Assembly (NCBI GenBank): GCA_014189435.1
Contig: CP050294.1
Location: forward strand, 62,001-126,000
DNA: 64,000 nucleotides
From: Mesorhizobium loti
Lineage (GTDB): Bacteria > Pseudomonadota > Alphaproteobacteria > Rhizobiales > Rhizobiaceae
Direction: 5' to 3'
Of the stretch, positions 1 through 64,000 are shown one piece after another (within the stretch, counting starts at the first letter, position 1; every line of letters begins with the position of its first letter). The notes under the pieces were generated by a model. That model was not told the DNA's origin. It did not search any database and saw nothing but the letters and a program-made list of their open reading frames with translations. The translations under genes and the position numbers were made by a program.

Positions 1-2
1 CG

Positions 3-668
3 CCGCATGGTGACCGCATCGTGCTGTCGAAGGGGCACGCCGCTCTTGCGTTTTATTGTGCGCTCGCCCAAGCCGGCCTGATACCGCAGCGTGATCTCGA
101 ATCGTTCAGCCGTAATGGCGGCAAGCTTGAGCCGCATCCTAACGAGCGCACCGTTCCTGCGGTGCAAGCGTCAACCGGTTCGCTTGGGCAGGGATTGTCG
201 ATCGGTGTTGGCCTCGCGTTGGGTAGCCGCATATGCGGTCGCAACGACTCCTGCTTTGTTATTCTGGGGGATGGCGAACTGAACGAAGGACAATGCTGGG
301 AGGCTGCGATGTCGGCCTCGCGGTTGCGGCTTGGCAATCTCGTGGCCGTGGTCGACGCCAACGGCTTCCAGCAAGATGGCCCGATGGACGAGATCATGCC
401 GGTCACCGGCCTGGCGGAGGCCTGGCGGACGCTTGGCTGGGCGGCCGCTGAGGTAGACGGCCACGATTGCGCCATGCTGCTTAGCACGCTGGCGGCGACA
501 CGCAGCGCCGATCGTCCGGCGCTGATCGTGGCGCGGACTGTGAAGGGCCGTGGCGTACCCTTCATCGAACATATGACCGAGAGTCATTTCCCTCCGCCGC
601 TGACCGCCGCTGAACTCGTCATGATCGACCAATTGGCTGCAAAGGGGACGGCAAATGCCCGCGGCTGA
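3..668 (+). CDS. Transketolase, N-terminal (TPP-binding) subunit, partial at left edge
   Basis: The frame is open to the left edge, so the true start is outside the window. The visible part begins HGDRIVLSKGHAA, the first conserved block of transketolase N-terminal subunits. It continues with STGSLGQGLSIGVGLALG and the thiamine-diphosphate/metal segment GDGELNEGQCWEAA...DANGFQQDG. Split two-subunit transketolases move two-carbon ketol units between sugar phosphates; in gene clusters they often supply an unusual sugar- or ketol-derived unit. The stop overlaps the start of the C-terminal subunit by 14 bases, so translation is coupled. The substrate cannot be read from sequence. The family call is secure. 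Confidence 0.93.
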   Translation, partial: PHGDRIVLSKGHAALAFYCALAQAGLIPQRDLESFSRNGGKLEPHPNERTVPAVQASTGSLGQGLSIGVGLALGSRICGRNDSCFVILGDGELNEGQCWEAAMSASRLRLGNLVAVVDANGFQQDGPMDEIMPVTGLAEAWRTLGWAAAEVDGHDCAMLLSTLAATRSADRPALIVARTVKGRGVPFIEHMTESHFPPPLTAAELVMIDQLAAKGTANARG

Positions 669-1579
669 GGTCTACGGCCCGTTGCTGGCGGCGCTTGGTG
701 GTCGAGACGAGCGGATCGTCGTCGTCGATGCCGGGCTCGGCTCATCGATGCAGACCGGTGCATTTCGCGCCAGCTATCCCGAGCGCTACGTCAATCTTGG
801 CATCGCCGAGGCCAACGCGGTCGGCGTCGCTTCGGGGCTCGCCCGGCGCGGCCTACGGCCTTTTGTCCATTCGTTCTCCAATTTCCTGGCGCGCCGCGCC
901 CACGACCAGATCGCGATCTCGGTCGGGGTAGGGGGGGCTGCCAGTCACGTTGATCGCAGGATCGTGCGGTATATTCGATGGTCGCAACGGTCCGTCGCAT
1001 TTCGCCGGCGATGACTTGGCCGCGATCTGCACAATGCCGGGCATGACCGTCTACGAACCCGCCGATACCATCGATCTCGAAACGTCGCTCGAATGGGCGC
1101 TGGCCAGTGCAGGCCCGGTCTATATCCGGCTACGCCGGAACGGCATGCCGCAGAGCATCGGCGATCCGTTGCTGACGCGGGAAGCGGTACGTCTGGTTCG
1201 GCTCAGCGTCGCGCCGCCGGTCGTCACGGTCGTGGCCGTCGGCGCCATGTTGGACGAGGTTCTGACCGCCTGCTGGATCCTGCTCGACGACGGGATCGTC
1301 CCCGAACTCGTGCACGTGCTCAGGATCAAGCCGTTCGATGAATCTGCAATTCTCGCGTCGGCTCGGCGGACCGGACGCATCCTCGCGGTCGAAAACCACG
1401 TCACCCATGGCGGCTGTGCGGCCGGCATTGCGATGCTTGCTGCGCGCGAAGCAATCAGATTTTCTGCATTGACGCTGCCAGATGCCATCCTCCCCGCAGG
1501 CGACCCGCGTTGGTTGTTGGCCCATTGCGGCCTCAATGCGACGTCGATTGCCGATCACCTCTCAAGCCTGTTGTCTTGA
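655..1579 (+). CDS. Transketolase, C-terminal subunit, frameshifted at a G7 tract
   Basis: The start at 655 lies inside the end of the N-terminal subunit gene. The first part (VVVDAGLGSSMQTG, RYVNLGIAEANAVGVASGLA) is the pyrimidine-binding domain. From about 950 another frame continues it (GSCGIFDGRNGPSHFAGDD, then the C-terminal domain to 1579). The break is at seven G at 931-937; with six G the protein reads through as 307 residues at the expected family spacing (SVGVGGLPVTLIAGSCG). This could be decay, transcriptional slippage or a homopolymer sequencing error. Together with the upstream gene it would make one transketolase. Confidence 0.85.
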
Positions 1580-1590
1580 AGGAGCACCTA

Positions 1591-2922
1591 ATGCTTCAGC
1601 ATATGGCCCCACTCGCCCATGGTCACCGCGCCGAGCTGCCCGACAAGACCCGGCCGCTGGTGCGATGGCGACGCGAGGCATTCGGCCTCCTTGCCGCCTT
1701 TCCGGATGGGCACGTCGCCGTGCTGGACGCGGAAGCGGCGCCTTTGCTGGAGGCCGGCGCCGATTACGCCAGCTGTTCGGGCTATCGCCTCCCTCGGCTC
1801 GAAGTGGCGACGGATTTTCATTTCTCGGCGCCGCTGATGGCATGGCTGGAGCTCACCCGCGCTTGCAATCTTCGTTGCCCTCACTGCTTCGTCGAAGGCG
1901 GGGTGGCGCGCGCGGGCGAAATGCGCACGGACCGCATTCTCGCCCTGCTCGACGAATGGGCGCGGATGGGGGTGTTCTCCGTCATCCTGACCGGTGGCGA
2001 GCCTACGATGCATCGGAATTTCCTCGAAATTGTCCGTCACGCGCACAGCCTCGGCTTCGTGGTCGGGATTGCCACTAACGGCATGCCGATCACCGAGCGC
2101 ATGCTGTCGGCGATCCCGCGCGACGACGTGATCATCAGCGTCAGCATCGACCATCTGCACGGGCAGGGCGCACGCAAAGGCCTCAGCGATTTCGAGTTCG
2201 CCAAGGGCAAGCTCCTGATGATGAAACAGGCCGGATTCAACACGTCGATAATGACGACGACGTCCAGCCAGAACGTGCATCAGCTGCAGGACATTATCGA
2301 CTGGGCGATCGAGAACGATCTCAGCCTGCGCAGCGTGCCGTTCGTCGAGATGGGGCGCGGCAAGCTCCACGGGCACCTGCTCAACCAGAGCCAGGACGTA
2401 GAAGCAGCCGCCCGGTTCTGGATGACGGAGGAAGAGTGGGAGCGCGTGCGTGATCCCAAGCTCGGCCTGTGCGCCGGCAAGGTGTTTAATTTCCTGCTGA
2501 CGATGGTTTATGCGACCCGCCGCTGCATGAGCGGCCGGGGCATCGCATATGTCAATTCCAACGGCGACGTTTATCCCTGCAGCACCTGTTCCGGCAACAA
2601 GGTCCTATGCGCCGGCAATGTGGCCTGGAGCGATTTTGCCGAGATCTGGGAAGGCAAGTGGGACATCCGCGCCATCACCTGGGACACCTTCGAGAGCACA
2701 TGCAAGGGCTGCGCGGTCGCTGATCGCAAGTATTTCTGCACCGGTCGCTGTCCTGGTAGTTCCAGCGTCCGCCACGGCCGTCTCGACGGCTGCGGGAGCA
2801 CGGACTTCCAGAAGGCTAGCATCCTGCGGCGCGAGGAATTGTTCAAGGCCAGCATCCATGCGGAGCCGGCCGTACCGGTGCGTGCTCCGCAAACCGTTTC
2901 GGATCCACCCGTCAGCGCTTGA
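1591..2922 (+). CDS. Radical SAM/SPASM protein, likely peptide- or amino-acid-modifying
   Basis: 443 residues. The start at 1591 is chosen because AAGGAG lies just upstream, right after the stop of the previous gene. Residues 92-99 (CNLRCPHC) are the CxxxCxxC [4Fe-4S]/SAM motif and TGGEP is at about 134-138. A cysteine-rich C-terminal half (RRCMSGRG, CSTCSG, CKGC, CTGRCPG) is a SPASM-type domain binding auxiliary iron-sulfur clusters. Residues 20-60 look like a small PqqD/RRE-type winged helix, which in RiPP enzymes binds a leader peptide; this is inference from pattern only. SPASM enzymes commonly crosslink, epimerise or otherwise modify peptides. The substrate is unknown. Confidence 0.9.
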   Translation: MLQHMAPLAHGHRAELPDKTRPLVRWRREAFGLLAAFPDGHVAVLDAEAAPLLEAGADYASCSGYRLPRLEVATDFHFSAPLMAWLELTRACNLRCPHCFVEGGVARAGEMRTDRILALLDEWARMGVFSVILTGGEPTMHRNFLEIVRHAHSLGFVVGIATNGMPITERMLSAIPRDDVIISVSIDHLHGQGARKGLSDFEFAKGKLLMMKQAGFNTSIMTTTSSQNVHQLQDIIDWAIENDLSLRSVPFVEMGRGKLHGHLLNQSQDVEAAARFWMTEEEWERVRDPKLGLCAGKVFNFLLTMVYATRRCMSGRGIAYVNSNGDVYPCSTCSGNKVLCAGNVAWSDFAEIWEGKWDIRAITWDTFESTCKGCAVADRKYFCTGRCPGSSSVRHGRLDGCGSTDFQKASILRREELFKASIHAEPAVPVRAPQTVSDPPVSA

Positions 2923-2936
2923 GGCGAAAGAAATCG

Positions 2937-4952
2937 ATGCGTATCTCGCTCGCAACCAGCCTTCATCTCGACCATGGTGCACGTCGCTTTGACGCCCGGC
3001 CAGGCGATCCGATCAATGTCATGCAGGCATTCGTGCCGGTCGGTCTTCTGTCGCTCAAGGCGTCGTGTCATGCCGCCTGCCCGAGCGCGGCCGTGGACGT
3101 GGTCGAAGTCAACACGCTGATTAATGCCGGGCAGATCCAGAACAGCAAGGACTTTTACGATGACCTCGCGGACGCGATCGTCGGCGCCGGCACCGATCTC
3201 GTCGGGCTTATGACCGACTCCGACTCGCTCCACCACACCGTTGCGATCGCCAGCCGCGTCAAGGCACGGGCGCCGCGCGCGATCGTTGGCCTTGGCGGCC
3301 CGGCATCGTCACCGCTCGCCCGCCCGCTGTTGCAGCGTTTCGAGGCGATCGACTTCGTTGTCCGCGGCGAAGGCGAGGAGACGTTCGCAGAAGCCATCTG
3401 TGCGCTTGAGCGTGGGGTGACGTTGTCCGGCATCGCCGGCCTGACCTGGCGTGATCGCTTGGATGTCGCGCATAATACCGATCGCAAAGTGATCGAGGAT
3501 CTCGACACGCTGCCGATCCCGGATTTCGCCGCCTACTCTGGGATTAGGGACGCCGCACTCTATCTAGACGTCGGCCGCGGCTGTCCCTTCAAGTGCTCGT
3601 TCTGCGCGACAGCTCCGTTCTGGGAGCGTCGTTATCGGATGAAGTCGATCCCGCGTATCCAGGAGGAGATTTGGCTGTTGCGCGACCGCTGGGGTCGTGG
3701 TCACGTCAATTTCTCGCACGACATCTTCACCTGCGACGCCAAATGGACACATCGTTTCTGCGATGCGATGAAGTCGGCCGAACTCGGCGTCACCTGGAGT
3801 TGCTCGACCCGCACCGACGTGATCGACCCGGAGCTGCTCGCTCACATGGCCGAAGCCGGCTGTGTCGAGATCTACTACGGCATCGAGACCGGCTCCCAGG
3901 CGATGCAGGCGGTGATCGACAAGGATCTCGATCTCGCACGGTCACGCGACATCGTGCGCGCGACGGCATCTGTCGGCATTCGTCCGGTTACTGGCTTCAT
4001 TCTCGGTTACCCCGAGGAGACGCCCGAATCGGCCTCGGACACCCTCACGCGTTTCTTCGACTTTCTAGAAGTCGGCGGATATCGCGCGCACATCTTCACG
4101 CTTTGTCCGTTCCCGGGGGCACCGATGTTCGCTCGCGCGCAAGAGCTGATCGGGCGGCGGTCCGAATGCCTCGAGCTTCCACTCGCCGCCGAGGCGGCGG
4201 CGGAAGCCGACCGGACGATCAGTGAAAATCCCCACATCTTCGTCGGACATTTCCGCTACGCGACGGCGGGCATTTCGTCGGAGCTCGTCGCCGCCGTCGA
4301 GGAGATTTCACCCCATCTCGTGCTGCTCAAGCGGCTCTGGCCGATGTTGTTGCCGCACTACGATGCACCGATGACCCTATTGATGCGCTGGACGCATTGG
4401 ATCGCCGAACGTAATGCGGAGCGACCATGGCGGGGCCGCCATCACGGCGACGCCGGCGATCTGATTGACTTCCTGGCCCGCGAACTTGCTGAACTCGGCA
4501 TCGCCGATGGACGGCTCGGCGAACTCCTGCGCTACGAGGCCGTGAAACTTGCCGCCGCGGCGTTGCCGGCGAATTCACTCGACGACACCGAGCGTCCGAC
4601 GCAGGTGAGCAGCGACACCATCCTTGGGCAAGCGAGGCATTACCTAATAGCGGCGTTCGCGGTCGATATCGGCGGGTTGATCGCCGGTCATGCGCAGCCG
4701 GCCAACGATGTTGTTCTGCCGCAATGGGTGCTGTTCGCGCGCGGATCGAGCGGCGCAGTCGACACGATGATGATCAGCGATCGCGCCCGCCGGATCCTCG
4801 AATGTGCGCAGCGGCCACGAAAGGCCGGCGAACTCGCGCGCGCCGCGCTGATCGATGCTGCCGGACGTGGAGGCGGGCCTACCGAGTGCGGGCTGGACAC
4901 CGTTCATGCGTTGCTCGAACGAAGGCTGTTGAAGGAGGTGATACCGTCATGA
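2937..4952 (+). CDS. Cobalamin-binding-domain radical SAM enzyme
   Basis: 671 residues. Residues 1-160 have the Rossmann-like B12-binding layout (GLGGPASS, RGEGEETF). The radical SAM motif CPFKCSFC is at 216-223, followed by a typical radical SAM barrel (YYGIETGSQ, GFILGYPEETPES). The last 80 residues contain a possible PqqD-like winged helix (ISDRARRILECAQ to LLERRLLKEV), seen in several B12 radical SAM enzymes acting on peptides. Members of this class often methylate unactivated carbons, but others do rearrangements or ring contractions. It follows the SPASM gene by 14 bases and overlaps the next gene by ATGA, so it sits inside the same operon. Confidence 0.9.
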   Translation: MRISLATSLHLDHGARRFDARPGDPINVMQAFVPVGLLSLKASCHAACPSAAVDVVEVNTLINAGQIQNSKDFYDDLADAIVGAGTDLVGLMTDSDSLHHTVAIASRVKARAPRAIVGLGGPASSPLARPLLQRFEAIDFVVRGEGEETFAEAICALERGVTLSGIAGLTWRDRLDVAHNTDRKVIEDLDTLPIPDFAAYSGIRDAALYLDVGRGCPFKCSFCATAPFWERRYRMKSIPRIQEEIWLLRDRWGRGHVNFSHDIFTCDAKWTHRFCDAMKSAELGVTWSCSTRTDVIDPELLAHMAEAGCVEIYYGIETGSQAMQAVIDKDLDLARSRDIVRATASVGIRPVTGFILGYPEETPESASDTLTRFFDFLEVGGYRAHIFTLCPFPGAPMFARAQELIGRRSECLELPLAAEAAAEADRTISENPHIFVGHFRYATAGISSELVAAVEEISPHLVLLKRLWPMLLPHYDAPMTLLMRWTHWIAERNAERPWRGRHHGDAGDLIDFLARELAELGIADGRLGELLRYEAVKLAAAALPANSLDDTERPTQVSSDTILGQARHYLIAAFAVDIGGLIAGHAQPANDVVLPQWVLFARGSSGAVDTMMISDRARRILECAQRPRKAGELARAALIDAAGRGGGPTECGLDTVHALLERRLLKEVIPS

Positions 4953-6142
4953 CCGTTCCGTCCCACGTCCTCGCCCACGCGCTGTGCTTCGATGGTCCCG
5001 TCTATGTTTATGATCTCGCTGTGTTGCGCCAGCGTCTGGCGCGATTGGAAGCGCTGCCGGTACGCCGCAAGCGAATCCACTTCGCTACGATGGCGAACGA
5101 CAATCCGCAGGTCCTCTGCGAGATTGCGGCCGCCGGACATGGCGTGTTCGTGAATTCAGCCCGCCATCTGGCGCTGGCGTTGTCGGCTGGTTTCACGCCC
5201 AATCGGGTCATCTTTGCGTCCAGCAACATGACGGCGGCCGAGATGCGCCATTGCCACACGTGCGGCGTCCACCTCGTGCTGGACTCGTTGGCGCAGGTCG
5301 AGACTTTTGATTCGCTCGCCTCACCCGGCACTGCGGTCGGCGTCCGCGTCAATGTCGGCAGCGCTATAGACACACCGGAGATAGGCAACGAGCCGTCTTA
5401 TCGCTTCGGCCTGTTGCCGGCGGAGCTCAATGCGGCTGTGGAGCGCGTTCGGAGGTTGCGGATCTGCGGTGTGCATTCATATTTCGGCACCGACATCATG
5501 GCCCCGGAGACGCTGGCGGAGGGGCTGCGCCGGCTCGTACGCGTCGCGGCATCATTGCCCGATCTGAGCTATGTCGACAGCGGCGGCGGTCTGGGCGTCC
5601 CGGAGGACCCGGACGCACCAGAGTTCGACCTGAAAACCTATGGAGGGCTGGCTGCCGCCGAGCTCGCCGAACTCGAAAGCAGGCTCGGCCGTCCGATTGA
5701 ACTTGTTATCGAGCCGGGACGATGGCTGGTCGCGCCAATCGGCTGGTTCTTCGCCCGGGTCGTCGACATCAAGCGGCGTCCAGATCGAATCTTCGCCGGC
5801 ACCAGCGCGAGCGTCGCCCAATTTCCGCGACCGCTGGTCTATCCGGACCGGGCTCACCATGCATGCGAGATCATGACCGGCGAGCGTCCACGCGCGCTTG
5901 CCGATCGTCCGGTCTGGCTCTCTGGCAATTCGACCTATTCCCGCGACTTTCTCGCCCGCGCCGTAACGCTACCTGAACCGGAAGTCGGGGATCTGATCGC
6001 ATTCCACCATGCGGGTGCATATTGCCGCTCGATGGTGACCCGTTTTCTAGGCAAGGAAATGCCTGCGGAAATCGCCCTCAACGCCACGGTTCGCCACAAT
6101 GCTAGGCCGGAGCAAGCCGCTCTGCTCAGCGTCGCAGATTGA
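4949..6142 (+). CDS. Fold-type III PLP-decarboxylase homologue lacking the usual PLP lysine
   Basis: 397 residues related to diaminopimelate/ornithine/carboxynorspermidine decarboxylases. It starts at 4949 behind a strong AGGAGG, overlapping the previous stop. Conserved family features are present: DSGGGLGVP (phosphate loop, about 210-218), EPGRWLV (255-261) and GAYCRSM (356-362). However, the N-terminal motif that normally carries the Schiff-base lysine ([FY]AxKAN) reads FATMAN with Met48 at the lysine position. The C-terminal Cys-x-x-x-Asp motif reads GNSTYSRD with Thr for Cys. Both changes argue against ordinary PLP decarboxylation. It may bind a ligand without PLP chemistry or use PLP differently. 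The alignment is by eye. Confidence 0.82.
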   Translation: MTVPSHVLAHALCFDGPVYVYDLAVLRQRLARLEALPVRRKRIHFATMANDNPQVLCEIAAAGHGVFVNSARHLALALSAGFTPNRVIFASSNMTAAEMRHCHTCGVHLVLDSLAQVETFDSLASPGTAVGVRVNVGSAIDTPEIGNEPSYRFGLLPAELNAAVERVRRLRICGVHSYFGTDIMAPETLAEGLRRLVRVAASLPDLSYVDSGGGLGVPEDPDAPEFDLKTYGGLAAAELAELESRLGRPIELVIEPGRWLVAPIGWFFARVVDIKRRPDRIFAGTSASVAQFPRPLVYPDRAHHACEIMTGERPRALADRPVWLSGNSTYSRDFLARAVTLPEPEVGDLIAFHHAGAYCRSMVTRFLGKEMPAEIALNATVRHNARPEQAALLSVAD

Positions 6143-6153
6143 AAGGAAGTCGC

Positions 6154-6957
6154 ATGTCGGCACTCGGTATGTACAGTCTACTGCGTCGGCTCGAACCGGC
6201 GCGTCACCAACTTGTAGGTCATGAAGTCTATGCGGCGCTCAGTTGCATCGAGGACGTACGCGTGTTCATGGAGCACCATGTGTTCGCTGTCTGGGATTTC
6301 ATGTCGCTGTTGAAGAGCCTGCAGCGGCGCCTCAGTTGCGTCGAGGTTCCCTGGCTGCCGGTTGGCTCGCCGCGCATGAGGCGACTGATCAACGAGGTCG
6401 TGCTCGAAGAGGAAACCGACCTGATCGATGGTGAGGCGACAAGCCATTTCGAGCTTTATCGTTCCGCCATGCTGGCGGCCGGTGCGAACACCCGGCCGAT
6501 CGATACCTTCGTGAAGGCGCTTCGCGATGGCGCCGAAGTGGCTGTCGCGCTGGCCAGCTGCTCCGCCCCCGTCGGCGCGCGCGCCTTTGTCGGCAAGACC
6601 TTCGAGATCATCGCCTCGGACAATCTTCATCAGATTGCTGCCGCGTTCACGTTCGGGCGAGAGGAGGCAATCCCTGGCATGTTTCGCACCTTGGTCGATT
6701 CCCTGTCGCGGCAGCAATCCAGCTCGCTGACGCCGTTTCAGGTCTATCTCGATCGTCACATCGGGCTTGACGAGGACACGCATGGACCGATGGCCGTGGC
6801 GATACTTGCGGAATTGTGCGGCGACGACGAGCGGAGATGGGAACAGGCGGCAGATGCGGCGCATGCCGCTCTAGCCGCCCGCCTCACCCTCTGGAGCACC
6901 GTATCGAGCGAGGTTTCGCTGCGACGGCTCGGTGTTCCCGGCCTTGTGGCTGCCTGA
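6154..6957 (+). CDS. DUF3050 protein, possibly heme-oxygenase-like fold
   Basis: 267 residues. The start at 6154 follows GAAAGGAAG; an earlier TTG overlapping the previous stop is less likely. The stretch FMEHHVFAVWDFMSLLK and the following HFELY segment match what I remember of DUF3050. I recall this family as belonging to the helical heme-oxygenase-like superfamily, which contains diiron and PqqC-like oxidases. Glu/His residues (EEETD, HFE, EDTHG) could bind metal, but ligands cannot be assigned without a structure. It lies between the altered PLP-fold gene and tldD in the operon, suggesting an oxidation step in the same pathway. The family call is moderately sure; the function is unknown. 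Confidence 0.75.
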   Translation: MSALGMYSLLRRLEPARHQLVGHEVYAALSCIEDVRVFMEHHVFAVWDFMSLLKSLQRRLSCVEVPWLPVGSPRMRRLINEVVLEEETDLIDGEATSHFELYRSAMLAAGANTRPIDTFVKALRDGAEVAVALASCSAPVGARAFVGKTFEIIASDNLHQIAAAFTFGREEAIPGMFRTLVDSLSRQQSSSLTPFQVYLDRHIGLDEDTHGPMAVAILAELCGDDERRWEQAADAAHAALAARLTLWSTVSSEVSLRRLGVPGLVAA

Positions 6958-6971
6958 GTCCTCGGGGCGCG

Positions 6972-8159
6972 ATGCCGATGCAGCGGGCGTGCGAGCAGGG
7001 TACACTTCTCACGGTCGGCCTGGCCTGGCCGCACGGAAGTCCGGTGCTGCAGACTACGCGGTTCGCAGCCTATTGCGAGGGTACCGAGGCAGCCGGCGTG
7101 GGGCGGCACAGCGGTCCGCCTCCGGCGGAGTGGGGCGTTCCCAATGTCGATAGGCCGCCCGTGACGCCGCCGGACACGGCACGTCTGAGGCTCTCGGAAT
7201 TTGCGGCCGCGGTCGGACTGCCGGCATCACTGCGCTACAGCCGAGTCGCTGCGCAGCGCTGGGTCTTGGAGCCCTTTACCGGCTGGTGCCGCCGTCCCGT
7301 CGACGTATTCGCGCTCACGGGGCGGCTGCATCTGGCCAACGGCCGGTTCATGCCGGTGGGATGGAGTGGCACGGGCGATGGACTGGCGCGCCTGCAAGGC
7401 GGCGCCCTGCGGCAGCGTCTCGTGCAGGTCGCGCGCGGCGCCGGAATGGCCCAACCCACCGTGTCCTGCGATGGCCCGGCCGTTCTGGCTTCCCAGCCCG
7501 CAGCCTTGATTGCGCACGAGGCGATCGGACATTTCGCGGAGGGTGCTGCAGACCCGAGAATCGATCTGCGTCACCGACTCGGCTGCCGGCTGGGGGCGGA
7601 TGATCTCGAGGTGCTGGATGATCCGACTTGTGGCGCTGCCGCGCGCTACGATGTCGATGACGATGGGATCGTCGCAACGGGAGCCACCCGGATTCTGCAG
7701 AACGGGGTGCTGGTGCGCCAGCTGCATGGTCGCGCATCGGCGGCAGCGGCGGGCGAATTGCCAACCGCGAACGCGCGCTCTTCACAGATCACGCTGCCAC
7801 CGATTCCCCGTATGTCCAATCTGATCGTGTCGCCCGGCACCAACTCGTTCGAGGAGCTCGTCGACGGAGTGGGCAGCGGCGTCATTATTCATCACCTGTC
7901 GCACGGTTTTTCGCGCGGGCTCCACGTCGAGGCACGGATCATGCTCGGCGAAGTTGTCGCCGCAGGGCGCGCCACTGGCCGCTTCTTCACCGGTGGTCGG
8001 GTGGAGGAGCGCGTCGATGTACTCACCGGCTGTCTGGCGCGTGCCCGTGAGAGCGAACTCAACCCTAACGCCCTGTGCGGCAAGCATGGCCAGATTCTCT
8101 ACGATGTCGGCACCTTGGCGCCGGCGATGCGGCTGTCGCGATTGAGGATTGTCGCATGA
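6972..8159 (+). CDS. TldD-like metalloprotease
   Basis: 395 residues. ATG at 6972 is chosen because earlier in-frame starts lie deep inside the previous gene. HEAIGHFAEG at 182-191 is the TldD HExxxH metal motif, and LCGKHGQ near residue 369 supplies the third-ligand cysteine region known from E. coli TldD. Downstream YDVGTLAPAMRLSRL is the usual C-terminal end. TldD with TldE forms a heterodimer that digests leader peptides or linear peptide segments, as for microcin B17. Next to two radical SAM enzymes this points to peptide maturation. It ends overlapping the next gene by ATGA. Confidence 0.88.
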   Translation: MPMQRACEQGTLLTVGLAWPHGSPVLQTTRFAAYCEGTEAAGVGRHSGPPPAEWGVPNVDRPPVTPPDTARLRLSEFAAAVGLPASLRYSRVAAQRWVLEPFTGWCRRPVDVFALTGRLHLANGRFMPVGWSGTGDGLARLQGGALRQRLVQVARGAGMAQPTVSCDGPAVLASQPAALIAHEAIGHFAEGAADPRIDLRHRLGCRLGADDLEVLDDPTCGAAARYDVDDDGIVATGATRILQNGVLVRQLHGRASAAAAGELPTANARSSQITLPPIPRMSNLIVSPGTNSFEELVDGVGSGVIIHHLSHGFSRGLHVEARIMLGEVVAAGRATGRFFTGGRVEERVDVLTGCLARARESELNPNALCGKHGQILYDVGTLAPAMRLSRLRIVA

Positions 8160-9123
8160 ATCAGATCGATCGCAGCGTGGTGTTTGCGCGCACGTCGGAC
8201 GGCTTGGCGACAAGCCATTTCAGCCATCGCCTCGTCATCGACGGAGCCGCCGCCGACGTTCGGTCCTGCAGCATCGATCCGCGCGATTGCGACGGACCGG
8301 CGCGGACGGCGTGGGCGCGGTGGCAAAGTCGAGTACCGGTCAGCCGGAGCCGGGCGGTCACCGCCGAGTGCGGAATCGTGCGGGAGGGTCGACAGACACG
8401 GACCTACACAGTTGTTCATCTCGATGGCGCGATCCTGGAGATCGACGAGATAGACTTCGACCACCCCAAGACGACCGACGAACTGGAATGGTCGCAACGT
8501 CCGCAACACGCAGCTATGGTGCTCGGGCCGTCCGCGGTTCTTGCGCTGGTGGACTTCGCCATTGATGGTGTGCTGGCCCCGCGCGGGCCGGCCGGTGCCG
8601 GCGCCCTCGCACCTTTGAGTATTATCGACACATCGACTTCACCTTATCCGCCCCAGCACCGGGAGGACGGCGCGACGCGACCGCTTGGTACCGCCAATTC
8701 CGGCGTGGTCGACGATGCCACCTTCTTGCTGCTCCAGCGCAGTGAACGTTGGCAACGTCCCCTCAACGCGCTGTACAATGTCAACCGCCGCAACTTAGCG
8801 CTCTACCATCCGGCCGCAGTCGATAATCCGCCGGTCGCCCTAGTGATCGACACGCTGGTCGCCGAGGGGGAGCCGACCACAACCGCGTCGAATTGGATCG
8901 GCAGATGGTACCTGCGCTCGCCCACAGGGGGGGCTGGGGCAGTGGGCCGTTATCCATCCGCTGGGACGTGTCGCAATTGCTCGAAGCCGCCCTTGGCGCA
9001 GTCTCGCCGCCGCTTCCCGCATGCGTGCGCGACCCGATCGAAGGCGACATATTCGGGCTGGCTCCGTCGTTGCTCGTTGGCCGGCTGCCGCAGGGATCTA
9101 AGCTTGATAAGGTGCGAGGATGA
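8156..9123 (+). CDS. TldE/PmbA-like partner protein, frameshifted at a G7 tract
   Basis: The start overlaps the stop of the tldD-like gene (ATGA). The middle (AAMVLGPSAVLALVDFAIDG, LAPLSIIDTSTSP) has the TldD/TldE beta-domain pattern but no HExxxH, as expected for the non-catalytic TldE subunit. At 8927-8933 there are seven G; in the current frame the protein then loses sense. In the neighbouring frame it continues GWGSGPLSIRWDVSQLLEAA to a stop at 9121-9123 that overlaps the next start. One more G (or two fewer) restores about 322 residues. The assignment leans on position next to tldD; similarity is weak. Confidence 0.65.
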
Positions 9124-9693
9124 CGATGCATGCGATCGACCTCGCACCGCACTGCAATGCCTGCGCGGCCACGTTCGACAGCGAGAGGTCAGCCGGCTGC
9201 GTCAACATCTGGGGTAACAGCTTCCCGGCTGAGGATGTGCCCTTCGGTCGCCCCATCATCGTCGGCGGCGTGACCTACCAGCTGGTCGCGAAGCAGCCCG
9301 GTGCCCCCGACCATGTCGAAGCGCTTGGACAGCGGATTGAGATCGGTGTGGTTGCAGTTGGGTACGCGCTCGGTGTGCTGGGATTTGGCGAACTCGGACC
9401 ACAGACCTTGATGTTGCGGTTGACGGACCGCTTCGGCGCGGTCGTCGGCGTTCGCGTGCAGCTCCCGAACTGGCTCTTGCCGCGGGGGGGCTCCCGCCCG
9501 CACTGCGACTTGGCGCGCCAGCCACCTGCACTATGTTGGCGACTACGAACTTGACCATCTATGCCCGGCGATGTTCAGCGCGACGGTCCCTCTGCTAGCC
9601 CCGTTCTGGCCGGTGACGCTGACAATTGAACCCAACCCGCTTGCCCATGTGATGGCGGTGACCATGTTGCAGAATGGGGGCGGCTATGTCTGA
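9120..9693 (+). CDS. Beta-sandwich-type accessory protein, frameshifted at a G7 tract
   Basis: The start at 9120 overlaps the preceding stop (ATGA). The N-terminus (CVNIWGNSFPAEDVPFG) resembles galactose-binding or NPCBM-like beta-sandwich proteins. The C-terminus (PFWPVTLTIEPNPLAHVMAV) is the matching last strand pair, but only in another frame. The two frames join at seven G at 9484-9490; six G gives one 190-residue protein. The function is unknown; such domains usually bind carbohydrate or stabilise a partner. The stop overlaps the BtrH-like start by eight bases, so it belongs to the operon. The fold call is from pattern only. Confidence 0.55.
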
Positions 9694-10702
9694 TTCGATT
9701 GCACCGATCCTGGTGCCGAGTCCCTTGGCAAATCTGCAGACGATTCTCGATGCCCTCCTTGGCGTGCCGAGTGAGTTCATGCTGGCGAGCGTCTGGTCGT
9801 TCAACCGCTTTGATCCCGATGCGGCGTCAATAGCCGAGTTCGACGTGCCAGGCGGATGGGACTTGCTCGGCGCACGCGTCGCGGCATATGCGGGGCTGGA
9901 GCTCGTGGCGGCGGAGTCCGATCCAACCGAACTCGCTTACCTGCGTCTCGAGCTTGGACAGCCGGTCGTGCTCGCGGTGGATAGTCACGAACTGCCGTAT
10001 CGTCCGGCCTATGGCAGGGTGCACAGTGCAAGGACCATTCTCGCCACGCGGATCGACCGGTCCGCTGGAACGGTCGATGTGCTCGATCCTTGGCCGCCGA
10101 CCTACACTGGGTCCATTCCAATCTCCATGTTGGATCGCGCCAGACAATCAGATGTGCCCGAGGACCGTGTCCGCGAGCCGCTCTATGCCGGTGTCGAGCT
10201 GAAGCGCCGCTGGTGGACCCTCGCGCTCGCGGCGGATGCCAGGTCCAGGACGGTCGACGGAGCCATGACGGCGATCGCAGAGCTTGCGCATGAAGCCGAA
10301 ACGACAGCAAGCGCCGACGCCATTGAGCGGTTTCGGGTTATCGTGGCGGAGGCAATGTCAAAGGGGGACGGCGCGTGGCAGGTTCGTCGGGCGGCTGCGC
10401 TGCACCTTCGGGCAGAGGTCGGGCTCCGGGCCTACCTGTTGGCGCTGTTGCGCCGGACTGCGCAGCTGCTCGGCGATACGCTGTTCGCCGCCGAGGTCGA
10501 TCGCTGGGCGACGCATCTCGACGCGCTCGGATTTGCCCGCGACGTACTGATCAAATCGCTCGGCTTCGATCGGAGCGAATACGCCGTGATCCTCGCCCGT
10601 GCGCTGTGCGAAGCGAGCGGCCGCGAGCGGCGGTTCGTGCAATTCCTGCGCGCGTTCTGCCTCCTCGACCACACGGACGAATTGACCAAGGGGCAGGCGT
10701 GA
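9686..10702 (+). CDS. BtrH N-terminal-domain-like protein
   Basis: 338 residues starting at ATG 9686, inside the end of the previous gene. The section LANLQTILDALLGVPSEF, later QPVVLAVDSHELPYRPAYGRVHSA, then a DVLDPWPP segment, follows the layout of butirosin BtrH N-terminal domains, which are papain-like acyltransferases that move an acyl group from a carrier protein. The family cysteine near the N-terminus is not obvious here (LANLQ where G-x-HC-x-S is usual), so catalysis is doubtful. The C-terminal 150 residues are helical without a recognised motif. No carrier protein is visible in the window. The stop and next start share one base (TGATG). Confidence 0.65.
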   Translation: MSDSIAPILVPSPLANLQTILDALLGVPSEFMLASVWSFNRFDPDAASIAEFDVPGGWDLLGARVAAYAGLELVAAESDPTELAYLRLELGQPVVLAVDSHELPYRPAYGRVHSARTILATRIDRSAGTVDVLDPWPPTYTGSIPISMLDRARQSDVPEDRVREPLYAGVELKRRWWTLALAADARSRTVDGAMTAIAELAHEAETTASADAIERFRVIVAEAMSKGDGAWQVRRAAALHLRAEVGLRAYLLALLRRTAQLLGDTLFAAEVDRWATHLDALGFARDVLIKSLGFDRSEYAVILARALCEASGRERRFVQFLRAFCLLDHTDELTKGQA

Positions 10703-11628
10703 TGGTGAACCACATCGTCTGGGTTATCTTCGACAGCGCGCGCTATGACTGCTTCGAGGCCGCGCATACGCCGGCCATCGACCGTATCGGCCGGGCACAG
10801 AAGCGCTACAGCTATGCAAGCTGGACCGCACCCAGCCATCATACCTTCCTGATGGGGCTGCCGCCCCATGCCAACGAGCCGGGTGTGCTGTCGTCCGATG
10901 CGCAGCGCCGAGATTTATCGCTCTGGCAGACCCGCATCGGTGGCAACAGGCAAGACGCGATCACATTCGCAGATTTCGCACCGACGCTGTCGTTGCCGCT
11001 GTTCCTCAGAAGCCTCGGCTACCGGACCGAGGCCTATGTGTCGATGCCAGTGCTGAATCCGAAGACGCTGATCGCACCCCATTTCGACATATTCGAGCTG
11101 ATGCCGGTGCACAACGATCTTCGCGCCATCATCGGCCGGCTGAACTTCGACGGAGGCCCGCGCTTCATGTTCATCAACGCTGGCGAAACGCATTATCCCT
11201 ATGCCTTGCCTGGAGAAAATGCCGGTGACCTGCCCCACATCCCCGGCGTACACGGGGTATGGCGTGGCATGGACGAGTTCGTGAGAGAACCGCAGGCATC
11301 GCGCGGCGAGGGCGCGGCGGATCGTTTCGACGTCGATCGTCTGCGGCCACTCTGGAACAAGCAGGTACAGTGCATCGAGTATCTGGACGGTGTGATCGGC
11401 GAGCTGATCGAGATGGCGCCGCCGGATACTTGGTTCATGGTGACGTCCGATCACGGCGAGCTGTTTGGCGAAGGCGGCTATTTTGGTCACGGCCCGGTCA
11501 TGCATGAAAAGGTATTCGAGGTCTTCTTCGTCGAGGGCCGTAATCCACGTCGTAACGGCGGCGAAATTGGCCGCGATGAACTGGAAGCCACAGTGCTGGG
11601 TAGGCTCAAGCAGCTTGGTTATCTCTGA
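10702..11628 (+). CDS. Alkaline-phosphatase-superfamily (sulfatase-like) hydrolase or transferase
   Basis: 308 residues. The N-terminal FDSARYD (metal-binding Asp at about 11), the segment WTAPSHHTFLMG (41-52), a central NAGETHYPY and the late TSDHGELFGEGGYFGHG are the ordered metal-binding motifs of the sulfatase/phosphotransferase fold. At the nucleophile position there is Thr42 rather than the Cys/Ser of true sulfatases, more like phospho-transferring members such as EptA or LtaS. No signal peptide or membrane segment is seen, so it is likely cytoplasmic. Substrate unknown; it may add or remove a phosphoryl-type group on the pathway product. Confidence 0.8.
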   Translation: MVNHIVWVIFDSARYDCFEAAHTPAIDRIGRAQKRYSYASWTAPSHHTFLMGLPPHANEPGVLSSDAQRRDLSLWQTRIGGNRQDAITFADFAPTLSLPLFLRSLGYRTEAYVSMPVLNPKTLIAPHFDIFELMPVHNDLRAIIGRLNFDGGPRFMFINAGETHYPYALPGENAGDLPHIPGVHGVWRGMDEFVREPQASRGEGAADRFDVDRLRPLWNKQVQCIEYLDGVIGELIEMAPPDTWFMVTSDHGELFGEGGYFGHGPVMHEKVFEVFFVEGRNPRRNGGEIGRDELEATVLGRLKQLGYL

Positions 11629-12241
11629 TGTTTCTGCATGCGATCAGCCTCGAGGATCTGCGCTATGTCGGCATCGGACACCGAAACAGCCATAATACCG
11701 TTGCGCCTGAGGACATGGGGGCTGATCGAGAGTCTTTTCGGATCACAGGTCGCGACCGGATGTTGGCGCATGTATTGGCGTGTCGAGAAGGGCGGACGCA
11801 GCTCGCATGCAGTGAGTGGGCCGCAGGCGCGGCCGCAGTTTCATGCGCTGGTCGCCGACGGCCGGATCCACGACCTGCTTGCATTCGCGAAGCGGGCACC
11901 GGGCGGATGGGCTCGCGTCGGCCCCTGCGAGGACTTTCTGCGGTTTTAGCGCGGGAGCGACCACACGAACCCGGCCCATCATGGTTCTCCATTCAGACGA
12001 AATGGCGCGGCTTGGGAGTCGGATCGCGCCTACTCGAACCTGCGATTTTGCCTTCGTTGAGGGCGCGAGCTGCCTGGAAGGCTATCCGGCCATTCCCGCC
12101 ATTCCCAGCCAGACGTTACCCGGTGCTTTCGTCTGGACCGGCGTGCCCGCGATGTTCGCGGCGGCAGGCTTTCGCGCAATTGCCTGCAAGGGGAAGCTCC
12201 GGCGGCTCTCGGACAGGGACTCGAACGAGCAGCCAGATTGA
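11628..12241 (+). pseudogene. Decayed GNAT-family N-acetyltransferase
   Basis: Fragments of one family lie in three frames in the right order. GCWRMYWRVEKG to GGWARVGPCEDFLRF ends at 11949. WRGLGVGSRLLEPAI, the acetyl-CoA-binding segment, is near 12002-12050. EGYPAIPAIPSQTLPGAFVWTG plus MFAAAGF runs to 12241. A working gene would need at least two frameshifts repaired, so this is either a pseudogene or badly sequenced. The annotated start at 11628 overlaps the previous stop (TGATG); an internal ATG at 11664 fits the family frame better. Its loss suggests the last step of the operon may be dispensable. Confidence 0.75.
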
Positions 12242-12277
12242 TTGAACCAGCGCTTTGCATGGAATATGGAGACGGAC

Positions 12278-13519
12278 ATGCCGGTTGCCCTCGTAACTCC
12301 TCTCGAAGACCCCTTCGGTCTGTTCGAGCCTGCCATCTTCGATGATCCCTATCCAATATATCACATGCTGCGGCATGCGGATCCGGTTCACTGGTGTGCG
12401 CCGATCCAGTCGTGGTTGCTGACCCGCTACGACGACGCGAATTCGGTGCTTTCCGATCGCCGCTTCGCCAGCGCCGCGCGCCGTGCAGTGGCAACTAACC
12501 GTATGCCCCTGGAACTGCGGCAGCGCATGACGCCGATCGACGACTTCATTTCCGAGTGGTTGATGAATATGGATCCGCCGAAGCACCTTCAGCGGCGTGT
12601 GCCGCTCAATAAGCTGTTTGCCAAGCCAGCGGTCGACCGCATTGCTGGCGAGATACAGCGGGTTGCGGATCAACTGATCAATCGCATGCTCCGGGCGGGC
12701 GGCGGCGACTTCATTGAGGACTTTGCCCAACCATTGCCCGTTGCGGTGATCGCCGCGATGGTCGGGATTCCGCCCGAGGATCACGCGAGTCTTTTCACCT
12801 GGTTCAGCCGAATGACGGCCTATTTTGAGTTGGGGGCCTCACGGCCGGAGACCCTCGATGGCATGACGACCACCATTGCGGAAATGAGTGACTATTTTGA
12901 TGCGTTGCTGGACCTGCGGCGCCGCAGTCCCGAGGATGACGTGCTCACTCGTCTGCTTGCACTTGAAGAGCCTCCGTTCGGCCGGGAGTGGACGCGCGCA
13001 ACGCTCGCTCTGCTACTGTTCGCCGGCCACGAATCGACGCGAGCGACGATCGGGAATGGCATGCTCGCGTTGCTCACACGACCTGATGCGATGAAGCGTT
13101 TGCGCAAAGATCCGTGTCTTCTGGACCGCGCGATAGAGGAAATGTTGCGCTTCGATGGCCCGTTTATGCGGCTCGATCGCGTCGCCTCGGGCGACGTCGA
13201 CATGCGCGGACAGCAGATCACTTCCGGCGATCGCGTGGTCTTGATCCTCGGCGCTGCAAATCGCGATCCGGCACGTTTTCCGCAGCCCGACGTCTTCGAC
13301 ATCGACCGCGCCAATATCGATCATCTTGCCTTCGGTCACGGCGAGCATTTCTGCCTCGGGGCGCGGCTCGCCCGCATGGAATTGGCGATCGGGTTCGAGG
13401 CGCTGCTGCGACAGCTGCCGCTGCCGCGTCTCACCGGTGAGGTCGTCTGGCGGCGTCACTTCAATCATCGCGGCCTCCGTAGGATGCCGCTGACTTTTGG
13501 AAGCTATATGATCCATTGA
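12278..13519 (+). CDS. Cytochrome P450
   Basis: About 413 residues from ATG 12278, which has GGAGA nearby; ATG 12266 is an alternative. The I-helix AGHESTRAT, the K-helix EEMLR and the heme loop FGHGEHFCLG (Cys ligand) are all present, so it should be a functional soluble bacterial P450 needing separate ferredoxin and reductase, which are not in the window. It sits 36 bases after the decayed acetyltransferase on the same strand, so it may be the last gene of the biosynthetic cluster or an independent neighbour. The substrate is unknown. No frameshift is present. Confidence 0.93.
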   Translation: MPVALVTPLEDPFGLFEPAIFDDPYPIYHMLRHADPVHWCAPIQSWLLTRYDDANSVLSDRRFASAARRAVATNRMPLELRQRMTPIDDFISEWLMNMDPPKHLQRRVPLNKLFAKPAVDRIAGEIQRVADQLINRMLRAGGGDFIEDFAQPLPVAVIAAMVGIPPEDHASLFTWFSRMTAYFELGASRPETLDGMTTTIAEMSDYFDALLDLRRRSPEDDVLTRLLALEEPPFGREWTRATLALLLFAGHESTRATIGNGMLALLTRPDAMKRLRKDPCLLDRAIEEMLRFDGPFMRLDRVASGDVDMRGQQITSGDRVVLILGAANRDPARFPQPDVFDIDRANIDHLAFGHGEHFCLGARLARMELAIGFEALLRQLPLPRLTGEVVWRRHFNHRGLRRMPLTFGSYMIH

Positions 13520-13743
13520 AGCCTTTGCGTAGTTGACAATATCCTTATGTGCCGATGCCTATTGCCGACGGCCCCTCCAGGGCACTTCGGCGCCAATGGC
13601 TCGAGTTTGAGGACAGCCCCCTGGCACTTATTGATGAAGGGCGCAGCTCATCGCCCGCGACCTTGGTATCAGCAAGAACACCGTCGCAGACGTCGATCTG
13701 AGCTTGGTCCAGGCCCACGGCCATCAGAGCTATAGCCTTGCCG
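13520..13743 (+). other. Intergenic stretch with a possible helix-turn-helix remnant
   Basis: No complete gene is seen. Around 13642-13700 one frame reads LIARDLGISKNTVADV, which looks like a helix-turn-helix segment of a GntR/MocR-type regulator or an IS21-type transposase, with no start and no continuation. It is most likely a remnant. No clear terminator follows the P450 gene. Confidence 0.3.
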
Positions 13744-14445
13744 ATGCAGGAAAAAGATGGTCGGTATGCCCCTAACGCAATAGCGCTGAGCCTTGCAATT
13801 TCAGTGACGTTGCACCTGCTCGCCATCTTGGCCTTTGGACTTTCTCCGACCAGGCAATCGCCGCCTCCGCCAACCGAGCAAAGCATCACCGTCGAAATCC
13901 TGAGTGACCCCCAGGCTGCAGTAACCGCACAGCCCACTGTTACTCAAAACGACAACAAGCCCATCGCGTTGCCTGCACCGATTGACCGGGCACCTGAGCA
14001 AGATACAAAACCAGCGATAGCCAACGAGCCGGCCCCTCAAGGAGACGGTATGGTTCGGGCCAAGGAGTTATTCTCAGCGACAGTGCTGGCAGACCCGCGA
14101 AGCAAGGAAGCTTTGGTTGCGCTGAGACAACTGGGCACGGATGATCGTATCATCCAACTCTGCAACGTCGAGGCTATGGAACAGGTCCGTATATGGAAGT
14201 CCGACTTCCAGCCGGATTTCGTCGTCGCCTACGCCATGGCCGACACAAAGCTTTCCGGTCTTACACTCCAGGCGGACGGCGCGGCGCTCCGAAGCAAACG
14301 GCATTGGTACGACATCAAGTTCAGATGCGAGGTAACCCAGGATTTGGAAAGGGTGGTTGCCTTCGAATTCTCGCTGGGCGCGGAAATCCCCAAGAACGAG
14401 TGGGAAACGCATTCGCTTCCCGTCGGCGACGGTCCATCCGACTAA
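13744..14445 (+). CDS. DUF930 protein with N-terminal membrane anchor
   Basis: 233 residues from ATG 13744. Residues 12-32 (IALSLAISVTLHLLAILAFGL) form one membrane segment. A proline/threonine-rich linker (about 35-105) gives a TonB-like layout. The C-terminal half (LCNVEAMEQV, PDFVVAYAMAD, WYDIKFRCEV, IPKNEWETH) matches DUF930, a family I know mainly from rhizobia and relatives and which has no assigned reaction. It is probably anchored in the inner membrane with the domain in the periplasm. It is unrelated in appearance to the biosynthetic genes upstream and lies just before the first insertion sequence. Confidence 0.8.
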   Translation: MQEKDGRYAPNAIALSLAISVTLHLLAILAFGLSPTRQSPPPPTEQSITVEILSDPQAAVTAQPTVTQNDNKPIALPAPIDRAPEQDTKPAIANEPAPQGDGMVRAKELFSATVLADPRSKEALVALRQLGTDDRIIQLCNVEAMEQVRIWKSDFQPDFVVAYAMADTKLSGLTLQADGAALRSKRHWYDIKFRCEVTQDLERVVAFEFSLGAEIPKNEWETHSLPVGDGPSD

Positions 14446-14583
14446 GGTCGAAGTCACTGTATATGCTTAGAGTGTCATTTCGCCCCCCTACCGGCCGACC
14501 CCACCTTCTCCGACTGCTCGAGATTGCGGAAGTAAAGCGTCGTGTTTAGCGCATTGTCGAGATAGCCCGTACCATCGCGACCA

Positions 14584-15695
14584 GCGTTGGTGCATGGATC
14601 CTTTGTCAACGGTTTGGCGATAGGCAGGCAGGATCGAAATCAGCTTGATTTGAGTGCCATGCCGTACAAACACAACGCAGATCGTCGTCATCACGTCGGA
14701 AAGATGACATTCAGGGTGACGAATTGGCGTGACTACGAAGCAGGTCTGCGCCGGCGTGGTAGCCTGACCTTATGGGTAACGCCGGAGGCACTGGCGGGAT
14801 GGCGCGCTCCGCGACGCAAGACCCGCGGCGGCCAAGCCCGGTATTCCGATCTCGCCATTGAGACAGCGCTGACGCTGGGTTGCGTCTTCGCAATGCGGCT
14901 GCGCCAGACCGAGGGATTGCTTCACTCGCTGCTGGATCTCATGGGGCTGAAAGTCCCAGTTCCAGATCATACGACGCTGAGCCGTCGGGCACAGAAGTGG
15001 GAGCCATCAGCCCGACGAAACCCGCCGCAGCCGGACGGCCCGCTGCATGTGCTTGTCGATAGCACGGGATTGAAAGTCTACGGCGCCGGGCAATGGCTGG
15101 AGCAGAAACATGGCGCCAGATCACGTCGCAACTGGCGCAAGCTGCATCTGGCAGTGGATGCCAAAAGTGGCGCGATCATTGCCCAAAGGCTGACAGATCA
15201 GGACACGGATGATCCTTCCCAGGTGGCACCGCTGCTCGATCAGATCGACGGCGAGATCGACCAGTTCACAGCCGACGGAGCCTATGACGGCAAGCCAACC
15301 TATCGGTCTATCCTGCAGCACAGCGCAACCGCGAACATCGTCATTCCACCGCGTTCCACGGCGGTGGAAAGCGGTGATGCCGGACCGCCTGGTCAAAGGG
15401 ACAAGCACATTGCCGCAATCGCAAGCGACGGTCGGCTGAAATGGCAGGCAGCCACCGGCTACGGCAAGCGGGCGCTGAGCGAAACGGCCATCGGACGATA
15501 CAAGGGGCTGATCGGACGGCGCCTGCGAGCACGCTCTCTTACGGCTCAACAGACCGAGGTTGCCATCGGTTGCATCGTTCTCAACCGCATGCTGGCATGG
15601 GCACGCCCGGAGTCTATCCGGCGTCAAGTCACGCAGGCATAACCAACTACATTAATGATCGAAATGCGTTCGATTTCATATCCGCGCACCAACGC
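14584..15695 (+). mobile_element. IS5-family insertion sequence, copy 1 (complete)
   Basis: Imperfect terminal repeats GCGTTGGTGC... (from 14584) and ...GCACCAACGC (to 15695) bound about 1.1 kb with one transposase gene. CCA occurs directly on both outer sides and may be a short target duplication. A second copy (28491-32172, inverted and interrupted) and a C-terminal fragment (20900-21138) share almost the same sequence. Confidence 0.85.
14659..15642 (+). CDS. IS5-family transposase
   Basis: 327 residues. ATG 14659 (MPYKHNADRRHH) is the natural start; earlier in-frame codons lie close to the terminal repeat. DDE-type features are visible: VDSTGLKVYG (first Asp region), a second Asp near TADGAYD, and the family's C-terminal ETAIGRYKGLIGRRLRARS (Glu region). 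It catalyses cut-and-paste movement of its own IS. It differs from the copy at 31114-32097 at only a few positions, for example PPQPDG versus PPLPDG. Confidence 0.93.
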   Translation: MPYKHNADRRHHVGKMTFRVTNWRDYEAGLRRRGSLTLWVTPEALAGWRAPRRKTRGGQARYSDLAIETALTLGCVFAMRLRQTEGLLHSLLDLMGLKVPVPDHTTLSRRAQKWEPSARRNPPQPDGPLHVLVDSTGLKVYGAGQWLEQKHGARSRRNWRKLHLAVDAKSGAIIAQRLTDQDTDDPSQVAPLLDQIDGEIDQFTADGAYDGKPTYRSILQHSATANIVIPPRSTAVESGDAGPPGQRDKHIAAIASDGRLKWQAATGYGKRALSETAIGRYKGLIGRRLRARSLTAQQTEVAIGCIVLNRMLAWARPESIRRQVTQA

Positions 15696-15728
15696 CCAAG
15701 GGGACCACCCATCTGGTTTCCGGGACGA

Positions 15729-16003
15729 TCATGCCGCCTTGGCGTCGGTCAGCGCCCTGTCCAAGGCGTCCTTGATCGGCTTGGTGACGGCGGCCACTCC
15801 CTTGGTACACTGAGGGCCTGGAATTCCTTGGCCTGCTCCACATACATTTCGACCCGCTTGCGCCAGAAGCTCGACTGCAGCGCGATAACTTGGGACGGCA
15901 ACTTGGCGCCAACCAACGCCTGTAGATGCGAGAGGTCTGCCTCGGCATTGGCCCGCAATGCAGCGATCGTCTTCAGCGACAGTTCGGCACCGACCGTTTT
16001 TGG
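15729..16003 (-). pseudogene. Phasin-family remnant
   Basis: On the minus strand one frame reads [25 protein letters not shown] then [24 protein letters not shown], the amphipathic helix pattern of phasins (polyhydroxyalkanoate granule-associated proteins). After about 15805 the frame breaks and the end ([16 protein letters not shown]) continues in another. The N-terminus is cut off at 16003 where an IS6-type end begins. It is non-functional: truncated and frameshifted. It shows that ordinary replicon DNA was broken up by the IS nest here. Confidence 0.65.
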
Positions 16004-16041
16004 GGCTTGTCGCAAATTCGGACCCTTAACTGTGTATTGAC

Positions 16042-17764
16042 GTAACCGGGGCAGATTACCGGGCGGTGGGGGTTTGCAGGCGCGTGCTTTCGTGATTCAC
16101 CCTTTGCGTGACGCTACCACCGACTGATTCGCTTGAAGGCCTGTCGCTCGCGGAACTCCGCGGGCTGGTTTCTGCGCTGATCGGCGAAGTGCGCGGTCTT
16201 CAAGGCCGGGTCGAGAGCCTTGAGATCGAGAACCAGGCGCTACGCGCCGAGAACCAGACCCTGAAGGATGAGATCGCCCGGCTGAAGGACCTGCCGCCGC
16301 GTCCCCCGGTCAAGCCGACCAAGCCATCGGGCATGGAGAAGGCGACGCAGCCGACATCTGGCAAGGGCAAGCGCCGCCGGCGCGGCGCCAAGCGCGACGG
16401 CGGTCGCGTGAGCCGCGAGGTGACGGTTGCGGTGAGCGCTCCTGCGGGCTCTCGCTTCAAGGGGTATGAGACGATCCTGGTGCGCGATCTGGCGTTGTCG
16501 GCCGAGGTGGTGCGCTATCGCCGCGAGCGCTGGGTGACACCGACCGGCGAAACGATGGTGGCGCCCTTGCCGGCGGGGATCATCGGCGGCTGGGGCGCGA
16601 ACCTGCGCCGCTTCATTCTGGCCTGTCACATTCAAGGCCAGGTGACGACGGAGCGGTTGACGGCGTTGTTGACCGGGATCGGGGTCGACATTTCGAAGCG
16701 CCAGGTGGTGCGGCTGATTTCGGAGGGCCTGGAGGCCTTCGCGGCGGAGGACCGTGACGTGCTGCGCGCCGGGCTGGCTACGGCGCCCTGGATCACCGTC
16801 GATGATACGTCGGCGCGCCACGCCCACCAGGACGGCTACACCACCCAGATCGGCGATCGCCGCTTCACCGCGTTCCGCACCGGGCGATCGAAGTCACGGG
16901 AGGCGTTCCTGGCGACGCTGCGTGCCGGGCACAGCGATTACTTCATCAATGAAGAGGCCCTGGCCTATATGCGCGGCCGCAACCTCGCCGGTCCGGTGAT
17001 CGCGCGGCTAGCGGCTGCGCCGCACAAGGCATTTGCCGACAGCGCCGCATGGCAGGCGCATCTGGCCGCACTCGGCCTCGACCAGCTCGCGGTTGAGCCC
17101 AACCCAGTCAGGATCGCCACCGAAGGGGCGATGTGGGGAGCGATCCGCCACCACGGCTTTCTTGGCGATACCGTGGTCGTGTCCGATGATGCCGGCCAGT
17201 TCCGCATCGGCGACCATGCTCTGTGCTGGGTCCACGCCGAGCGGCTCGTCCACAAATTGATACCCGTGACCCCGGATCAACGTCAGGCCGTCGACATCAT
17301 GCGCCAGTTGATCTGGTGGTTCTATCGCGACCTCAAGAGCTACCAGCGTGCTCCTTGTCCGCGCCACGCGGCGGCCCTGCGCGCCCGCTTCGAGCGCCTG
17401 TTCAAACGACGAACCGGCTACGTCATGCTCGACCGGCTTCTTGCCAGGCTGCATCGCCGCAAGCATGAACTCCTGCGCGTTCTCGATCGTCCCGAGATCC
17501 CGCTCCACACCAATGGTTCGGAAAACGACATCCGCACCTTCGTCACCAAGCGCAAGATCTCCGGCGGAACCGTCAGCGAGGCAGGCAAGAACGCCCGCGA
17601 CGTCCTGCTCGGCCTGATGAAGACCTGCATCAAGCTCGACGTCTCATTCTTCCGCTATCTCGGCGACCGCCTCGGCATACCAACACAAGAGTCGATTCCG
17701 CCGCTCCCGGATCTCGTTAGGCAAGCCGCTCAAGCCTGACTGCCCGGTAATCTGCCCCGGTTAC
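16042..17764 (+). mobile_element. IS66-family (ISBst12-like, transposase-only) insertion
   Basis: Perfect inverted ends, GTAACCGGGGCAGATTACC inward from 16042 and its complement ending at 17764, enclose a single transposase gene. TGTATTGAC stands directly outside both ends, a target duplication of 8-9 bases inside the IS6-type element; the uninterrupted target is seen at about 27985-28000. Confidence 0.85.
16108..17739 (+). CDS. IS66-family transposase (ISBst12 subgroup)
   Basis: 543 residues, GTG start at 16108. The N-terminus has a coiled coil (leucine/glutamate heptads at about residues 8-60: EVRGLQGRVESLEIENQ), then a basic linker. The catalytic core has WITVDDTSARH, the middle DTVVVSDDAGQF (Asp) and near the C-terminus HTNGSENDIR (Glu), the DDE arrangement of IS66 TnpC. 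No tnpA or tnpB accompanies it, as in the ISBst12 subgroup. It looks intact. Confidence 0.9.
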   Translation: MTLPPTDSLEGLSLAELRGLVSALIGEVRGLQGRVESLEIENQALRAENQTLKDEIARLKDLPPRPPVKPTKPSGMEKATQPTSGKGKRRRRGAKRDGGRVSREVTVAVSAPAGSRFKGYETILVRDLALSAEVVRYRRERWVTPTGETMVAPLPAGIIGGWGANLRRFILACHIQGQVTTERLTALLTGIGVDISKRQVVRLISEGLEAFAAEDRDVLRAGLATAPWITVDDTSARHAHQDGYTTQIGDRRFTAFRTGRSKSREAFLATLRAGHSDYFINEEALAYMRGRNLAGPVIARLAAAPHKAFADSAAWQAHLAALGLDQLAVEPNPVRIATEGAMWGAIRHHGFLGDTVVVSDDAGQFRIGDHALCWVHAERLVHKLIPVTPDQRQAVDIMRQLIWWFYRDLKSYQRAPCPRHAAALRARFERLFKRRTGYVMLDRLLARLHRRKHELLRVLDRPEIPLHTNGSENDIRTFVTKRKISGGTVSEAGKNARDVLLGLMKTCIKLDVSFFRYLGDRLGIPTQESIPPLPDLVRQAAQA

Positions 17765-17860
17765 TGTATTGACGATATGACGAGCGAATCGCGCTCCCAA
17801 TGTTGTGGAGCGTACCGATGATTCTGAATGCTGTTGCCGAGAAGCTGAAGCCAGTCGAAG

Positions 17861-18230
17861 GATGATTTCAAGGGGCGGCATTTCGAGGCATGGCTGATTG
17901 TGCAGGCGGTGTCCTGGTATCTGCGCTATCCTCTCAGCTACCGAGACCTTGAGGAAATGTTCCGAGAGCGCGGGTTCGAGGTCGATCACAGCACAATCAA
18001 TCGCTGGGTCTTGACCTATGCGCCGATGATCGAGAAGCGGCTGCGCCAGTTCCGCCGACCTCATTGCGGATCGGTCCGGATCGACGAGACTTACGTGAAA
18101 ATTCGCGGCAAGTGGCGCTATCTGTACCGCGCCATCGACAAGCACGGCAATCCGGTGGACTTCCTGCTCACCGCGAGGCGCGACCTCGACGCCGCCAAGC
18201 GCTTCTTCCGCAAGATGTTGAAGGATGAGC
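17861..18230 (+). pseudogene. IS6-family transposase, truncated copy 1
   Basis: The frame reads DDFKGRHFEAWLIVQAVSWYLRYPLSYRDLEEMF and continues through the first catalytic Asp (SVRIDETYVKIRGKWRYLYRAID). No start codon opens this frame before a TGA, so the 5' end is frame-shifted or decayed. The 3' end is lost at KMLKDE where the IS66 copy starts. The same sequence occurs at 28087-28490 and runs slightly further. It is not functional. Confidence 0.85.
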
Positions 18231-18308
18231 GAAAGCGCGAATTTCTCTGCACCTTTTTCCATTGAGCGTGTTTTGGCATGAAGTGTCCACTTTGGAGGTG
18301 GACACCAC

Positions 18309-18761
18309 GTGATTGAGGACGATGAACAGAAACTGCTGGTGAGGCGAATTTTGCGTAACGGCCGCCGGCGGTACGACGCGGCGTCAAAAGAGCGGCTCGT
18401 TGCGGCCTGCCTTGAGCCTGGCGTGTCGGTATCGGGACTTGCGCTTGAACATGGGATCAATGCCAACCTTCTTAGGAAGTGGATAAAGACGACCAAAGAC
18501 GCCGTTGCTTTGCCGCCACCTGCGCCGTCGGCGTTCATTCCAGTTCAAGTCAGCGCCGCGGAGTACAGCCTGCCTATGCAGGGCAATTCGGTAGAGAGGC
18601 CTGCCACGCGTGGTGAAGAGCGGCTGTCGAAGTCGTCGCCACTCCCAGCCAAGGTGAGCGCGTCTTTGCCGAACGGCGTGAAGTTGACGCTGGAATGCGG
18701 TGATGTGGATGCATTGACGGCGATCATCGGAGCACTGGGTCATGTTCAGACTGGGCGCTGA
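18309..18761 (+). CDS. tnpA: IS66 accessory protein TnpA
   Basis: 150 residues with an N-terminal helix-turn-helix (RYDAASKERLVAACLEPGVSVSGLALEHGINANLLRKW), the typical first protein of three-gene IS66 elements. It overlaps tnpB by 20 bases. It is needed for transposition together with TnpB and TnpC. Intact. Confidence 0.9.
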   Translation: MIEDDEQKLLVRRILRNGRRRYDAASKERLVAACLEPGVSVSGLALEHGINANLLRKWIKTTKDAVALPPPAPSAFIPVQVSAAEYSLPMQGNSVERPATRGEERLSKSSPLPAKVSASLPNGVKLTLECGDVDALTAIIGALGHVQTGR

Positions 18762-19095
18762 CCTGACAGTCTACCTGCATCGCGAACCGATCGACTTCCG
18801 CGCCGGCATCAACAGCCTTGCGGTCCTGGTTCAGGAGGTGATGGAGCTCGACCCGTTTGCGCCTGCGGTCTTTGCCTTTTGCAATCGCCGTCGCGACCGG
18901 ATGAAACTCTTGTTCTTTGACCGGTCCGGCTTCGTGCTGGTTCTAAAGCGGCTGACCGAGGACAAGTTCCGGTGGCCGCGCCGGGAGACGGCGGTGGTTA
19001 CGCTGACGACCGAGCAGCTCCATTGGATTCTCGACGGCATCGACATCGACGCAATGGTGCGCCATCCGGTGCGGCAATATCAGGTTGCGGGCTGA
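18742..19095 (+). CDS. tnpB: IS66 accessory protein TnpB (Orf2)
   Basis: 117 residues. MFRLGADLTVYLHREPIDFRAGINSLAVLVQ is the hallmark start of IS66 Orf2, followed by FAFCNRRRDRMKLLFFDRSGFVLVLKRL. The reaction is unknown; it is required for transposition of three-gene IS66 elements. Identical to the copy at 30244-30597. The start overlaps the end of tnpA. Confidence 0.93.
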   Translation: MFRLGADLTVYLHREPIDFRAGINSLAVLVQEVMELDPFAPAVFAFCNRRRDRMKLLFFDRSGFVLVLKRLTEDKFRWPRRETAVVTLTTEQLHWILDGIDIDAMVRHPVRQYQVAG

Positions 19096-19125
19096 CGGCT
19101 CCCGAATTGTGCGGTTGACGCGTCG

Positions 19126-20721
19126 GTGCGGTTCAGATTCAAAACTACGATGAATCGACCTGGCGAACCGACTGTTGAGGAGTTGATGGCGCGCATTGCT
19201 GCGCTGCAGGCGCAGAACCGCCAGCTCGCAGAACGCGTGGCCAAGCTCGAGGAAGAGTTGGCGCTAGCGCGGCTGCATCGTTTTGCGCCGAAGAGCGAAA
19301 AGCACGTTGATCGCCTCTTCAATGAAGCCGAACAGATTGCCGATGAAGACGACGCCGGCAGCGAAGATGGCAATGTCGTCGACCTGCCGGACACCGGCTT
19401 TCCGTCCACCGAAAAGCCGGAGGGAAAGAAGCGTGGCCGCAAGCCTCTGCCGGAACACCTGCCGCGCGAGCGCGTCGAGTATGACCTTGCCGACGGTCAG
19501 AAGGCCTGTCCTTGCTGCCGCCACCAGATGCATCGCATGGGTGAGGCCGTCACCGAGCAGCTCCATATCGAGGTGAAGGCGAAGGTCCTGCAGAATGTGC
19601 GGTTCAAGTATGCATGCCGCCATTGCGACCGGACCGGCATCAATACGCCTGTTGTCATTGCCCCGATGCCCGCGCAGCCCTTGCCGGGCAGCATCGCCAC
19701 GGCCTCGACGCTGGCCTTTGCGCTCGTCCACAAATATGTCGATGGCACGCCGCTCTACCGTCTGGCCCAGGCCTTCGAGCGTGCCGGCGTTCCCGTCAGC
19801 CGCGGCGCTCTGGGCCATTGGGTGATCGGATCGAGCGAGAGGCATCTCTCCCGCATCTATGATGCCCTGAAGCTACGGCTTCGGTCACAACCGCTCATCC
19901 ATGGTGACGAGACGACGGTCCAGGTCCTGAAGGAAAAGGACAGGGAAGCCACCAGCACATCCTTCATGTGGGCGTATCGGAGTGGAGAGGACAGCGACGA
20001 ACCGATCGTGCTGCTCGACTATCAGCCCGGCCGCGGCCAGATCTATCCGCAGGCCTTCCTCGGTGATTACCGCGGCATCCTGATGAGCGATGGCTATACC
20101 GCCTGGCGCACGCTGGCAGGAGCGACCCATCTGGGGTGCATGGCCCATTCCAGACGTCGCTTCGTCGATGCACTGAAGACCAGAAAGAAAGGCGGCGGCC
20201 CGCCGGAGCAGGCGCTGAAGTTCTTCGAAAAGCTCTACCGGATTGAAAGCCAGACGCGCAACGAAAAGCCGGACAAGGGCGAAACGCGACATCAATGCAT
20301 CCGCCGTTTCCGCCAGCAACACAGCGTCCCCATCATGAACGCTCTCAAGGCATGGCTCGACGACATAGCCCCGAAGGTCCTGCCCGACAGCAAGATCGGC
20401 GACGCCGTGTCCTACACCCTGAACCAGTGGGAGTACCTGACGCGCTACACCGAAGACGGCAGGATGCCGATCGACAACAACCTGCTTGAGCGCGACATCA
20501 GGATTTTTGCCACTGGAAGAAAGAGTTGGCTGTTCAGCGACACTGTGGACGGAGCCAGGGCCAGTGCCGTCGTCTACAGCCTCATGCTGACATGCCGAGC
20601 ATGCGGCATCGAGCCCTTGGCCTATTTGCGCCACGTCCTCACGGAATTGCCGCAGCGCGCGGACAATGCCGACATCACCGATCTCTTGCCATTCAACTTC
20701 GCCAAAACCGCCGCTACTTGA
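19126..20721 (+). CDS. tnpC: IS66 transposase TnpC
   Basis: 531 residues. An N-terminal leucine-zipper-like coil (ALQAQNRQLAERVAKLEEELALARLHRF) is followed by a zinc-finger-like CPCCRHQMHRM...CRHCDRTG segment. Then come the DDE core (LIHGDETTVQVL, LMSDGYTAW, NNLLERDIR). The C-terminal TnpB/C-type tail ends in DLLPFNFAKTAAT. Same as 28618-30213. Intact. Confidence 0.93.
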   Translation: MRFRFKTTMNRPGEPTVEELMARIAALQAQNRQLAERVAKLEEELALARLHRFAPKSEKHVDRLFNEAEQIADEDDAGSEDGNVVDLPDTGFPSTEKPEGKKRGRKPLPEHLPRERVEYDLADGQKACPCCRHQMHRMGEAVTEQLHIEVKAKVLQNVRFKYACRHCDRTGINTPVVIAPMPAQPLPGSIATASTLAFALVHKYVDGTPLYRLAQAFERAGVPVSRGALGHWVIGSSERHLSRIYDALKLRLRSQPLIHGDETTVQVLKEKDREATSTSFMWAYRSGEDSDEPIVLLDYQPGRGQIYPQAFLGDYRGILMSDGYTAWRTLAGATHLGCMAHSRRRFVDALKTRKKGGGPPEQALKFFEKLYRIESQTRNEKPDKGETRHQCIRRFRQQHSVPIMNALKAWLDDIAPKVLPDSKIGDAVSYTLNQWEYLTRYTEDGRMPIDNNLLERDIRIFATGRKSWLFSDTVDGARASAVVYSLMLTCRACGIEPLAYLRHVLTELPQRADNADITDLLPFNFAKTAAT

Positions 20722-20899
20722 TCCGATGCAACTGGCCGACAACGACCCCGGTCAAACGGGCCGCGTCAACGCGCATGGAAATGAGCGCTTACAAACGATC
20801 TGCTCGCGCGCCTCTTCGGACTTCAAAAGGTTAATAAAGCGTGAAAAACACCCTGTTCGAAAGGGAATTGCGGCCCAAACCAATCTTTGCGACAAGCCC

Positions 20900-21138
20900 G
20901 CTGAAATGGCAGGCAGCCACCGGCTACGGCAAGCGGGCGCTGAGCGAAACAGCCATCGGACGATACAAGGGGCTGATCGGACGGCGCCTGCGAGCACGCT
21001 CTCTTCCGGCTCAACAGACCGAGGTTGCCATCGGTTGCATCGTTCTCAACCGCATGCTGGCATGGGCACCCCCGGAGTCTATCCGGCGTCAAGTCACGCA
21101 GGCATAACCAACTACATTAAAGATCGAAATGCGTTCGA
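20900..21138 (+). mobile_element. IS5-family fragment (transposase C-terminus only)
   Basis: From 20900 the sequence matches the last 67 codons of the IS5 transposase (KWQAATGYGKRALSETAIGRYKGL to QVTQA, stop at 21105-21107) plus about 30 bases beyond. Both the 5' part and the terminal repeat are missing; the match ends at GCGTTCGA near 21138. Between 20793 and 20899 nothing is recognised. It is a relic. Confidence 0.85.
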
Positions 21139-21422
21139 GTATAGCGCGACATATGTGGAACGGCCCGCGTTGCAAGGGCTTTTTTAGTCGATTTCATCAC
21201 GCGGGAACGGTGCAGTCATATGTCCGGCCTTTCAGCGCGGCCCATGACCGCTGGCCTCGATGAAGTCCGCGAAGCGGGTGGCTGATCAATCTGACGTGCT
21301 CGAAGCACATTGTCGCGCAAGCCTCTCCCGCGTCGGGATTTCGTCCCGTGGAATCATCGTCTGCTCAATGCACCTCGCCTCTTCCTGGCTCTTCTCCGGT
21401 AGCTCGTGTCGGTACTCTGCCC

Positions 21423-22466
21423 TCAGGCGTTTGCCGCACGAACCGCCATCCCACCAGGTTTCCGATAGGTCCCGCCCTTCGTTAGCAGGGCCCAGATGAT
21501 CCTCGCGATCTTGTTGGCAAGCGCGATGGCGACGACCTTGAAGGGCCGACGCGCTAGCAACGCGGTCAACCAGGGCAGTGCCCTGTCGTTGTTTCTGGCA
21601 TGGCGCAGGACAGAGGTAGCGCCATTTACAAGGAGAGATCGAAGCTCCGTGTTGCCCATCTTCGAGATGCCGCCCAACAGCTCCTTGCCGCCGCTCGAAT
21701 GCGACCTCGGCGTGAGCCCAAGCCAAGCGGCAAGGTGACGGCCCGACCTGAACCCGTCCGGATCGGGAACCAGCGCCTTGACGGTCGCCGCTGTGATCGC
21801 GCCGACGCCCGGGATCGTGGTCAGACGGCGCATGTCTTCGTCATGCTTTGCCTCGGTGACGATCTCGCGCTCAAGTCGTTCGACCTGTTCGCTCAGAGTG
21901 TCTAATTGGTCGACAAGGGCCGTCAGGGCGAAGCGCGCCGCCGCAGGCAGGCGAGCATCTGTCGGGTCACGCACGATCGCGGCTAATGCCGCCACCTTCG
22001 CCGGGCCGGCAGCCGCAATGATGCCCAATTCGGACATATGAGCGCGCAAGGCGTTGATCACTTGTGTTCTTTGGCGCAGCAGCAGAGCTCGCGTCCTCAG
22101 CACCATCGCCGCCGCCTGTTGCTCGGCCGACTTGATCGGCACAAAGCGCATGGTCTTGCGGGTTACCGCCTCGCTGATCGCCTCGGCGTCGGCAGCATCG
22201 GTCTTGCCGCGCTTGACAAAGGGCTTGACGTAGGCCGGCGGGATCAACCGGACGTCATGGCCGAGTGCTGCGATCTCACGCGCCCAGTAATGTGCCCCGC
22301 CGCAGGCCTCGAGGCCGACGAGACAGGTTGGCTGCTTCTCGAAGAAGCGCAGCACTTCGGCCCGGCGCAACCGCCTGTTGAACAGCGGCGCGCCTTCGGC
22401 GTCTGCGCCGTGAACTTGGAAAACCTGCTTGGCCAAATCTAGCCCGATGGTGTTAATCTGCGTCAC
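21423..22466 (-). CDS. IS110-family transposase
   Basis: About 347 residues from a GTG at 22466, preceded on the minus strand by AAGGAGGGA. INTIGLDLAKQVFQVHG carries the DEDD first Asp. VGLEACGGAHYWARE and KTDAADAEAISEAV follow, and the C-terminal transposase_20 domain has TIPGVGAITAATVKALV and HLAAWLGLTPRSHSSGGKE. IS110 elements lack inverted repeats and use a structured RNA guide in some subgroups, so the element limits are not given. A longer in-frame extension to 22646 is not needed. Confidence 0.92.
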   Translation of the reverse strand: MTQINTIGLDLAKQVFQVHGADAEGAPLFNRRLRRAEVLRFFEKQPTCLVGLEACGGAHYWAREIAALGHDVRLIPPAYVKPFVKRGKTDAADAEAISEAVTRKTMRFVPIKSAEQQAAAMVLRTRALLLRQRTQVINALRAHMSELGIIAAAGPAKVAALAAIVRDPTDARLPAAARFALTALVDQLDTLSEQVERLEREIVTEAKHDEDMRRLTTIPGVGAITAATVKALVPDPDGFRSGRHLAAWLGLTPRSHSSGGKELLGGISKMGNTELRSLLVNGATSVLRHARNNDRALPWLTALLARRPFKVVAIALANKIARIIWALLTKGGTYRKPGGMAVRAANA

Positions 22467-22642
22467 GGAACGGTCCCTCCTTGGTGGCGTTGAAACAACG
22501 GCCACGTTAGCACTTGATGCTGTCGGAGCGGGCCGTTCCACCTCATCAATCTGGATGAGAATCTGGTGTCGCGGTGATGCTGATGATCGCGGCATTGATT
22601 GTCGCGCGCAAGAGGTTTTATCGGTTTGATTGTCGCGGCGCG

Positions 22643-25083
<2,441 letters not shown>

Positions 25084-25163
25084 CTACGCCCTCCCTGCGT
25101 TCCAATCCGCCGGCATTCTCATCCTGATTGACGCTGCGCTCTCACATTGATTGCCGCGCCGCA

Positions 25164-25191
25164 TTCGAGTTCATATCCGCGCACCAACGCC
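25164..25191 (+). repeat. Solo IS5-type end, left copy of a 28-bp inverted pair
   Basis: 28 bases ending in CATATCCGCGCACCAACGCC. They are the exact reverse complement of 27932-27959 and nearly equal to the right end of the complete IS5 copy (15668-15695). No transposase sequence adjoins it. The orientation means the IS body would have been to the left, where the IS21 element now stands. Confidence 0.85.
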
Positions 25192-25225
25192 ACTCGGCGG
25201 CATATTCTGGTTTCGCGAACTGCCC

Positions 25226-26140
25226 TCAAATCGCCTGTTCTTTATTGGAAACGAATTTTTCGATCAGCCACATTCCAGCAGGACCCAGTGCCTTTTCCTT
25301 CCTGCAGGCGATAACCAATGGAAAGCTTGGCATCAAATCAGAGCCCTCCCAGCTTTCTGGCCTCAGCTCGATCAATCGTCCGGCGGCAATATCCCCCTCA
25401 ACCCTTGACCTTGGCATTGAACCCCAGCCGACGCTGGCGAGGATGAGGTCGTATTTCGTCTGAAGGTCGTTGACGCGCCACCGGTTGGCTGCATGCACCC
25501 CATAGTCTCGCCCACTATCAACTTCGGCAGCCGGGCTGATAACCAGTTGGGTGTAGTCACGCAGTATCGTTGCGCTGAACGTCCCGTTGATTTTGCCAAG
25601 CGGATGAGTTGGTGCCGCGACCGGCACCAGATCGATTCGACCGCACACCCGGCGTTCGAATTCATCTGGGTGGCGCTCGGCAAGCAAACCCAGGTCAGCA
25701 ATTCCGTCTCGCAAGGTTTTCGCCGCTGCATCGAAAGTTTCAGTCAAGATGCGAATTTCGACGAAAGGGAAGGCCTGGGTGAATTCCCCAAGCACGCTGC
25801 TCAGCAGGATCGCTGGCGCGTAGGAGACAACCGCCAGAGTGAGTTCTGCCTCGAGTCCCTTTGAAATTCCCTGCGCTTGGTGCCGCCAGTCTGCGACGTC
25901 GTCAAGAATCCGCCGCGCGCGCGGTAACAAGGCTTTGCCCGCTTCCGTGAGAACCGGGCGGTAGGGCGAGCGATCGAAAAGAGGAAACCCGCTCTGTTCC
26001 TCCAATCTCTGAATGCTATAGGTGATCGCCGATTGCGCCCGATTCATCCGGCGAGCGGCTGCGGCAAAACTGCCTTCGGCGACAATCGTTACGAATACCA
26101 GGAATTGATCGAGGGTGAGCGCGTCCATAGTCATGCTCAT
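25226..26140 (-). CDS. LysR-family transcriptional regulator
   Basis: 304 residues. The N-terminal winged helix (LDQFLVFVTIVAEGSFAAAARRMNRAQSAITYSIQRLEE) is canonical and the C-terminal effector domain is complete. It is divergent from the DoxX-like gene at 26387, the usual arrangement in which the regulator controls its neighbour from the shared 246-base gap. The inducer is unknown. It ends close to the solo IS end but appears intact. Confidence 0.9.
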   Translation of the reverse strand: MSMTMDALTLDQFLVFVTIVAEGSFAAAARRMNRAQSAITYSIQRLEEQSGFPLFDRSPYRPVLTEAGKALLPRARRILDDVADWRHQAQGISKGLEAELTLAVVSYAPAILLSSVLGEFTQAFPFVEIRILTETFDAAAKTLRDGIADLGLLAERHPDEFERRVCGRIDLVPVAAPTHPLGKINGTFSATILRDYTQLVISPAAEVDSGRDYGVHAANRWRVNDLQTKYDLILASVGWGSMPRSRVEGDIAAGRLIELRPESWEGSDLMPSFPLVIACRKEKALGPAGMWLIEKFVSNKEQAI

Positions 26141-26386
26141 GCCTTCCCTCCCTCGATTGTTGGGTCTTAACAGACCGGGGTCCCAGATCGTCGACTTAAA
26201 GAAACGTCAAGTGACTATATCAGTTTATTTGAACGATTATGCCGAAATTTCATCCCTTTCTTTGGTGGCTCTGCGATCTAAAACCGCTCGGAAAGGCAGG
26301 AAGGAACGCGCTCAGCCGGCGTCCGTGCTTGCAACCTGCCTGCGCCACAAGAGGTGGTGATTTTTTTGATTTATGGAGTTGTTCAG

Positions 26387-26867
26387 ATGTCAAATACCTT
26401 TAGCTTTGCGCCCACAAAGCCAACAGGCAAGCCGCTGCGAGCCGGGCTCTGGATCGCCCAACTTCTTGTTTTCACGTCCTTTACGCTGTTTGGCAGCATG
26501 AAGCTGTTTATGCCGGTCGATCAATTGGCGGCAATGTGGGTTTGGCCCGGCGCTGTACCGCCTTGGTTTCTGCACCTTATGGGTCTGATCCGACATTGCA
26601 GGCGGATCTGGAGTGCTTTTGCCCGCATTGATTCGGATTCAGCCACGCCTCACCGTCCTGGCTGCACTTGGTTGTGTGCTGCTGCAAATTGCAGCGACAA
26701 TCTTCCACTTGTCGCGGGGTGAAGCCTCGGCCTTACCACTCAACATCATCCTGCTCGCCCTTTCGGCGTTCATTCTGTGGGGCCGCGCTAAGAAGGACCC
26801 AATCCCGTCGCGCGCATCAGCGTCGGGAGGTAACTGCGAACTATCCGATTGCTGCCCCCATCGTTAG
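26387..26867 (+). pseudogene. DoxX-like small membrane protein, frameshifted
   Basis: The first frame (from ATG 26387) gives GLWIAQLLVFTSFTLFGSMKLFMP and PPWFLHLMGLI. The second (to 26867) gives VLLPALIRIQPRLTVLAALGCVLLQIAATIFHLSRGEASALPLNIILLALSAFILW. One extra C at 26590-26591 separates them; removing it yields 159 residues with four membrane helices, as in DoxX/DUF4267-type proteins. It is probably the target of the divergent LysR gene. Real mutation or sequencing error cannot be told apart. Confidence 0.7.
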
Positions 26868-26879
26868 TTGCTTTTTGCA

Positions 26880-27016
26880 TGCCGAGTCGCAGCGGCCACC
26901 TGTTCGGCCTTCCAGCACTCCACGTGCCTGGATGAACAGGCTGCGATAGATCGTTTCGTGCGACACCTGATTATGCGGCTCCCCTGGGTAGGTGCGCTTG
27001 AGCCAGCCGGCTATGG
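26880..27016 (-). mobile_element. IS30-family transposase fragment
   Basis: The minus strand reads [20 protein letters not shown] then IYRSLFIQARGVLEG, a conserved internal block of IS30 transposases. About 45 codons remain, with neither start, stop nor terminal repeats. It lies immediately in front of nodD, where a nod box or divergent nod promoter would normally be. Confidence 0.75.
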
Positions 27017-27028
27017 ATAGCTAAAGAC

Positions 27029-27952
27029 ATGCGTTTCAAAGGGCTTGACCTAAATCTCCTCGTTGTGCTCGACGCGCTGCTGGTGGAGCGCAATCTCTCG
27101 GCGGCGGCCCGCCGCATCAACCTCAGCCAGCCGGCCATGAGTGCGGCCGTCGCCCGGCTGCGCGATTATTTCGGCGATGAACTGTTTACGACAAGCGGCC
27201 GCGAACGTTTTCTGACCCCGCGTGCGGCAGCACTTGCCCCCGCCGTCCGCGACGCTCTCCTGCACATCCAGTGCTCGATTATTTCCTCGGATCCGTTTAA
27301 CCCAGCTCAATCCGATCGCCGCTTCAGGATCATTATTTCCGATTTCGCCACGCTCGTGTTTTTTGAGAAAGTCGTTGAGCGTGTTGCACGCGAAGCCCCC
27401 GCCGTCAGCTTCGAATTGCTGCCTATCGACGACGGCCCCGATGAGCTTCTCCAGCGCGGTGACATCGATTTTCTAATTCTTCCGGATTTGTTCACGTCGA
27501 GCGCGCACTCAAGCGTGGCACTGTTTGAGGAGCGACTCGTGTGCGTAGGCTGTCCCACCAACAAGCAGCTGCCACGGCAGATTACGTTCGAGAGATACAT
27601 GTCGATGAGGCACGTCTCGGTCAGGTTCGGGCGTACGATGAAGCCCTCCATCGAGGAATGGTTCTTGCTTGAACATGGCCTCAAGAGACGTGTCGAGGTC
27701 GCCGTGCAGGGCTTCAGCATGATCCCGCCGATGGTGTCCGGCACGGCCCGTATCGCGACCATGCCCTCCCGGCTGGTCAGGCATTGCGAAAAAACGTTCC
27801 CCCTGCAGATCGTCGAACTTCCGCTGCCGCTTCCCGCATTCATCGAGACCCTCCAATGGCCGTCACTCCACAACAGCGATCCGGCAAGCATCTGGATGCG
27901 GGAGATCATGATGCAGGAGGCATCTCGGATGGGCGTTGGTGCGCGGATATGA
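27029..27952 (+). CDS. nodD: NodD, LysR-type nodulation regulator
   Basis: 307 residues beginning [18 protein letters not shown], the standard NodD opening, with the helix-turn-helix [26 protein letters not shown]. Later blocks [32 protein letters not shown] and ELPLPLPAF are classic NodD. NodD senses plant flavonoids and turns on nod genes at nod boxes. The last five residues (VGARI) after QEASRM come from the IS5-type end that starts at 27932, so the natural C-terminus has been replaced. I saw no nod box upstream; an IS30 remnant lies there instead. The fold is otherwise complete. Confidence 0.95.
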
Positions 27953-27959
27953 ACTCGAA
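27932..27959 (-). repeat. Solo IS5-type end, right copy of the 28-bp inverted pair
   Basis: Exact reverse complement of 25164-25191, beginning GGCGTTGGTGCGCGGATATG. It overlaps the last codons and stop of nodD. With the left copy it brackets 2.7 kb holding the LysR gene, the DoxX-like gene, the IS30 remnant and nodD. Confidence 0.85.
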
Positions 27960-27961
27960 CG

Positions 27962-28490
27962 GGCTTGTCGCAAATTCGGACCCTTAACTGTGTATTGACG
28001 ATATGACGAGCGAATCGCGCTCCCAATGTTGTGGAGCGTACCGATGATTCTGAATGCTGTTGCCGAGAAGCTGAAGCCAGTCGAAGGATGATTTCAAGGG
28101 GCGGCATTTCGAGGCATGGCTGATTGTGCAGGCGGTGTCCTGGTATCTGCGCTATCCTCTCAGCTACCGAGACCTTGAGGAAATGTTCCGAGAGCGCGGG
28201 TTCGAGGTCGATCACAGCACAATCAATCGCTGGGTCTTGACCTATGCGCCGATGATCGAGAAGCGGCTGCGCCAGTTCCGCCGACCTCATTGCGGATCGG
28301 TCCGGATCGACGAGACTTACGTGAAAATTCGCGGCAAGTGGCGCTATCTGTACCGCGCCATCGACAAGCACGGCAATCCGGTGGACTTCCTGCTCACCGC
28401 GAGGCGCGACCTCGACGCCGCCAAGCGCTTCTTCCGCAAGATGTTGAAGGATGAGCCTTTGCTCGCACCGGAAAAGATCGGCACGGATGG
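27962..28490 (+). mobile_element. IS6-family element, copy 2, truncated at the right
   Basis: The left end GGCTTGTCGCAAATTCGG matches 16004. The internal region (CTGTGTATTGACGATATG) shows the target site of the ISBst12-like insertion in copy 1 in its uninterrupted form. It breaks off at 28490, where an IS5 end starts. Confidence 0.8.
28087..28490 (+). pseudogene. IS6-family transposase, truncated copy 2
   Basis: Same protein as at 17861-18230 (DDFKGRHFEAWLIVQAV to KMLKDE) but extending to PLLAPEKIGTDG, the natural IS6 continuation, before running into IS5 terminal sequence. Like copy 1 it has no in-frame start upstream of DDFKGRH. The second and third catalytic residues are missing. Not functional. 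Confidence 0.85.
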
Positions 28491-28617
28491 GCGTTGGTGC
28501 GCGGATATGAAATCGAACGCATTTCGATCATTAATGTAGTTGGTTAGTAAGCGCTCATTTCCATGCGCGTTGACGCGGCCCGTTTGACCGGGGTCGTTGT
28601 CGGCCAGTTGCATCGGA

Positions 28618-30213
28618 TCAAGTAGCGGCGGTTTTGGCGAAGTTGAATGGCAAGAGATCGGTGATGTCGGCATTGTCCGCGCGCTGCGGCAATTCCGTGA
28701 GGACGTGGCGCAAATAGGCCAAGGGCTCGATGCCGCATGCTCGGCATGTCAGCATGAGGCTGTAGACGACGGCACTGGCCCTGGCTCCGTCCACAGTGTC
28801 GCTGAACAGCCAACTCTTTCTTCCAGTGGCAAAAATCCTGATGTCGCGCTCAAGCAGGTTGTTGTCGATCGGCATCCTGCCGTCTTCGGTGTAGCGCGTC
28901 AGGTACTCCCACTGGTTCAGGGTGTAGGACACGGCGTCGCCGATCTTGCTGTCGGGCAGGACCTTCGGGGCTATGTCGTCGAGCCATGCCTTGAGAGCGT
29001 TCATGATGGGGACGCTGTGTTGCTGGCGGAAACGGCGGATGCATTGATGTCGCGTTTCGCCCTTGTCCGGCTTTTCGTTGCGCGTCTGGCTTTCAATCCG
29101 GTAGAGCTTTTCGAAGAACTTCAGCGCCTGCTCCGGCGGGCCGCCGCCTTTCTTTCTGGTCTTCAGTGCATCGACGAAGCGACGTCTGGAATGGGCCATG
29201 CACCCCAGATGGGTCGCTCCTGCCAGCGTGCGCCAGGCGGTATAGCCATCGCTCATCAGGATGCCGCGGTAATCACCGAGGAAGGCCTGCGGATAGATCT
29301 GGCCGCGGCCGGGCTGATAGTCGAGCAGCACGATCGGTTCGTCGCTGTCCTCTCCACTCCGATACGCCCACATGAAGGATGTGCTGGTGGCTTCCCTGTC
29401 CTTTTCCTTCAGGACCTGGACCGTCGTCTCGTCACCATGGATGAGCGGTTGTGACCGAAGCCGTAGCTTCAGGGCATCATAGATGCGGGAGAGATGCCTC
29501 TCGCTCGATCCGATCACCCAATGGCCCAGAGCGCCGCGGCTGACGGGAACGCCGGCACGCTCGAAGGCCTGGGCCAGACGGTAGAGCGGCGTGCCATCGA
29601 CATATTTGTGGACGAGCGCAAAGGCCAGCGTCGAGGCCGTGGCGATGCTGCCCGGCAAGGGCTGCGCGGGCATCGGGGCAATGACAACAGGCGTATTGAT
29701 GCCGGTCCGGTCGCAATGGCGGCATGCATACTTGAACCGCACATTCTGCAGGACCTTCGCCTTCACCTCGATATGGAGCTGCTCGGTGACGGCCTCACCC
29801 ATGCGATGCATCTGGTGGCGGCAGCAAGGACAGGCCTTCTGACCGTCGGCAAGGTCATACTCGACGCGCTCGCGCGGCAGGTGTTCCGGCAGAGGCTTGC
29901 GGCCACGCTTCTTTCCCTCCGGCTTTTCGGTGGACGGAAAGCCGGTGTCCGGCAGGTCGACGACATTGCCATCTTCGCTGCCGGCGTCGTCTTCATCGGC
30001 AATCTGTTCGGCTTCATTGAAGAGGCGATCAACGTGCTTTTCGCTCTTCGGCGCAAAACGATGCAGCCGCGCTAGCGCCAACTCTTCCTCGAGCTTGGCC
30101 ACGCGTTCTGCGAGCTGGCGGTTCTGCGCCTGCAGCGCAGCAATGCGCGCCATCAACTCCTCAACAGTCGGTTCGCCAGGTCGATTCATCGTAGTTTTGA
30201 ATCTGAACCGCAC
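28618..30213 (-). CDS. tnpC: IS66 transposase TnpC (copy B)
   Basis: 531 residues, the same protein as at 19126-20721: coiled-coil N-terminus, CPCC/CRHC zinc-finger-like pair, DDE core (HGDETTVQVL, LMSDGYTAW, NNLLERDIR). Intact. Long open frames on the opposite strand here are shadows. Confidence 0.93.
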   Translation of the reverse strand: MRFRFKTTMNRPGEPTVEELMARIAALQAQNRQLAERVAKLEEELALARLHRFAPKSEKHVDRLFNEAEQIADEDDAGSEDGNVVDLPDTGFPSTEKPEGKKRGRKPLPEHLPRERVEYDLADGQKACPCCRHQMHRMGEAVTEQLHIEVKAKVLQNVRFKYACRHCDRTGINTPVVIAPMPAQPLPGSIATASTLAFALVHKYVDGTPLYRLAQAFERAGVPVSRGALGHWVIGSSERHLSRIYDALKLRLRSQPLIHGDETTVQVLKEKDREATSTSFMWAYRSGEDSDEPIVLLDYQPGRGQIYPQAFLGDYRGILMSDGYTAWRTLAGATHLGCMAHSRRRFVDALKTRKKGGGPPEQALKFFEKLYRIESQTRNEKPDKGETRHQCIRRFRQQHSVPIMNALKAWLDDIAPKVLPDSKIGDAVSYTLNQWEYLTRYTEDGRMPIDNNLLERDIRIFATGRKSWLFSDTVDGARASAVVYSLMLTCRACGIEPLAYLRHVLTELPQRADNADITDLLPFNFAKTAAT

Positions 30214-30243
30214 CGACGCGTCAACCGCACAATTCGGGAGCCG

Positions 30244-30597
30244 TCAGCCCGCAACCTGATATTGCCGCACCGGATGGCGCACCATTGCGTCGATGTCGAT
30301 GCCGTCGAGAATCCAATGGAGCTGCTCGGTCGTCAGCGTAACCACCGCCGTCTCCCGGCGCGGCCACCGGAACTTGTCCTCGGTCAGCCGCTTTAGAACC
30401 AGCACGAAGCCGGACCGGTCAAAGAACAAGAGTTTCATCCGGTCGCGACGGCGATTGCAAAAGGCAAAGACCGCAGGCGCAAACGGGTCGAGCTCCATCA
30501 CCTCCTGAACCAGGACCGCAAGGCTGTTGATGCCGGCGCGGAAGTCGATCGGTTCGCGATGCAGGTAGACTGTCAGGTCAGCGCCCAGTCTGAACAT
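30244..30597 (-). CDS. tnpB: IS66 accessory protein TnpB (copy B)
   Basis: 117 residues, the same as at 18742-19095 (REPIDFRAGINSLAVLVQ, FCNRRRDRMKLLFFDRSGF). It overlaps tnpA by 20 bases. Intact. Confidence 0.93.
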   Translation of the reverse strand: MFRLGADLTVYLHREPIDFRAGINSLAVLVQEVMELDPFAPAVFAFCNRRRDRMKLLFFDRSGFVLVLKRLTEDKFRWPRRETAVVTLTTEQLHWILDGIDIDAMVRHPVRQYQVAG

Positions 30598-31030
30598 GAC
30601 CCAGTGCTCCGATGATCGCCGTCAATGCATCCACATCACCGCATTCCAGCGTCAACTTCACGCCGTTCGGCAAAGACGCGCTCACCTTGGCTGGGAGTGG
30701 CGACGACTTCGACAGCCGCTCTTCACCACGCGTGGCAGGCCTCTCTACCGAATTGCCCTGCATAGGCAGGCTGTACTCCGCGGCGCTGACTTGAACTGGA
30801 ATGAACGCCGACGGCGCAGGTGGCGGCAAAGCAACGGCGTCTTTGGTCGTCTTTATCCACTTCCTAAGAAGGTTGGCATTGATCCCATGTTCAAGCGCAA
30901 GTCCCGATACCGACACGCCAGGCTCAAGGCAGGCCGCAACGAGCCGCTCTTTTGACGCCGCGTCGTACCGCCGGCGGCCGTTACGCAAAATTCGCCTCAC
31001 CAGCAGTTTCTGTTCATCGTCCTCAATCAC
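30578..31030 (-). CDS. tnpA: IS66 accessory protein TnpA (copy B)
   Basis: 150 residues, the same as at 18309-18761, with the helix-turn-helix around GVSVSGLALEHGINANLLRKW. First gene of the three-gene element. Intact. Confidence 0.9.
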   Translation of the reverse strand: MIEDDEQKLLVRRILRNGRRRYDAASKERLVAACLEPGVSVSGLALEHGINANLLRKWIKTTKDAVALPPPAPSAFIPVQVSAAEYSLPMQGNSVERPATRGEERLSKSSPLPAKVSASLPNGVKLTLECGDVDALTAIIGALGHVQTGR

Positions 31031-31113
31031 GTGGTGTCCACCTCCAAAGTGGACACTTCATGCCAAAACACGCTCAATGGAAAAAGGTGCAGAGAAATTC
31101 GCGCTTTCGTTGG

Positions 31114-32097
31114 TTATGCCTGCGTGACTTGACGCCGGATAGACTCCGGGCGTGCCCATGCCAGCATGCGGTTGAGAACGATGCAACCGATGGCAACCTC
31201 GGTCTGTTGAGCCGGAAGAGAGCGTGCTCGCAGGCGCCGTCCGATCAGCCCCTTGTATCGTCCGATGGCCGTTTCGCTCAGCGCCCGCTTGCCGTAGCCG
31301 GTGGCTGCCTGCCATTTCAGCCGACCGTCGCTTGCGATTGCGGCAATGTGCTTGTCCCTTTGACCAGGCGGTCCGGCATCACTGCTTTCCACCGCCGTGG
31401 AACGCGGTGGAATGACGATGTTCGCGGTTGCGCTGTGCTGCAGGATAGACTGATAGGTTGGCTTGCCGTCATAGGCTCCGTCGGCTGTGAACTGGTCGAT
31501 CTCGCCGTCGATCTGATCGAGCAGCGGTGCCACCTGGGAAGGATCATCCGTGTCCTGATCTGTCAGCCTTTGGGCAATGATCGCGCCACTTTTGGCATCC
31601 ACTGCCAGATGCAGCTTGCGCCAGTTGCGACGTGATCTGGCGCCATGTTTCTGCTCCAGCCATTGCCCGGCGCCGTAGACTTTCAATCCCGTGCTATCGA
31701 CAAGCACATGCAGCGGGCCGTCCGGCAGCGGCGGGTTTCGTCGGGCTGATGGCTCCCACTTCTGTGCCCGACGGCTCAGCGTCGTATGATCTGGAACTGG
31801 GACTTTCAGCCCCATGAGATCCAGCAGCGAGTGAAGCAATCCCTCGGTCTGGCGCAGCCGCATTGCGAAGACGCAACCCAGCGTCAGCGCTGTCTCAATG
31901 GCGAGATCGGAATACCGGGCTTGGCCGCCGCGGGTCTTGCGTCGCGGAGCGCGCCATCCCGCCAGTGCCTCCGGCGTTACCCATAAGGTCAGGCTACCAC
32001 GCCGGCGCAGACCTGCTTCGTAGTCACGCCAATTCGTCACCCTGAATTTCATCTTTCCGACGTGATGACGACGATCTGCGTTGTGTTTGTACGGCAT
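31114..32097 (-). CDS. IS5-family transposase (copy 2)
   Basis: 327 residues from ATG 32097, nearly identical to 14659-15642; a few substitutions (KMKFRV for KMTFRV, PPLPDG, TYQSIL). The stop lies five bases beyond the IS66 copy B end, within the duplicated GTTGGTTA region, so the protein itself is intact even though the element is split. Confidence 0.93.
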   Translation of the reverse strand: MPYKHNADRRHHVGKMKFRVTNWRDYEAGLRRRGSLTLWVTPEALAGWRAPRRKTRGGQARYSDLAIETALTLGCVFAMRLRQTEGLLHSLLDLMGLKVPVPDHTTLSRRAQKWEPSARRNPPLPDGPLHVLVDSTGLKVYGAGQWLEQKHGARSRRNWRKLHLAVDAKSGAIIAQRLTDQDTDDPSQVAPLLDQIDGEIDQFTADGAYDGKPTYQSILQHSATANIVIPPRSTAVESSDAGPPGQRDKHIAAIASDGRLKWQAATGYGKRALSETAIGRYKGLIGRRLRARSLPAQQTEVAIGCIVLNRMLAWARPESIRRQVTQA

Positions 32098-32350
32098 GGC
32101 ACTCAAATCAAGCTGATTTCGATCCTGCCTGCCTATCGCCAAACCGTTGACAAAAGATCCATGCACCAACGCTCCCAGGAAGAGAACGCGGGAGCCCCAT
32201 CTTCGAAAGCCGACTAGACAGCGTTAACGTCTCGGCCGGCGTGACGGCGGGCCATCCTAGGGATGTTGCGCAGGGAGGGCTTCCGCGCGCTCCCGCCGCC
32301 ACGCCCGGCATCATATAGGCAAAGCGAATGCTGCCGCCAGCCGGGCGAGT

Positions 32351-32782
32351 TTAAGCTTCTTCTTCCAGGTTGATTTGCGCAATCTGCATGGCGCCGCCAT
32401 TGAGGCGGGATGCAATCAGGTGGCCGATCGCCACCGCGCCAATGCACAACGCCACCGACAGGCCGATGTTTAAGGCCGCCCGAGTCGCGCCGCCGGCGCG
32501 GATCAGGTCGAGGGTCTGCAGGCTGAACGATGAAAACGTCGTGTAGCCGCCGCAGACGCCTATCATCACGAACAGGCGCAGCGGTTCGGACACCGGAAAC
32601 CGCCCGTTGGCCAAGGTAATCGTGCCGAAAAACCCGATCAGCAGCGAGCCGGTGATGTTGATGATGATGGTGCCCCAAGGCAGCTGGCCGCTGATGGGCA
32701 GCGCCAGGAATGACACCAGATAGCGCGCCAAGGTGCCGATCGCACCCCCGGCCATGACCACAAGGCAATTCGTAAAAGACAT
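32351..32782 (-). CDS. crcB: Fluoride channel/exporter CrcB
   Basis: 143 residues with four membrane helices: [37 protein letters not shown] (with the family NxxGS), [23 protein letters not shown] (the GGYTTFSSF signature) and [20 protein letters not shown]. CrcB (Fluc) is a dual-topology dimer in the inner membrane letting fluoride leave the cell. ATG at 32782. A fluoride riboswitch lies in its 5' leader. It stands alone between the IS nest and the transfer genes. Confidence 0.95.
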
Positions 32783-32842
32783 GCTCGATCCTCTTGTTGA
32801 GGCGAGCTACAGCCCGCCGTGCGGCGGGGATCTGGGCGGATT

Positions 32843-32912
32843 CCTACCGCGATTTGTCGCGGTAGGAGTCATCAGCCTTACTGGCGGTTTCGGGAGAACT
32901 CCATTCCCATCA
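32843..32912 (-). promoter_or_regulatory. Fluoride (crcB-type) riboswitch
   Basis: On the minus strand the leader reads GGGAATGGAGTTCTCCC, then GCCAGTAAGGC and CTGATGACTCCTACC, the three conserved parts of the fluoride riboswitch. CTCCTACC also forms one arm of a following stem, CCTACCGCGA/TCGCGGTAGG (32843-32866), so ligand-dependent competition between aptamer and stem is likely. No U-tract follows, which speaks for something other than classic termination. It sits about 60-130 bases before the crcB start. Confidence 0.93.
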
Positions 32913-32922
32913 GAACTAAATT

Positions 32923-33169
32923 AGCGCGCTTATCGATCCTTGGAAAGGCCGCCGCGAGCGCAGGCAGGAGGACACCGTTTGGCACAAGGGCTGGATTCCC
33001 CAACGGGTGACCGTGAGAGACGAAGCTTCGGCTGGCTGGAAACGGGACCAGCCTCTGACTGCTCGACATGAGATGCGTGGCTCTGGATCCTGAACCTCCG
33101 ACGCACGAACGAGCCTCGGCGGCATTTCCCTGCACTCCCGCGCCGTAGAGGACCGGCAAGCGATGCTGC
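32923..33169. other. Stretch between the crcB leader and the relaxase gene, nothing recognised
   Basis: No frame on either strand shows a known domain or good start. The stretch should contain the crcB promoter on its left side, but no convincing -35/-10 pair could be chosen by eye. It is also the downstream end of the relaxase gene; no clear terminator hairpin was found. Confidence 0.4.
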
Positions 33170-35412
33170 TCAGCGCTCGTAATCGTTACCATTCGAGCGA
33201 TGGGTCTTGCGGTCCTGCTCTTCAGCCTGTTGAGTCTTGTGCTTTTTGGCGTCCTTTTGCTTGGCTCTCTTCTCCTGCTCGGTGCCGGTGCGCGGCTGCT
33301 CCGGCTGGCGAGGATCGTCCCGGGTTGGAAGGTCTCGCCCTCGCGCCTCGCGCTCGGGGATCGGTTCCTCACCGCCACCACCACGACGGTGCTGCTGCCG
33401 CTCGAACTGCAACCGCGCGAGACGATCGTGCATCTTGTCGTTGACCTCTTCGCGATACTCTTCAAACTGTCCTTGATGCGTCGGCGGCAGCGTCTCGCGT
33501 ATGTTGTCCAGAGCCTGATTGACGCGGGCCATCTGACGCCGCATTTCCAAGGGGGTTTGCGCCATGTTCAAATCTCCTATCAGTGCATTCAATTCTCTCA
33601 TACCGGGATGGGACAGGAAAGACTTCTGCCCCGATTGATCAGCTCCGCGACCCGCGGCAGGACCTGGTTGCCCCTCCCCTGCCCGATCGCGACGGAACCG
33701 CAGAAAATCGTTGCCGATCGACTCCGCTGCCGTGAGAGCCTGACCGACCACGCCGGCGGTCCGCATCGTCGTCACAGTCTTTTGCCATGCGGCAGCGATT
33801 GCATCGCCGTTCACGACAAGGGATTGTCCATCCAAACGGCGTTGCCGCTTGGCCTCCACTCGCTCGATCGTCCTGGCGCTGACCTGATAGCGCGGATCGC
33901 TCTGGGCGCGGCTGTAGGCTCCGGCATGCTCCTTCGTGAATGGCCGCGTCATCGCATGATCCATCCGCCGCGTCGCCACCATCGCAATGCCGTTCTCGCG
34001 TGCTTTTTCCGCAAAGGTCTCGCGCCAGGCGACCAGATCTGGCTTGTAGAATTTCAGGCGTTCGCCGTCGGCTGACCGTGCTTGCACCATTGCATGGACA
34101 TGGACGTGCTTGGTGTCCTTGTGATGCGCCAGGACGAACTTGTATCCTGGCGCACGCTCCTCGAGCACGGCGCGCGCCGCGGCCATGACGGCGTTGGCAT
34201 CGGTGCCGGCCTTTGCCGAGAAAAGCAGGTGATAGGCATTGCGGCGTTCACGCCCTGAAAACTGCGGGCGCCATTGTTCGTAGACCGAAGCCGCCGCCTT
34301 GGTCGAATTCTTCCCCCGGGCACCGGCTCGCCATTTGCGAACCGGACTTGGCTGTGGGTGCGGATGAACTTCTGCAGGAAATATTTCGCTTTGGGTTCAC
34401 GACCGACGGCCGCCATCACCTCTGCCTTGGCTACCACGCCAGCCGCGCCCATAGCCTCAGACAAACGCGCCTCGATCTTGTCGAGCGCCTTGCTGCGCGA
34501 ATTCTCCCGACCACCGGCCAGGACTCTCGCAAGCGGCCCTGCCCGCTCATCGGTGTGTGCATAAACCTCCACCGCCTGTCCATCCTGCGCATAGATGAAC
34601 GGTTTTGCACCGAAGGCCTTGTTCAGCGCCTCGCTCAAGGCAGCACCGGTGACTTCGCCGGCGAGTTCGAAACGAACCTCGATAAAATTGGTGTTTTCCA
34701 GGGGTGGTTCGAACGTCTCGCAAAACGTTTCCAGGAACGCCTTTCGTGCGCCGCCTGTCGCAAGGACCTGTCCATCCTCGTCAAAAATCTCGATGTCGTG
34801 CTTCTCGCCTTTTTCATCCTCGCGCTTTCCGATGTAATTGAGCAGCCGAGCGGCGGCTTCCTTGGTTGATGGCGGATTGGGCATGACCTTGAACACAGCA
34901 GGCTGAGCGCCCGCCGCATAGCCTGCCCGTGCCGCGACGGCCCGCGCCTGATAGGAGACCCGCGCTGCTCGGCCTGGACCGCTTGCGCGACCCGCACCAC
35001 GGCCGCCACCACCACCGCGCCGCTTCCAGTCTTCCTCCTCCTCTTCCGGCCGGAAACCGGCGAGCGTGGCGCCATAGACCATGATCGGCGCGCTAGCGGC
35101 CTTGGGCGAGCTCGCAGCAGCCGTCGCTGATTTCGGAGCACCGCTGGAGACGGAGCTTCCTACAACTCCTGTCCCTCCCGGCGACGAACGAAGGGCGTTC
35201 CTGCCGCCACCCAGCGTCGAGCCGGCTGGTCCTGGCCTAAGGTGCCCGCCGCCGCCGGTCCGCTCATAACTCTTCATCACCTGGAATTCGCTGGCCTCGC
35301 GTCGGGCGCCCGTCAGAGACTTGTCATCGTCCAACTCCTCACGCTTCACGCCGGACTCGCCCCGCAGATAGCGTTCGATTTCGACCGCATAGCCAGCAAG
35401 ACGACCGCTCAT
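33170..35412 (-). CDS. Relaxase (VirD2/MobP-like), frameshifted
   Basis: The upstream half (35412 to about 34310) contains LLNYIGKREDEKGEKHD and HTDERAGPLARVLAG. The downstream half contains the histidine triad HHKDTKHVHVHAMV and ends in a long charged tail rich in Gln/Lys/Arg. The frames meet at a run of five C at 34314-34318 (plus strand); six would give one 747-residue protein (EPVPGGKNSTKAAASVYEQW). Relaxases nick oriT and stay bound to the transferred strand. It follows mobC with a four-base overlap. Probably intact in life if the missing base is a sequencing error. Confidence 0.82.
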
Positions 35413-35816
35413 GGCCTGGCCTCCCTCGCCTTGCGGGACCCGCCAGTCATCGCCTTCAGTTCCTCGCGGAACTGCCGCACGAGGTCGCCCACGGCGATCA
35501 GCGCCTGCTCAAGATCCTCATCCTGGGCAACCCGGCCGTCGTTCATGGCGCACACGGCCTGATTGAAATTGACGCCGACGCGCCGCAGCTGATCGGTCAT
35601 GTCCACGATCGCCGGCCGCAACGCCTCTGACGCGATAGGCAGATGCCCGGCCTCAGCCCGCACCAGACGCCGGACGACCTCACTGACGGTGACGCCGTCC
35701 CGCTCCGCGATGGCTTTGAGGCTGGCCAACTCGTTAGCCGAAAACCGGATGTGCGTCACCTCGCCGTAGCGTCGTGACGCGCTCTTCACCGCTGCTTTCT
35801 GGGCGTCTGCATTCAT
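35409..35816 (-). CDS. mobC: Relaxosome accessory protein MobC
   Basis: 135 residues. HIRFSANELASLKAIAERDGVTVSEVVRRLVRAEAG is a ribbon-helix-helix-like DNA-binding part. LRRVGVNFNQAVCAMNDG is the MobC signature. MobC binds near nic and helps the relaxase open the DNA. It is the first gene of the mobC-relaxase operon and lies 47 bases from the oriT-like site, the usual arrangement. Confidence 0.9.
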   Translation of the reverse strand: MNADAQKAAVKSASRRYGEVTHIRFSANELASLKAIAERDGVTVSEVVRRLVRAEAGHLPIASEALRPAIVDMTDQLRRVGVNFNQAVCAMNDGRVAQDEDLEQALIAVGDLVRQFREELKAMTGGSRKAREARP

Positions 35817-35862
35817 CTCTCAAGCCCGCTTGCGGGCGCTAAGGCCCGCCAGGGCCGCGCCG

Positions 35863-35899
35863 CCTATTTTGTGTGTATCACAAAATAGGCTATCCTGCC
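35863..35899 (+). other. Probable origin of transfer (oriT) with IncP-type nic core
   Basis: A perfect inverted repeat CCTATTTTGTG/CACAAAATAGG (35863-35873 and 35879-35889, 5-base spacer) directly adjoins CTATCCTGCC (35890-35899). TATCCTG|C is the nic core known from IncP plasmid RK2 and related MobP systems, where the cut falls after the G. Its position just upstream of mobC and the relaxase supports the call. The cut position itself (35897/35898) is inferred from RK2. Confidence 0.75.
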
Positions 35900-35929
35900 A
35901 GTAAGAAGCAAATGAGGAGGAACGAAAAT

Positions 35930-36001
35930 ATGGTCGCGTCTTCTTACCAGCCCAGTTATCGGCGGCGGCAGCGCGGGCGAAATGTTCACATCGTGATTTG
36001 A
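35930..36001 (+). CDS. Possible 23-residue peptide
   Basis: An excellent ribosome-binding site (GAGGAGGAACG) precedes ATG 35930 and a 23-codon frame (MVASSYQPSYRRRQRGRNVH...). The peptide is basic at its end. It resembles nothing I recognise. It could be a leader peptide or the start of a former gene beside oriT. Only the initiation signal supports it. Confidence 0.35.
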   Translation: MVASSYQPSYRRRQRGRNVHIVI

Positions 36002-36031
36002 TGCAATGTGTCTATGATGGGTTGGCGACTT

Positions 36032-36053
36032 GGTTCCATGTTAACATGGAACC
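36032..36053. promoter_or_regulatory. Palindromic operator-like site, TTCCATGTTAACATGGAA core
   Basis: A perfect 22-base palindrome lies in the gap between the transfer genes and the ParA/VirC1-like gene. The same ATGTTAACAT core recurs at 36269-36278, close to the ParA-like start. Such repeated palindromes usually bind a dimeric repressor or partition protein; the small ribbon-helix-helix-like protein at 36993 or the ATPase itself is a candidate. Function inferred. Confidence 0.55.
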
Positions 36054-36241
36054 ATCGGCCTTCTGATGGGAAGCCGGAAAGCGTAGTCGGAAATGCGCAG
36101 TCGATGGGCCACCGGACCTTCTTTTCTGACGAAAGCAGCTGCGCAAAAACTGCATCTTTAGCGAGCCCTTATCTGTGAGCGCCTGGGTTGCCAAACCAGG
36201 CTTCCCCGTCGACTATGTCATGATGTTTCGACCGTGATCTT

Positions 36242-36287
36242 GTTTCCATGTGTCCATGATGACTTGTCTCCATGTTAACATCGAAAC
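36242..36287. promoter_or_regulatory. Second operator-like cluster before the ParA/VirC1-like gene
   Basis: GTTTCCATGTGTCCATGATG (36242 onward) is followed by TCTCCATGTTAACATCGAAAC (36266-36286). The second is a slightly imperfect copy of the palindrome at 36032-36053; the first is a half-site variant. Another half-like ATGTGTCTATGATG occurs at 36005. They end about 30 bases before the gene start at 36316, so they could regulate it. Confidence 0.5.
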
Positions 36288-36315
36288 AAGGAGCCAACGC
36301 CGGAAGGAGGCCCCC

Positions 36316-36996
36316 ATGATCATCTCCGCTGCGATCCCAAAGGGCGGCACTGGCAAATCGACGATGCTGCGCACCCTCGCATCCGTCGCGCTGCATAGGG
36401 GTTATTCAGTCACTCTTATAGACGGCGATCGGCGGCAGAACATGAACCGCTGGTTCCAGATGCTGGGTGACGCTGGCAATCGTCCTGACAGCCTGCAACT
36501 GGTGAGCGCGATGACCCCGCAGGAAATCCTTCGCGCGGCAGCCACTCACAACGGTGAACGCTCCGTCGTCTTGATCGATACGGAAGGCACTACAAATGAC
36601 AACCTCATGGCCGGGCTCTTCGCGGCCGATATTGTCGTCGTGCCGGTCTATTTTGCCCTCGACGACGTGACCGCCGCCATCCAGATCACCGACCACTACA
36701 TTCCGCTGGCGGTCGAGAGCCGGGGTAGACCGCTGCCTGCGATATTCGTGCTGACCAAGCAGACCATCATCGATGGTCGGGCCCGAGCCTTGACCGAACT
36801 GCGGGCCATCATCCAGGCCAACGGCACGCCGATTGCAGAACACGTCCTGCACAATCGTGTTGCCTACCGCGATCTACAGACCGGACAGACCCTTTACAGC
36901 TTCGCGGTGCCCGATGCGAAGGCGGTTGCCGAGAGCGAAGGGGTCTTCGACGACCTTCTGCAAACCTTCATCGAAGCCACAAGGAATGCGGCATGA
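36316..36996 (+). CDS. ParA-family ATPase, VirC1-like
   Basis: 226 residues from ATG 36316 behind AAGGAGG. Deviant Walker A PKGGTGKST (about 9-17), LIDGDRRQNMNRWF, then SVVLIDTEGTTNDNLM (Walker B region) and VVVPVYFALDDV. The short, HTH-free form and the GDRRQNMNRW segment resemble Agrobacterium VirC1, which gathers relaxosomes at the transfer channel, more than chromosome-partition ParA. No parB follows; the next gene is a small VirC2-like candidate. Its place beside oriT favours a transfer role. Partition remains possible. Confidence 0.75.
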   Translation: MIISAAIPKGGTGKSTMLRTLASVALHRGYSVTLIDGDRRQNMNRWFQMLGDAGNRPDSLQLVSAMTPQEILRAAATHNGERSVVLIDTEGTTNDNLMAGLFAADIVVVPVYFALDDVTAAIQITDHYIPLAVESRGRPLPAIFVLTKQTIIDGRARALTELRAIIQANGTPIAEHVLHNRVAYRDLQTGQTLYSFAVPDAKAVAESEGVFDDLLQTFIEATRNAA

Positions 36997-37400
36997 GTGA
37001 AGAAACCGCACCGAAACCCGGTGACGACAAGAAAGCGCGCATGATGAAGGCGATCTCCACGCAGCCGCCGGCGCTGCCGAGCATGTTCATCACACCGAAG
37101 GTCGAGACGTCAGGGACCAAGGAGCAAGCTACGCCACAGACGCAGGAACCGACAAAGCCGTCCCCTCCAGTCGGGCCCGATTTTCGCAAGCTGCTGCGGC
37201 AGGGTCAGAAAAAGGATCCCATCGCCGGCAAGAAGATTCGCGAGGAGGAGATGGTTCGCTGCGGCTACTATCTGATGGCCGTTGAGCAGCGCCAGTTCAA
37301 GTTGCTGGCGATCAGCAACGGGCACAGCATGACCGAGCTGCTGCGAAAGGCCGTGCAGGATTATATCCGCATTCATAAGCACAAACTGCCGAAGGAATAA
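36993..37400 (+). CDS. Small VirC2-like / ribbon-helix-helix candidate
   Basis: 135 residues overlapping the ParA-like stop by four bases, so co-translated. The first 65 residues are Pro/Thr/Lys-rich and disordered-looking. The C-terminal half (EEEMVRCGYYLMAVEQRQFKLLAISNGHSMTELLRKAVQDYIRIHK) has the strand-helix-helix layout of ribbon-helix-helix DNA-binding proteins. The same order (ATPase then small RHH protein) is found for virC1-virC2. Sequence identity to VirC2 was not established. It may bind oriT or the ATGTTAACAT operators. Confidence 0.5.
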   Translation: MSEETAPKPGDDKKARMMKAISTQPPALPSMFITPKVETSGTKEQATPQTQEPTKPSPPVGPDFRKLLRQGQKKDPIAGKKIREEEMVRCGYYLMAVEQRQFKLLAISNGHSMTELLRKAVQDYIRIHKHKLPKE

Positions 37401-37471
37401 TCGGCGGTCGGGAGTCGCTGTCGCATGCTGTGACGGGCGATGTTCCTGGCTCTAGGCGACGCGCAAAAAAA

Positions 37472-37503
37472 GGGCCCGCGACGGAGCATTCCGTCGCGGG
37501 CCC
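37472..37503 (-). terminator. Rho-independent terminator
   Basis: A 14-base-pair stem GGGCCCGCGACGGA/TCCGTCGCGGGCCC with a four-base loop, followed on the minus strand by seven T. It lies just after the stop of the gene at 37518 and ends the minus-strand unit 37518-38241. The stem may also slow plus-strand reading from 36993. Confidence 0.9.
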
Positions 37504-37517
37504 TGAGACGTGTTTGC

Positions 37518-37859
37518 CTAGTTGGGTTGGTTGAGGTGTTTCAGCAGTTCACCGAGGATTCCGTCCCGTTCCGAACGATCGCCGGCTGCCGCTTTGTCCT
37601 CGACCAGCTTTGCAGCCATTTCGGGCGGCAGCGGCATGAAGTCGTAGCCGTGCGCAGTCGCGGCGTGGCGAAGATATCCAAGCGTTTCGAACGCGCGATC
37701 GGCGGTGCCAAGCCAGAGCGCGGGCTCGTCGGTTTCTTCGTGCGGGAACGCTTGCAGGAAGTAGGTCCGAAGCGGTGGATCGTAGCCGATGACAGCGTCT
37801 GGATCCGAGCGGACTTTTCCGGTGACGGTGCCCGTGACAGTGATGGTGTAGCGGCTCAT
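37518..37859 (-). CDS. Conserved-looking plasmid protein of unknown function
   Basis: 113 residues. ATG 37859 is preceded by GGAGGTTGCA; an in-frame extension upstream has no support. MSRYTITVTGTVTGKVRSDPDAVIGYDPPLRTYF is followed by LWLGTADRAFETLGYL and a charged end. No domain is recognised. It is downstream of DUF736 in a two-gene unit closed by a strong terminator, an arrangement I associate with rhizobial plasmid accessory regions. Confidence 0.7.
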   Translation of the reverse strand: MSRYTITVTGTVTGKVRSDPDAVIGYDPPLRTYFLQAFPHEETDEPALWLGTADRAFETLGYLRHAATAHGYDFMPLPPEMAAKLVEDKAAAGDRSERDGILGELLKHLNQPN

Positions 37860-37917
37860 TGCAACCTCCTTTTGTCGGTGGGGAAGCCGGCCCCTCGAGG
37901 GGCCGGCCACCGATGCC

Positions 37918-38241
37918 TCACTGGGGGTTGTTCCAGAGGATGACCTTCTTGTTTTCCTCGCCACCCGGGGCGGGAGCGAGATTGCCGAAGATGACGCCGA
38001 TCTCGGGGGCTTCCAGCTTGACCGAGAGGTATTCCTCGCCCGAACGCTGGGAGATGCGGTGCCAGCCGGCTCCGATCTCGAAGCCCGTGCGCTTGTTGAC
38101 GATCCGGTAGTCGGGCGCGTCCTCGCGCGACTTGTTGGTGTTCGGGATCAGGGTGATCGGAGCGTTGACCCGGAGCGTGGCAAAGACGCCTTCCATCGAG
38201 CCGTCGGCCTTGGTGGTGAGGTTTGCGATCGTGGTGGCCAT
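37918..38241 (-). CDS. DUF736 protein
   Basis: 107 residues. MATTIANLTTKADGSMEGVFATLRVNAPITLIPN and SREDAPDYRIVNKRTGFEIGAGW are the DUF736 hallmark blocks. The function is unknown; the family occurs on conjugative plasmids and ICEs of alphaproteobacteria, often near ParB-like and DUF932 genes, as here. It starts with a good ribosome-binding site (GGAGAACTACC). Confidence 0.93.
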   Translation of the reverse strand: MATTIANLTTKADGSMEGVFATLRVNAPITLIPNTNKSREDAPDYRIVNKRTGFEIGAGWHRISQRSGEEYLSVKLEAPEIGVIFGNLAPAPGGEENKKVILWNNPQ

Positions 38242-38950
38242 GGTAGTTCTCCTTCGGTTGCATCGGGACCATTCCCGATGGCGCCAAAGGAGAGGGCCGT
38301 CCTGCTGCGGTCATCTCGGCGAAAATTCTGGAAAATTCTATTTGCCGAAAAACAGCGGGCAGGCCCTTCGCCTGTCCGCAGAGAAAACACAGAAATCGAA
38401 TTTTCCTGAATATTCGCCGAGTGTACCCCCAACGGGGGTTGACCGCACAAAGCAGGCGGTCGTCTACAAAGGCGACATGAAACGGGAATGGCCCCGGATG
38501 CGGCAGATGGACAAGAACTCAGGCCGCCATCGCTTGGCCGACGCAACGCTGCCGGATCGCAGGAACAGGCTGCAGCCTCTCGGGTCATGTCGTCGGCATC
38601 GCCAACACATCGAACAGCAGCAATGGCGCGTGAACCGCCTTGCGCGTTCGGTATGGCGGCACAGCGGTTTCGAGATCGGAGCCGGCTGGCAGCGAACTTC
38701 ACGCCCCACGGTGGCGATGCCTCGCAGCTAGGTTGGATGACCGCAAGCCCGGATGTTCGGCACGCTTGCACCCGCTTCAGAAGCGAGACGGGTCAAGATG
38801 ATCATCCTGCACAACGCCCTGCGGCTCTGCGCGTGGGCCGGTCTCGAAAGGGGCCGGCTCCGGCCGTTCATAAAAGTGAGTAGGCAGCGCGGGGTCGGAT
38901 CAAGCATATCGGATCGGACCGGCCGGGCTGTCGGCGGGACCGGGCGTACA
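38242..38950. other. Long gap with a relic of a second DUF736 gene
   Basis: No intact gene is seen in these 709 bases. At about 38663-38725 the plus strand reads GFEIGAGWQRTSRPTVAMP, clearly related to the GFEIGAGWHR block of DUF736, in the opposite direction to the live copy. The rest shows no domain. It probably holds the promoter of the DUF736 unit near 38242-38300 and degraded accessory DNA. Confidence 0.5.
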
Positions 38951-39484
38951 TCATCCTGGCAGCGCCAGACGCTCGTCCGCCGTCATGCGCGCTTCGGCTT
39001 GGCGGCGAATGTCCGGACCGGCATGGCGGAGCAGGGCGCACCAGTCTTGCACATTGTACGTCGTCGCCATGCTGCCTCTGGCCAGATCGTAAATGACGCA
39101 CGGCTTGTTCGCCATGGCGAGCCGAAGCACGTTGACGGCCGTGCCGGGTGATGCGCCGTCCCAGACCATCATGCCAAAGTCGGCGCGCCGCGCCATCTCC
39201 CGGTCCTTGGCGGCGTGGACCCAGTATCCTCTGGCGCCCTCAGGAGAAGGAACATGGTAGGCGGCCCAGTCGCCCAGATTGTTCCGGGGTTCCTTGCCGG
39301 CATGGAAGACCCCGACATGCTCGTACTTGTAGCCCGCGAGCAGGCCCTGCGCCTCTGCATCGGCTCCCGACGCGTCGCCAACCAGCACGCCGTGCTCGGC
39401 AGCGACGATTGCGCCGATGCGAGCGATCGCAGGTTCCGGCAGCTCGAATATCTCGCGCGATCCACCTATGAATACCATCGACAT
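38951..39484 (-). CDS. SLOG-type nucleotide-binding fold protein
   Basis: 177 residues from ATG 39484, preceded by GGAAGGGAAAG. SMVFIGGSREIFELP opens a Rossmann-like fold. VLVGDASGADAEAQGLL is the SLOG-type loop; FGMMVWDGASPGTAVNVLRLAM is the substrate-end loop shared with LOG and nucleoside-deoxyribosyltransferase-like proteins. Such proteins often sense nucleotide-derived signals in conflict systems. It lies in the same minus-strand block as another SLOG protein (DUF2493). The exact ligand is unknown. Confidence 0.7.
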   Translation of the reverse strand: MSMVFIGGSREIFELPEPAIARIGAIVAAEHGVLVGDASGADAEAQGLLAGYKYEHVGVFHAGKEPRNNLGDWAAYHVPSPEGARGYWVHAAKDREMARRADFGMMVWDGASPGTAVNVLRLAMANKPCVIYDLARGSMATTYNVQDWCALLRHAGPDIRRQAEARMTADERLALPG

Positions 39485-39705
39485 GGTGACTTTCCCTTCC
39501 TGTCCAGCGCCCCTCGCCCCGCTCCGGCCGCCCTCTCCCCCTGACCCGGCGCGAGGGATCGTCACCCGAAGGCCGAGACGGCGAAGCCGGCTCGGGAAGC
39601 GGCGGGACGCCGCGACTAGAGCCCGGCCGGCCGCAGGCCGGCGCGCCCGGATCGGATGGGAACGAAAGACGACCTGTCGAAGATCTAGGGGGTGGTGTTT
39701 GCCAG

Positions 39706-39912
39706 TCAGAGGCGCACGTCCTGAATCGAGCGCATGAGAACGGAAGAATTGTCGCTTGAAGCAATGAACTCCCAACTCTGCCAGTAGCACTCGGCCTCGG
39801 CATCGATTGCCCTGACCCCGACCGACATTGGCCGCGTCGAGCGGCGTTGCGCGACTGGTTCGGACAGGTGCACGCGACGAATCCGACCGCCAGCGGTCGG
39901 GTTCGTCGACAT
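39706..39912 (-). CDS. Small hypothetical protein
   Basis: 68 residues (MSTNPTAGGRIRRVHLSEPVAQRRS...), between two SLOG-type genes on the same strand. No domain and no strong ribosome-binding site. The second half (ECYWQSWEFIASSDNSSVLMRSIQDVRL) looks protein-like. Kept as a possible gene because the spacing fits the operon. Confidence 0.4.
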   Translation of the reverse strand: MSTNPTAGGRIRRVHLSEPVAQRRSTRPMSVGVRAIDAEAECYWQSWEFIASSDNSSVLMRSIQDVRL

Positions 39913-39958
39913 GGCGATGGAAGCGAGTTCTGAGCGCGGACGCAAGGAAGACGGCGCT

Positions 39959-40900
39959 TCACGCGCCGTCCTCCGCGAACCGCCAGACGGGGATGCCGAG
40001 CCGACGGGCCTTGTCGGCAAGGTTCTCGGTGATGCCGGAGCCGGGAAAGACGATCAGGCCGTAGGGCACCACTGAGAGAAGCTGGTCGTTGCGGCGGAAC
40101 GGAGCCGCCTTGGCGTGCCGGTTCCAATCCGGCTTGAAGGCGATCTGGGTGACCTTCCGGTTCTCGGCCCAGCAGGCGGCGATGCGTTCGGCGCCGCGCG
40201 GGCTGCCACCGTGGATCAGGACCATGTCGGGATGCTTCTCGCGGGCCTTGTCGAGCGCGTCCCAGATCCGGTCGTGATCGTTGCAGTCGAGGCCGCCGGC
40301 GAAGGCAATCTTGGTGCCGGCCGGAACGAGCACCTCGTTTTCGGCGCGACGGCGGGCGGCGAGGAAGTCGCGGCTGTCGATCACCGACGCGGTCATCGCC
40401 TGGTGGCTGACCTTGGAGCCGGTGCGCGGCCGCCATGCCGATCCGGTTTGTGCCTCGTAGAGGTCGGCGGCCTCATCGCGCATGATTTCGAGCACGTTGC
40501 GGCGCTCGATATAGGTGATGCCCTCGGCAGTGAGCCGCTCCAGCTCGACCGACTTCACCTCGGAACCGTCCTGTTCCTGCTGGCTTGAACGCTGGGCCTC
40601 CTCGTTGCGGTCGAGACTGCGGGCGACGCGCTCGGCGGCACGGTGGAAGACGTTTGCGAAGGACCAGAGCAGGTCATCGAGATCGGGTTCGAGCCTGGTG
40701 TCACCAAGCATGCCGGCGAAGGTCTCGACGATACCGGCGAGGCCGGCCCGGATCACCTCGTCGTCGGGAAGTGGCCGAGCATCAGGTTCGTCCTGATGCG
40801 GGCGATGGCCGTACATCTGCAGTTCGAGGATGACGCGATCGGTCGGCGAGGAGGCGTGGTAGGGTTCGTAGGCGTCGTCGAGGGGAAGCTCGTAGGTCAT
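39959..40900 (-). CDS. DUF2493 (SLOG-family) protein
   Basis: 313 residues from ATG 40900. The N-terminal half is acidic and helical. The C-terminal half (KIAFAGGLDCNDHDRIWDALDK, LIHGGSPRGAERIAACWA, IAFKPDWNRHAKAAPFRRNDQLL, GLIVFPGSGITENLADKAR) is the DUF2493/YspA-like SLOG domain. Predicted to bind a nucleotide or nucleotide derivative; the reaction is unknown. The long N-terminal extension is typical for rhizobial and sphingomonad plasmid versions. Confidence 0.88.
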   Translation of the reverse strand: MTYELPLDDAYEPYHASSPTDRVILELQMYGHRPHQDEPDARPLPDDEVIRAGLAGIVETFAGMLGDTRLEPDLDDLLWSFANVFHRAAERVARSLDRNEEAQRSSQQEQDGSEVKSVELERLTAEGITYIERRNVLEIMRDEAADLYEAQTGSAWRPRTGSKVSHQAMTASVIDSRDFLAARRRAENEVLVPAGTKIAFAGGLDCNDHDRIWDALDKAREKHPDMVLIHGGSPRGAERIAACWAENRKVTQIAFKPDWNRHAKAAPFRRNDQLLSVVPYGLIVFPGSGITENLADKARRLGIPVWRFAEDGA

Positions 40901-41147
40901 GGCGTGTCTCCGTCGGTTGTGGCCGCGCCCTTCGCGGCCTGACAGCGCATCCCGGCTACGCCCCGGGCGCGGCGGCACCGAAGGCCGGAGCGCGAGCGGA
41001 GGACGGCGCAGCCGTTGCGGCCGTGACCGGGGCGTGGCAGGGGTCGCCTCTCGGGCAGGCCGCGGGCGCGGCCTCTCCGGCGGACCGCCGCCATGCCTGC
41101 AAGTCTCCCCGTGACGCCACCCCTGCCCGCCTGCCGGTCAGGGCCGT

Positions 41148-42208
41148 TCATCCGGGCGGCAGAAAGAGACGGGCATCCTCCGGGACGAGCTGATCGCTGA
41201 GCCATGCCGCGAGATGGGCGGGTCCGAGATGGCGCAGATCGTCGTTGAAGTCGCCGAGCTGCGGCCGCAACACCAAGGCGAGGATCCCGGCGTCGCCTGC
41301 GCGCTGGCTGAGACGCTCGATGCCGTGCCGGCCGGCGGCGTCGGCATCGGCTGCGATGTAGAGGCGACGGCAGCCAGGCGGGAACGTCAGGCCGGCGAGG
41401 TGATTGGCCGAGGTGGCGGCCGCCGCCGGCAGCGCCGGCATCACCACCTTAAGCGAAGCCATCGTCTCGAAGCCCTCGCCGGCGGCCATGACCGGGACGG
41501 GCTCACCGGGCTGGTGGCCTAGCCAGATGCCGTTGCCAAAAAGATGCCCAAGCGAGCGGCGTGGATCGGCGAGTTGCGCCTTGCCGACCTTGCCGCTCGG
41601 GTGCAGCCCAGAGGACAGGTAAGTGCGCTGCAGGCCGGTGATACGCCCGTCGAGGCTGGTGACAGCGGCAATCAGGGCAGGCAGCGTCTGCGTCTCGCCC
41701 GTAACGAGATCCCTGTAGTAGCAGCCGGGATGGAAGCGCAGCGCGCGCTCATGCGTTGAAAGCAGAATGCCACGACCGGCAAGATAGCGTTCGGCCAACG
41801 TGCCGGCGATCGGTTGCGACATGCCGAACAGGCGACGCGCGGCGTCGGGAGAGCCCCGTGCCGCGGCAAGTTGGCGCTGCGCGCCAAGGGGATGGGGCGG
41901 TGGCAGCGGCATAGAGAGGAAGCGGCGTGCTTCATCCGCGACCTCGCGGAAGTCGACCAGACCACAGCTCTGCTCGATGACGTCAAGCAGGTCGCCATAT
42001 TCGCCCGACGACTCATCGACCCATTTTCCGGCTGCCTTGCCGCCAACCGTCTTAAGCCGCACATGCATGGAACGGGCCGCGCGTGTTGCGGACATCGCCG
42101 ACCATCCAGTAATTGCCGGAGCGATGGCCGTTGCAGAGATATTCGCGGCACACCGCCTCGGCATGTTTCGCCAAGGCGGCGTGCCAGCTCGGAGGCCGAG
42201 CCGGTCAT
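41148..42208 (-). CDS. Toprim-domain protein (primase-like), two frameshifts near the start
   Basis: The start ATG 42208 is 11 bases after the previous gene's stop, behind GGGAGG. Its opening (MTGSASELARRL), second part (KHAEAVCREYLCNGHRSGNYWMVGDVRN) and main part (SMHVRLKTVGGKAAGKWVDE onward) lie in three frames; removing one G near 42171 and one C near 42092 gives 352 residues. The C-terminal PVMAAGEGFETMASLK and CRRLYIAADADAAGRHG are the Toprim Glu and Asp-x-Asp motifs. ERYLAGRGI is common in plasmid-encoded Toprim/DUF7146 proteins. It may prime replication on entering single strands. Conjoined with the helicase gene upstream. Confidence 0.82.
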
Positions 42209-42219
42209 GATCGCCTCCC

Positions 42220-45200
42220 TCAAGCCGCCGACGTGCGGTCGGTGACGCCGACCAAGCGTATGGCGGTCGAAGAGGGAGGCGAGGATGGCGGACCCTTGCG
42301 CGGTCGTCGGGATGAACAGCCGCAGCTTCCAGGAGATGATCTCGGAGATCAGCCCCAGCGCCTTCAGCCGGGGGACCATCGCGTCGGTGAAGCCAATCAA
42401 TTCGACACGGTAGTCGTTCATGACCCGGCTGCGGCGCAGAATCAGGCCATCGGCGAGTTGCAGCCCGATCCTGCCTTCCACGAAGCCCGGTCCAGGCATC
42501 TTCCGGCGCGAGCTTGGGTACATCGTCGAGCCCCAGATTGCGGAACATGGTCGCGACAAGCGCCGGCGCGATGTGACGGCCGATGATGCGTTCGCCGGCA
42601 TCGGTCTGGATCCGGTAGACCTGACAATCATGGTCTGGCAGCCGACGCCAGATCGGCAACAGCAGACCCGTCACGATGTGAAAGGTGCTGGTGGTGAACT
42701 CCGGGACGGCGGCGACTTCTGCCTGCCACAGGTCGCAGAACAGTTTTCGGTCGGCCGGCTGCCAGTGGGTTTCGGCAAGGGCGTCGAGACCGTAGCGCAG
42801 CTCGTCCGTCGGCCGCAGCAGGCGCACGCGGTGCTCTATCGCGCCGTCGTCGAGCATCAGGCTCGCCGTTGGCATCCGGATCGCCGCACGGCTCGACCGC
42901 GTGTTGACCAACAGGATCGCTTGCGGCTCGGCCCGGGCGATCGCCAGCGCGTCGACCAGGCCGAGCGGCCGCATACGGTCCTTGCGCGCGACGGTCAGCA
43001 CATGCGACTGCGCGCCCGAGACCGGATGCGTGTAGACGGTGCGACGATCGGTGACGACGATGCTCTCCGCCGCAATCGTCTCCAGACCTTTGTCATAGGA
43101 GCCGGCAGCGATCGCGCCCTCGACCTTAGCCGTCATCAGTTGCTCGAACACTTCGAACAGCAGGTTCTGGGTCTCGATCCGCAGCGCCAGCAGGCGGTTG
43201 AGCCAGGTCGTGATCGGCGGCAGCTCGTCGCGCAACCCGCCCTCGTCGGTCGTCAGCGACAGTCCGGTCGCGGTCTCGAAGGTCGAAAGCGAGCAGCCCT
43301 CGATCTTGCCCTGGTGCAACAGCCTGTAAAATTGGCGAAGTGCGGCCCGTGCATAGGGGCTTTCCAGATTGTCCTCGGCACGGAACAGCCCCGCCCCACC
43401 GGTCTGGCGCTGGCCACGCGTGATCGCGCCCAGCGTGTCGAGCCGTCGTGCGATGGTCGACAGGAAGCGCTTGCCGGCTTTCACGTTGGCGGCCATGGGC
43501 CGGAACAACGGCGGTTGCTTCTGATTTGTGCGGTGGGTCCGTCCGAGACCCTGGATGGCGTTGTCGGCGCGCCAGCCGGCCTCGAGCAGATAGTGTTTGC
43601 GCAGCCTCTGGTTCTTCACCCCAAGATCGGCATGATAGGAGCGGCCGGTGCCGCCGGCATCCGAAAAGATCAGCACGCTCTTGTCGTCGTCCATGAAGCT
43701 CTGGGTCTCGGCGAGGTTGGCCGAGACCTGGCGGTTCTCGACGGCAAGCCGGTCGACGCCGTCGCGGCCGGTCTTCTTGACGATGCGGCGCGAGCGGCCG
43801 GTCACCTCGGCGACGGTGTCGGTGCCAAAGTGATGGATTATCTGGTCGAGCGCGCTGCCGACCGGCGGCAACGACGCGAGCCGCTCGATCATCTCGTCGC
43901 GCCGGCGAACGGCGTCCCGGCACTGGACCGGGTTGCCATCTTCGTCGTGGACAGGCCGCGAATAGACGTTGCCCTCCGCGTCTGAATATTCCTCGAACAA
44001 CTGGGTCGGGAAGGAGTGCATCAAGTACCCGCCGACATATTCCCGCGGCGTGATGTCGACATGCAGGTCCGACCATTCCTCGGTCGGGATCTCGGCAAGG
44101 CGTCGTTCCATCAGCGCCTCGCCGGTCGAGACGATCTGTACGACCGCCGAATGACCGTCGGCGCGGTCCTGCTCTATCGCGCCGATCAGGGTCGGCGCCA
44201 TCATCGAGGTGATGAGATGGCTGAAGAAGCGCTGCTTGGTGTTCTCAAAGGCTGAACGCGCCGCCGATTTTGCGTCGCGGTTCAGCGTGCCGGCCTTGCT
44301 GGTGATGTTGGTCGCCTCGAGTGCTGCGGTCAGGTTGTTGTGAATGACCTGGAACGCGTCGGCATAGGCGTTGTAGATGCGGATCTGTTCGTCGCTCAGT
44401 GCATGCTCGAGCAGGTCGTATTCGACCTCGTCATAAGAGAGCGAACGCGCCGCATAGAGGCCGAGCGATTTGAGATCGCGGGCGAGTACTTCCATCGCCG
44501 CGACACCGCCATCCTCGATCGCGGCGACGAATTCGGCGCGGTTGGCGAAGGGAAAATCCTCGCTGCCCCAGATGCCGAGGCGCTGCGCATAGGCCAGGTT
44601 CTCGACAGCGGTGGCGCCGGTTGCCGAGACGTAGACGACGCGCGCGTCGGGAAGGGCGTGCTGCAACCGCAGTCCCGCCTTTCCTTGCTGCGACGGGGCG
44701 ACGTCGCCACGCTCGCTTTTGCCGCCAGCGGCGTTGGCCATGGCGTGGGCCTCGTCGAAGACGATGACGCCATCGAAAGATTTTTTCGCCCCCGACGGGT
44801 TTTCTCCAATTCCTGTCTGGCTTTCGGCCCTCCCTGCCGACTCTTCTCCGTTCCCTGTCGGGCCTTCGGCCCTCCCCGCCTCTTGGCCAACCCAGTCGAG
44901 GATCTGGGCGATCCGGGATTTCTTGCCTTCCCGCTCCTGCGAGCGGAGCGTCGCGTAGGTTGTGAACAGGATGCCCTCGGCAAGGCGGATCGGCGTGCCC
45001 TGGCGAAAACGCGACAGCGGCTGGACGAGAAGTTTTTCCTGACCAAGTGCCGCCCAATCGCGCTGGGCATCTTCCAGTAGCTTGTCCGACTTGGAAATCC
45101 AGATCGCACGGCGGCGCCCCTGCAGCCAATTGTCGAGGATGATGCCTGCGACTTGCCGTCCCTTGCCGCAGCCGGTTCCGTCACCCAAAAACCATCCACG

Positions 45201-46781
45201 GCGGAAGCGGACAGCGTTCGCAGCCCCTTCTGGTGCGGCCGAGACGACATCGCAGGTCTCGTCAACCGTCCAGGTGCCGGCGAGATGGCCGCAATGGGCT
45301 TCGCCGGCATAGACGACGCTTTCGAGCTGGGCGTCCGACAGCAGGCCCTCGTCGATGATCGCATCAGGAAGAAGCGGCCGATAGGAAGGTTTTGGTGGCG
45401 CGACGGCGGCCATTGCGGCCGACTGCACGAGCGGCGTCGGATGCGGCTTTGCGCGGGGAATGTCGATCGACTGTAGCGCGTAGGGTTCGTAGATAGTGTC
45501 GGTGAGCCGCCCGCCCTCTTCCGGCATCCAGTCGCGCAGCTCATAGGCGAGGGGGGCCACCGGCGTGCTGTTTGCCTTGACCTGGCTGGCGGGCTTCGCT
45601 CGTGCCATCGTACGGACCGGTTGGATGGCCTTTGGAGCACCCGTTGAGACACCGAGGAGGGCGGCTCTCGCCCCCGATCGGCCGCCCATATGCATGGCGG
45701 CATTGCGCGGGATGCCGTTGGACAGTGCGCCGATCGAATCCGGAAAGCCGCCCGGTGTCCGGGGCGGCAGAGCCGTGATCCAGGCGAGCAGCGTTTCGAC
45801 ATCAGTGGCCTTGCCGGGCGACCGGACGAAGTTTTTCGGTTCGGCGGCCGGTACCTTGTCGATAATTGTCAGGCGGGTCTCAGTGGTGGTGCCATGGCGG
45901 GCGTAGACACGGCCGTCGATCGCCGCGGTAAAGACAATGGTGCCCTGTTGCTGCAGTTGTTCGAAAGCCGGCCGCCATTTGGGGTTTTCCGGACACAGCC
46001 CGGTGCCGGTGATGGCGACCAGGCGCCCGCCAGCGCGCAGGCGTGCGAATGCGGAAGAGAGGTGCCGCCATGCCGCGTCAGTGACATGGCCGTCGACATA
46101 GGCGCCGACGCTGAACGGTGGATTGATCAGCACAACGGACGGCTCGATGGCCGCGTCGAGATGATCGTCGATATGGGCTGCGTCGTGCCGCGAGACGGGG
46201 ACCCTTGGAAACAGCAGTCCGAGGAGATCGGCCCGCGTCGCGGCAAGCTCATTGAGGGCGATCGAGGCGCGCGCCATCTCGGCGTGGACGGCGAGCAGAC
46301 CGGTGCCGGCCGAGGGTTCGAGAACGAGGTCGCAAGATGCGATCGCCGCGGCGTGCGCCGTGACGAAAGCCAGCGGCAAGGGCGTGGAGAGCTGCTGCAT
46401 GGCCTGGCTCTCGTCGGAGCGCCGCGTGTGGGTGGGAAGAAGTTCCGCGATGCGCCTCATCATCGCCAGCATTGCCTGAGGCGTGCTCGACCGCGACAAG
46501 ATCGCCGGACCGAACCGGCGCAGAAACAGCACCTGGGCGACTTCGAGCGCCTCATAAGCGTTCTTCCAGACCCAGAACCCTTGCGCATCGCTGCCGTCAA
46601 AACTGGTCGTCATGGCGGTGCGCAGTGCGGCGGTGGTGACAGGCTTGCCCTGTTCGAGAGACGGCAGAAGCAGCATTGCCGCCTGATAGATCGCCTGGGC
46701 GGTGTCGATGGCGTCTTGTGCCGGCGCGGCGAGGGAAGCGGCCGTCCGGCCAATGGTCGAGGTGGTCGAAACAATGTTCAT
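42220..46781 (-). CDS. Strawberry-notch-type methyltransferase-helicase (DarB-like), two frameshifts near the end
   Basis: About 1519 residues from ATG 46781 once single extra bases near 42504 and 42262 are removed; the end then reads RLVGVTDRTSAA with stop at 42220. N-terminal N6-adenine methyltransferase: motif I LEPSAGTGLLAVHA, catalytic LINPPFS. Central superfamily II helicase: Walker A GDGTGCGKGRQ, DEAH box IVFDEAHAMA, SATGATAVENLAYAQRLGIWG. The C-terminal strawberry-notch helicase half has DDDKSVLIFSDAGGTGRSYHAD and IQGLGRTHRTNQ. This layout matches proteins related to phage P1 DarB, which protects incoming DNA from restriction. The role here is inferred. Confidence 0.87.
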
Positions 46782-46965
46782 GGAGATGTCCTTCGCGAGA
46801 GGGGGAGTGGCGCCCGGGCCGGCACTCTCTCCGCACCAGCCGGGCCCCAATCTTCCCGCCTCCCCTCTCCCTCTGGCGCCGATGCACCAAAGGGGTTGCG
46901 CTCCGCGCAAAGCCAGACTTGAATGCCCGGACAGGGATGCGGCGCGACCTGGAGCTGTGGAGGGG

Positions 46966-48159
46966 ATGCGACGGTTTAGAATTGGCAGTGCGGTCTACGA
47001 GGAGGCAGCGCCTGACCTGCAGGCGGCTCTGGCGAACGCCTATGCCCGCACCGAGCGTCCGCTATGCCTGTGCCGCGAGCCGGGCTGCCCGATGTACATC
47101 GCCCGCATCGGCGACCTTCACCTGATCAAGCGCATGCCGCTTAGCGGCGGCGGGCATGATCCATCCTGTGATTCCTATGAATCACCTTACGAACTGTCCG
47201 GGCTGGGCGCCTTGATGGGCAGTGCGATACAGCTCGATCCGCAAAACGGCTTGGCCGCCCTCAAGTTGGACTTCAGCCTGTCGAAGACAGGGAGCCGCGC
47301 GGCATCGGTGCCTGCGGGGCAAAGTTCCGCCAGCGTAACGGCCGATCCCAGGAGGATGTCGCTGCGTGGCCTGCTTCATTATCTCTGGCACGAGGCTGAA
47401 TTGACTGTCTGGACATCGAGGTGGGCCGGCAAACGGCATTGGTGGAATGTCCGTTGGCATCTGCTCGAGGCAGCCGGGCAAATGACAGTGAGGGGCGGAC
47501 CACTCGCCGATATCCTGTTCGTGCCCGAGCCGTTTCGGGCCGAGAACAAGCAAGCCATTGAGCAGCGTCGCAACGCGGTTCTCGGCACGGCGCTCCCGCC
47601 GAAATCCGGCCCCCGAAAGTTGCTCGTCCTGGTCGGCGAGGTGAAGGAGATCGTGCCCGCCCGCTCCGGTCAGAAACTCGTCATCAGGCATTTGCCCGGT
47701 TTTCCCTTCATGATCGACGATGCATTGCACCGCCGTTTGCAGGCACGTTTCGAGAGAGAATTGTCGCTGTGGGCAGCGGATCCGAACTCACATCTGATGG
47801 TGATCGCGACCTTCGGACTGAACCCGGCCGGCCTCGCCATTGTCGAGGAGATTGCGTTGATGGTGGTCTCCGAGAACTGGATTCCTTACGAGACGGTCCC
47901 GGAGAAAAGGCTCGTCGATGGGCTCGCCCGCCTTCGCGAGAAGAGCGTGAAGGGATTGCGCTTTGACCTGCAACCCGACCAGCCGATCGCCAATGCATTG
48001 CTTCAGAACAGGGACGACCCGATAGCGCTCTTTGTCGTTCCGGCCGGAGCGGACGAAAACTACGAAGCGTCGCTCGACGAAATGATCGCCGCGCGACCGG
48101 AGATCGGCTCCTGGGTGTGGCGGGTCGGCGAAGGCGATATGCCGCCGCTACCCCTTTGA
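46966..48159 (+). CDS. DUF1173 protein
   Basis: 397 residues. ATG 46966 follows GTGGAGGGG; earlier in-frame codons lie in the leader of the opposing helicase gene. RPLCLCREPGCPMYIARIGDLHLIKRMPLSGGGHDPSCDSYESP is a Cys-rich block that may bind zinc. GLLHYLWHEAELTVWTSRWAGKRHWWNVRWHLLEAA is the central DUF1173 signature. The function is unknown; the family is typical of alphaproteobacterial plasmids and ICEs. Divergent from the large helicase gene, sharing a 184-base promoter region. Confidence 0.88.
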   Translation: MRRFRIGSAVYEEAAPDLQAALANAYARTERPLCLCREPGCPMYIARIGDLHLIKRMPLSGGGHDPSCDSYESPYELSGLGALMGSAIQLDPQNGLAALKLDFSLSKTGSRAASVPAGQSSASVTADPRRMSLRGLLHYLWHEAELTVWTSRWAGKRHWWNVRWHLLEAAGQMTVRGGPLADILFVPEPFRAENKQAIEQRRNAVLGTALPPKSGPRKLLVLVGEVKEIVPARSGQKLVIRHLPGFPFMIDDALHRRLQARFERELSLWAADPNSHLMVIATFGLNPAGLAIVEEIALMVVSENWIPYETVPEKRLVDGLARLREKSVKGLRFDLQPDQPIANALLQNRDDPIALFVVPAGADENYEASLDEMIAARPEIGSWVWRVGEGDMPPLPL

Positions 48160-48195
48160 GCGTCGGGCGGAATTTCCAACGCGCCTCAGTATGCC

Positions 48196-48879
48196 CTAGG
48201 TCAGGCCGAGCTTCTTCTTGAGCTCGGCATTTTCCTTGCGCAGACGGTCGGCAAGCAGGTTCTTGAGACGTTTGTTTTCTTCTTCGAGCGCGACAAGATC
48301 ACGGAGATCGCCGCTGTCAGAGGAAGGTGCGGCAGCCCTCTTCCAATAATAGTAGGTCTGCTCCGATATGCCGGCCTGGCCGACCGCAATCTTGCTGGTC
48401 GCGCCGGCAGCGATCGATTTCTCGATCTGGGCAAGCTTCTGGGAGCGTTCCTTCTCGGAATATGTCTTGCGGACGGTCTTCGCTGCCACCGGCGCTTCCG
48501 CGGCCGGGGGCGCAGGTTTCGCTCCGTTCTTGCGGACCGGCTTTACGAGCTCTGCCTTCGCTTTCTTTGCTCGCGGAACTTTCTTCTTGGATTCAGGCAC
48601 TTCCACTTTGGCTGGGGCTACTGTCGTCTGAACAGTCTGGGCGTCCTGAAAATCGGCCATCATATACTCCGCTTGTGGTTTATCCCCTTCTTCAGCATCA
48701 AGGGGTCTTATACTGAAGTCAATGACCTCCGAATTTGGGAGCGGAGCAGCATAGCCCGGCTGCGTCATCTCCGTGGCAATCTTGGGGAGGTCGAGATCGC
48801 CCCAGATCGAATGGCTTGGCTTCTGCTTACCGCGCCTCTGTTTCAGTTCCACGATGAATGGCCGGATCTGGCGCTTCAT
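48196..48879 (-). CDS. SyrB-like regulator
   Basis: 227 residues. The C-terminal half (RKTYSEKERSQKLAQIEKSI, ISEQTYYYWKRA, LRDLVALEEENKRLKNLLADRLRKENAELKKKLGL) has the layout I remember for Sinorhizobium SyrB: a transposase-type helix-turn-helix plus leucine zipper, following a Lys/Ala/Pro-rich linker. The N-terminal 70 residues (MKRQIRPFIVELKQRRGKQK...) are an extension. SyrB represses syrM, a nodulation/exopolysaccharide regulator, in S. meliloti. Whether this copy does so is unknown; such genes also derive from IS3-type transposases. Confidence 0.75.
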   Translation of the reverse strand: MKRQIRPFIVELKQRRGKQKPSHSIWGDLDLPKIATEMTQPGYAAPLPNSEVIDFSIRPLDAEEGDKPQAEYMMADFQDAQTVQTTVAPAKVEVPESKKKVPRAKKAKAELVKPVRKNGAKPAPPAAEAPVAAKTVRKTYSEKERSQKLAQIEKSIAAGATSKIAVGQAGISEQTYYYWKRAAAPSSDSGDLRDLVALEEENKRLKNLLADRLRKENAELKKKLGLT

Positions 48880-49045
48880 AGTCTGTTCCTTGATGTGAGC
48901 ATGACTTGCAAGCCAAGTCGCAGTTTGGGTTAGCGAGTACCCGACGTATCATATCGCTTTCGCCGTGCTTTATCGGAGAAGCCCCGCAACGAGCAAGCGG
49001 TGTGTCATGGGCCTAGGGCAATCGGCTCAATGAACGGGGGCAAAC

Positions 49046-49567
49046 ATGCCTACCGAGAGAGCGCTGCCTCATACACGCGATGCTCAGGCGTCTAGCCGGC
49101 CGAGTGCGATGACTGTGCACAATCCGGCTGGACCGATTGCAATCCTTATATTCTTGGGAACTAATCTTCTCATGGCGGCGGATGAGCTGGACGCGCTTGT
49201 TTTCGGGATGGCGGTCGACAGCGTTCGTGCGCTTTCTGTTCCTTTCGCGGAAAAAGTCGCGGAAGTCGCCCACAGAAGCCTGGGCGTTGTGCTTTTCAAT
49301 TTGCGCATCGATGGCGACATGGAACTTCAGCGCGTCGCCGCCATCCGGTATCCAAGTAATCAGACAGGGGTTCTGGTGCTGGATAAGCAGGGCTTGTTGA
49401 CCAGCCATTGCATGGTCAATGGCACTTTCTCCAGCTTTATCGCTCCGTTGGAGGACTGGAACACGCTGCCGCTCGCAGCGCAGGCCAGGACGAGTATCGC
49501 CGGCCCGGCCAGCCTGTTCATCGGCGCTTTACGCAATGCCGGATACCTCCCGCGTGGCAGGCACTGA
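49046..49567 (+). CDS. Hypothetical protein with one hydrophobic segment
   Basis: 173 residues if the start at 49046 is right; MTVHNPAGPIAILIFLGTNLLM (from 49109) is an alternative beginning. Protein-like throughout (GVVLFNLRIDGDMELQRVAAIRYPSN). The segment AILIFLGTNLLMA is hydrophobic but short for a membrane helix. No family is recognised. It is flanked by a SyrB-like gene and DUF1419 and could be a plasmid-specific gene. Confidence 0.45.
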   Translation: MPTERALPHTRDAQASSRPSAMTVHNPAGPIAILIFLGTNLLMAADELDALVFGMAVDSVRALSVPFAEKVAEVAHRSLGVVLFNLRIDGDMELQRVAAIRYPSNQTGVLVLDKQGLLTSHCMVNGTFSSFIAPLEDWNTLPLAAQARTSIAGPASLFIGALRNAGYLPRGRH

Positions 49568-49748
49568 CCCCAAGTTTTGCTGAGGACCGGATGCTTGTAT
49601 CCTCGGGGCAGTTGGCCATGCGGTCTCGAAGGTCTTAACAGCTGAGGATGGACGCGGGTGCATCCATTGAGCGAAAGTCGGTCACCGTGATGGAGACTTT
49701 CGCCGCCGAAGCGCGTTTCTTATAGATGCCCATCGTCGCCTTCCTTTG

Positions 49749-50348
49749 TCAGCTCCGACGCAATCGCACTCTGGACAGGAATTCGTCGATCTCGAGATCC
49801 GACAGATCATCGAGCAGCCTGAAGGCAGCATCATGCCTTCCGGCGTTAACGAGAATCGTGCGTTTGCCGCTATGTTCGGCCCACCCGGTCTCGGGGTCTG
49901 CATTGCGGGCGGTCCCCCTGAGCTCGACAGGGGTTATGTTCCAGATCGCCTCGAGCTTTTCCGCGCGGGTCATGCTGTCGCTCGCGCCGGTCTCGTGGGC
50001 GATGGTGGCGGCGCGCATCTTGTCTGGCGACTGCCGATCCGTGAGATCGCAGAAGCCATGAAACCAGCGCTCGCGGCCCCGGATCCGGATCGCGAAGAAT
50101 ACGCTGGTCACGTTGCCCGCCTTATACTCCGACATTCCCAACATGCCGGTGCGCATGAAGAGCGGCGGCAACAAATCTAGCATGAAGTGGTATTCGGACG
50201 CGGTGATCTCAAACCACTCGCCTGAATAGGGAGTGCCGGAATTGGGATCGATGCCGGGAGTGTCTTTGTGGCGGCTGAACAGTTGGAACATCTGCTCGCG
50301 GGTGGCGACGCCGTCGAGCACCTTCCTGAAGGGTGGATGTGCGGTCAT
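49749..50348 (-). CDS. DUF1419 protein
   Basis: 199 residues from ATG 50348 behind GAGGAGAACC. MTAHPPFRKVLDGVATREQMFQLFSRHKDTP, YSGEWFEITASEYHFMLDLLPPLFMR and ERWFHGFCDL match what I know of DUF1419, a family from rhizobial plasmids without known activity. It is on the same strand as the ParB-like and DUF932 genes. Confidence 0.82.
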   Translation of the reverse strand: MTAHPPFRKVLDGVATREQMFQLFSRHKDTPGIDPNSGTPYSGEWFEITASEYHFMLDLLPPLFMRTGMLGMSEYKAGNVTSVFFAIRIRGRERWFHGFCDLTDRQSPDKMRAATIAHETGASDSMTRAEKLEAIWNITPVELRGTARNADPETGWAEHSGKRTILVNAGRHDAAFRLLDDLSDLEIDEFLSRVRLRRS

Positions 50349-50480
50349 GAGGTTCTCCTCAAGGCAAGTCGGCCACGCGCGGCATCGCCGCGCCATGGCA
50401 ACTGCTTGCTGTGTTGTGGCTGGCGACGGGCCGAGCCTGCGGCCGGCACGTGCACTGGCGATGATGGGGTTTGCAGGAGT

Positions 50481-50873
50481 TTAGGCGGCGCGTCGCTCGG
50501 AGGAACACGAAGCGTCTCGACCAACCCCGGTGATGGCACGGACGGCGGCGGCGAGCGCCGGGATATCGTCGAGCATGCCGAGTGCGACGAAGTGGTTGGC
50601 CCCGCCGATGTAGTCTTTACGGCCCTTGCAGGTGCGGATCAGGATACCGTGACCTGAGGACAAACCGAACTGGCCGACCTGGATGTAGGCGTCGTCGTGG
50701 TGCAGGGTAATTTCACCGCAAACGGCGATGCCCGCCCTGTTGGAGCGCAGGTCGAAGCTTCCCTGCGGCAGCGCGAGTTCGGCGGCGAGTTTCTTCAGCC
50801 GTGAACGGGCTGTGGTGTGGAAACGTCTCTTCTGCTGCTCGTCGTAGGAGCAGGATCTTTTCCAGTCGAACAT
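50481..50873 (-). CDS. Conserved rhizobial plasmid protein of unknown function
   Basis: 130 residues. ATG 50873 is preferred to 50885 because GGAGATCGAC precedes it. MFDWKRSCSYDEQQKRRFHTTARSRLKKLAAEL is followed by GEITLHHDDAYIQVGQFG and ILIRTCKGRKDYIGGANHF. I recall close relatives on rhizobial plasmids next to ParB-like and DUF1419 genes, with no assigned function. Basic N-terminus and beta-rich middle. Confidence 0.75.
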   Translation of the reverse strand: MFDWKRSCSYDEQQKRRFHTTARSRLKKLAAELALPQGSFDLRSNRAGIAVCGEITLHHDDAYIQVGQFGLSSGHGILIRTCKGRKDYIGGANHFVALGMLDDIPALAAAVRAITGVGRDASCSSERRAA

Positions 50874-50992
50874 GTCGATCTCCATGAAACAAAAACTCCC
50901 CGGGCGCGCTGTGGCGATCCCGGGCTTGAGGGTGAGTTGGAACTGGATTGGGCCCGGCGGGAGTGCCGGGCCCGGTGCGAGCGTGAGGCCGG

Positions 50993-53077
50993 CTATTCGG
51001 CGGCCTGAAGGTGGTCGGCCTCGTCGCTGTCTATGGTCACCGGCTTAGCCTCGTCCGACATCTCGCTGGCGGCCGCGTCGCCAGCATCGGCAGACACTTC
51101 ATCGACCTCAACGCGCAGCGGCTCTGGCAGCCAGTTCGAGCCTTCGAGAAGACGGGCAGCTTCACGGGCCATGATGTCCTTCTTCATGTGGTCGATCAGC
51201 TGCGCGGAGTCTGCGCCACGCGCTTCACGGACAGCCTGTAGAATCCGCGCCTTGGTGAGCCTCCCGAGGAACTCGACCGTGGGCGTCCAGCCGGCGTCGA
51301 CCATGTCGAACTGGAGCGAGCGGCCAAGCACGTCTACATGCTCGAGCGCCTTCGCTCGCCTGTTCCAGGGTTCGACCACCGCATTGAGGGTCAGCGAGAC
51401 GCAGTGCGCGAAAAGCGCCTTGCGGCTTGCTTCATCGAGGCCGAGAAGGAAGTCCCACAGGCCTTCCGCCTCATCGGGCAAATCGCGGTCCCAGGCTTCG
51501 TGCCGCTCGGCGATCTCCTTGGCCCAGGAGGTCTCGGCAAGACCGTCAACCTGGCTGAAGCTGCCGCTCTTCATGCAGATCTCCAGGCACGTGTTCGGCG
51601 CGAAGCGATAGAAGACCTGCAGGACGAAGGCATGGAGTGCGGCGATGATGGCGATATCGACGTCGCCGGCGAGCGCGTTGCGTAGCGCCAGCGTGCGCTG
51701 CGCCGTCAGGTCGAAGACGAGCCGATCAGGGAGGGGCTTGATGCCATCGTCCTCGCCGTCGTCGCCAGAGGCGTCGTTCACCGGCTGGCCGTTGACGACA
51801 ACGCCATCGCCGTCGTCGTCGCCATTGGATCGGGTTTGGCCCTCGGTGCCCCCTTCCTCGCCCTCATCGACGTCGCTGGTTTCGGGCCGCGGCTCGTCCT
51901 CGGACCGAACGAAACCGGCGTCGACCTGGGGCTTACCGTTCGCGGCAAGCATAACGAACACCCCGGCAATGGTCTTCTGGCCGGGATCGTAGCTTTGAGG
52001 ACGATCATCGATCGCATCGAGCTCGGCACCCAGTTGGTCAAGCTTCGCCTCGATTGCCTCGTCGGTCTCCTCTGCCTCGGCATAGTCCGCATCCAGCTTG
52101 TCGTATTCGGCCTTCAGCGCCTCGTAGCGTTCGATCTCCTCGGCGCTGAGCTCCTGCGCCTCGGCGTAGATGCGCCGCATGCCGGAGGTGTGGCCATAGG
52201 GAAAGCTGATCGCCGCCTCGACCCATTTCCAGCCTTCGGCGCGGATCGCCTCGGCATCCACCTTCAGCCTGTCGAAGACAAGCTGCTCGAGGAGCGCGGC
52301 ATCCTGGAACCAGCCGCCGGAATCCTGCTCGAACAGGTCGCGAAGGACGACGCCTCCAGCCGCTTCATAGGCTTCGGCACCGACATAGACGGCACGGCGA
52401 TCATCGGCCCGCACCGTCGTCTCCGTCAGCAGGCGCCTGATGTAGTATGGTTCCTGCGTGTGCGAGCTGGCAATCCGCTCCCAGACCTGTTCCTGGCGCG
52501 CGTGATCGTCGGAGATCGAAAACGCCATGATCTGTTCGAGCCGGATTTCGTCCTTCTCGTAGAGATCGAGAAGTTTCGGTGACACCGAGGCCAGCCGCAG
52601 GCGCTGCCTCACCGTCGCCGGCGATACGAAGAAGCGGGCGCCGATCTCCTCCGGATCGAGGCCCTGATCGCTGAGCGTCTTGAAGGCCCGAAACTGATCG
52701 AGCGGGTGCAGGTCGGCGCGCCGCAGGTTTTCGGCAAGCGAATCCTCCTCGGCCGAGGTCTCCTGCCCGCGGTTGACGATGCAGGGGATCGGCTCGTTCT
52801 TCGCCAGGCGCTTTTGCTTGATGAGGATGCCGAGCGCGAGATAACGCCGGCCGCCGGCGGGCACCTCGAACGTGCCGGTCTCCTCGCCCTCGCCGTCGAG
52901 CACGGGACGTACGTTCAGGCTCTGGATCAGCTTTCGCCGTCCGATGTCTTCGGCCAGCTGCTCGATCGACACCCCGTCCTTGATGCGCCGAACATTCTTC
53001 TGCGACAGCATCAGCCTGTCATAGGGAATATTCTCCGCAGCGTTCATCGCGATCTTCTGAATGGCGTTCTTTGCCAT
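50993..53077 (-). CDS. Large ParB/RepB/Spo0J-family protein
   Basis: 694 residues. The start at 53077 (MAKNAIQKIAMNAAENIPYDRLMLSQKNVRR) is chosen as typical for the family. ParB N-terminal nuclease-like domain: FEVPAGGRRYLALGIL and EEDSLAENLRRADLHPLDQF. HTH: EEIGARFFVSPATVRQRLRLASV. Acidic linker at about 330-470. The C-terminal half is specific to plasmid-accessory ParB-like proteins of alphaproteobacteria. There is no ParA beside it, so it is probably not a partition protein. It lies among conserved plasmid-accessory genes. Confidence 0.9.
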   Translation of the reverse strand: MAKNAIQKIAMNAAENIPYDRLMLSQKNVRRIKDGVSIEQLAEDIGRRKLIQSLNVRPVLDGEGEETGTFEVPAGGRRYLALGILIKQKRLAKNEPIPCIVNRGQETSAEEDSLAENLRRADLHPLDQFRAFKTLSDQGLDPEEIGARFFVSPATVRQRLRLASVSPKLLDLYEKDEIRLEQIMAFSISDDHARQEQVWERIASSHTQEPYYIRRLLTETTVRADDRRAVYVGAEAYEAAGGVVLRDLFEQDSGGWFQDAALLEQLVFDRLKVDAEAIRAEGWKWVEAAISFPYGHTSGMRRIYAEAQELSAEEIERYEALKAEYDKLDADYAEAEETDEAIEAKLDQLGAELDAIDDRPQSYDPGQKTIAGVFVMLAANGKPQVDAGFVRSEDEPRPETSDVDEGEEGGTEGQTRSNGDDDGDGVVVNGQPVNDASGDDGEDDGIKPLPDRLVFDLTAQRTLALRNALAGDVDIAIIAALHAFVLQVFYRFAPNTCLEICMKSGSFSQVDGLAETSWAKEIAERHEAWDRDLPDEAEGLWDFLLGLDEASRKALFAHCVSLTLNAVVEPWNRRAKALEHVDVLGRSLQFDMVDAGWTPTVEFLGRLTKARILQAVREARGADSAQLIDHMKKDIMAREAARLLEGSNWLPEPLRVEVDEVSADAGDAAASEMSDEAKPVTIDSDEADHLQAAE

Positions 53078-53262
53078 GGTCAGGTTCTCCATGACGGGCG
53101 GCCCGGGGCCTCTCCCCGAACCTCCAAGCCCGTCAGAACCCTCCCCTCCCCCCTCCGCCTCCAGGCCTCACGCCGACCTGACCCCGGCTCGCGGATCTCG
53201 ACGCGACCGAGCCGCCCGAGGGGCCTGCAGCATGTTGGCGTCACGGTTCTCCCACGAAAAAA

Positions 53263-53292
53263 GCGCCGTCCTCTTGCTTCGGAGGACGGCGC
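53263..53292 (-). terminator. Rho-independent terminator
   Basis: An 11-base-pair stem GCGCCGTCCTC/GAGGACGGCGC with an eight-base loop, followed on the minus strand by a run of T (AAAAAA at 53257-53262 on plus). It ends the DUF932 gene and insulates it from the ParB-like gene. Confidence 0.88.
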
Positions 53293-53363
53293 TGGGGATT
53301 GATGGAGACTGCGCGGAGGCGAGGCCGGCGACGAGAGTTTTCGCCGCTGGGCTCCGCAAAGGA

Positions 53364-54560
53364 TCAGGCGGCGAAATCGAGAAGCTTCTTGGCCTTGCCC
53401 TCCATTTCCAGGCGGACATCCTGATGCGACTTGTCCCGCGCGACCCGCGTGATGCCCTGCACGAAATCGAAAATCGATTCTGGCGGCCGGCCTTCCTCAA
53501 GCAGCACAGTATCGATGATCTTAGTGGTCTCGGACTTGGAGAAGCCCCGCTTGCGCAGGAAGCTCAGGCGCTCTTCGTCGTCTCTGGCAACGATCCGTTG
53601 CCGCGCGGTCTTGATGCCGTTGACGAACGGCATGGGGGAGGAATCGGCAAACTGGATCAGGGCTGGTTCGGCTTCGAGGGCGAAACGGGAGGCCGCGTAT
53701 TTTGAATGGCGGATGGTGATTTCCTCGAAATCTTCGACCCCCCACAGATTGCGATTCTGACAAACCGCGCGCAGATAGAAGCTGGCGATCCCGAGGGTGC
53801 GAGCTCCGACTTCGGAATTCCAGCAGTAGAAGCCGCGGAAATAGAGATCCGGTTCCCCATTCGGCAGCCGCCCGGCCTCGATCGGGTTCAGATCGTCGAC
53901 GAGGAAGACAAAGATATCGCGATCAGACGCGTAGAGCGTGGTGGTATCGCTGGAGATGTCGACGTGCGGATTGTAGATCCCTGTCGACCAGTCGAGCACT
54001 CCGGGGACCTTCCAGCGCGTGTCTCCTGTACCGTTGCCGGCGACCTTTTGCACGGCGTCCACCAGCTCTGAGTCATATATTCTGCCATAGTCAGGGCCTG
54101 TTACCGCCCGCAGCTCGAGGCGTCCGTTCTCAATTTCCAGCGTCTTCACCTGCTCGGCGCGGTGGTTGAGGAGACCGTGCTGAAGGTTGATTGCCGCGAG
54201 CGGGGCCGGAAGCTGGCGCAGATAAGTGGCCGGCGCGCCGACCAGGCTGGCGAGTTGGCCAAAACTCCAATGCGTGGGGGCGACAGGCGCACGCGCATCG
54301 GGCAGCATTAGTCTCAGGCGCTCCGGATCGTCGCGGCTGGCCTCGACGCGGATCAGCTCACTTTCGACGATGCGGGTCTTGCTGGGCTCCGATCGGCTCT
54401 TCACCGAATTCCGGAGGTCGGTGAGCGACAGGTATCGCTCGTCCGCCGGCCGGTTGAACCATTCTGACGAGACGCGGCCGATGCGCTGGCCGCGGCTGAC
54501 GTCAACCTTGTAACCGCCACGCTCGTTGCGCTTTGGCGTGTGAATTTCCATCTGGGTCAT
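53364..54560 (-). CDS. DUF932 protein
   Basis: 398 residues. WSFGQLASLVGAPATYLRQLPAPLAAINLQHGL, RAVTGPDYGRIYDSELVDAVQ, RDIFVFLVDDLNPIE and YLRAVCQNRNLWGVEDFEEITIRHSKYAASRF are DUF932 (LGT_TIGR03299-like) blocks. It is common on phages and conjugative elements and suspected to aid DNA entry or replication; activity unknown. It has its own terminator (53263-53292), so it is a separate transcript or the end of one. Confidence 0.9.
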   Translation of the reverse strand: MTQMEIHTPKRNERGGYKVDVSRGQRIGRVSSEWFNRPADERYLSLTDLRNSVKSRSEPSKTRIVESELIRVEASRDDPERLRLMLPDARAPVAPTHWSFGQLASLVGAPATYLRQLPAPLAAINLQHGLLNHRAEQVKTLEIENGRLELRAVTGPDYGRIYDSELVDAVQKVAGNGTGDTRWKVPGVLDWSTGIYNPHVDISSDTTTLYASDRDIFVFLVDDLNPIEAGRLPNGEPDLYFRGFYCWNSEVGARTLGIASFYLRAVCQNRNLWGVEDFEEITIRHSKYAASRFALEAEPALIQFADSSPMPFVNGIKTARQRIVARDDEERLSFLRKRGFSKSETTKIIDTVLLEEGRPPESIFDFVQGITRVARDKSHQDVRLEMEGKAKKLLDFAA

Positions 54561-54965
54561 GGGTGTCGCTCCTGGGCGGGCGCCGGAAGACTCTCTCCCG
54601 AACCTTTACCCGTCACCGCAACCCGCCCGCCCTTTTTCTCTCCCGGCACCCCGCGCCCCTAGAAGCGTCGCCATTGCGGCAGCGGCCTCTTCAAGGCTTG
54701 CAACCAGGAAAGAAGGCCCGGCCTTCTGGAAAGCCCGAGCCTAGGACCAAGCGCCGCTGCACCTTCCGGACGCTACAGAATTCCGCTGTGCTCCTTGCGC
54801 GAGAAGACCGAGGCAATCCGGGTTGAGGTAGCGGCCTGCTGAAATTGGACAGGCAACTTCTCTCGAGATTGTTTCTCTTCGGTGCCTAGCCAATACCTGT
54901 ATAAACTGACCCAACGTCATGATACGCGAAGTCCGTGTCATGGTCTGAATTGAAAGTGTAATTGC
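54561..54965. other. 405-base gap, no gene seen
   Basis: Should contain the divergent promoters of the DUF932 gene (left) and the DUF982 gene (right). No domain in any frame, no strong hairpin, no repeat seen. The right third is less GC-rich than the neighbours. Confidence 0.4.
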
Positions 54966-55208
54966 ATGTCGAGCAGGTTCGTCCGGCCCGTGGTGGTGCA
55001 AGTTGGCCGGCAGGAGCGTGAGCGCGTCATATTCGACGTGAACGACGCAGCCGCGATCCTGCTGCGCAGTTTCCCCCATCAGACGACGAAGCGAAAACTG
55101 GCTATGGATGCATGTCTTCAGGTTCTGCGCGGTGAAGCTCAAACGCCGGTTGCGAGACGGGCCTTCGTCGCAGCGGCGTTGGAAGCAAACATCCTACGCA
55201 GCGACTGA
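54966..55208 (+). CDS. DUF982 protein
   Basis: 80 residues. RPVVVQVGRQERERVIFDVNDAAAILLRSFP and KRKLAMDACLQVLRGEAQTPVARRAFVAAALEANI follow the DUF982 layout (strand, then helices ending in an AR-x-AF-x-AA-x-EA motif). Small proteins of this family are abundant in rhizobia, often on symbiotic plasmids; function unknown. Full length for the family. Confidence 0.88.
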   Translation: MSSRFVRPVVVQVGRQERERVIFDVNDAAAILLRSFPHQTTKRKLAMDACLQVLRGEAQTPVARRAFVAAALEANILRSD

Positions 55209-55402
55209 GGTCCAAATTGATAGTAGCCTCAATGGCTTCGAAAGTGGCTGTGAAAAGTTGAGCTTCAAGTCAGCACCGCGATACCGGGATTTGTTCAGCC
55301 GGCAACAGAGCATCGAGTCCTGCCATCGCGGGAAACAACCCGACGTTCATCTTAAGCGACATTGGTCAGGAAGACCGTAAGTAACGCGATCGGAGATGGG
55401 AT

Positions 55403-55621
55403 ATGCGAGATTTGCCGGGCGACATCGATGCTGACGTTGTGATTGAAGTCAGTCGGCTTCTCGACGATGCCGAGGATCTCGCACCTTTGCCGGTGCACGA
55501 ACTGGTCAAGCGGATTCGTACGACACTGCAGACCCGCCTTTCCGATCTAGCAATCGAAAAACTGGTCGTCGAGATGGCGTCTAAACGTGGATTGCCCATG
55601 GTCTTCGACAAGCCTGCATGA
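55403..55621 (+). CDS. Small acidic hypothetical protein
   Basis: 72 residues from ATG 55403 behind GGAGATGGGAT. MRDLPGDIDADVVIEVSRLLDDAEDLAPLPVHELVKRIRTTLQ reads like a folded helical protein. No family recognised. On the same strand as DUF982 with a 195-base gap. Confidence 0.55.
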   Translation: MRDLPGDIDADVVIEVSRLLDDAEDLAPLPVHELVKRIRTTLQTRLSDLAIEKLVVEMASKRGLPMVFDKPA

Positions 55622-56046
55622 CCGGAGAGACCGGCAGGCCGAGAAAGCGGCCATGTACAAGTCTTCGCCTGCCGGGCTGGCGAAGATAAGCCGTTGGCTT
55701 GACAGCTCTGACCATGGTTCTCAGTTCACCGGTGAACCGGCAACGCGATATTGGACGATCTTGGTAGCGGGATGGCCAATCAGTGGCCGGACTTCGTCGC
55801 CCCAGTTTTCCAGTTTCTCGCGCGCAAGAAAAAGGCCGAACCAAGGGTCCGGCCAGGTATGAAGGTCAAAACCTCCAGAGGGGAACGCGCCAGACGAATG
55901 GGATGAAACATCCGACGCACCGCGCATATGGGTTAGCAAAGATGACACTTCAACGACGCGCCGGTAGGCCACCAGACCTATCCGCTTGGTGCACTGAAGC
56001 TTGAAGCTTGCGTGCCTGATGCGCTTGCCTAAATCACATGGCTGGT
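55622..56046. other. 425-base gap, one doubtful minus-strand frame
   Basis: A minus-strand frame around 55721-55900 reads DPWFGLFLAREKLENWGDEVRPLIGHPATKIVQYRVAG, which looks somewhat protein-like but has no domain and an unconvincing start. No other frame is supported. Nothing repeated or palindromic was noticed. Confidence 0.3.
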
Positions 56047-56242
56047 TCAGCCAGCCTTGCTCAGGTTGCCGGTCCGCCGATCTTGTTCTATCCTATAGTT
56101 GACCTTCTGGCCGTCCACGAGCGTCGACACGCCAGCGCGCTCGAGAGCAGAAATATGACAAAACATCCTGTCCACCACCGTCGGGCTGAATGAAGCCAAA
56201 GCTCTTGGTCGCGTTGAACCACTTTACCGTTCCAGTCGCCAT
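56047..56242 (-). pseudogene. Cold-shock (CspA-type) gene, frameshifted
   Basis: The minus strand begins [27 protein letters not shown], the RNP1 part of CspA proteins. It continues in another frame as [21 protein letters not shown]...RTGNLSKAG with stop at 56047. Two bases are missing around 56160-56166 (GATGTTTTGTCATATTTC). A repaired gene would give 65 residues. It is either a pseudogene or an error; its partner on the right is also only a fragment, favouring decay. Confidence 0.8.
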
Positions 56243-56248
56243 ACGCGT

Positions 56249-56575
56249 CTGAAGATCGACCGCGTCTTTGTTGACCGAATGGCGACCCGCGCCGGCGACG
56301 CAGCCATCGTCAAGGCAATCGTCAGCCTGGGTCTGGGCTTTGGCCTCAAACTCGTCGCCGAGGGAATTGAGAGCGGAGAGCAGGCCGCGACGCTTCGTCG
56401 TCTCGGCTGCCCCGAAGGCCAGGGTTACCTGTTCGGCCGGGCCATGCCCTTCAACGAACTCCTACAGGCGGTCGAACAGGATGTACTTCGGGGTGCAAAA
56501 TTGCCCCAAAAGGCGGGGGGGTCAGCTTCGCGCTCAAAGACGTTCAACGGTCTCCCGCTGCACCCCGACAGCTGA
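56249..56575 (+). pseudogene. EAL-domain (cyclic-di-GMP phosphodiesterase) C-terminal fragment
   Basis: The plus strand reads [42 protein letters not shown] then [11 protein letters not shown], the last third of an EAL domain including the KxVAEGIE motif. Everything before LKIDR is missing and replaced by the cold-shock gene's start. A G7 run at 56515-56521 follows in the tail. Non-functional relic. Confidence 0.8.
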
Positions 56576-56649
56576 CATTTCGCGGACCATGCGAAGCGCT
56601 GCGCCGTGAGCGCAAAGATCCATCGCAATAGCGCTGGGTCAGAACACGC

Positions 56650-58599
56650 CTAGTTCAAAGGCATCTCTGGCCAGTCATCCGGCACTAGCGCCGGCGGCTT
56701 GGTCCACGGATCCTCAACTAGGGCCGCCTGGAACCAATCATCGCGAAGATTGGCGTGTTCGGTTACGATCAGTTGAAATCCAGGCACGTCCTTGGTGGTG
56801 AAGCGCGCAAGCAATTCAAAAAGCCGTCTAACCGCATTGAGATCAGCGTCCTGCTGCTGCTCGGTCTGCTCAACGGACCCGCCAGCAGCCCGGTATGCAC
56901 TCTCGGACGGGAAATAGACCTGGGTCGGCTGATCAATCACCATGAATCTTGGAATAGGTTGACCATACTCCGCGGCGAAGCGATGCAGGGATAAAAGCGC
57001 CGCCAAATGGTAAGCGAGATGGCTGGCTCCTCCCCCGGATTTGTTCATGTAGACCGGCCTACCCGGACGATCTATTACTACAGTCAGATTGTGCATATCC
57101 AATCGTGCTGGATATTGGCTGAACTCACCATTCAAGTCCTTAATGTAACCGGACATATGCATAGCGATGTTGCTAAGCGTCGCCACTAACTTGGATTCGG
57201 AATCGTCCGCGCCAAGCCTGCCCTCGATATCGGCAATGTGAGCTTTGAGCCTGCGTTCCTCGCTTAAAAGCCGCTCCAGTTCGTCGTCCGTGGCCAAATT
57301 TTCGAGGAAAAGGCTGATTCGACCAACGACGCGGGACGCCGCGTTATTCCTATTGCCCATCTGGGCGATGATCTCGTTTGTGGAGATAGCAGATGACAGT
57401 TCCAGTTCCTTGCCACGCATGTCGTCGGTCAGGATGGTGACCTCCCTTCGCTGCCCCAAAAGGAATGCCTCAAGCGCCGGACGTTCGCCCGTTACAGCAG
57501 CAAGCTCACGGTCAAGGTTTTCGAGTTCGGCCAGCATCGCTTTTGCGATTGGCGTTTCGATACCCAGATTCGCCTGGGCAAACGGCCATTGCCACTCGCC
57601 GGTCGCCTTGTTGAACGGAAGCGCTTTGATCGAGGTGAGCCGGTCGCGCTGCTCCACAACTTCTCCTTCAAAACCATTCGCCCGCTTCGCGAACTGTTCG
57701 GCGCTTTCAATCTGTTTTTGGATCTCACGGCGGCGATCGCGCATTGAAGCGAGTTCATCCTCGATCGATGATACGCGGTCACTGTCGTCATCCGGCACGG
57801 ACTGAGGCTGCCAATCGAGGGCCTGGCGGAGCATCTGGATGACATCGGTTCCAGTATCGCCTCGAACAGGAATTCCTACCGCCCTGGCCTCGGATAAAAG
57901 CCCTATGGCCCGTTGTTCCGAATTGTCGATTGCATCCCGAGCCTGATTGACCAGCTTCGCATTTAGCCGAAGGTCACGCTGAGCGGCACGCAGTTGTCCT
58001 TCCCAGGTGAACTTATCTCGACCGGAGACGCCCAGCAGGATCGGTAGCGTGTCCTTTATCGCTTGAGGCTGAAACGGCTCATTCTGACGGTAGAAAAGTT
58101 GGTCCTTGTTCGCGACGATCCCCTGTTTCTGGAACAGGTAGTAGAGGGTGTGCTTGATGTTGGCGTCGTAGCTCTCCCGGCTGCTCTCGATGGCCACCTC
58201 GGTGGTGTTCTCGGGAATACCCAGCAACTGAGATAGTAGCGAAACCACCCCATCATCGTTGTCGTTGATCGCAAGCTCATCGTGATCAGGGGCTTGGACG
58301 TCGGCGCCGCGCCTGATCATAACGCTGCTCGCGCTCAGGGCGCCCGGTGCCGGCGCGGGCTTGGCCACCAAGACCTCCTCGCCGGCGAAGCGATAAATAA
58401 CAGCATACCAGGCCACCTTATCTCGAATAACACCTTCTGGGACGTTGAAGGTCGACCGTCCCATGCAGTACTCGATAATCTCCGAAAGTGCGGATTTGCC
58501 GGTGGAAGACTGGCCAGTAATGACGTTGAGCCCATCTTGGAACTGCAAATCGCGGCGGCGGCCATCATCGCTGTAGATGTGGATGGATTTGATCTTCAT
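56650..58599 (-). CDS. ABC-3C system ATPase (DUF3732-type, SMC/RecF-like)
   Basis: 649 residues. Walker A GQSSTGKSALSEII at about 29-42. A long coiled-coil middle (about 190-450). The C-terminal STSGG-like signature appears as YMNKSGGGASHLAYHLAALLSL and Walker B/D-loop as PRFMVIDQPTQVYFP. This is the layout of the RecF/SMC-like ATPase of three-component ABC conflict systems, in which an ATPase licenses an effector after sensing DNA trouble. It overlaps the middle-component gene by four bases; the third gene is split by an IS630 insertion. Confidence 0.85.
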   Translation of the reverse strand: MKIKSIHIYSDDGRRRDLQFQDGLNVITGQSSTGKSALSEIIEYCMGRSTFNVPEGVIRDKVAWYAVIYRFAGEEVLVAKPAPAPGALSASSVMIRRGADVQAPDHDELAINDNDDGVVSLLSQLLGIPENTTEVAIESSRESYDANIKHTLYYLFQKQGIVANKDQLFYRQNEPFQPQAIKDTLPILLGVSGRDKFTWEGQLRAAQRDLRLNAKLVNQARDAIDNSEQRAIGLLSEARAVGIPVRGDTGTDVIQMLRQALDWQPQSVPDDDSDRVSSIEDELASMRDRRREIQKQIESAEQFAKRANGFEGEVVEQRDRLTSIKALPFNKATGEWQWPFAQANLGIETPIAKAMLAELENLDRELAAVTGERPALEAFLLGQRREVTILTDDMRGKELELSSAISTNEIIAQMGNRNNAASRVVGRISLFLENLATDDELERLLSEERRLKAHIADIEGRLGADDSESKLVATLSNIAMHMSGYIKDLNGEFSQYPARLDMHNLTVVIDRPGRPVYMNKSGGGASHLAYHLAALLSLHRFAAEYGQPIPRFMVIDQPTQVYFPSESAYRAAGGSVEQTEQQQDADLNAVRRLFELLARFTTKDVPGFQLIVTEHANLRDDWFQAALVEDPWTKPPALVPDDWPEMPLN

Positions 58600-59084
58600 G
58601 GCCGTATGCCCATGGTTGAATAAATGGTGCTGCTGTGACCAATGCGCGCAAATTGCTTGCCCAGGAAAGCCGCGGCGCGTTGAGTGGCTTTGGATTCCTC
58701 CGTGCCGGTGACGGTCTTTTTAACGCCATCGCCCACTACGATTAGCCGTCCTTCGGACTGCACGCTCATCGTGCCGACACTGTTGAGCACTCCCAAAGCC
58801 TCAAGCGTGAATGGGAAAATGTCGATGCACCGTTGGCCAAAATCGACCTGCAATTCCGGATGATCGGCGATGACCTTGAGCAGAAAATTCTTATTGCCAC
58901 GTTGGATGACTTCACGCGACTGCCGCTGCAACGTCAACGGCAGGATCAACAATGACATGGAGAACGGCATGCCCCTGTCATCGATCTCCTGAAACGTGGC
59001 CATGGCCCTGTATAGTACGAGCCCACAGAAGGCCGGATTGAAGAGGTTTCTTACCTCGATCGGTCGCCTGTCCCAGTGCTTCAT
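58596..59084 (-). CDS. ABC-3C system middle component
   Basis: 162 residues. MKHWDRRPIEVRNLFNPAFCGLVLYRAMATFQ followed by MPFSMSLLILPLTLQ is the typical beginning of middle components that link the ATPase to the effector in ABC-3C systems. A helical/winged second half (FTLEALGVLNSVGTMSVQSEGRLIV) follows. Four-base overlaps with both neighbours show a single translational unit. No catalytic motif is expected. The subtype (number) of middle component is not assigned. Confidence 0.78.
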   Translation of the reverse strand: MKHWDRRPIEVRNLFNPAFCGLVLYRAMATFQEIDDRGMPFSMSLLILPLTLQRQSREVIQRGNKNFLLKVIADHPELQVDFGQRCIDIFPFTLEALGVLNSVGTMSVQSEGRLIVVGDGVKKTVTGTEESKATQRAAAFLGKQFARIGHSSTIYSTMGIRP

Positions 59085-59595
59085 GCTGCCGCCTCCAGTA
59101 TCTTGACGAGGCGTTCAAGAAACCTCGGATGCCAATGCACCCTCGGTGTAGGTCGGTCATTGGCCAGCATCTGAAAGGCGCCTCGCACAACGTAGGGCTC
59201 GGTGACCCTCTCGCGTATCCGCAGGTGTGAGGTGTTGGTCAGCGCCCACAGATAAAGCGCGTTGCCCGCCTCGACACAGGCGTCATCGTGGCTTCCCTCG
59301 TTGATCTTCTCGCAAAGGATGGCCTTGTGCCTATCCCACTCCTCTACCAGGCGATCTTCGTATTCCTCAATTTCGCCAGCTATGACCAATCGTTCACGCG
59401 CCCAGAGGGAACGCTGCTCGAAGGCGCGATAATAGTCGATGATTGCGTGCTGTATCCTCTTCTCCGAAAGCTTTAGGGCATGGAGCTGGATAACGAACGT
59501 GCGTTTGTCGTTGGATGGATCGATGTCGCCGGGCTTCTTGTTCTGGAAATCGATCGGCAGATTGTCCGATCTGAACTGTTCTGCCAGGAGCACTA

Positions 59596-60646
59596 GAGCA
59601 TTTTCCGTGAACGCCGAGTCACATTTGGGATTCACGCGGTGGCGGAAGTCTGTTTCATTTTCCCTGTGATTTGCAGGGAGATGACGATGACACGCAGCTT
59701 GAGTGCGGACCTTCGCGGTCGGGTGATTTTGGCTATATCGGAGGGTGTTTCGACGCGGGAGGCAGCACGCCGGTTCCGGATCGGGATTGCTACGGCGGGG
59801 AACTGGTATCGCCGCTATCGCGAGACGGGTGAGATGGCGGCACGCAAGCAGGGCCAACCGTCGCGCTCGAAGCTTGATCCTCACGAAGCCTTCATCCTCG
59901 GCCTGATCGAGGAGACGCCCGACATCACTCTGGCGGAGATTGCCGAGAGGCTGGCGGCCGGGCATGGCGTGCGCGTGGTTCCTTCGACGATCTGGATGTT
60001 TCTCGACAGGCGCTGCGTCACGTTTAAAAAAAGACGGCGCATGCCAGCGAACAACAGCGCCCCGACGTCAAGGCGCGCCGTTGCGCCTGGTTCGACGGCC
60101 AGCTCGATCTCGACCCCGAGAAGCTGATCTTCATTGATGAGACTGCGGCCTCCACCAAGATGGCGCGGCTGCGCGGGCGGGCCAAATGTGGCGAACGCTG
60201 CCGTGCGCCGGTTCCTCATGGTCATTGGAAGACCACGACCTTCACCGCTGGACTGCGGCTGAACGGCCTGACCGCACCGATGCTGCTCGACGGGCCGATG
60301 AACGGCGCCGCCTTCCTGGCCTATGCCGAACAGGTGCTCGCGCCTGAACTTTCTCCCGGCGACATCGTCGTCATGGACAACCTGCCGGCTCACAAGATCA
60401 CCGGCGTTCGCGAGGCCATCCAAAGGACCGGCGCACGGCTTCTGCTGCTGCCGCCATATTCGCCCGACTTCAATCCCATCGAGATGGCGTTCTCGAAGCT
60501 CAAAGCCCTACTCAGAAAAGCAGCCGCCCGCTCCATCGATCAACTCTGGTCCGTCATCGCCGACTGCCTCGACGCCTTCAAACCGGCCGAATGCCGAAAC
60601 TACTTCGAGGCAGCCGGGTATGACCCGGAGTAACTCGAATCTGCTC
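59596..60646 (+). mobile_element. IS630-family insertion sequence
   Basis: 1051 bases between GAGCATTTTCCG and GAATCTGCTC (short inverted ends), flanked by duplicated TA (59594-59595 and 60647-60648), the IS630/Tc1-mariner target. It carries one transposase gene in two frames. It is inserted in the third gene of the ABC-3C system, on the opposite strand. Confidence 0.93.
59681..60633 (+). CDS. IS630-family transposase with probable programmed -1 frameshift
   Basis: The first frame from ATG 59681 (AGGGAG upstream) holds the helix-turn-helix part ([44 protein letters not shown]). At CGTTTAAAAAAAGACG (A7 at about 60025-60031) a -1 shift leads into the DDE part: [40 protein letters not shown]. 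The joined protein has 317 residues. Slippage at an A-run between HTH and DDE halves is known in IS630 elements. Confidence 0.88.
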
Positions 60647-61327
60647 TAGCTTATCAGAGACTTCCTGGACCTTTATAGACGGCCCTGCCTTGCCAGTGAG
60701 GACAAGGATCACCAAATCCGACCACCACCCCTCCAGCCGGGAGAATAGGGCCTCGCGATCCTCCTTTCTGGTCGTGCGCAGTCGTTGGTCGATCAGCGCT
60801 GGGATATCATCGATCCGCGGAGTGCTCGGCGAGATCGTGATGCGCCCGTAGAAATCCTGGGCCTCGACGGTGGTGAGGCCTTCGAGGTCTGCCTTCACCT
60901 TGTCGATGTCCTTGGACACGCTGGAGGCCAGGGCGCTGGCGGCCTCGGTGGCGCGGAGTTCACTCGACCCACCTGCACCAACGAAATGTTGCAAGAACGA
61001 ACCTGGGGAGACGCTGGCGGTGCTGTACAGGATGAACCTGGCGTTGGAACCCGACCTGCCCGACGATTTATAATAACTCACCCACACCCGAACCGACTTC
61101 CAGAAATCCACGGAAAGATCGGAAAGGCTCTCACCCTTGGCCTTGTGCTTGAGCGAGCCCAGCGACACCTGGCCATCTGCCGCAACGAACTCGACGTCAT
61201 CGTTCCGCTCGATGTAGACTTCGCCATCCTCAGGCAAATCAAACATCCTGAGCAGGGCATATCTGGACTGGAAGATATAGCCGAGACCTGGTTCTGCTGC
61301 AGAGAATTGGGACGTGATGCCGCTCAT

Positions 61328-61667
61328 GCTGTTCCGCCGGCCCAGCGCAAAATGATTTCGTCAGATGCCAATGCTAGGTCCCCTCCCAGAGCAGTCTGTT
61401 CAATACTGAGGTCTATGCCAATTGGAATCAATGGCAATCGAGGAAGAACGATTTCCTAAATATTGGTGGCGAGGCGGCGACCACATGGAATGAACGGGAG
61501 TTGCTCAGATGTTCGACTGCGCGAACGAATGGCAGCTTTGATCTTCGGCTTCCCAGAACCGGCCAGTCCCCTCTCGGCCCCACACCGGTCGTTCGGTTGC
61601 TCCGGCTTAGTGGACGCTTCTGGCGCTACAGCCCTCTCGCCAAGCGATACGGATCCGAGCTGGATCT
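61328..61667. other. 340-base gap, no gene seen
   Basis: Lies between the ABC-3C effector start and the end of the RES toxin gene, both on the minus strand. It must carry the promoter of the three-gene unit. No domain in any frame, no hairpin with T-run and no repeat was noticed. Confidence 0.4.
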
Positions 61668-62276
61668 TTACACCAACCCCACTCTGAAATCCTCCAGAAC
61701 CTGAGCCAGCCCTCGCGCGCCGAGAAGGGCCGTAACATGCTTCGCCTGAAGCTTCGGTACCGCGCGATCGTAAATGGCAAGATTGGTCGCCTCATTGAGG
61801 CGCGAGGGATAAATGATCCCGTCGGGCTCAGATGGGTGCTTGTGAAACGCCAGAGACCACCGGCGTGCCAGGTTCTGGCGCTGTGCCCGAACGACATCGG
61901 TCGGCACACCCGTCCGAACGGCATTGTCGCCTCTGAGATCGACCAGGCGTAGGTCTGTCGTGGTCGCGATCTCCGCGTAGCGCCGTCGGGTCAGCTCCAC
62001 CTCCTCTATTGGAAGATCGTCAAGGATTCCTTCGCGGCGGTCGCGTAGCACGGTCTCTAGGAAGCACACCTTCAGGGAGTCACCGAGGTAAAGAACGCCA
62101 AACCGGTTGGCGTCAAGACGGCGTCGAGGATCGCTGAACCGGCTCGGCGACTTCCCGTACCCCAATGGATCAGGATAGGTGCTCCAATAGATCCGACCGA
62201 ACGACCGACCCCGCGGTATGGTCTCGATTTCGAGCTTTGCGCGCGCGAAATCGGGTGGAGGTGGAACGCCGGGCAT
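61668..62276 (-). CDS. RES-domain toxin (NAD+-degrading type)
   Basis: 202 residues. RSFGRIYWSTYPDPLGYGKSPSRFSDP (Arg and Tyr of the RES active site), FGVLYLGDSLKVCFLETVLRD (Glu) and LVDLRGDNAVRTGV are the RES family blocks. RES toxins phosphorolyse or hydrolyse NAD+ and halt growth unless bound by their antitoxin. The start directly follows the antitoxin stop, the usual antitoxin-first order. Looks intact. Probably contributes to plasmid maintenance. Confidence 0.9.
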   Translation of the reverse strand: MPGVPPPPDFARAKLEIETIPRGRSFGRIYWSTYPDPLGYGKSPSRFSDPRRRLDANRFGVLYLGDSLKVCFLETVLRDRREGILDDLPIEEVELTRRRYAEIATTTDLRLVDLRGDNAVRTGVPTDVVRAQRQNLARRWSLAFHKHPSEPDGIIYPSRLNEATNLAIYDRAVPKLQAKHVTALLGARGLAQVLEDFRVGLV

Positions 62277-62963
62277 TCAGTCGAAATCGCCCCTGGCCAT
62301 GCCTTCCGCCGCGGCCAAAACCGAGGCGTCATCGCCTTTTTGAAGGGCTTGAAGGCCGGTCCGCCCATCGAGGGCACCATGGCGCGACACCAGAAACCGA
62401 TAGACGGCCCAGGCACTATTGCCCAACATGGCATGCAACGCCGGCAATGCGCCGAAGGGACGACCGTCCTTGTCGAGTTGCCAGACAGGGAAGCGGAAAC
62501 CACGTTTGGCCCCATCGATCCCGAGCACCTGTCCGCTTTGCCGCCTGGCGTTGACCGTCACGCGCGACGTGCCAAGCAGCTTGGCAAAGGCATCCGCGCT
62601 CAGCATCTCCTCGCCGGCGACAATTTCGGCGACACGCTTGCGGCCGCGCGCGCGCGCTCCGGCAAGAGCCGCCTCGAGTTCGGCATCGGGCATGCCCGCG
62701 TCCTCGACGGGAAAGGTATCGTCCGAAGCGATCGGTTGCTCTTCGACCGGCGTGATCGTCTGCGCATCAGCCGCCGGATCGACCTCTACCCGAAACGATA
62801 CGCGGTGGCCGATCTTGCGGCTGCGTGCGATCGCTTCCTGATAGCGTTCGAGCAATACCTTCTTGAAGTCTGCCTGTGCCGGAAGCTTTGTCGTGAAGCT
62901 CAGGGTGGCGACTCCCGCCTGCGATGCGGTCCCGCTATGATTGCTGCGTTTTGGAGCGACCAT
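62277..62963 (-). CDS. Xre/MbcA/ParS-type antitoxin for the RES toxin
   Basis: 228 residues from ATG 62963 behind CAGGAGGTTG. A long disordered N-terminus precedes a helix-turn-helix-like LSADAFAKLLGTSRVTVNARRQSG, then a DUF2384-like C-terminal toxin-binding part (GNSAWAVYRFLVSRHGALDGRTGLQALQKGDDASVLAAAEG...GDF). It should neutralise the RES protein and repress its own promoter; the A/T-rich repeated TTCGTMAAGTT-like words at 63009-63040 just upstream could be the operator (inference). Confidence 0.82.
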   Translation of the reverse strand: MVAPKRSNHSGTASQAGVATLSFTTKLPAQADFKKVLLERYQEAIARSRKIGHRVSFRVEVDPAADAQTITPVEEQPIASDDTFPVEDAGMPDAELEAALAGARARGRKRVAEIVAGEEMLSADAFAKLLGTSRVTVNARRQSGQVLGIDGAKRGFRFPVWQLDKDGRPFGALPALHAMLGNSAWAVYRFLVSRHGALDGRTGLQALQKGDDASVLAAAEGMARGDFD

Positions 62964-63067
62964 GATGACAACCTCCTGCTGGCACCAATATGGTTGCAAA
63001 TCGAAAGTTCGTCAAGTTCGATAATTTCGTAAAGTTAGTAGCGAATGGCTGCGGACTAAACAATTCC

Positions 63068-63655
63068 TCATGCCCGAAAATTTCCCCTGCCCGTCATCTC
63101 GCGCAGGTCGAGCTCGCCGACCAGGTTGAGCGCTCGCTGTTCTGTCACCTTCAGCCCGTCCTGGATCAGGCTTGTCGAGACAAGTGGCCGCGAGACCACC
63201 AGTTCGACCAGGTCGGCCAATTTCGAGTTGGAGCGCCGTTGTTTGAGCCGCCGCTCCATCTGGCTTTTCGCCAGCACGAGACAGTCATGCTCCTTCAGGC
63301 CACTGCTGCATCGTGAATGGCATCGAGAGAGGCCAGCAGGCGATCGCTCCGATTGCGCGCCTGCCGCCGCTCCCTCGGAATGTCTTTGGCGCCGAGATGC
63401 AGGCTGGAGCGATGGTGCGCGGCAAGCGCCTTCCTGCCGCAGGAGCGCGGCCACCAGTGGCGGCCCTAGCCAGGCGGCGTGCTGCAGCACTTCGATGTTT
63501 TGCCAAGCCTCGAGCAGAATCGCGGCGCGCATCACCGACGGCCACTCCCGCGTGGCGGCGAGCTTGGCCTGCCGTGGCGCTAACGATCGACAAGACCGCT
63601 CTCTCGCGCTTGAACTAAACGCAAAGCGATAAGCTGCGGGATTGGCGACCGTCAT
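63068..63655 (-). pseudogene. DUF1612 plasmid protein, truncated and frameshifted
   Basis: Pieces of the family are in order but in two frames. REWPSVMRAAILLEAWQNIEVLQHAAWLGPPLVAALLRQEG comes first. DIPRERRQARNRSDRLLASLDAIHDAA follows in another frame. The third piece is GLKEHDCLVLAKSQMERRLKQRRSNSKLADLVELVVSRPLVSTSLI with the C-terminal HTH LKVTEQRALNLVGELDLREMTGRG. The N-terminal half of the family is missing. It directly follows repC on the same strand. DUF1612 genes are frequent on rhizobial plasmids; this one cannot work as is. Confidence 0.75.
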
Positions 63656-64000
63656 CCCGTCATCCTCGCCGTCGCCCCGTTCGCCTTGAGCGCCGCCATC
63701 AGCATCGGCCCGACTGAGAACTGCCCTGCCGTCGCTTTTTCGGTCAGTACCCGCAGATAGCCGCCGGCCGAGCTGATGTGCTGCGCCCTTTGTAGGATGC
63801 AGGCAATCACGATCGCCGCGACCTCCTGGCCCATCACATGGCAAGCCTCCTCATACGCTGACGGCGAAACGCCCAGATATCCCCGCACCTGAGCGGCGGT
63901 TATCATGAGATCGCGCCAATTGCCGATGCCGTCGACGGCATAATCCCCAATTTCGGGGCAGGCCTTCAGCACCATCCCCAGCGGGTATGTTTTCGGCGCC
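63652..64000 (-). CDS. repC: Plasmid replication initiator RepC, C-terminal part (runs off right edge)
   Basis: Open to the right edge; the visible C-terminus reads TYPLGMVLKACPEIGDYAVDGIGNW, then GYLGVSPSAYEEACHVMGQEVAAIVIACILQRAQHISSAGGYLRVLTEKA and FSVGPMLMAAL. These are the closing RepC blocks of repABC replicons. RepC starts replication at an origin inside its own coding sequence, which would lie outside the window. This places the window on a repABC plasmid, or on a replicon carrying a repC copy. repA and repB are expected further right. Confidence 0.92.
   Translation of the reverse strand, partial: APKTYPLGMVLKACPEIGDYAVDGIGNWRDLMITAAQVRGYLGVSPSAYEEACHVMGQEVAAIVIACILQRAQHISSAGGYLRVLTEKATAGQFSVGPMLMAALKANGATARMTG

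Follow-up and report, generated by a model that had tools for sequence, protein, structure and literature searches.

An operon on a Mesorhizobium loti plasmid appears, on balance, to encode a hybrid pathway in which azinomycin/vazabitide-type chemistry is carried out on an encoded C-terminal lysine of an NTF2-fold protein, rather than on the carrier protein LysW, and a TldD-type peptidase releases the product. With somewhat less than even confidence, we further propose that this is a new ribosomal class, in which the tails of NTF2 proteins, possibly arranged in a CaMKII-hub-like ring, bear a Lys or Arg residue that is converted to an aziridine amino acid and cut free by TldD, with LysW swapped for a self-encoded substrate. 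If true, bacteria would have a new route to aziridines that starts from a ribosomally encoded residue and joins RiPPs and amino-group carrier proteins through a folded carrier. Aziridines are the groups to which azinomycin and similar DNA-alkylating agents owe their reactivity. The product might serve as an antimicrobial or a signal of rhizobial plasmids. The hybrid reading is open to a precise and cheap test that involves one protein, one C-terminal residue, and one mass shift. Our search of the open-licence literature found no account of an RiPP precursor of the NTF2 type or of an aziridine pathway that uses an encoded residue.

Operon layout and recurrence

The DNA analyzed here (the window) is a stretch of 64,000 nucleotides in which position p corresponds to position 62000+p of contig C2. 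The operon lies on the plus strand at C2 58,088-75,519 and begins 3.9 kb left of the window. A first-pass annotation of the window had described tight plus-strand packing with overlaps of 1-14 bases and an operon that continues leftward, and both descriptions hold. Adjacent genes overlap by 1-14 bases or, for some pairs and depending on the choice of start codon, are separated by gaps that do not exceed a few tens of bases. Outside the window are the genes for the NTF2-fold protein with a GTPK tail (-3912 to -3445, C2 58088-58555; SnoaL_3, E-value 7.9e-14), a phosphodiesterase (-3421 to -1553; PF01663, 7.2e-27), and a DegT aminotransferase (-1556 to -192; PF01041, 1.9e-71). The gene for the transketolase N-terminal subunit also starts there and continues to position 668 (TKT_N PF00456, 4.6e-36); its open reading frame (ORF) opens at -219, and the true start is uncertain. 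The gene for a BTAD regulator, annotated as such in strain 583, lies at -5193 to -4234, again outside the window. At the other end are a sulfatase/alkaline-phosphatase-superfamily gene (10699-11628; PF00884, 7.6e-10), whose product is STM4013-like at a score below the cut-off, and a cytochrome P450 gene (12242-13519, translated from 12269; PF00067, 6.7e-28). The flanks of the operon contain IS elements. In strain 7653R, nifB, nifZ, and nifT are located 5.6-8 kb downstream of the P450 gene.

All 13 core proteins, searched with the G010 proteins as queries, are found in each of the four loci that cover the region (our own, G674, G450, and G010). Besides our own strain, the organisms with this core set are M. 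qingshengii, a Bradyrhizobium, and an acidobacterium. The earlier suggestion of a conserved unit without a described product is supported within the searchable data. The sulfatase-family gene is present in G010 and G674 and absent from the G450 locus. The cluster is rare (2/242, 2/297, and 1/398 genomes), and among 199 relatives the AziU2-like gene occurs only in the two that carry the operon. Of at least 80 loci listed by a scan of the genomes' contigs, L014 carries the complete operon, L013 corresponds to the contig that holds L009, and L015-L018 were inspected as well. Among NTF2-family contigs of at least 6 kb, 16 of 42 are absent from both the best 120 SPASM and the best 120 decarboxylase matches. 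A link of the operon to symbiosis was set aside, since nifH above the cut-off is on contig C3 and not on the operon's contig C2.

The candidate precursor

The first-pass annotation reported that no precursor peptide is visible. A strong candidate lies just left of the window, where the first gene of the operon, encoding the NTF2-fold protein, is probably the missing precursor. In the 94 relatives found, no part of this protein is more conserved than its last 16 residues (LEERVATAAAAVGTPK-stop in this strain), and all 94 end in GTP(K/R), usually with Lys and rarely with Arg. Conservation among these relatives is 3.96 bits for the last 16 columns, 2.77 for the body, and 1.73 for the linker, and when 16 columns of the body were drawn at random 100,000 times, the value for the tail was never reached. 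The tail is predicted to be disordered (pLDDT <50). Over 18 codons, our locus, G674, and G503 differ by 9-10 synonymous changes and no amino-acid changes, and judging from these sequences the tail is conserved at the protein level. Some positions in the body are invariant as well (Q67, R87, H116, and S118 among them), and the protein may have roles beyond that of a carrier.

The nature of the tail follows the gene content of the cluster. A terminal Lys accompanies the transketolase, DegT, and AziU genes in 4/4 loci, and a terminal Gln is found without them in 3/3 (GR4, T10, and G954), counts that include the close pairs own/G010 and GR4/T10. Two radical SAM enzymes are common to the Lys-tail type and to a second tail type that ends in GVAQ. 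Apart from the NTF2 protein, no small non-enzyme was seen in all three cluster types. A separate short precursor gene was considered and rejected because, in the acidobacterial relative G954, the DNA that separates the NTF2 gene from the SPASM gene contains no ORF of at least 40 amino acids with a usual start wholly inside it.

Tailoring enzymes and a proposed aziridine module

The gene for the SPASM radical SAM maturase spans 1594-2922, with an uncertain start (its ORF opens at 1510). The first 10 rows of a Foldseek search with its predicted structure are SuiB, SkfB, PqqE, and 5why/5wgg, which we take to be CteB, and the modeled enzyme is folded like the RiPP maturases SkfB and SuiB. In the model, three strands and two helices precede the radical SAM core. 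The alignments to SkfB (21-398) and SuiB (4-408), which are given by their end residues, start in this N-terminal domain, and those to PqqE and the 5why/5wgg enzyme start only at about residue 65-75. On the basis of the former two alignments, the modeled domain may resemble an RRE; its sequence has no Pfam RRE match. The best NCBIfam model for the enzyme is MftC (109.5 bits versus a cut-off of 265), and its score is also below the PqqE cut-off. The B12-binding radical SAM enzyme (2937-4952, 671 amino acids; PF04055, 4.9e-19; PF02310, 1.7e-11) is closest to the NCBIfam model ApyD (298.9 versus 750 bits), and its C-terminus has no Pfam match to a PqqD-type domain. A 109-amino-acid protein of GR4 was dismissed as a source of an RRE, given its weak PqqD match (20.8 versus a cut-off of 23.4 bits).

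The next gene (4949-6142) encodes a protein with the diaminopimelate-decarboxylase fold in which, by alignment to 2yxx, the PLP lysine is replaced by Met (FATMAN) and the Cys loop is also altered. Among the best 120 of 211 relatives, this column holds Met in 119 of 123 sequences, with three gaps and one Val. Judged by sequence, the protein lacks the lysine with which diaminopimelate decarboxylase binds PLP, and the hybrid reading, if right, would provide a context for this unexplained family. The C-terminal Lys of the NTF2 protein was considered as a stand-in for the missing lysine and rejected, as the GR4 tail ends in Gln, yet its decarboxylase-fold protein has the same Met. A DUF3050 protein follows (6154-6957; PF11251, 1.6e-94), which is haem-oxygenase-like and putatively di-iron (PDB 9vwb, 1.8e-53).

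The gene at 6972-8159, with the start used in G010, encodes a TldD-type metallopeptidase (PF19289, 3.9e-24; PDB TldD 5nj5, 3.1e-11) whose HExxxH motif (HEAIGH here) is also present in 3/3 other copies. The first-pass annotation had paired it with a TldE, namely the approximately 321-amino-acid protein encoded at 8156 to ~9123. The TldD half of the pair stands, but its partner lacks sequence support: with E<=1 as the limit, Pfam finds nothing in 3/3 copies of the 321-amino-acid protein, PDB searches give no match to TldE, and a profile comparison does not connect it to the TldD copies. The rest of the gene set named earlier was recovered, including the SPASM and B12 radical SAM enzymes, the decarboxylase fold, DUF3050, the split transketolase, the alkaline-phosphatase-superfamily protein, and a BtrH_N-like protein below the Pfam cut-off. 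The peptide-derived product that had been suggested is supported by the RiPP-maturase fold, the TldD-type protein, and the NTF2 protein encoded next to the window, which looks like a precursor.

The additional sugar or acyl branch proposed for the transketolase, BtrH-like, and alkaline-phosphatase-superfamily genes is not supported. The BtrH-like protein (9674-10702) scores 27.9 against the 29.7-bit cut-off of Pfam BtrH_N and is better matched by PDB Azi29 (1.6e-16) and AziU3 (1.7e-16). Its smaller neighbor (9120 to ~9690; 190 amino acids in G010) matches Azi28 (2.2e-13) and AziU2 (2.7e-13). AziU3/AziU2 is the aziridine synthase of azinomycin. By sequence the two proteins are relatives of this pair, and together with the transketolase and DegT genes they make up an azinomycin/vazabitide-type aziridine module. 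The AziU3 match spans columns 30-225 of a 368-column profile, identities to the Streptomyces AziU2 and AziU3 proteins are 24-35%, and these relatives could have other chemistry.

Two of the three Streptomyces records found were examined (CL7 and NBC_01006). In both, genes for DegT, TKT_N, TKT_C, and the adjacent AziU2-like and AziU3-like proteins occur in the order seen in the operon, beside LysW, LysX/RimK, ArgC, and ArgB. A tblastn search with these four Streptomyces proteins (E<=0.01; CL7 control positive) found none of them in our own, G010, G674, or G450 loci, with a scope of -20 to +20 kb for our own locus plus L009, L101, L111, L014, and L112. The shared order of five genes and the missing LysW module both count in favor of the hybrid reading. 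AlkZ-like self-resistance genes are uninformative, as in 4/4 genomes they are on contigs other than that of the operon. Passages of two papers on M. huakuii (PMC3973600 and PMC4072884) contain nothing on expression of the operon genes.

In the pathway that we envisage, the NTF2 protein with its disordered, near-invariant tail would be both carrier and product source, and the SPASM and B12 radical SAM enzymes would work on that tail. The C-terminal Lys (rarely Arg) would then become an aldehyde, with DUF3050 and the P450 as candidate enzymes; this is the weakest step and a guess. By homology to azinomycin and vazabitide biosynthesis, the split transketolase would attach two carbons, and the resulting ketone would be aminated by the DegT aminotransferase. 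Passages of three papers (PMC9570651, PMC11168924, and PMC12559475) describe such chemistry as C2 extension, amination, and aziridine closure, and a passage of a fourth (PMC9415263) presents the kintamdin aziridine as a proposed intermediate of different chemistry. A leaving group would be put on before ring closure, which for AziU3/AziU2 means the elimination of sulfate. The acidobacterial locus alone showed a gene of the sulfotransferase family; one narrow sulfotransferase P-loop pattern found no match in -20 to +64 kb of our own locus or in G674. Homology suggests that the AziU2/AziU3-like pair would form the aziridine and that the TldD-type peptidase would release the product.

Alternative readings and known systems

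The SnoaL_3 match and the folded body with its invariant residues would also suit a SnoaL-like enzyme whose tail is a docking motif, a role that conserved disordered tails can play, with an aziridine-type product made on an amino acid that is free or activated in some other way. We consider this unlikely. The tail stops exactly at GTPK/GTPR in 94/94 relatives, whereas a docking motif might accept an extension, and the SPASM enzyme has a peptide-maturase-like fold. A free amino acid is disfavored by the lack of any ligase or adenylation family among the scanned operon proteins and of LysX or LysW relatives by tblastn. It is quite unlikely that the operon makes a redox cofactor like mycofactocin or PQQ, for which the radical SAM enzymes would crosslink or decarboxylate the tail, a peptidase would free it, and the transketolase and AziU-like proteins would decorate it without forming an aziridine. 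A near-invariant tail is what a cofactor would predict, MftC is the best model for the SPASM enzyme, and PqqE is among its top structure matches, but the MftC score is far under the cut-off. Likewise, in G954 both radical SAM enzymes are accompanied by a member of the creatininase family and by a protein of the FMN dihydroorotate-dehydrogenase type, but the former passes the creatininase model (241.7 versus 235) and fails the MftE model (117.1 versus 172). Mycofactocin and PQQ derive from Tyr-bearing precursors, whereas the NTF2 tail has no Tyr, and the rare distribution of the cluster also argues against a cofactor.

The island might instead be decaying and non-functional in Mesorhizobium, a plasmid passenger moved by transposons. 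The transketolase C-terminal subunit gene (655-1579; PF02779 and PF02780 on two pieces), the 321-amino-acid gene, and the AziU2-like gene each have a broken reading frame in the window, at G-runs near 931, 8927, and 9484. These breaks are probably assembly errors, because they fall at G-runs and G010 has unbroken copies of all three genes (307 amino acids for the transketolase subunit), with the latter two also intact in strain 583. Over 21 kb, strain 583 and the window have no mismatches and differ only by nine one-base gaps; eight of these fall in runs of at least 4, among them the three G-runs. Other signs of decay are the IS elements at the flanks, an IS element inside the 321-amino-acid gene of 7653R, and an ORF at 11628-12245 that, from its sequence, looks like a GNAT acetyltransferase remnant. 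The latter has no Pfam match but has tblastn similarity to ORFs of G450, where a GNAT gene has a PF00583 match, and of G674. Based on the 7653R insertion and the decayed-looking GNAT gene, the pathway may be failing in Mesorhizobium. The unit is kept across phyla and the tail is kept at the protein level, and we regard a decaying, non-functional passenger as highly improbable.

Returning to the hybrid reading, four kinds of known system come closest to the proposed pathway. The operon resembles that of aminopyruvatide (apy) in its P450 and in its B12 radical SAM enzyme, for which ApyD is the nearest model, but the scores are distant (ApyD 298.9 of 750 bits and ApyO 42.1 of 525 bits). In pearlins, as described in passages of the literature, a scaffold peptide carries the growing amino acid at its C-terminus, and TldD/E-like or M50 proteins release it. 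The operon is similar in its TldD-type protein and in a product proposed to form at the C-terminal end of a carrier. Unlike in pearlins, no peptide aminoacyl-tRNA ligase family is among the operon matches, and the modified residue would be encoded. The SPASM maturase and a product proposed to come from a short encoded stretch freed by a peptidase recall mycofactocin and PQQ, whereas here the precursor would be a folded NTF2 protein, the SPASM enzyme is below the MftC/PqqE cut-offs, and there is an extra aziridine module.

The LysW pathways of azinomycin, vazabitide, and ficellomycin share with the operon the split transketolase, DegT, and the AziU2/AziU3-like pair, in the order of the two Streptomyces LysW clusters. 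Unlike those azabicycle pathways, the operon has no relatives of their LysW, LysX/RimK, ArgB, ArgC, and M20 proteins nearby. A GNAT gene occurs in both, without detectable similarity between them. In place of the LysW module, the operon has the NTF2 protein, two radical SAM enzymes, the Met-for-Lys decarboxylase fold, DUF3050, TldD, and the 321-amino-acid protein, and the genes for six of these sit between TKT_C and AziU2. An encoded residue on the NTF2 protein would thereby replace both the LysW amino-group carrier protein and its ligated glutamate.

Organization of the operon and its surroundings

An operon that combines ordinary parts in an unusual way occupies the left end of the window and the adjoining DNA of this 8.33-Mb, three-contig Mesorhizobium genome (window position p corresponds to C2:62000+p, and negative positions lie to the left). 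The ORF layout agrees with the first-pass annotation, which described tightly packed plus-strand genes running off the left edge. The operon starts at -3912 with an NTF2-like gene, followed by genes for a phosphodiesterase (PDE), a DegT aminotransferase, and the transketolase N subunit (TKT_N), and it ends with a P450 gene at 13519, all on the plus strand. The strongest results concern the tail of the NTF2 protein and a module of AziU2-like and AziU3-like proteins plus transketolase.

Three genes, those for transketolase C (TKT_C), a 321-residue protein, and a 190-residue AziU2-like protein, are broken at G-runs in the window. Plasmid p_3 of M. huakuii 583 matches the window with no mismatches over 21 kb and is short of nine single bases, eight of which fall in runs of four or more. 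Because strain 583 differs at exactly the three G-runs of the broken genes, and because all three genes are intact in a Mesorhizobium relative (G010), the breaks are probably assembly errors. The G010 copies were used for analysis, and the window sequence was kept unchanged. In M. huakuii 7653R (plasmid pMHb, locus L008), the stretch examined carries the operon from the B12 radical SAM gene onward. There, an ISAzo13-family transposase gene (5782-7002) splits the 321-residue gene. The nifT, nifZ, and nifB genes are found downstream, 5.6-8 kb past the P450 gene.

A BTAD regulator gene lies upstream of the operon. Its relatives also precede the NTF2 gene in G010, a Bradyrhizobium genome (G674, with transposase-like ORFs in between), and a 4.5-kb contig (G503) that carries the BTAD, NTF2, PDE, and DegT genes. 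Farther upstream of the regulator are multicopper oxidase and tyrosinase genes (-8576 to -5201) shared with strain 583. In G010, an ORF upstream of the regulator (L009 13-639, reverse strand) resembles, by eye, an acyl-homoserine-lactone synthase. To the right of the operon, two ORF pairs have near-identical N-termini and opposite orientation (14587-15642 and 31114-32169; 19126-20721 and 28618-30213). Judged from the 583 annotation of the first stretch, these are probably transposases and probably mark a transposon-rich stretch. A fluoride riboswitch (32856-32917) and an ar15 small RNA match (55831-55918), both on the minus strand, score above the Rfam gathering thresholds.

Conservation and rarity

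Recurrence of the gene set as a unit, proposed earlier as a check, was borne out. When G010 proteins were used as tblastn queries (E<=1e-4), all 13 core proteins were present in the window organism, G674 (the GTDB genus of Bradyrhizobium sp. 21), and a Terriglobia metagenome assembly (G450), besides G010 itself. The core set comprises NTF2, PDE, DegT, TKT_N, TKT_C, SPASM, B12, the Met-for-Lys decarboxylase-fold protein, DUF3050, TldD, the 321-residue protein, and the AziU2-like and AziU3-like proteins. In G450, the DUF3050 gene is set apart, beyond GNAT, sulfotransferase-type, and antiporter genes. GNAT matches occur at all four loci, and the Mesorhizobium gene is apparently a remnant. P450 is clear in the window organism, G010, and G450; the G674 match is only 25%.

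The system is rare. The SPASM enzyme (E<=1e-40) was found in 2 of 101 relatives, and the AziU2-like gene in 2 of 199, in both cases the window organism and G010; the AziU2-like gene is confined to the operon in all four genomes. The NTF2 profile matched 2/242 genomes in the genus of G453, 2/297 in the phylum of G450 (G450 included), and 1/398 in the phylum of the window organism, which was that organism itself. Likewise, the decarboxylase-fold profile found only the window genome among 397 in its order. Alignments A1 and A2 include GR4 proteins, and A2 also those of the G450 locus (L014), such that matches to these arise by construction.

The NTF2 protein and its tail

A search for relatives of the NTF2 protein, the proposed carrier, retained 94 proteins from 273 candidates, and these form a discrete family because the weakest match (5.5e-31) falls far inside the limit of 0.001. 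The tail ends in GTPK in 90 proteins and GTPR in 4. Within the protein, conservation peaks in the final 16 columns (3.96 bits), compared with 2.77 for the body (1-120), 1.73 for the linker (121-134), and 3.51 for the best non-tail window. Across the 18 tail codons (stop included), the window organism, G674, and G503 show 9-10 synonymous and no amino acid differences, and G450 shows five amino acid differences; by these comparisons, the tail is conserved at the protein level. An AlphaFold2 model of P0121 (97% identical to the window's NTF2 protein) has pLDDT blocks >90 up to residue 120 and values <50 over residues 137-153. The body is similar to an oligomerizing domain, the CaMKII hub (6w4o, E 1.4e-8), and the NTF2 protein may likewise oligomerize.

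A second tail type, ending in GVAQ, occurs in S. meliloti GR4, S. medicae T10, and G954. The GR4 (L010 7620-14614) and T10 (L012 8747-15736) clusters encode NTF2, QueA-like, PqqD-like, SPASM, B12, decarboxylase-fold, and CAAX-type protease proteins. The G954 cluster (L103 1786-8232, reverse strand) encodes NTF2, SPASM, B12, dihydroorotate-dehydrogenase-type (FMN), creatininase, and deoxyribosyltransferase-type proteins, and no decarboxylase fold was found at this locus. The G010 NTF2 query matched G954 (6e-19) and did not reach GR4 at 1e-4; GR4 is linked via L014 (9e-18) and G954 (2e-31). Because tblastn detected no DegT, TKT, AziU2, AziU3, TldD, or DUF3050 at these three loci (20-29 kb each), the terminal Lys appears to accompany the aziridine module, a correlation drawn from few, partly related loci. 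From this correlation, we hypothesize that the terminal Lys is the substrate of that module.

A putative aziridine pathway and its Streptomyces counterparts

A profile of the 190-residue protein (3 copies) matched Azi28 (2.2e-13) and AziU2 (2.7e-13) over columns 5-184 of 189, with a shared NAWGNSFPA block. A profile of the protein first called BtrH-like (2 copies) matched Azi29 (1.6e-16) and AziU3 (1.7e-16) over columns 30-225 of 368. PMC12559475 describes AziU3/U2 as an aziridine synthase in function, acting via sulfate displacement, and structure 7WUX has O7-sulfo-DADH bound (PMC11168924). In the azinomycin pathway, as described in PMC9570651, the AziC5/C6 transketolase adds two carbons to a glutamate semialdehyde, an aminotransferase yields DADH, and sulfation precedes aziridine closure. 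The closest DegT structures are 8gyh (279 bits) and 8y96 (216 bits; next, 154), which we would guess stem from the same pathway.

In the proposed pathway, the terminal Lys or Arg would be oxidized to an aldehyde. DUF3050, a candidate for this step, is described as haem-oxygenase-like with a predicted di-iron site (PMC4520260); in the mgo operon it is represented by MgoB (PMC3298696). Aziridine closure would need a leaving group, for which the candidate is a sulfotransferase-family gene seen in G450 alone (the other loci were checked by a narrow motif scan). G450 lacks the sulfatase-like gene present at the other three of the four loci, which could be a displacement. Product release would fall to the TldD-type peptidase, which retains HExxxH; TldD/E is reported to take part in the maturation of microcin B17 and klebsazolicin, and pearlin clusters are reported to encode it (PMC10885120).

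In the decarboxylase-fold protein, the PLP-lysine column is Met in 119 of 123 aligned sequences, with 3 gaps and 1 Val (120 of 211 relatives listed). The Cys loop is altered, and the glycine and EPGR motifs are kept; the protein may hold a phosphorylated ligand or serve as a scaffold. Relatives of this protein also occur in genomes of Ruminiclostridium, Acidobacteriota, Bradyrhizobium, and Myxococcota (L015, L016, L017, L018) that gave no NTF2-profile match at 1e-5. A Gloeothece relative with Val at this place (L011 13917-15146) adjoins asparagine synthetase genes.

Two Streptomyces plasmids carry DegT, TKT_N, TKT_C, AziU2-like, and AziU3-like genes, plus a GNAT gene on the other strand before the AziU2-like gene. 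Identities to G010 are 36-38% (DegT), 45% (TKT_N), 37% (TKT_C), 24-25% (AziU2-like), and 31-35% over 97-99 residues (AziU3-like); the Streptomyces GNATs do not match the operon GNAT. Near the G450 operon, a Na+/H+ antiporter gene (L014 18630-19934) shares 36% identity with a gene next to the CL7 cluster of Streptomyces (L118 28368-29609), and such an antiporter is possibly part of the pathway. In Streptomyces, the module adjoins LysW (ending EDWGE), LysX/RimK, ArgC, and ArgB. Queries with these proteins and M20 gave no tblastn match (E<=0.01) from -20 to +20 kb in the window organism or in the G010, G674, and G450 pieces; as a control, CL7 finds its own proteins. Unlike the Streptomyces clusters, the operon places SPASM, B12, decarboxylase-fold, DUF3050, TldD, and 321-residue protein genes between TKT_C and AziU2.
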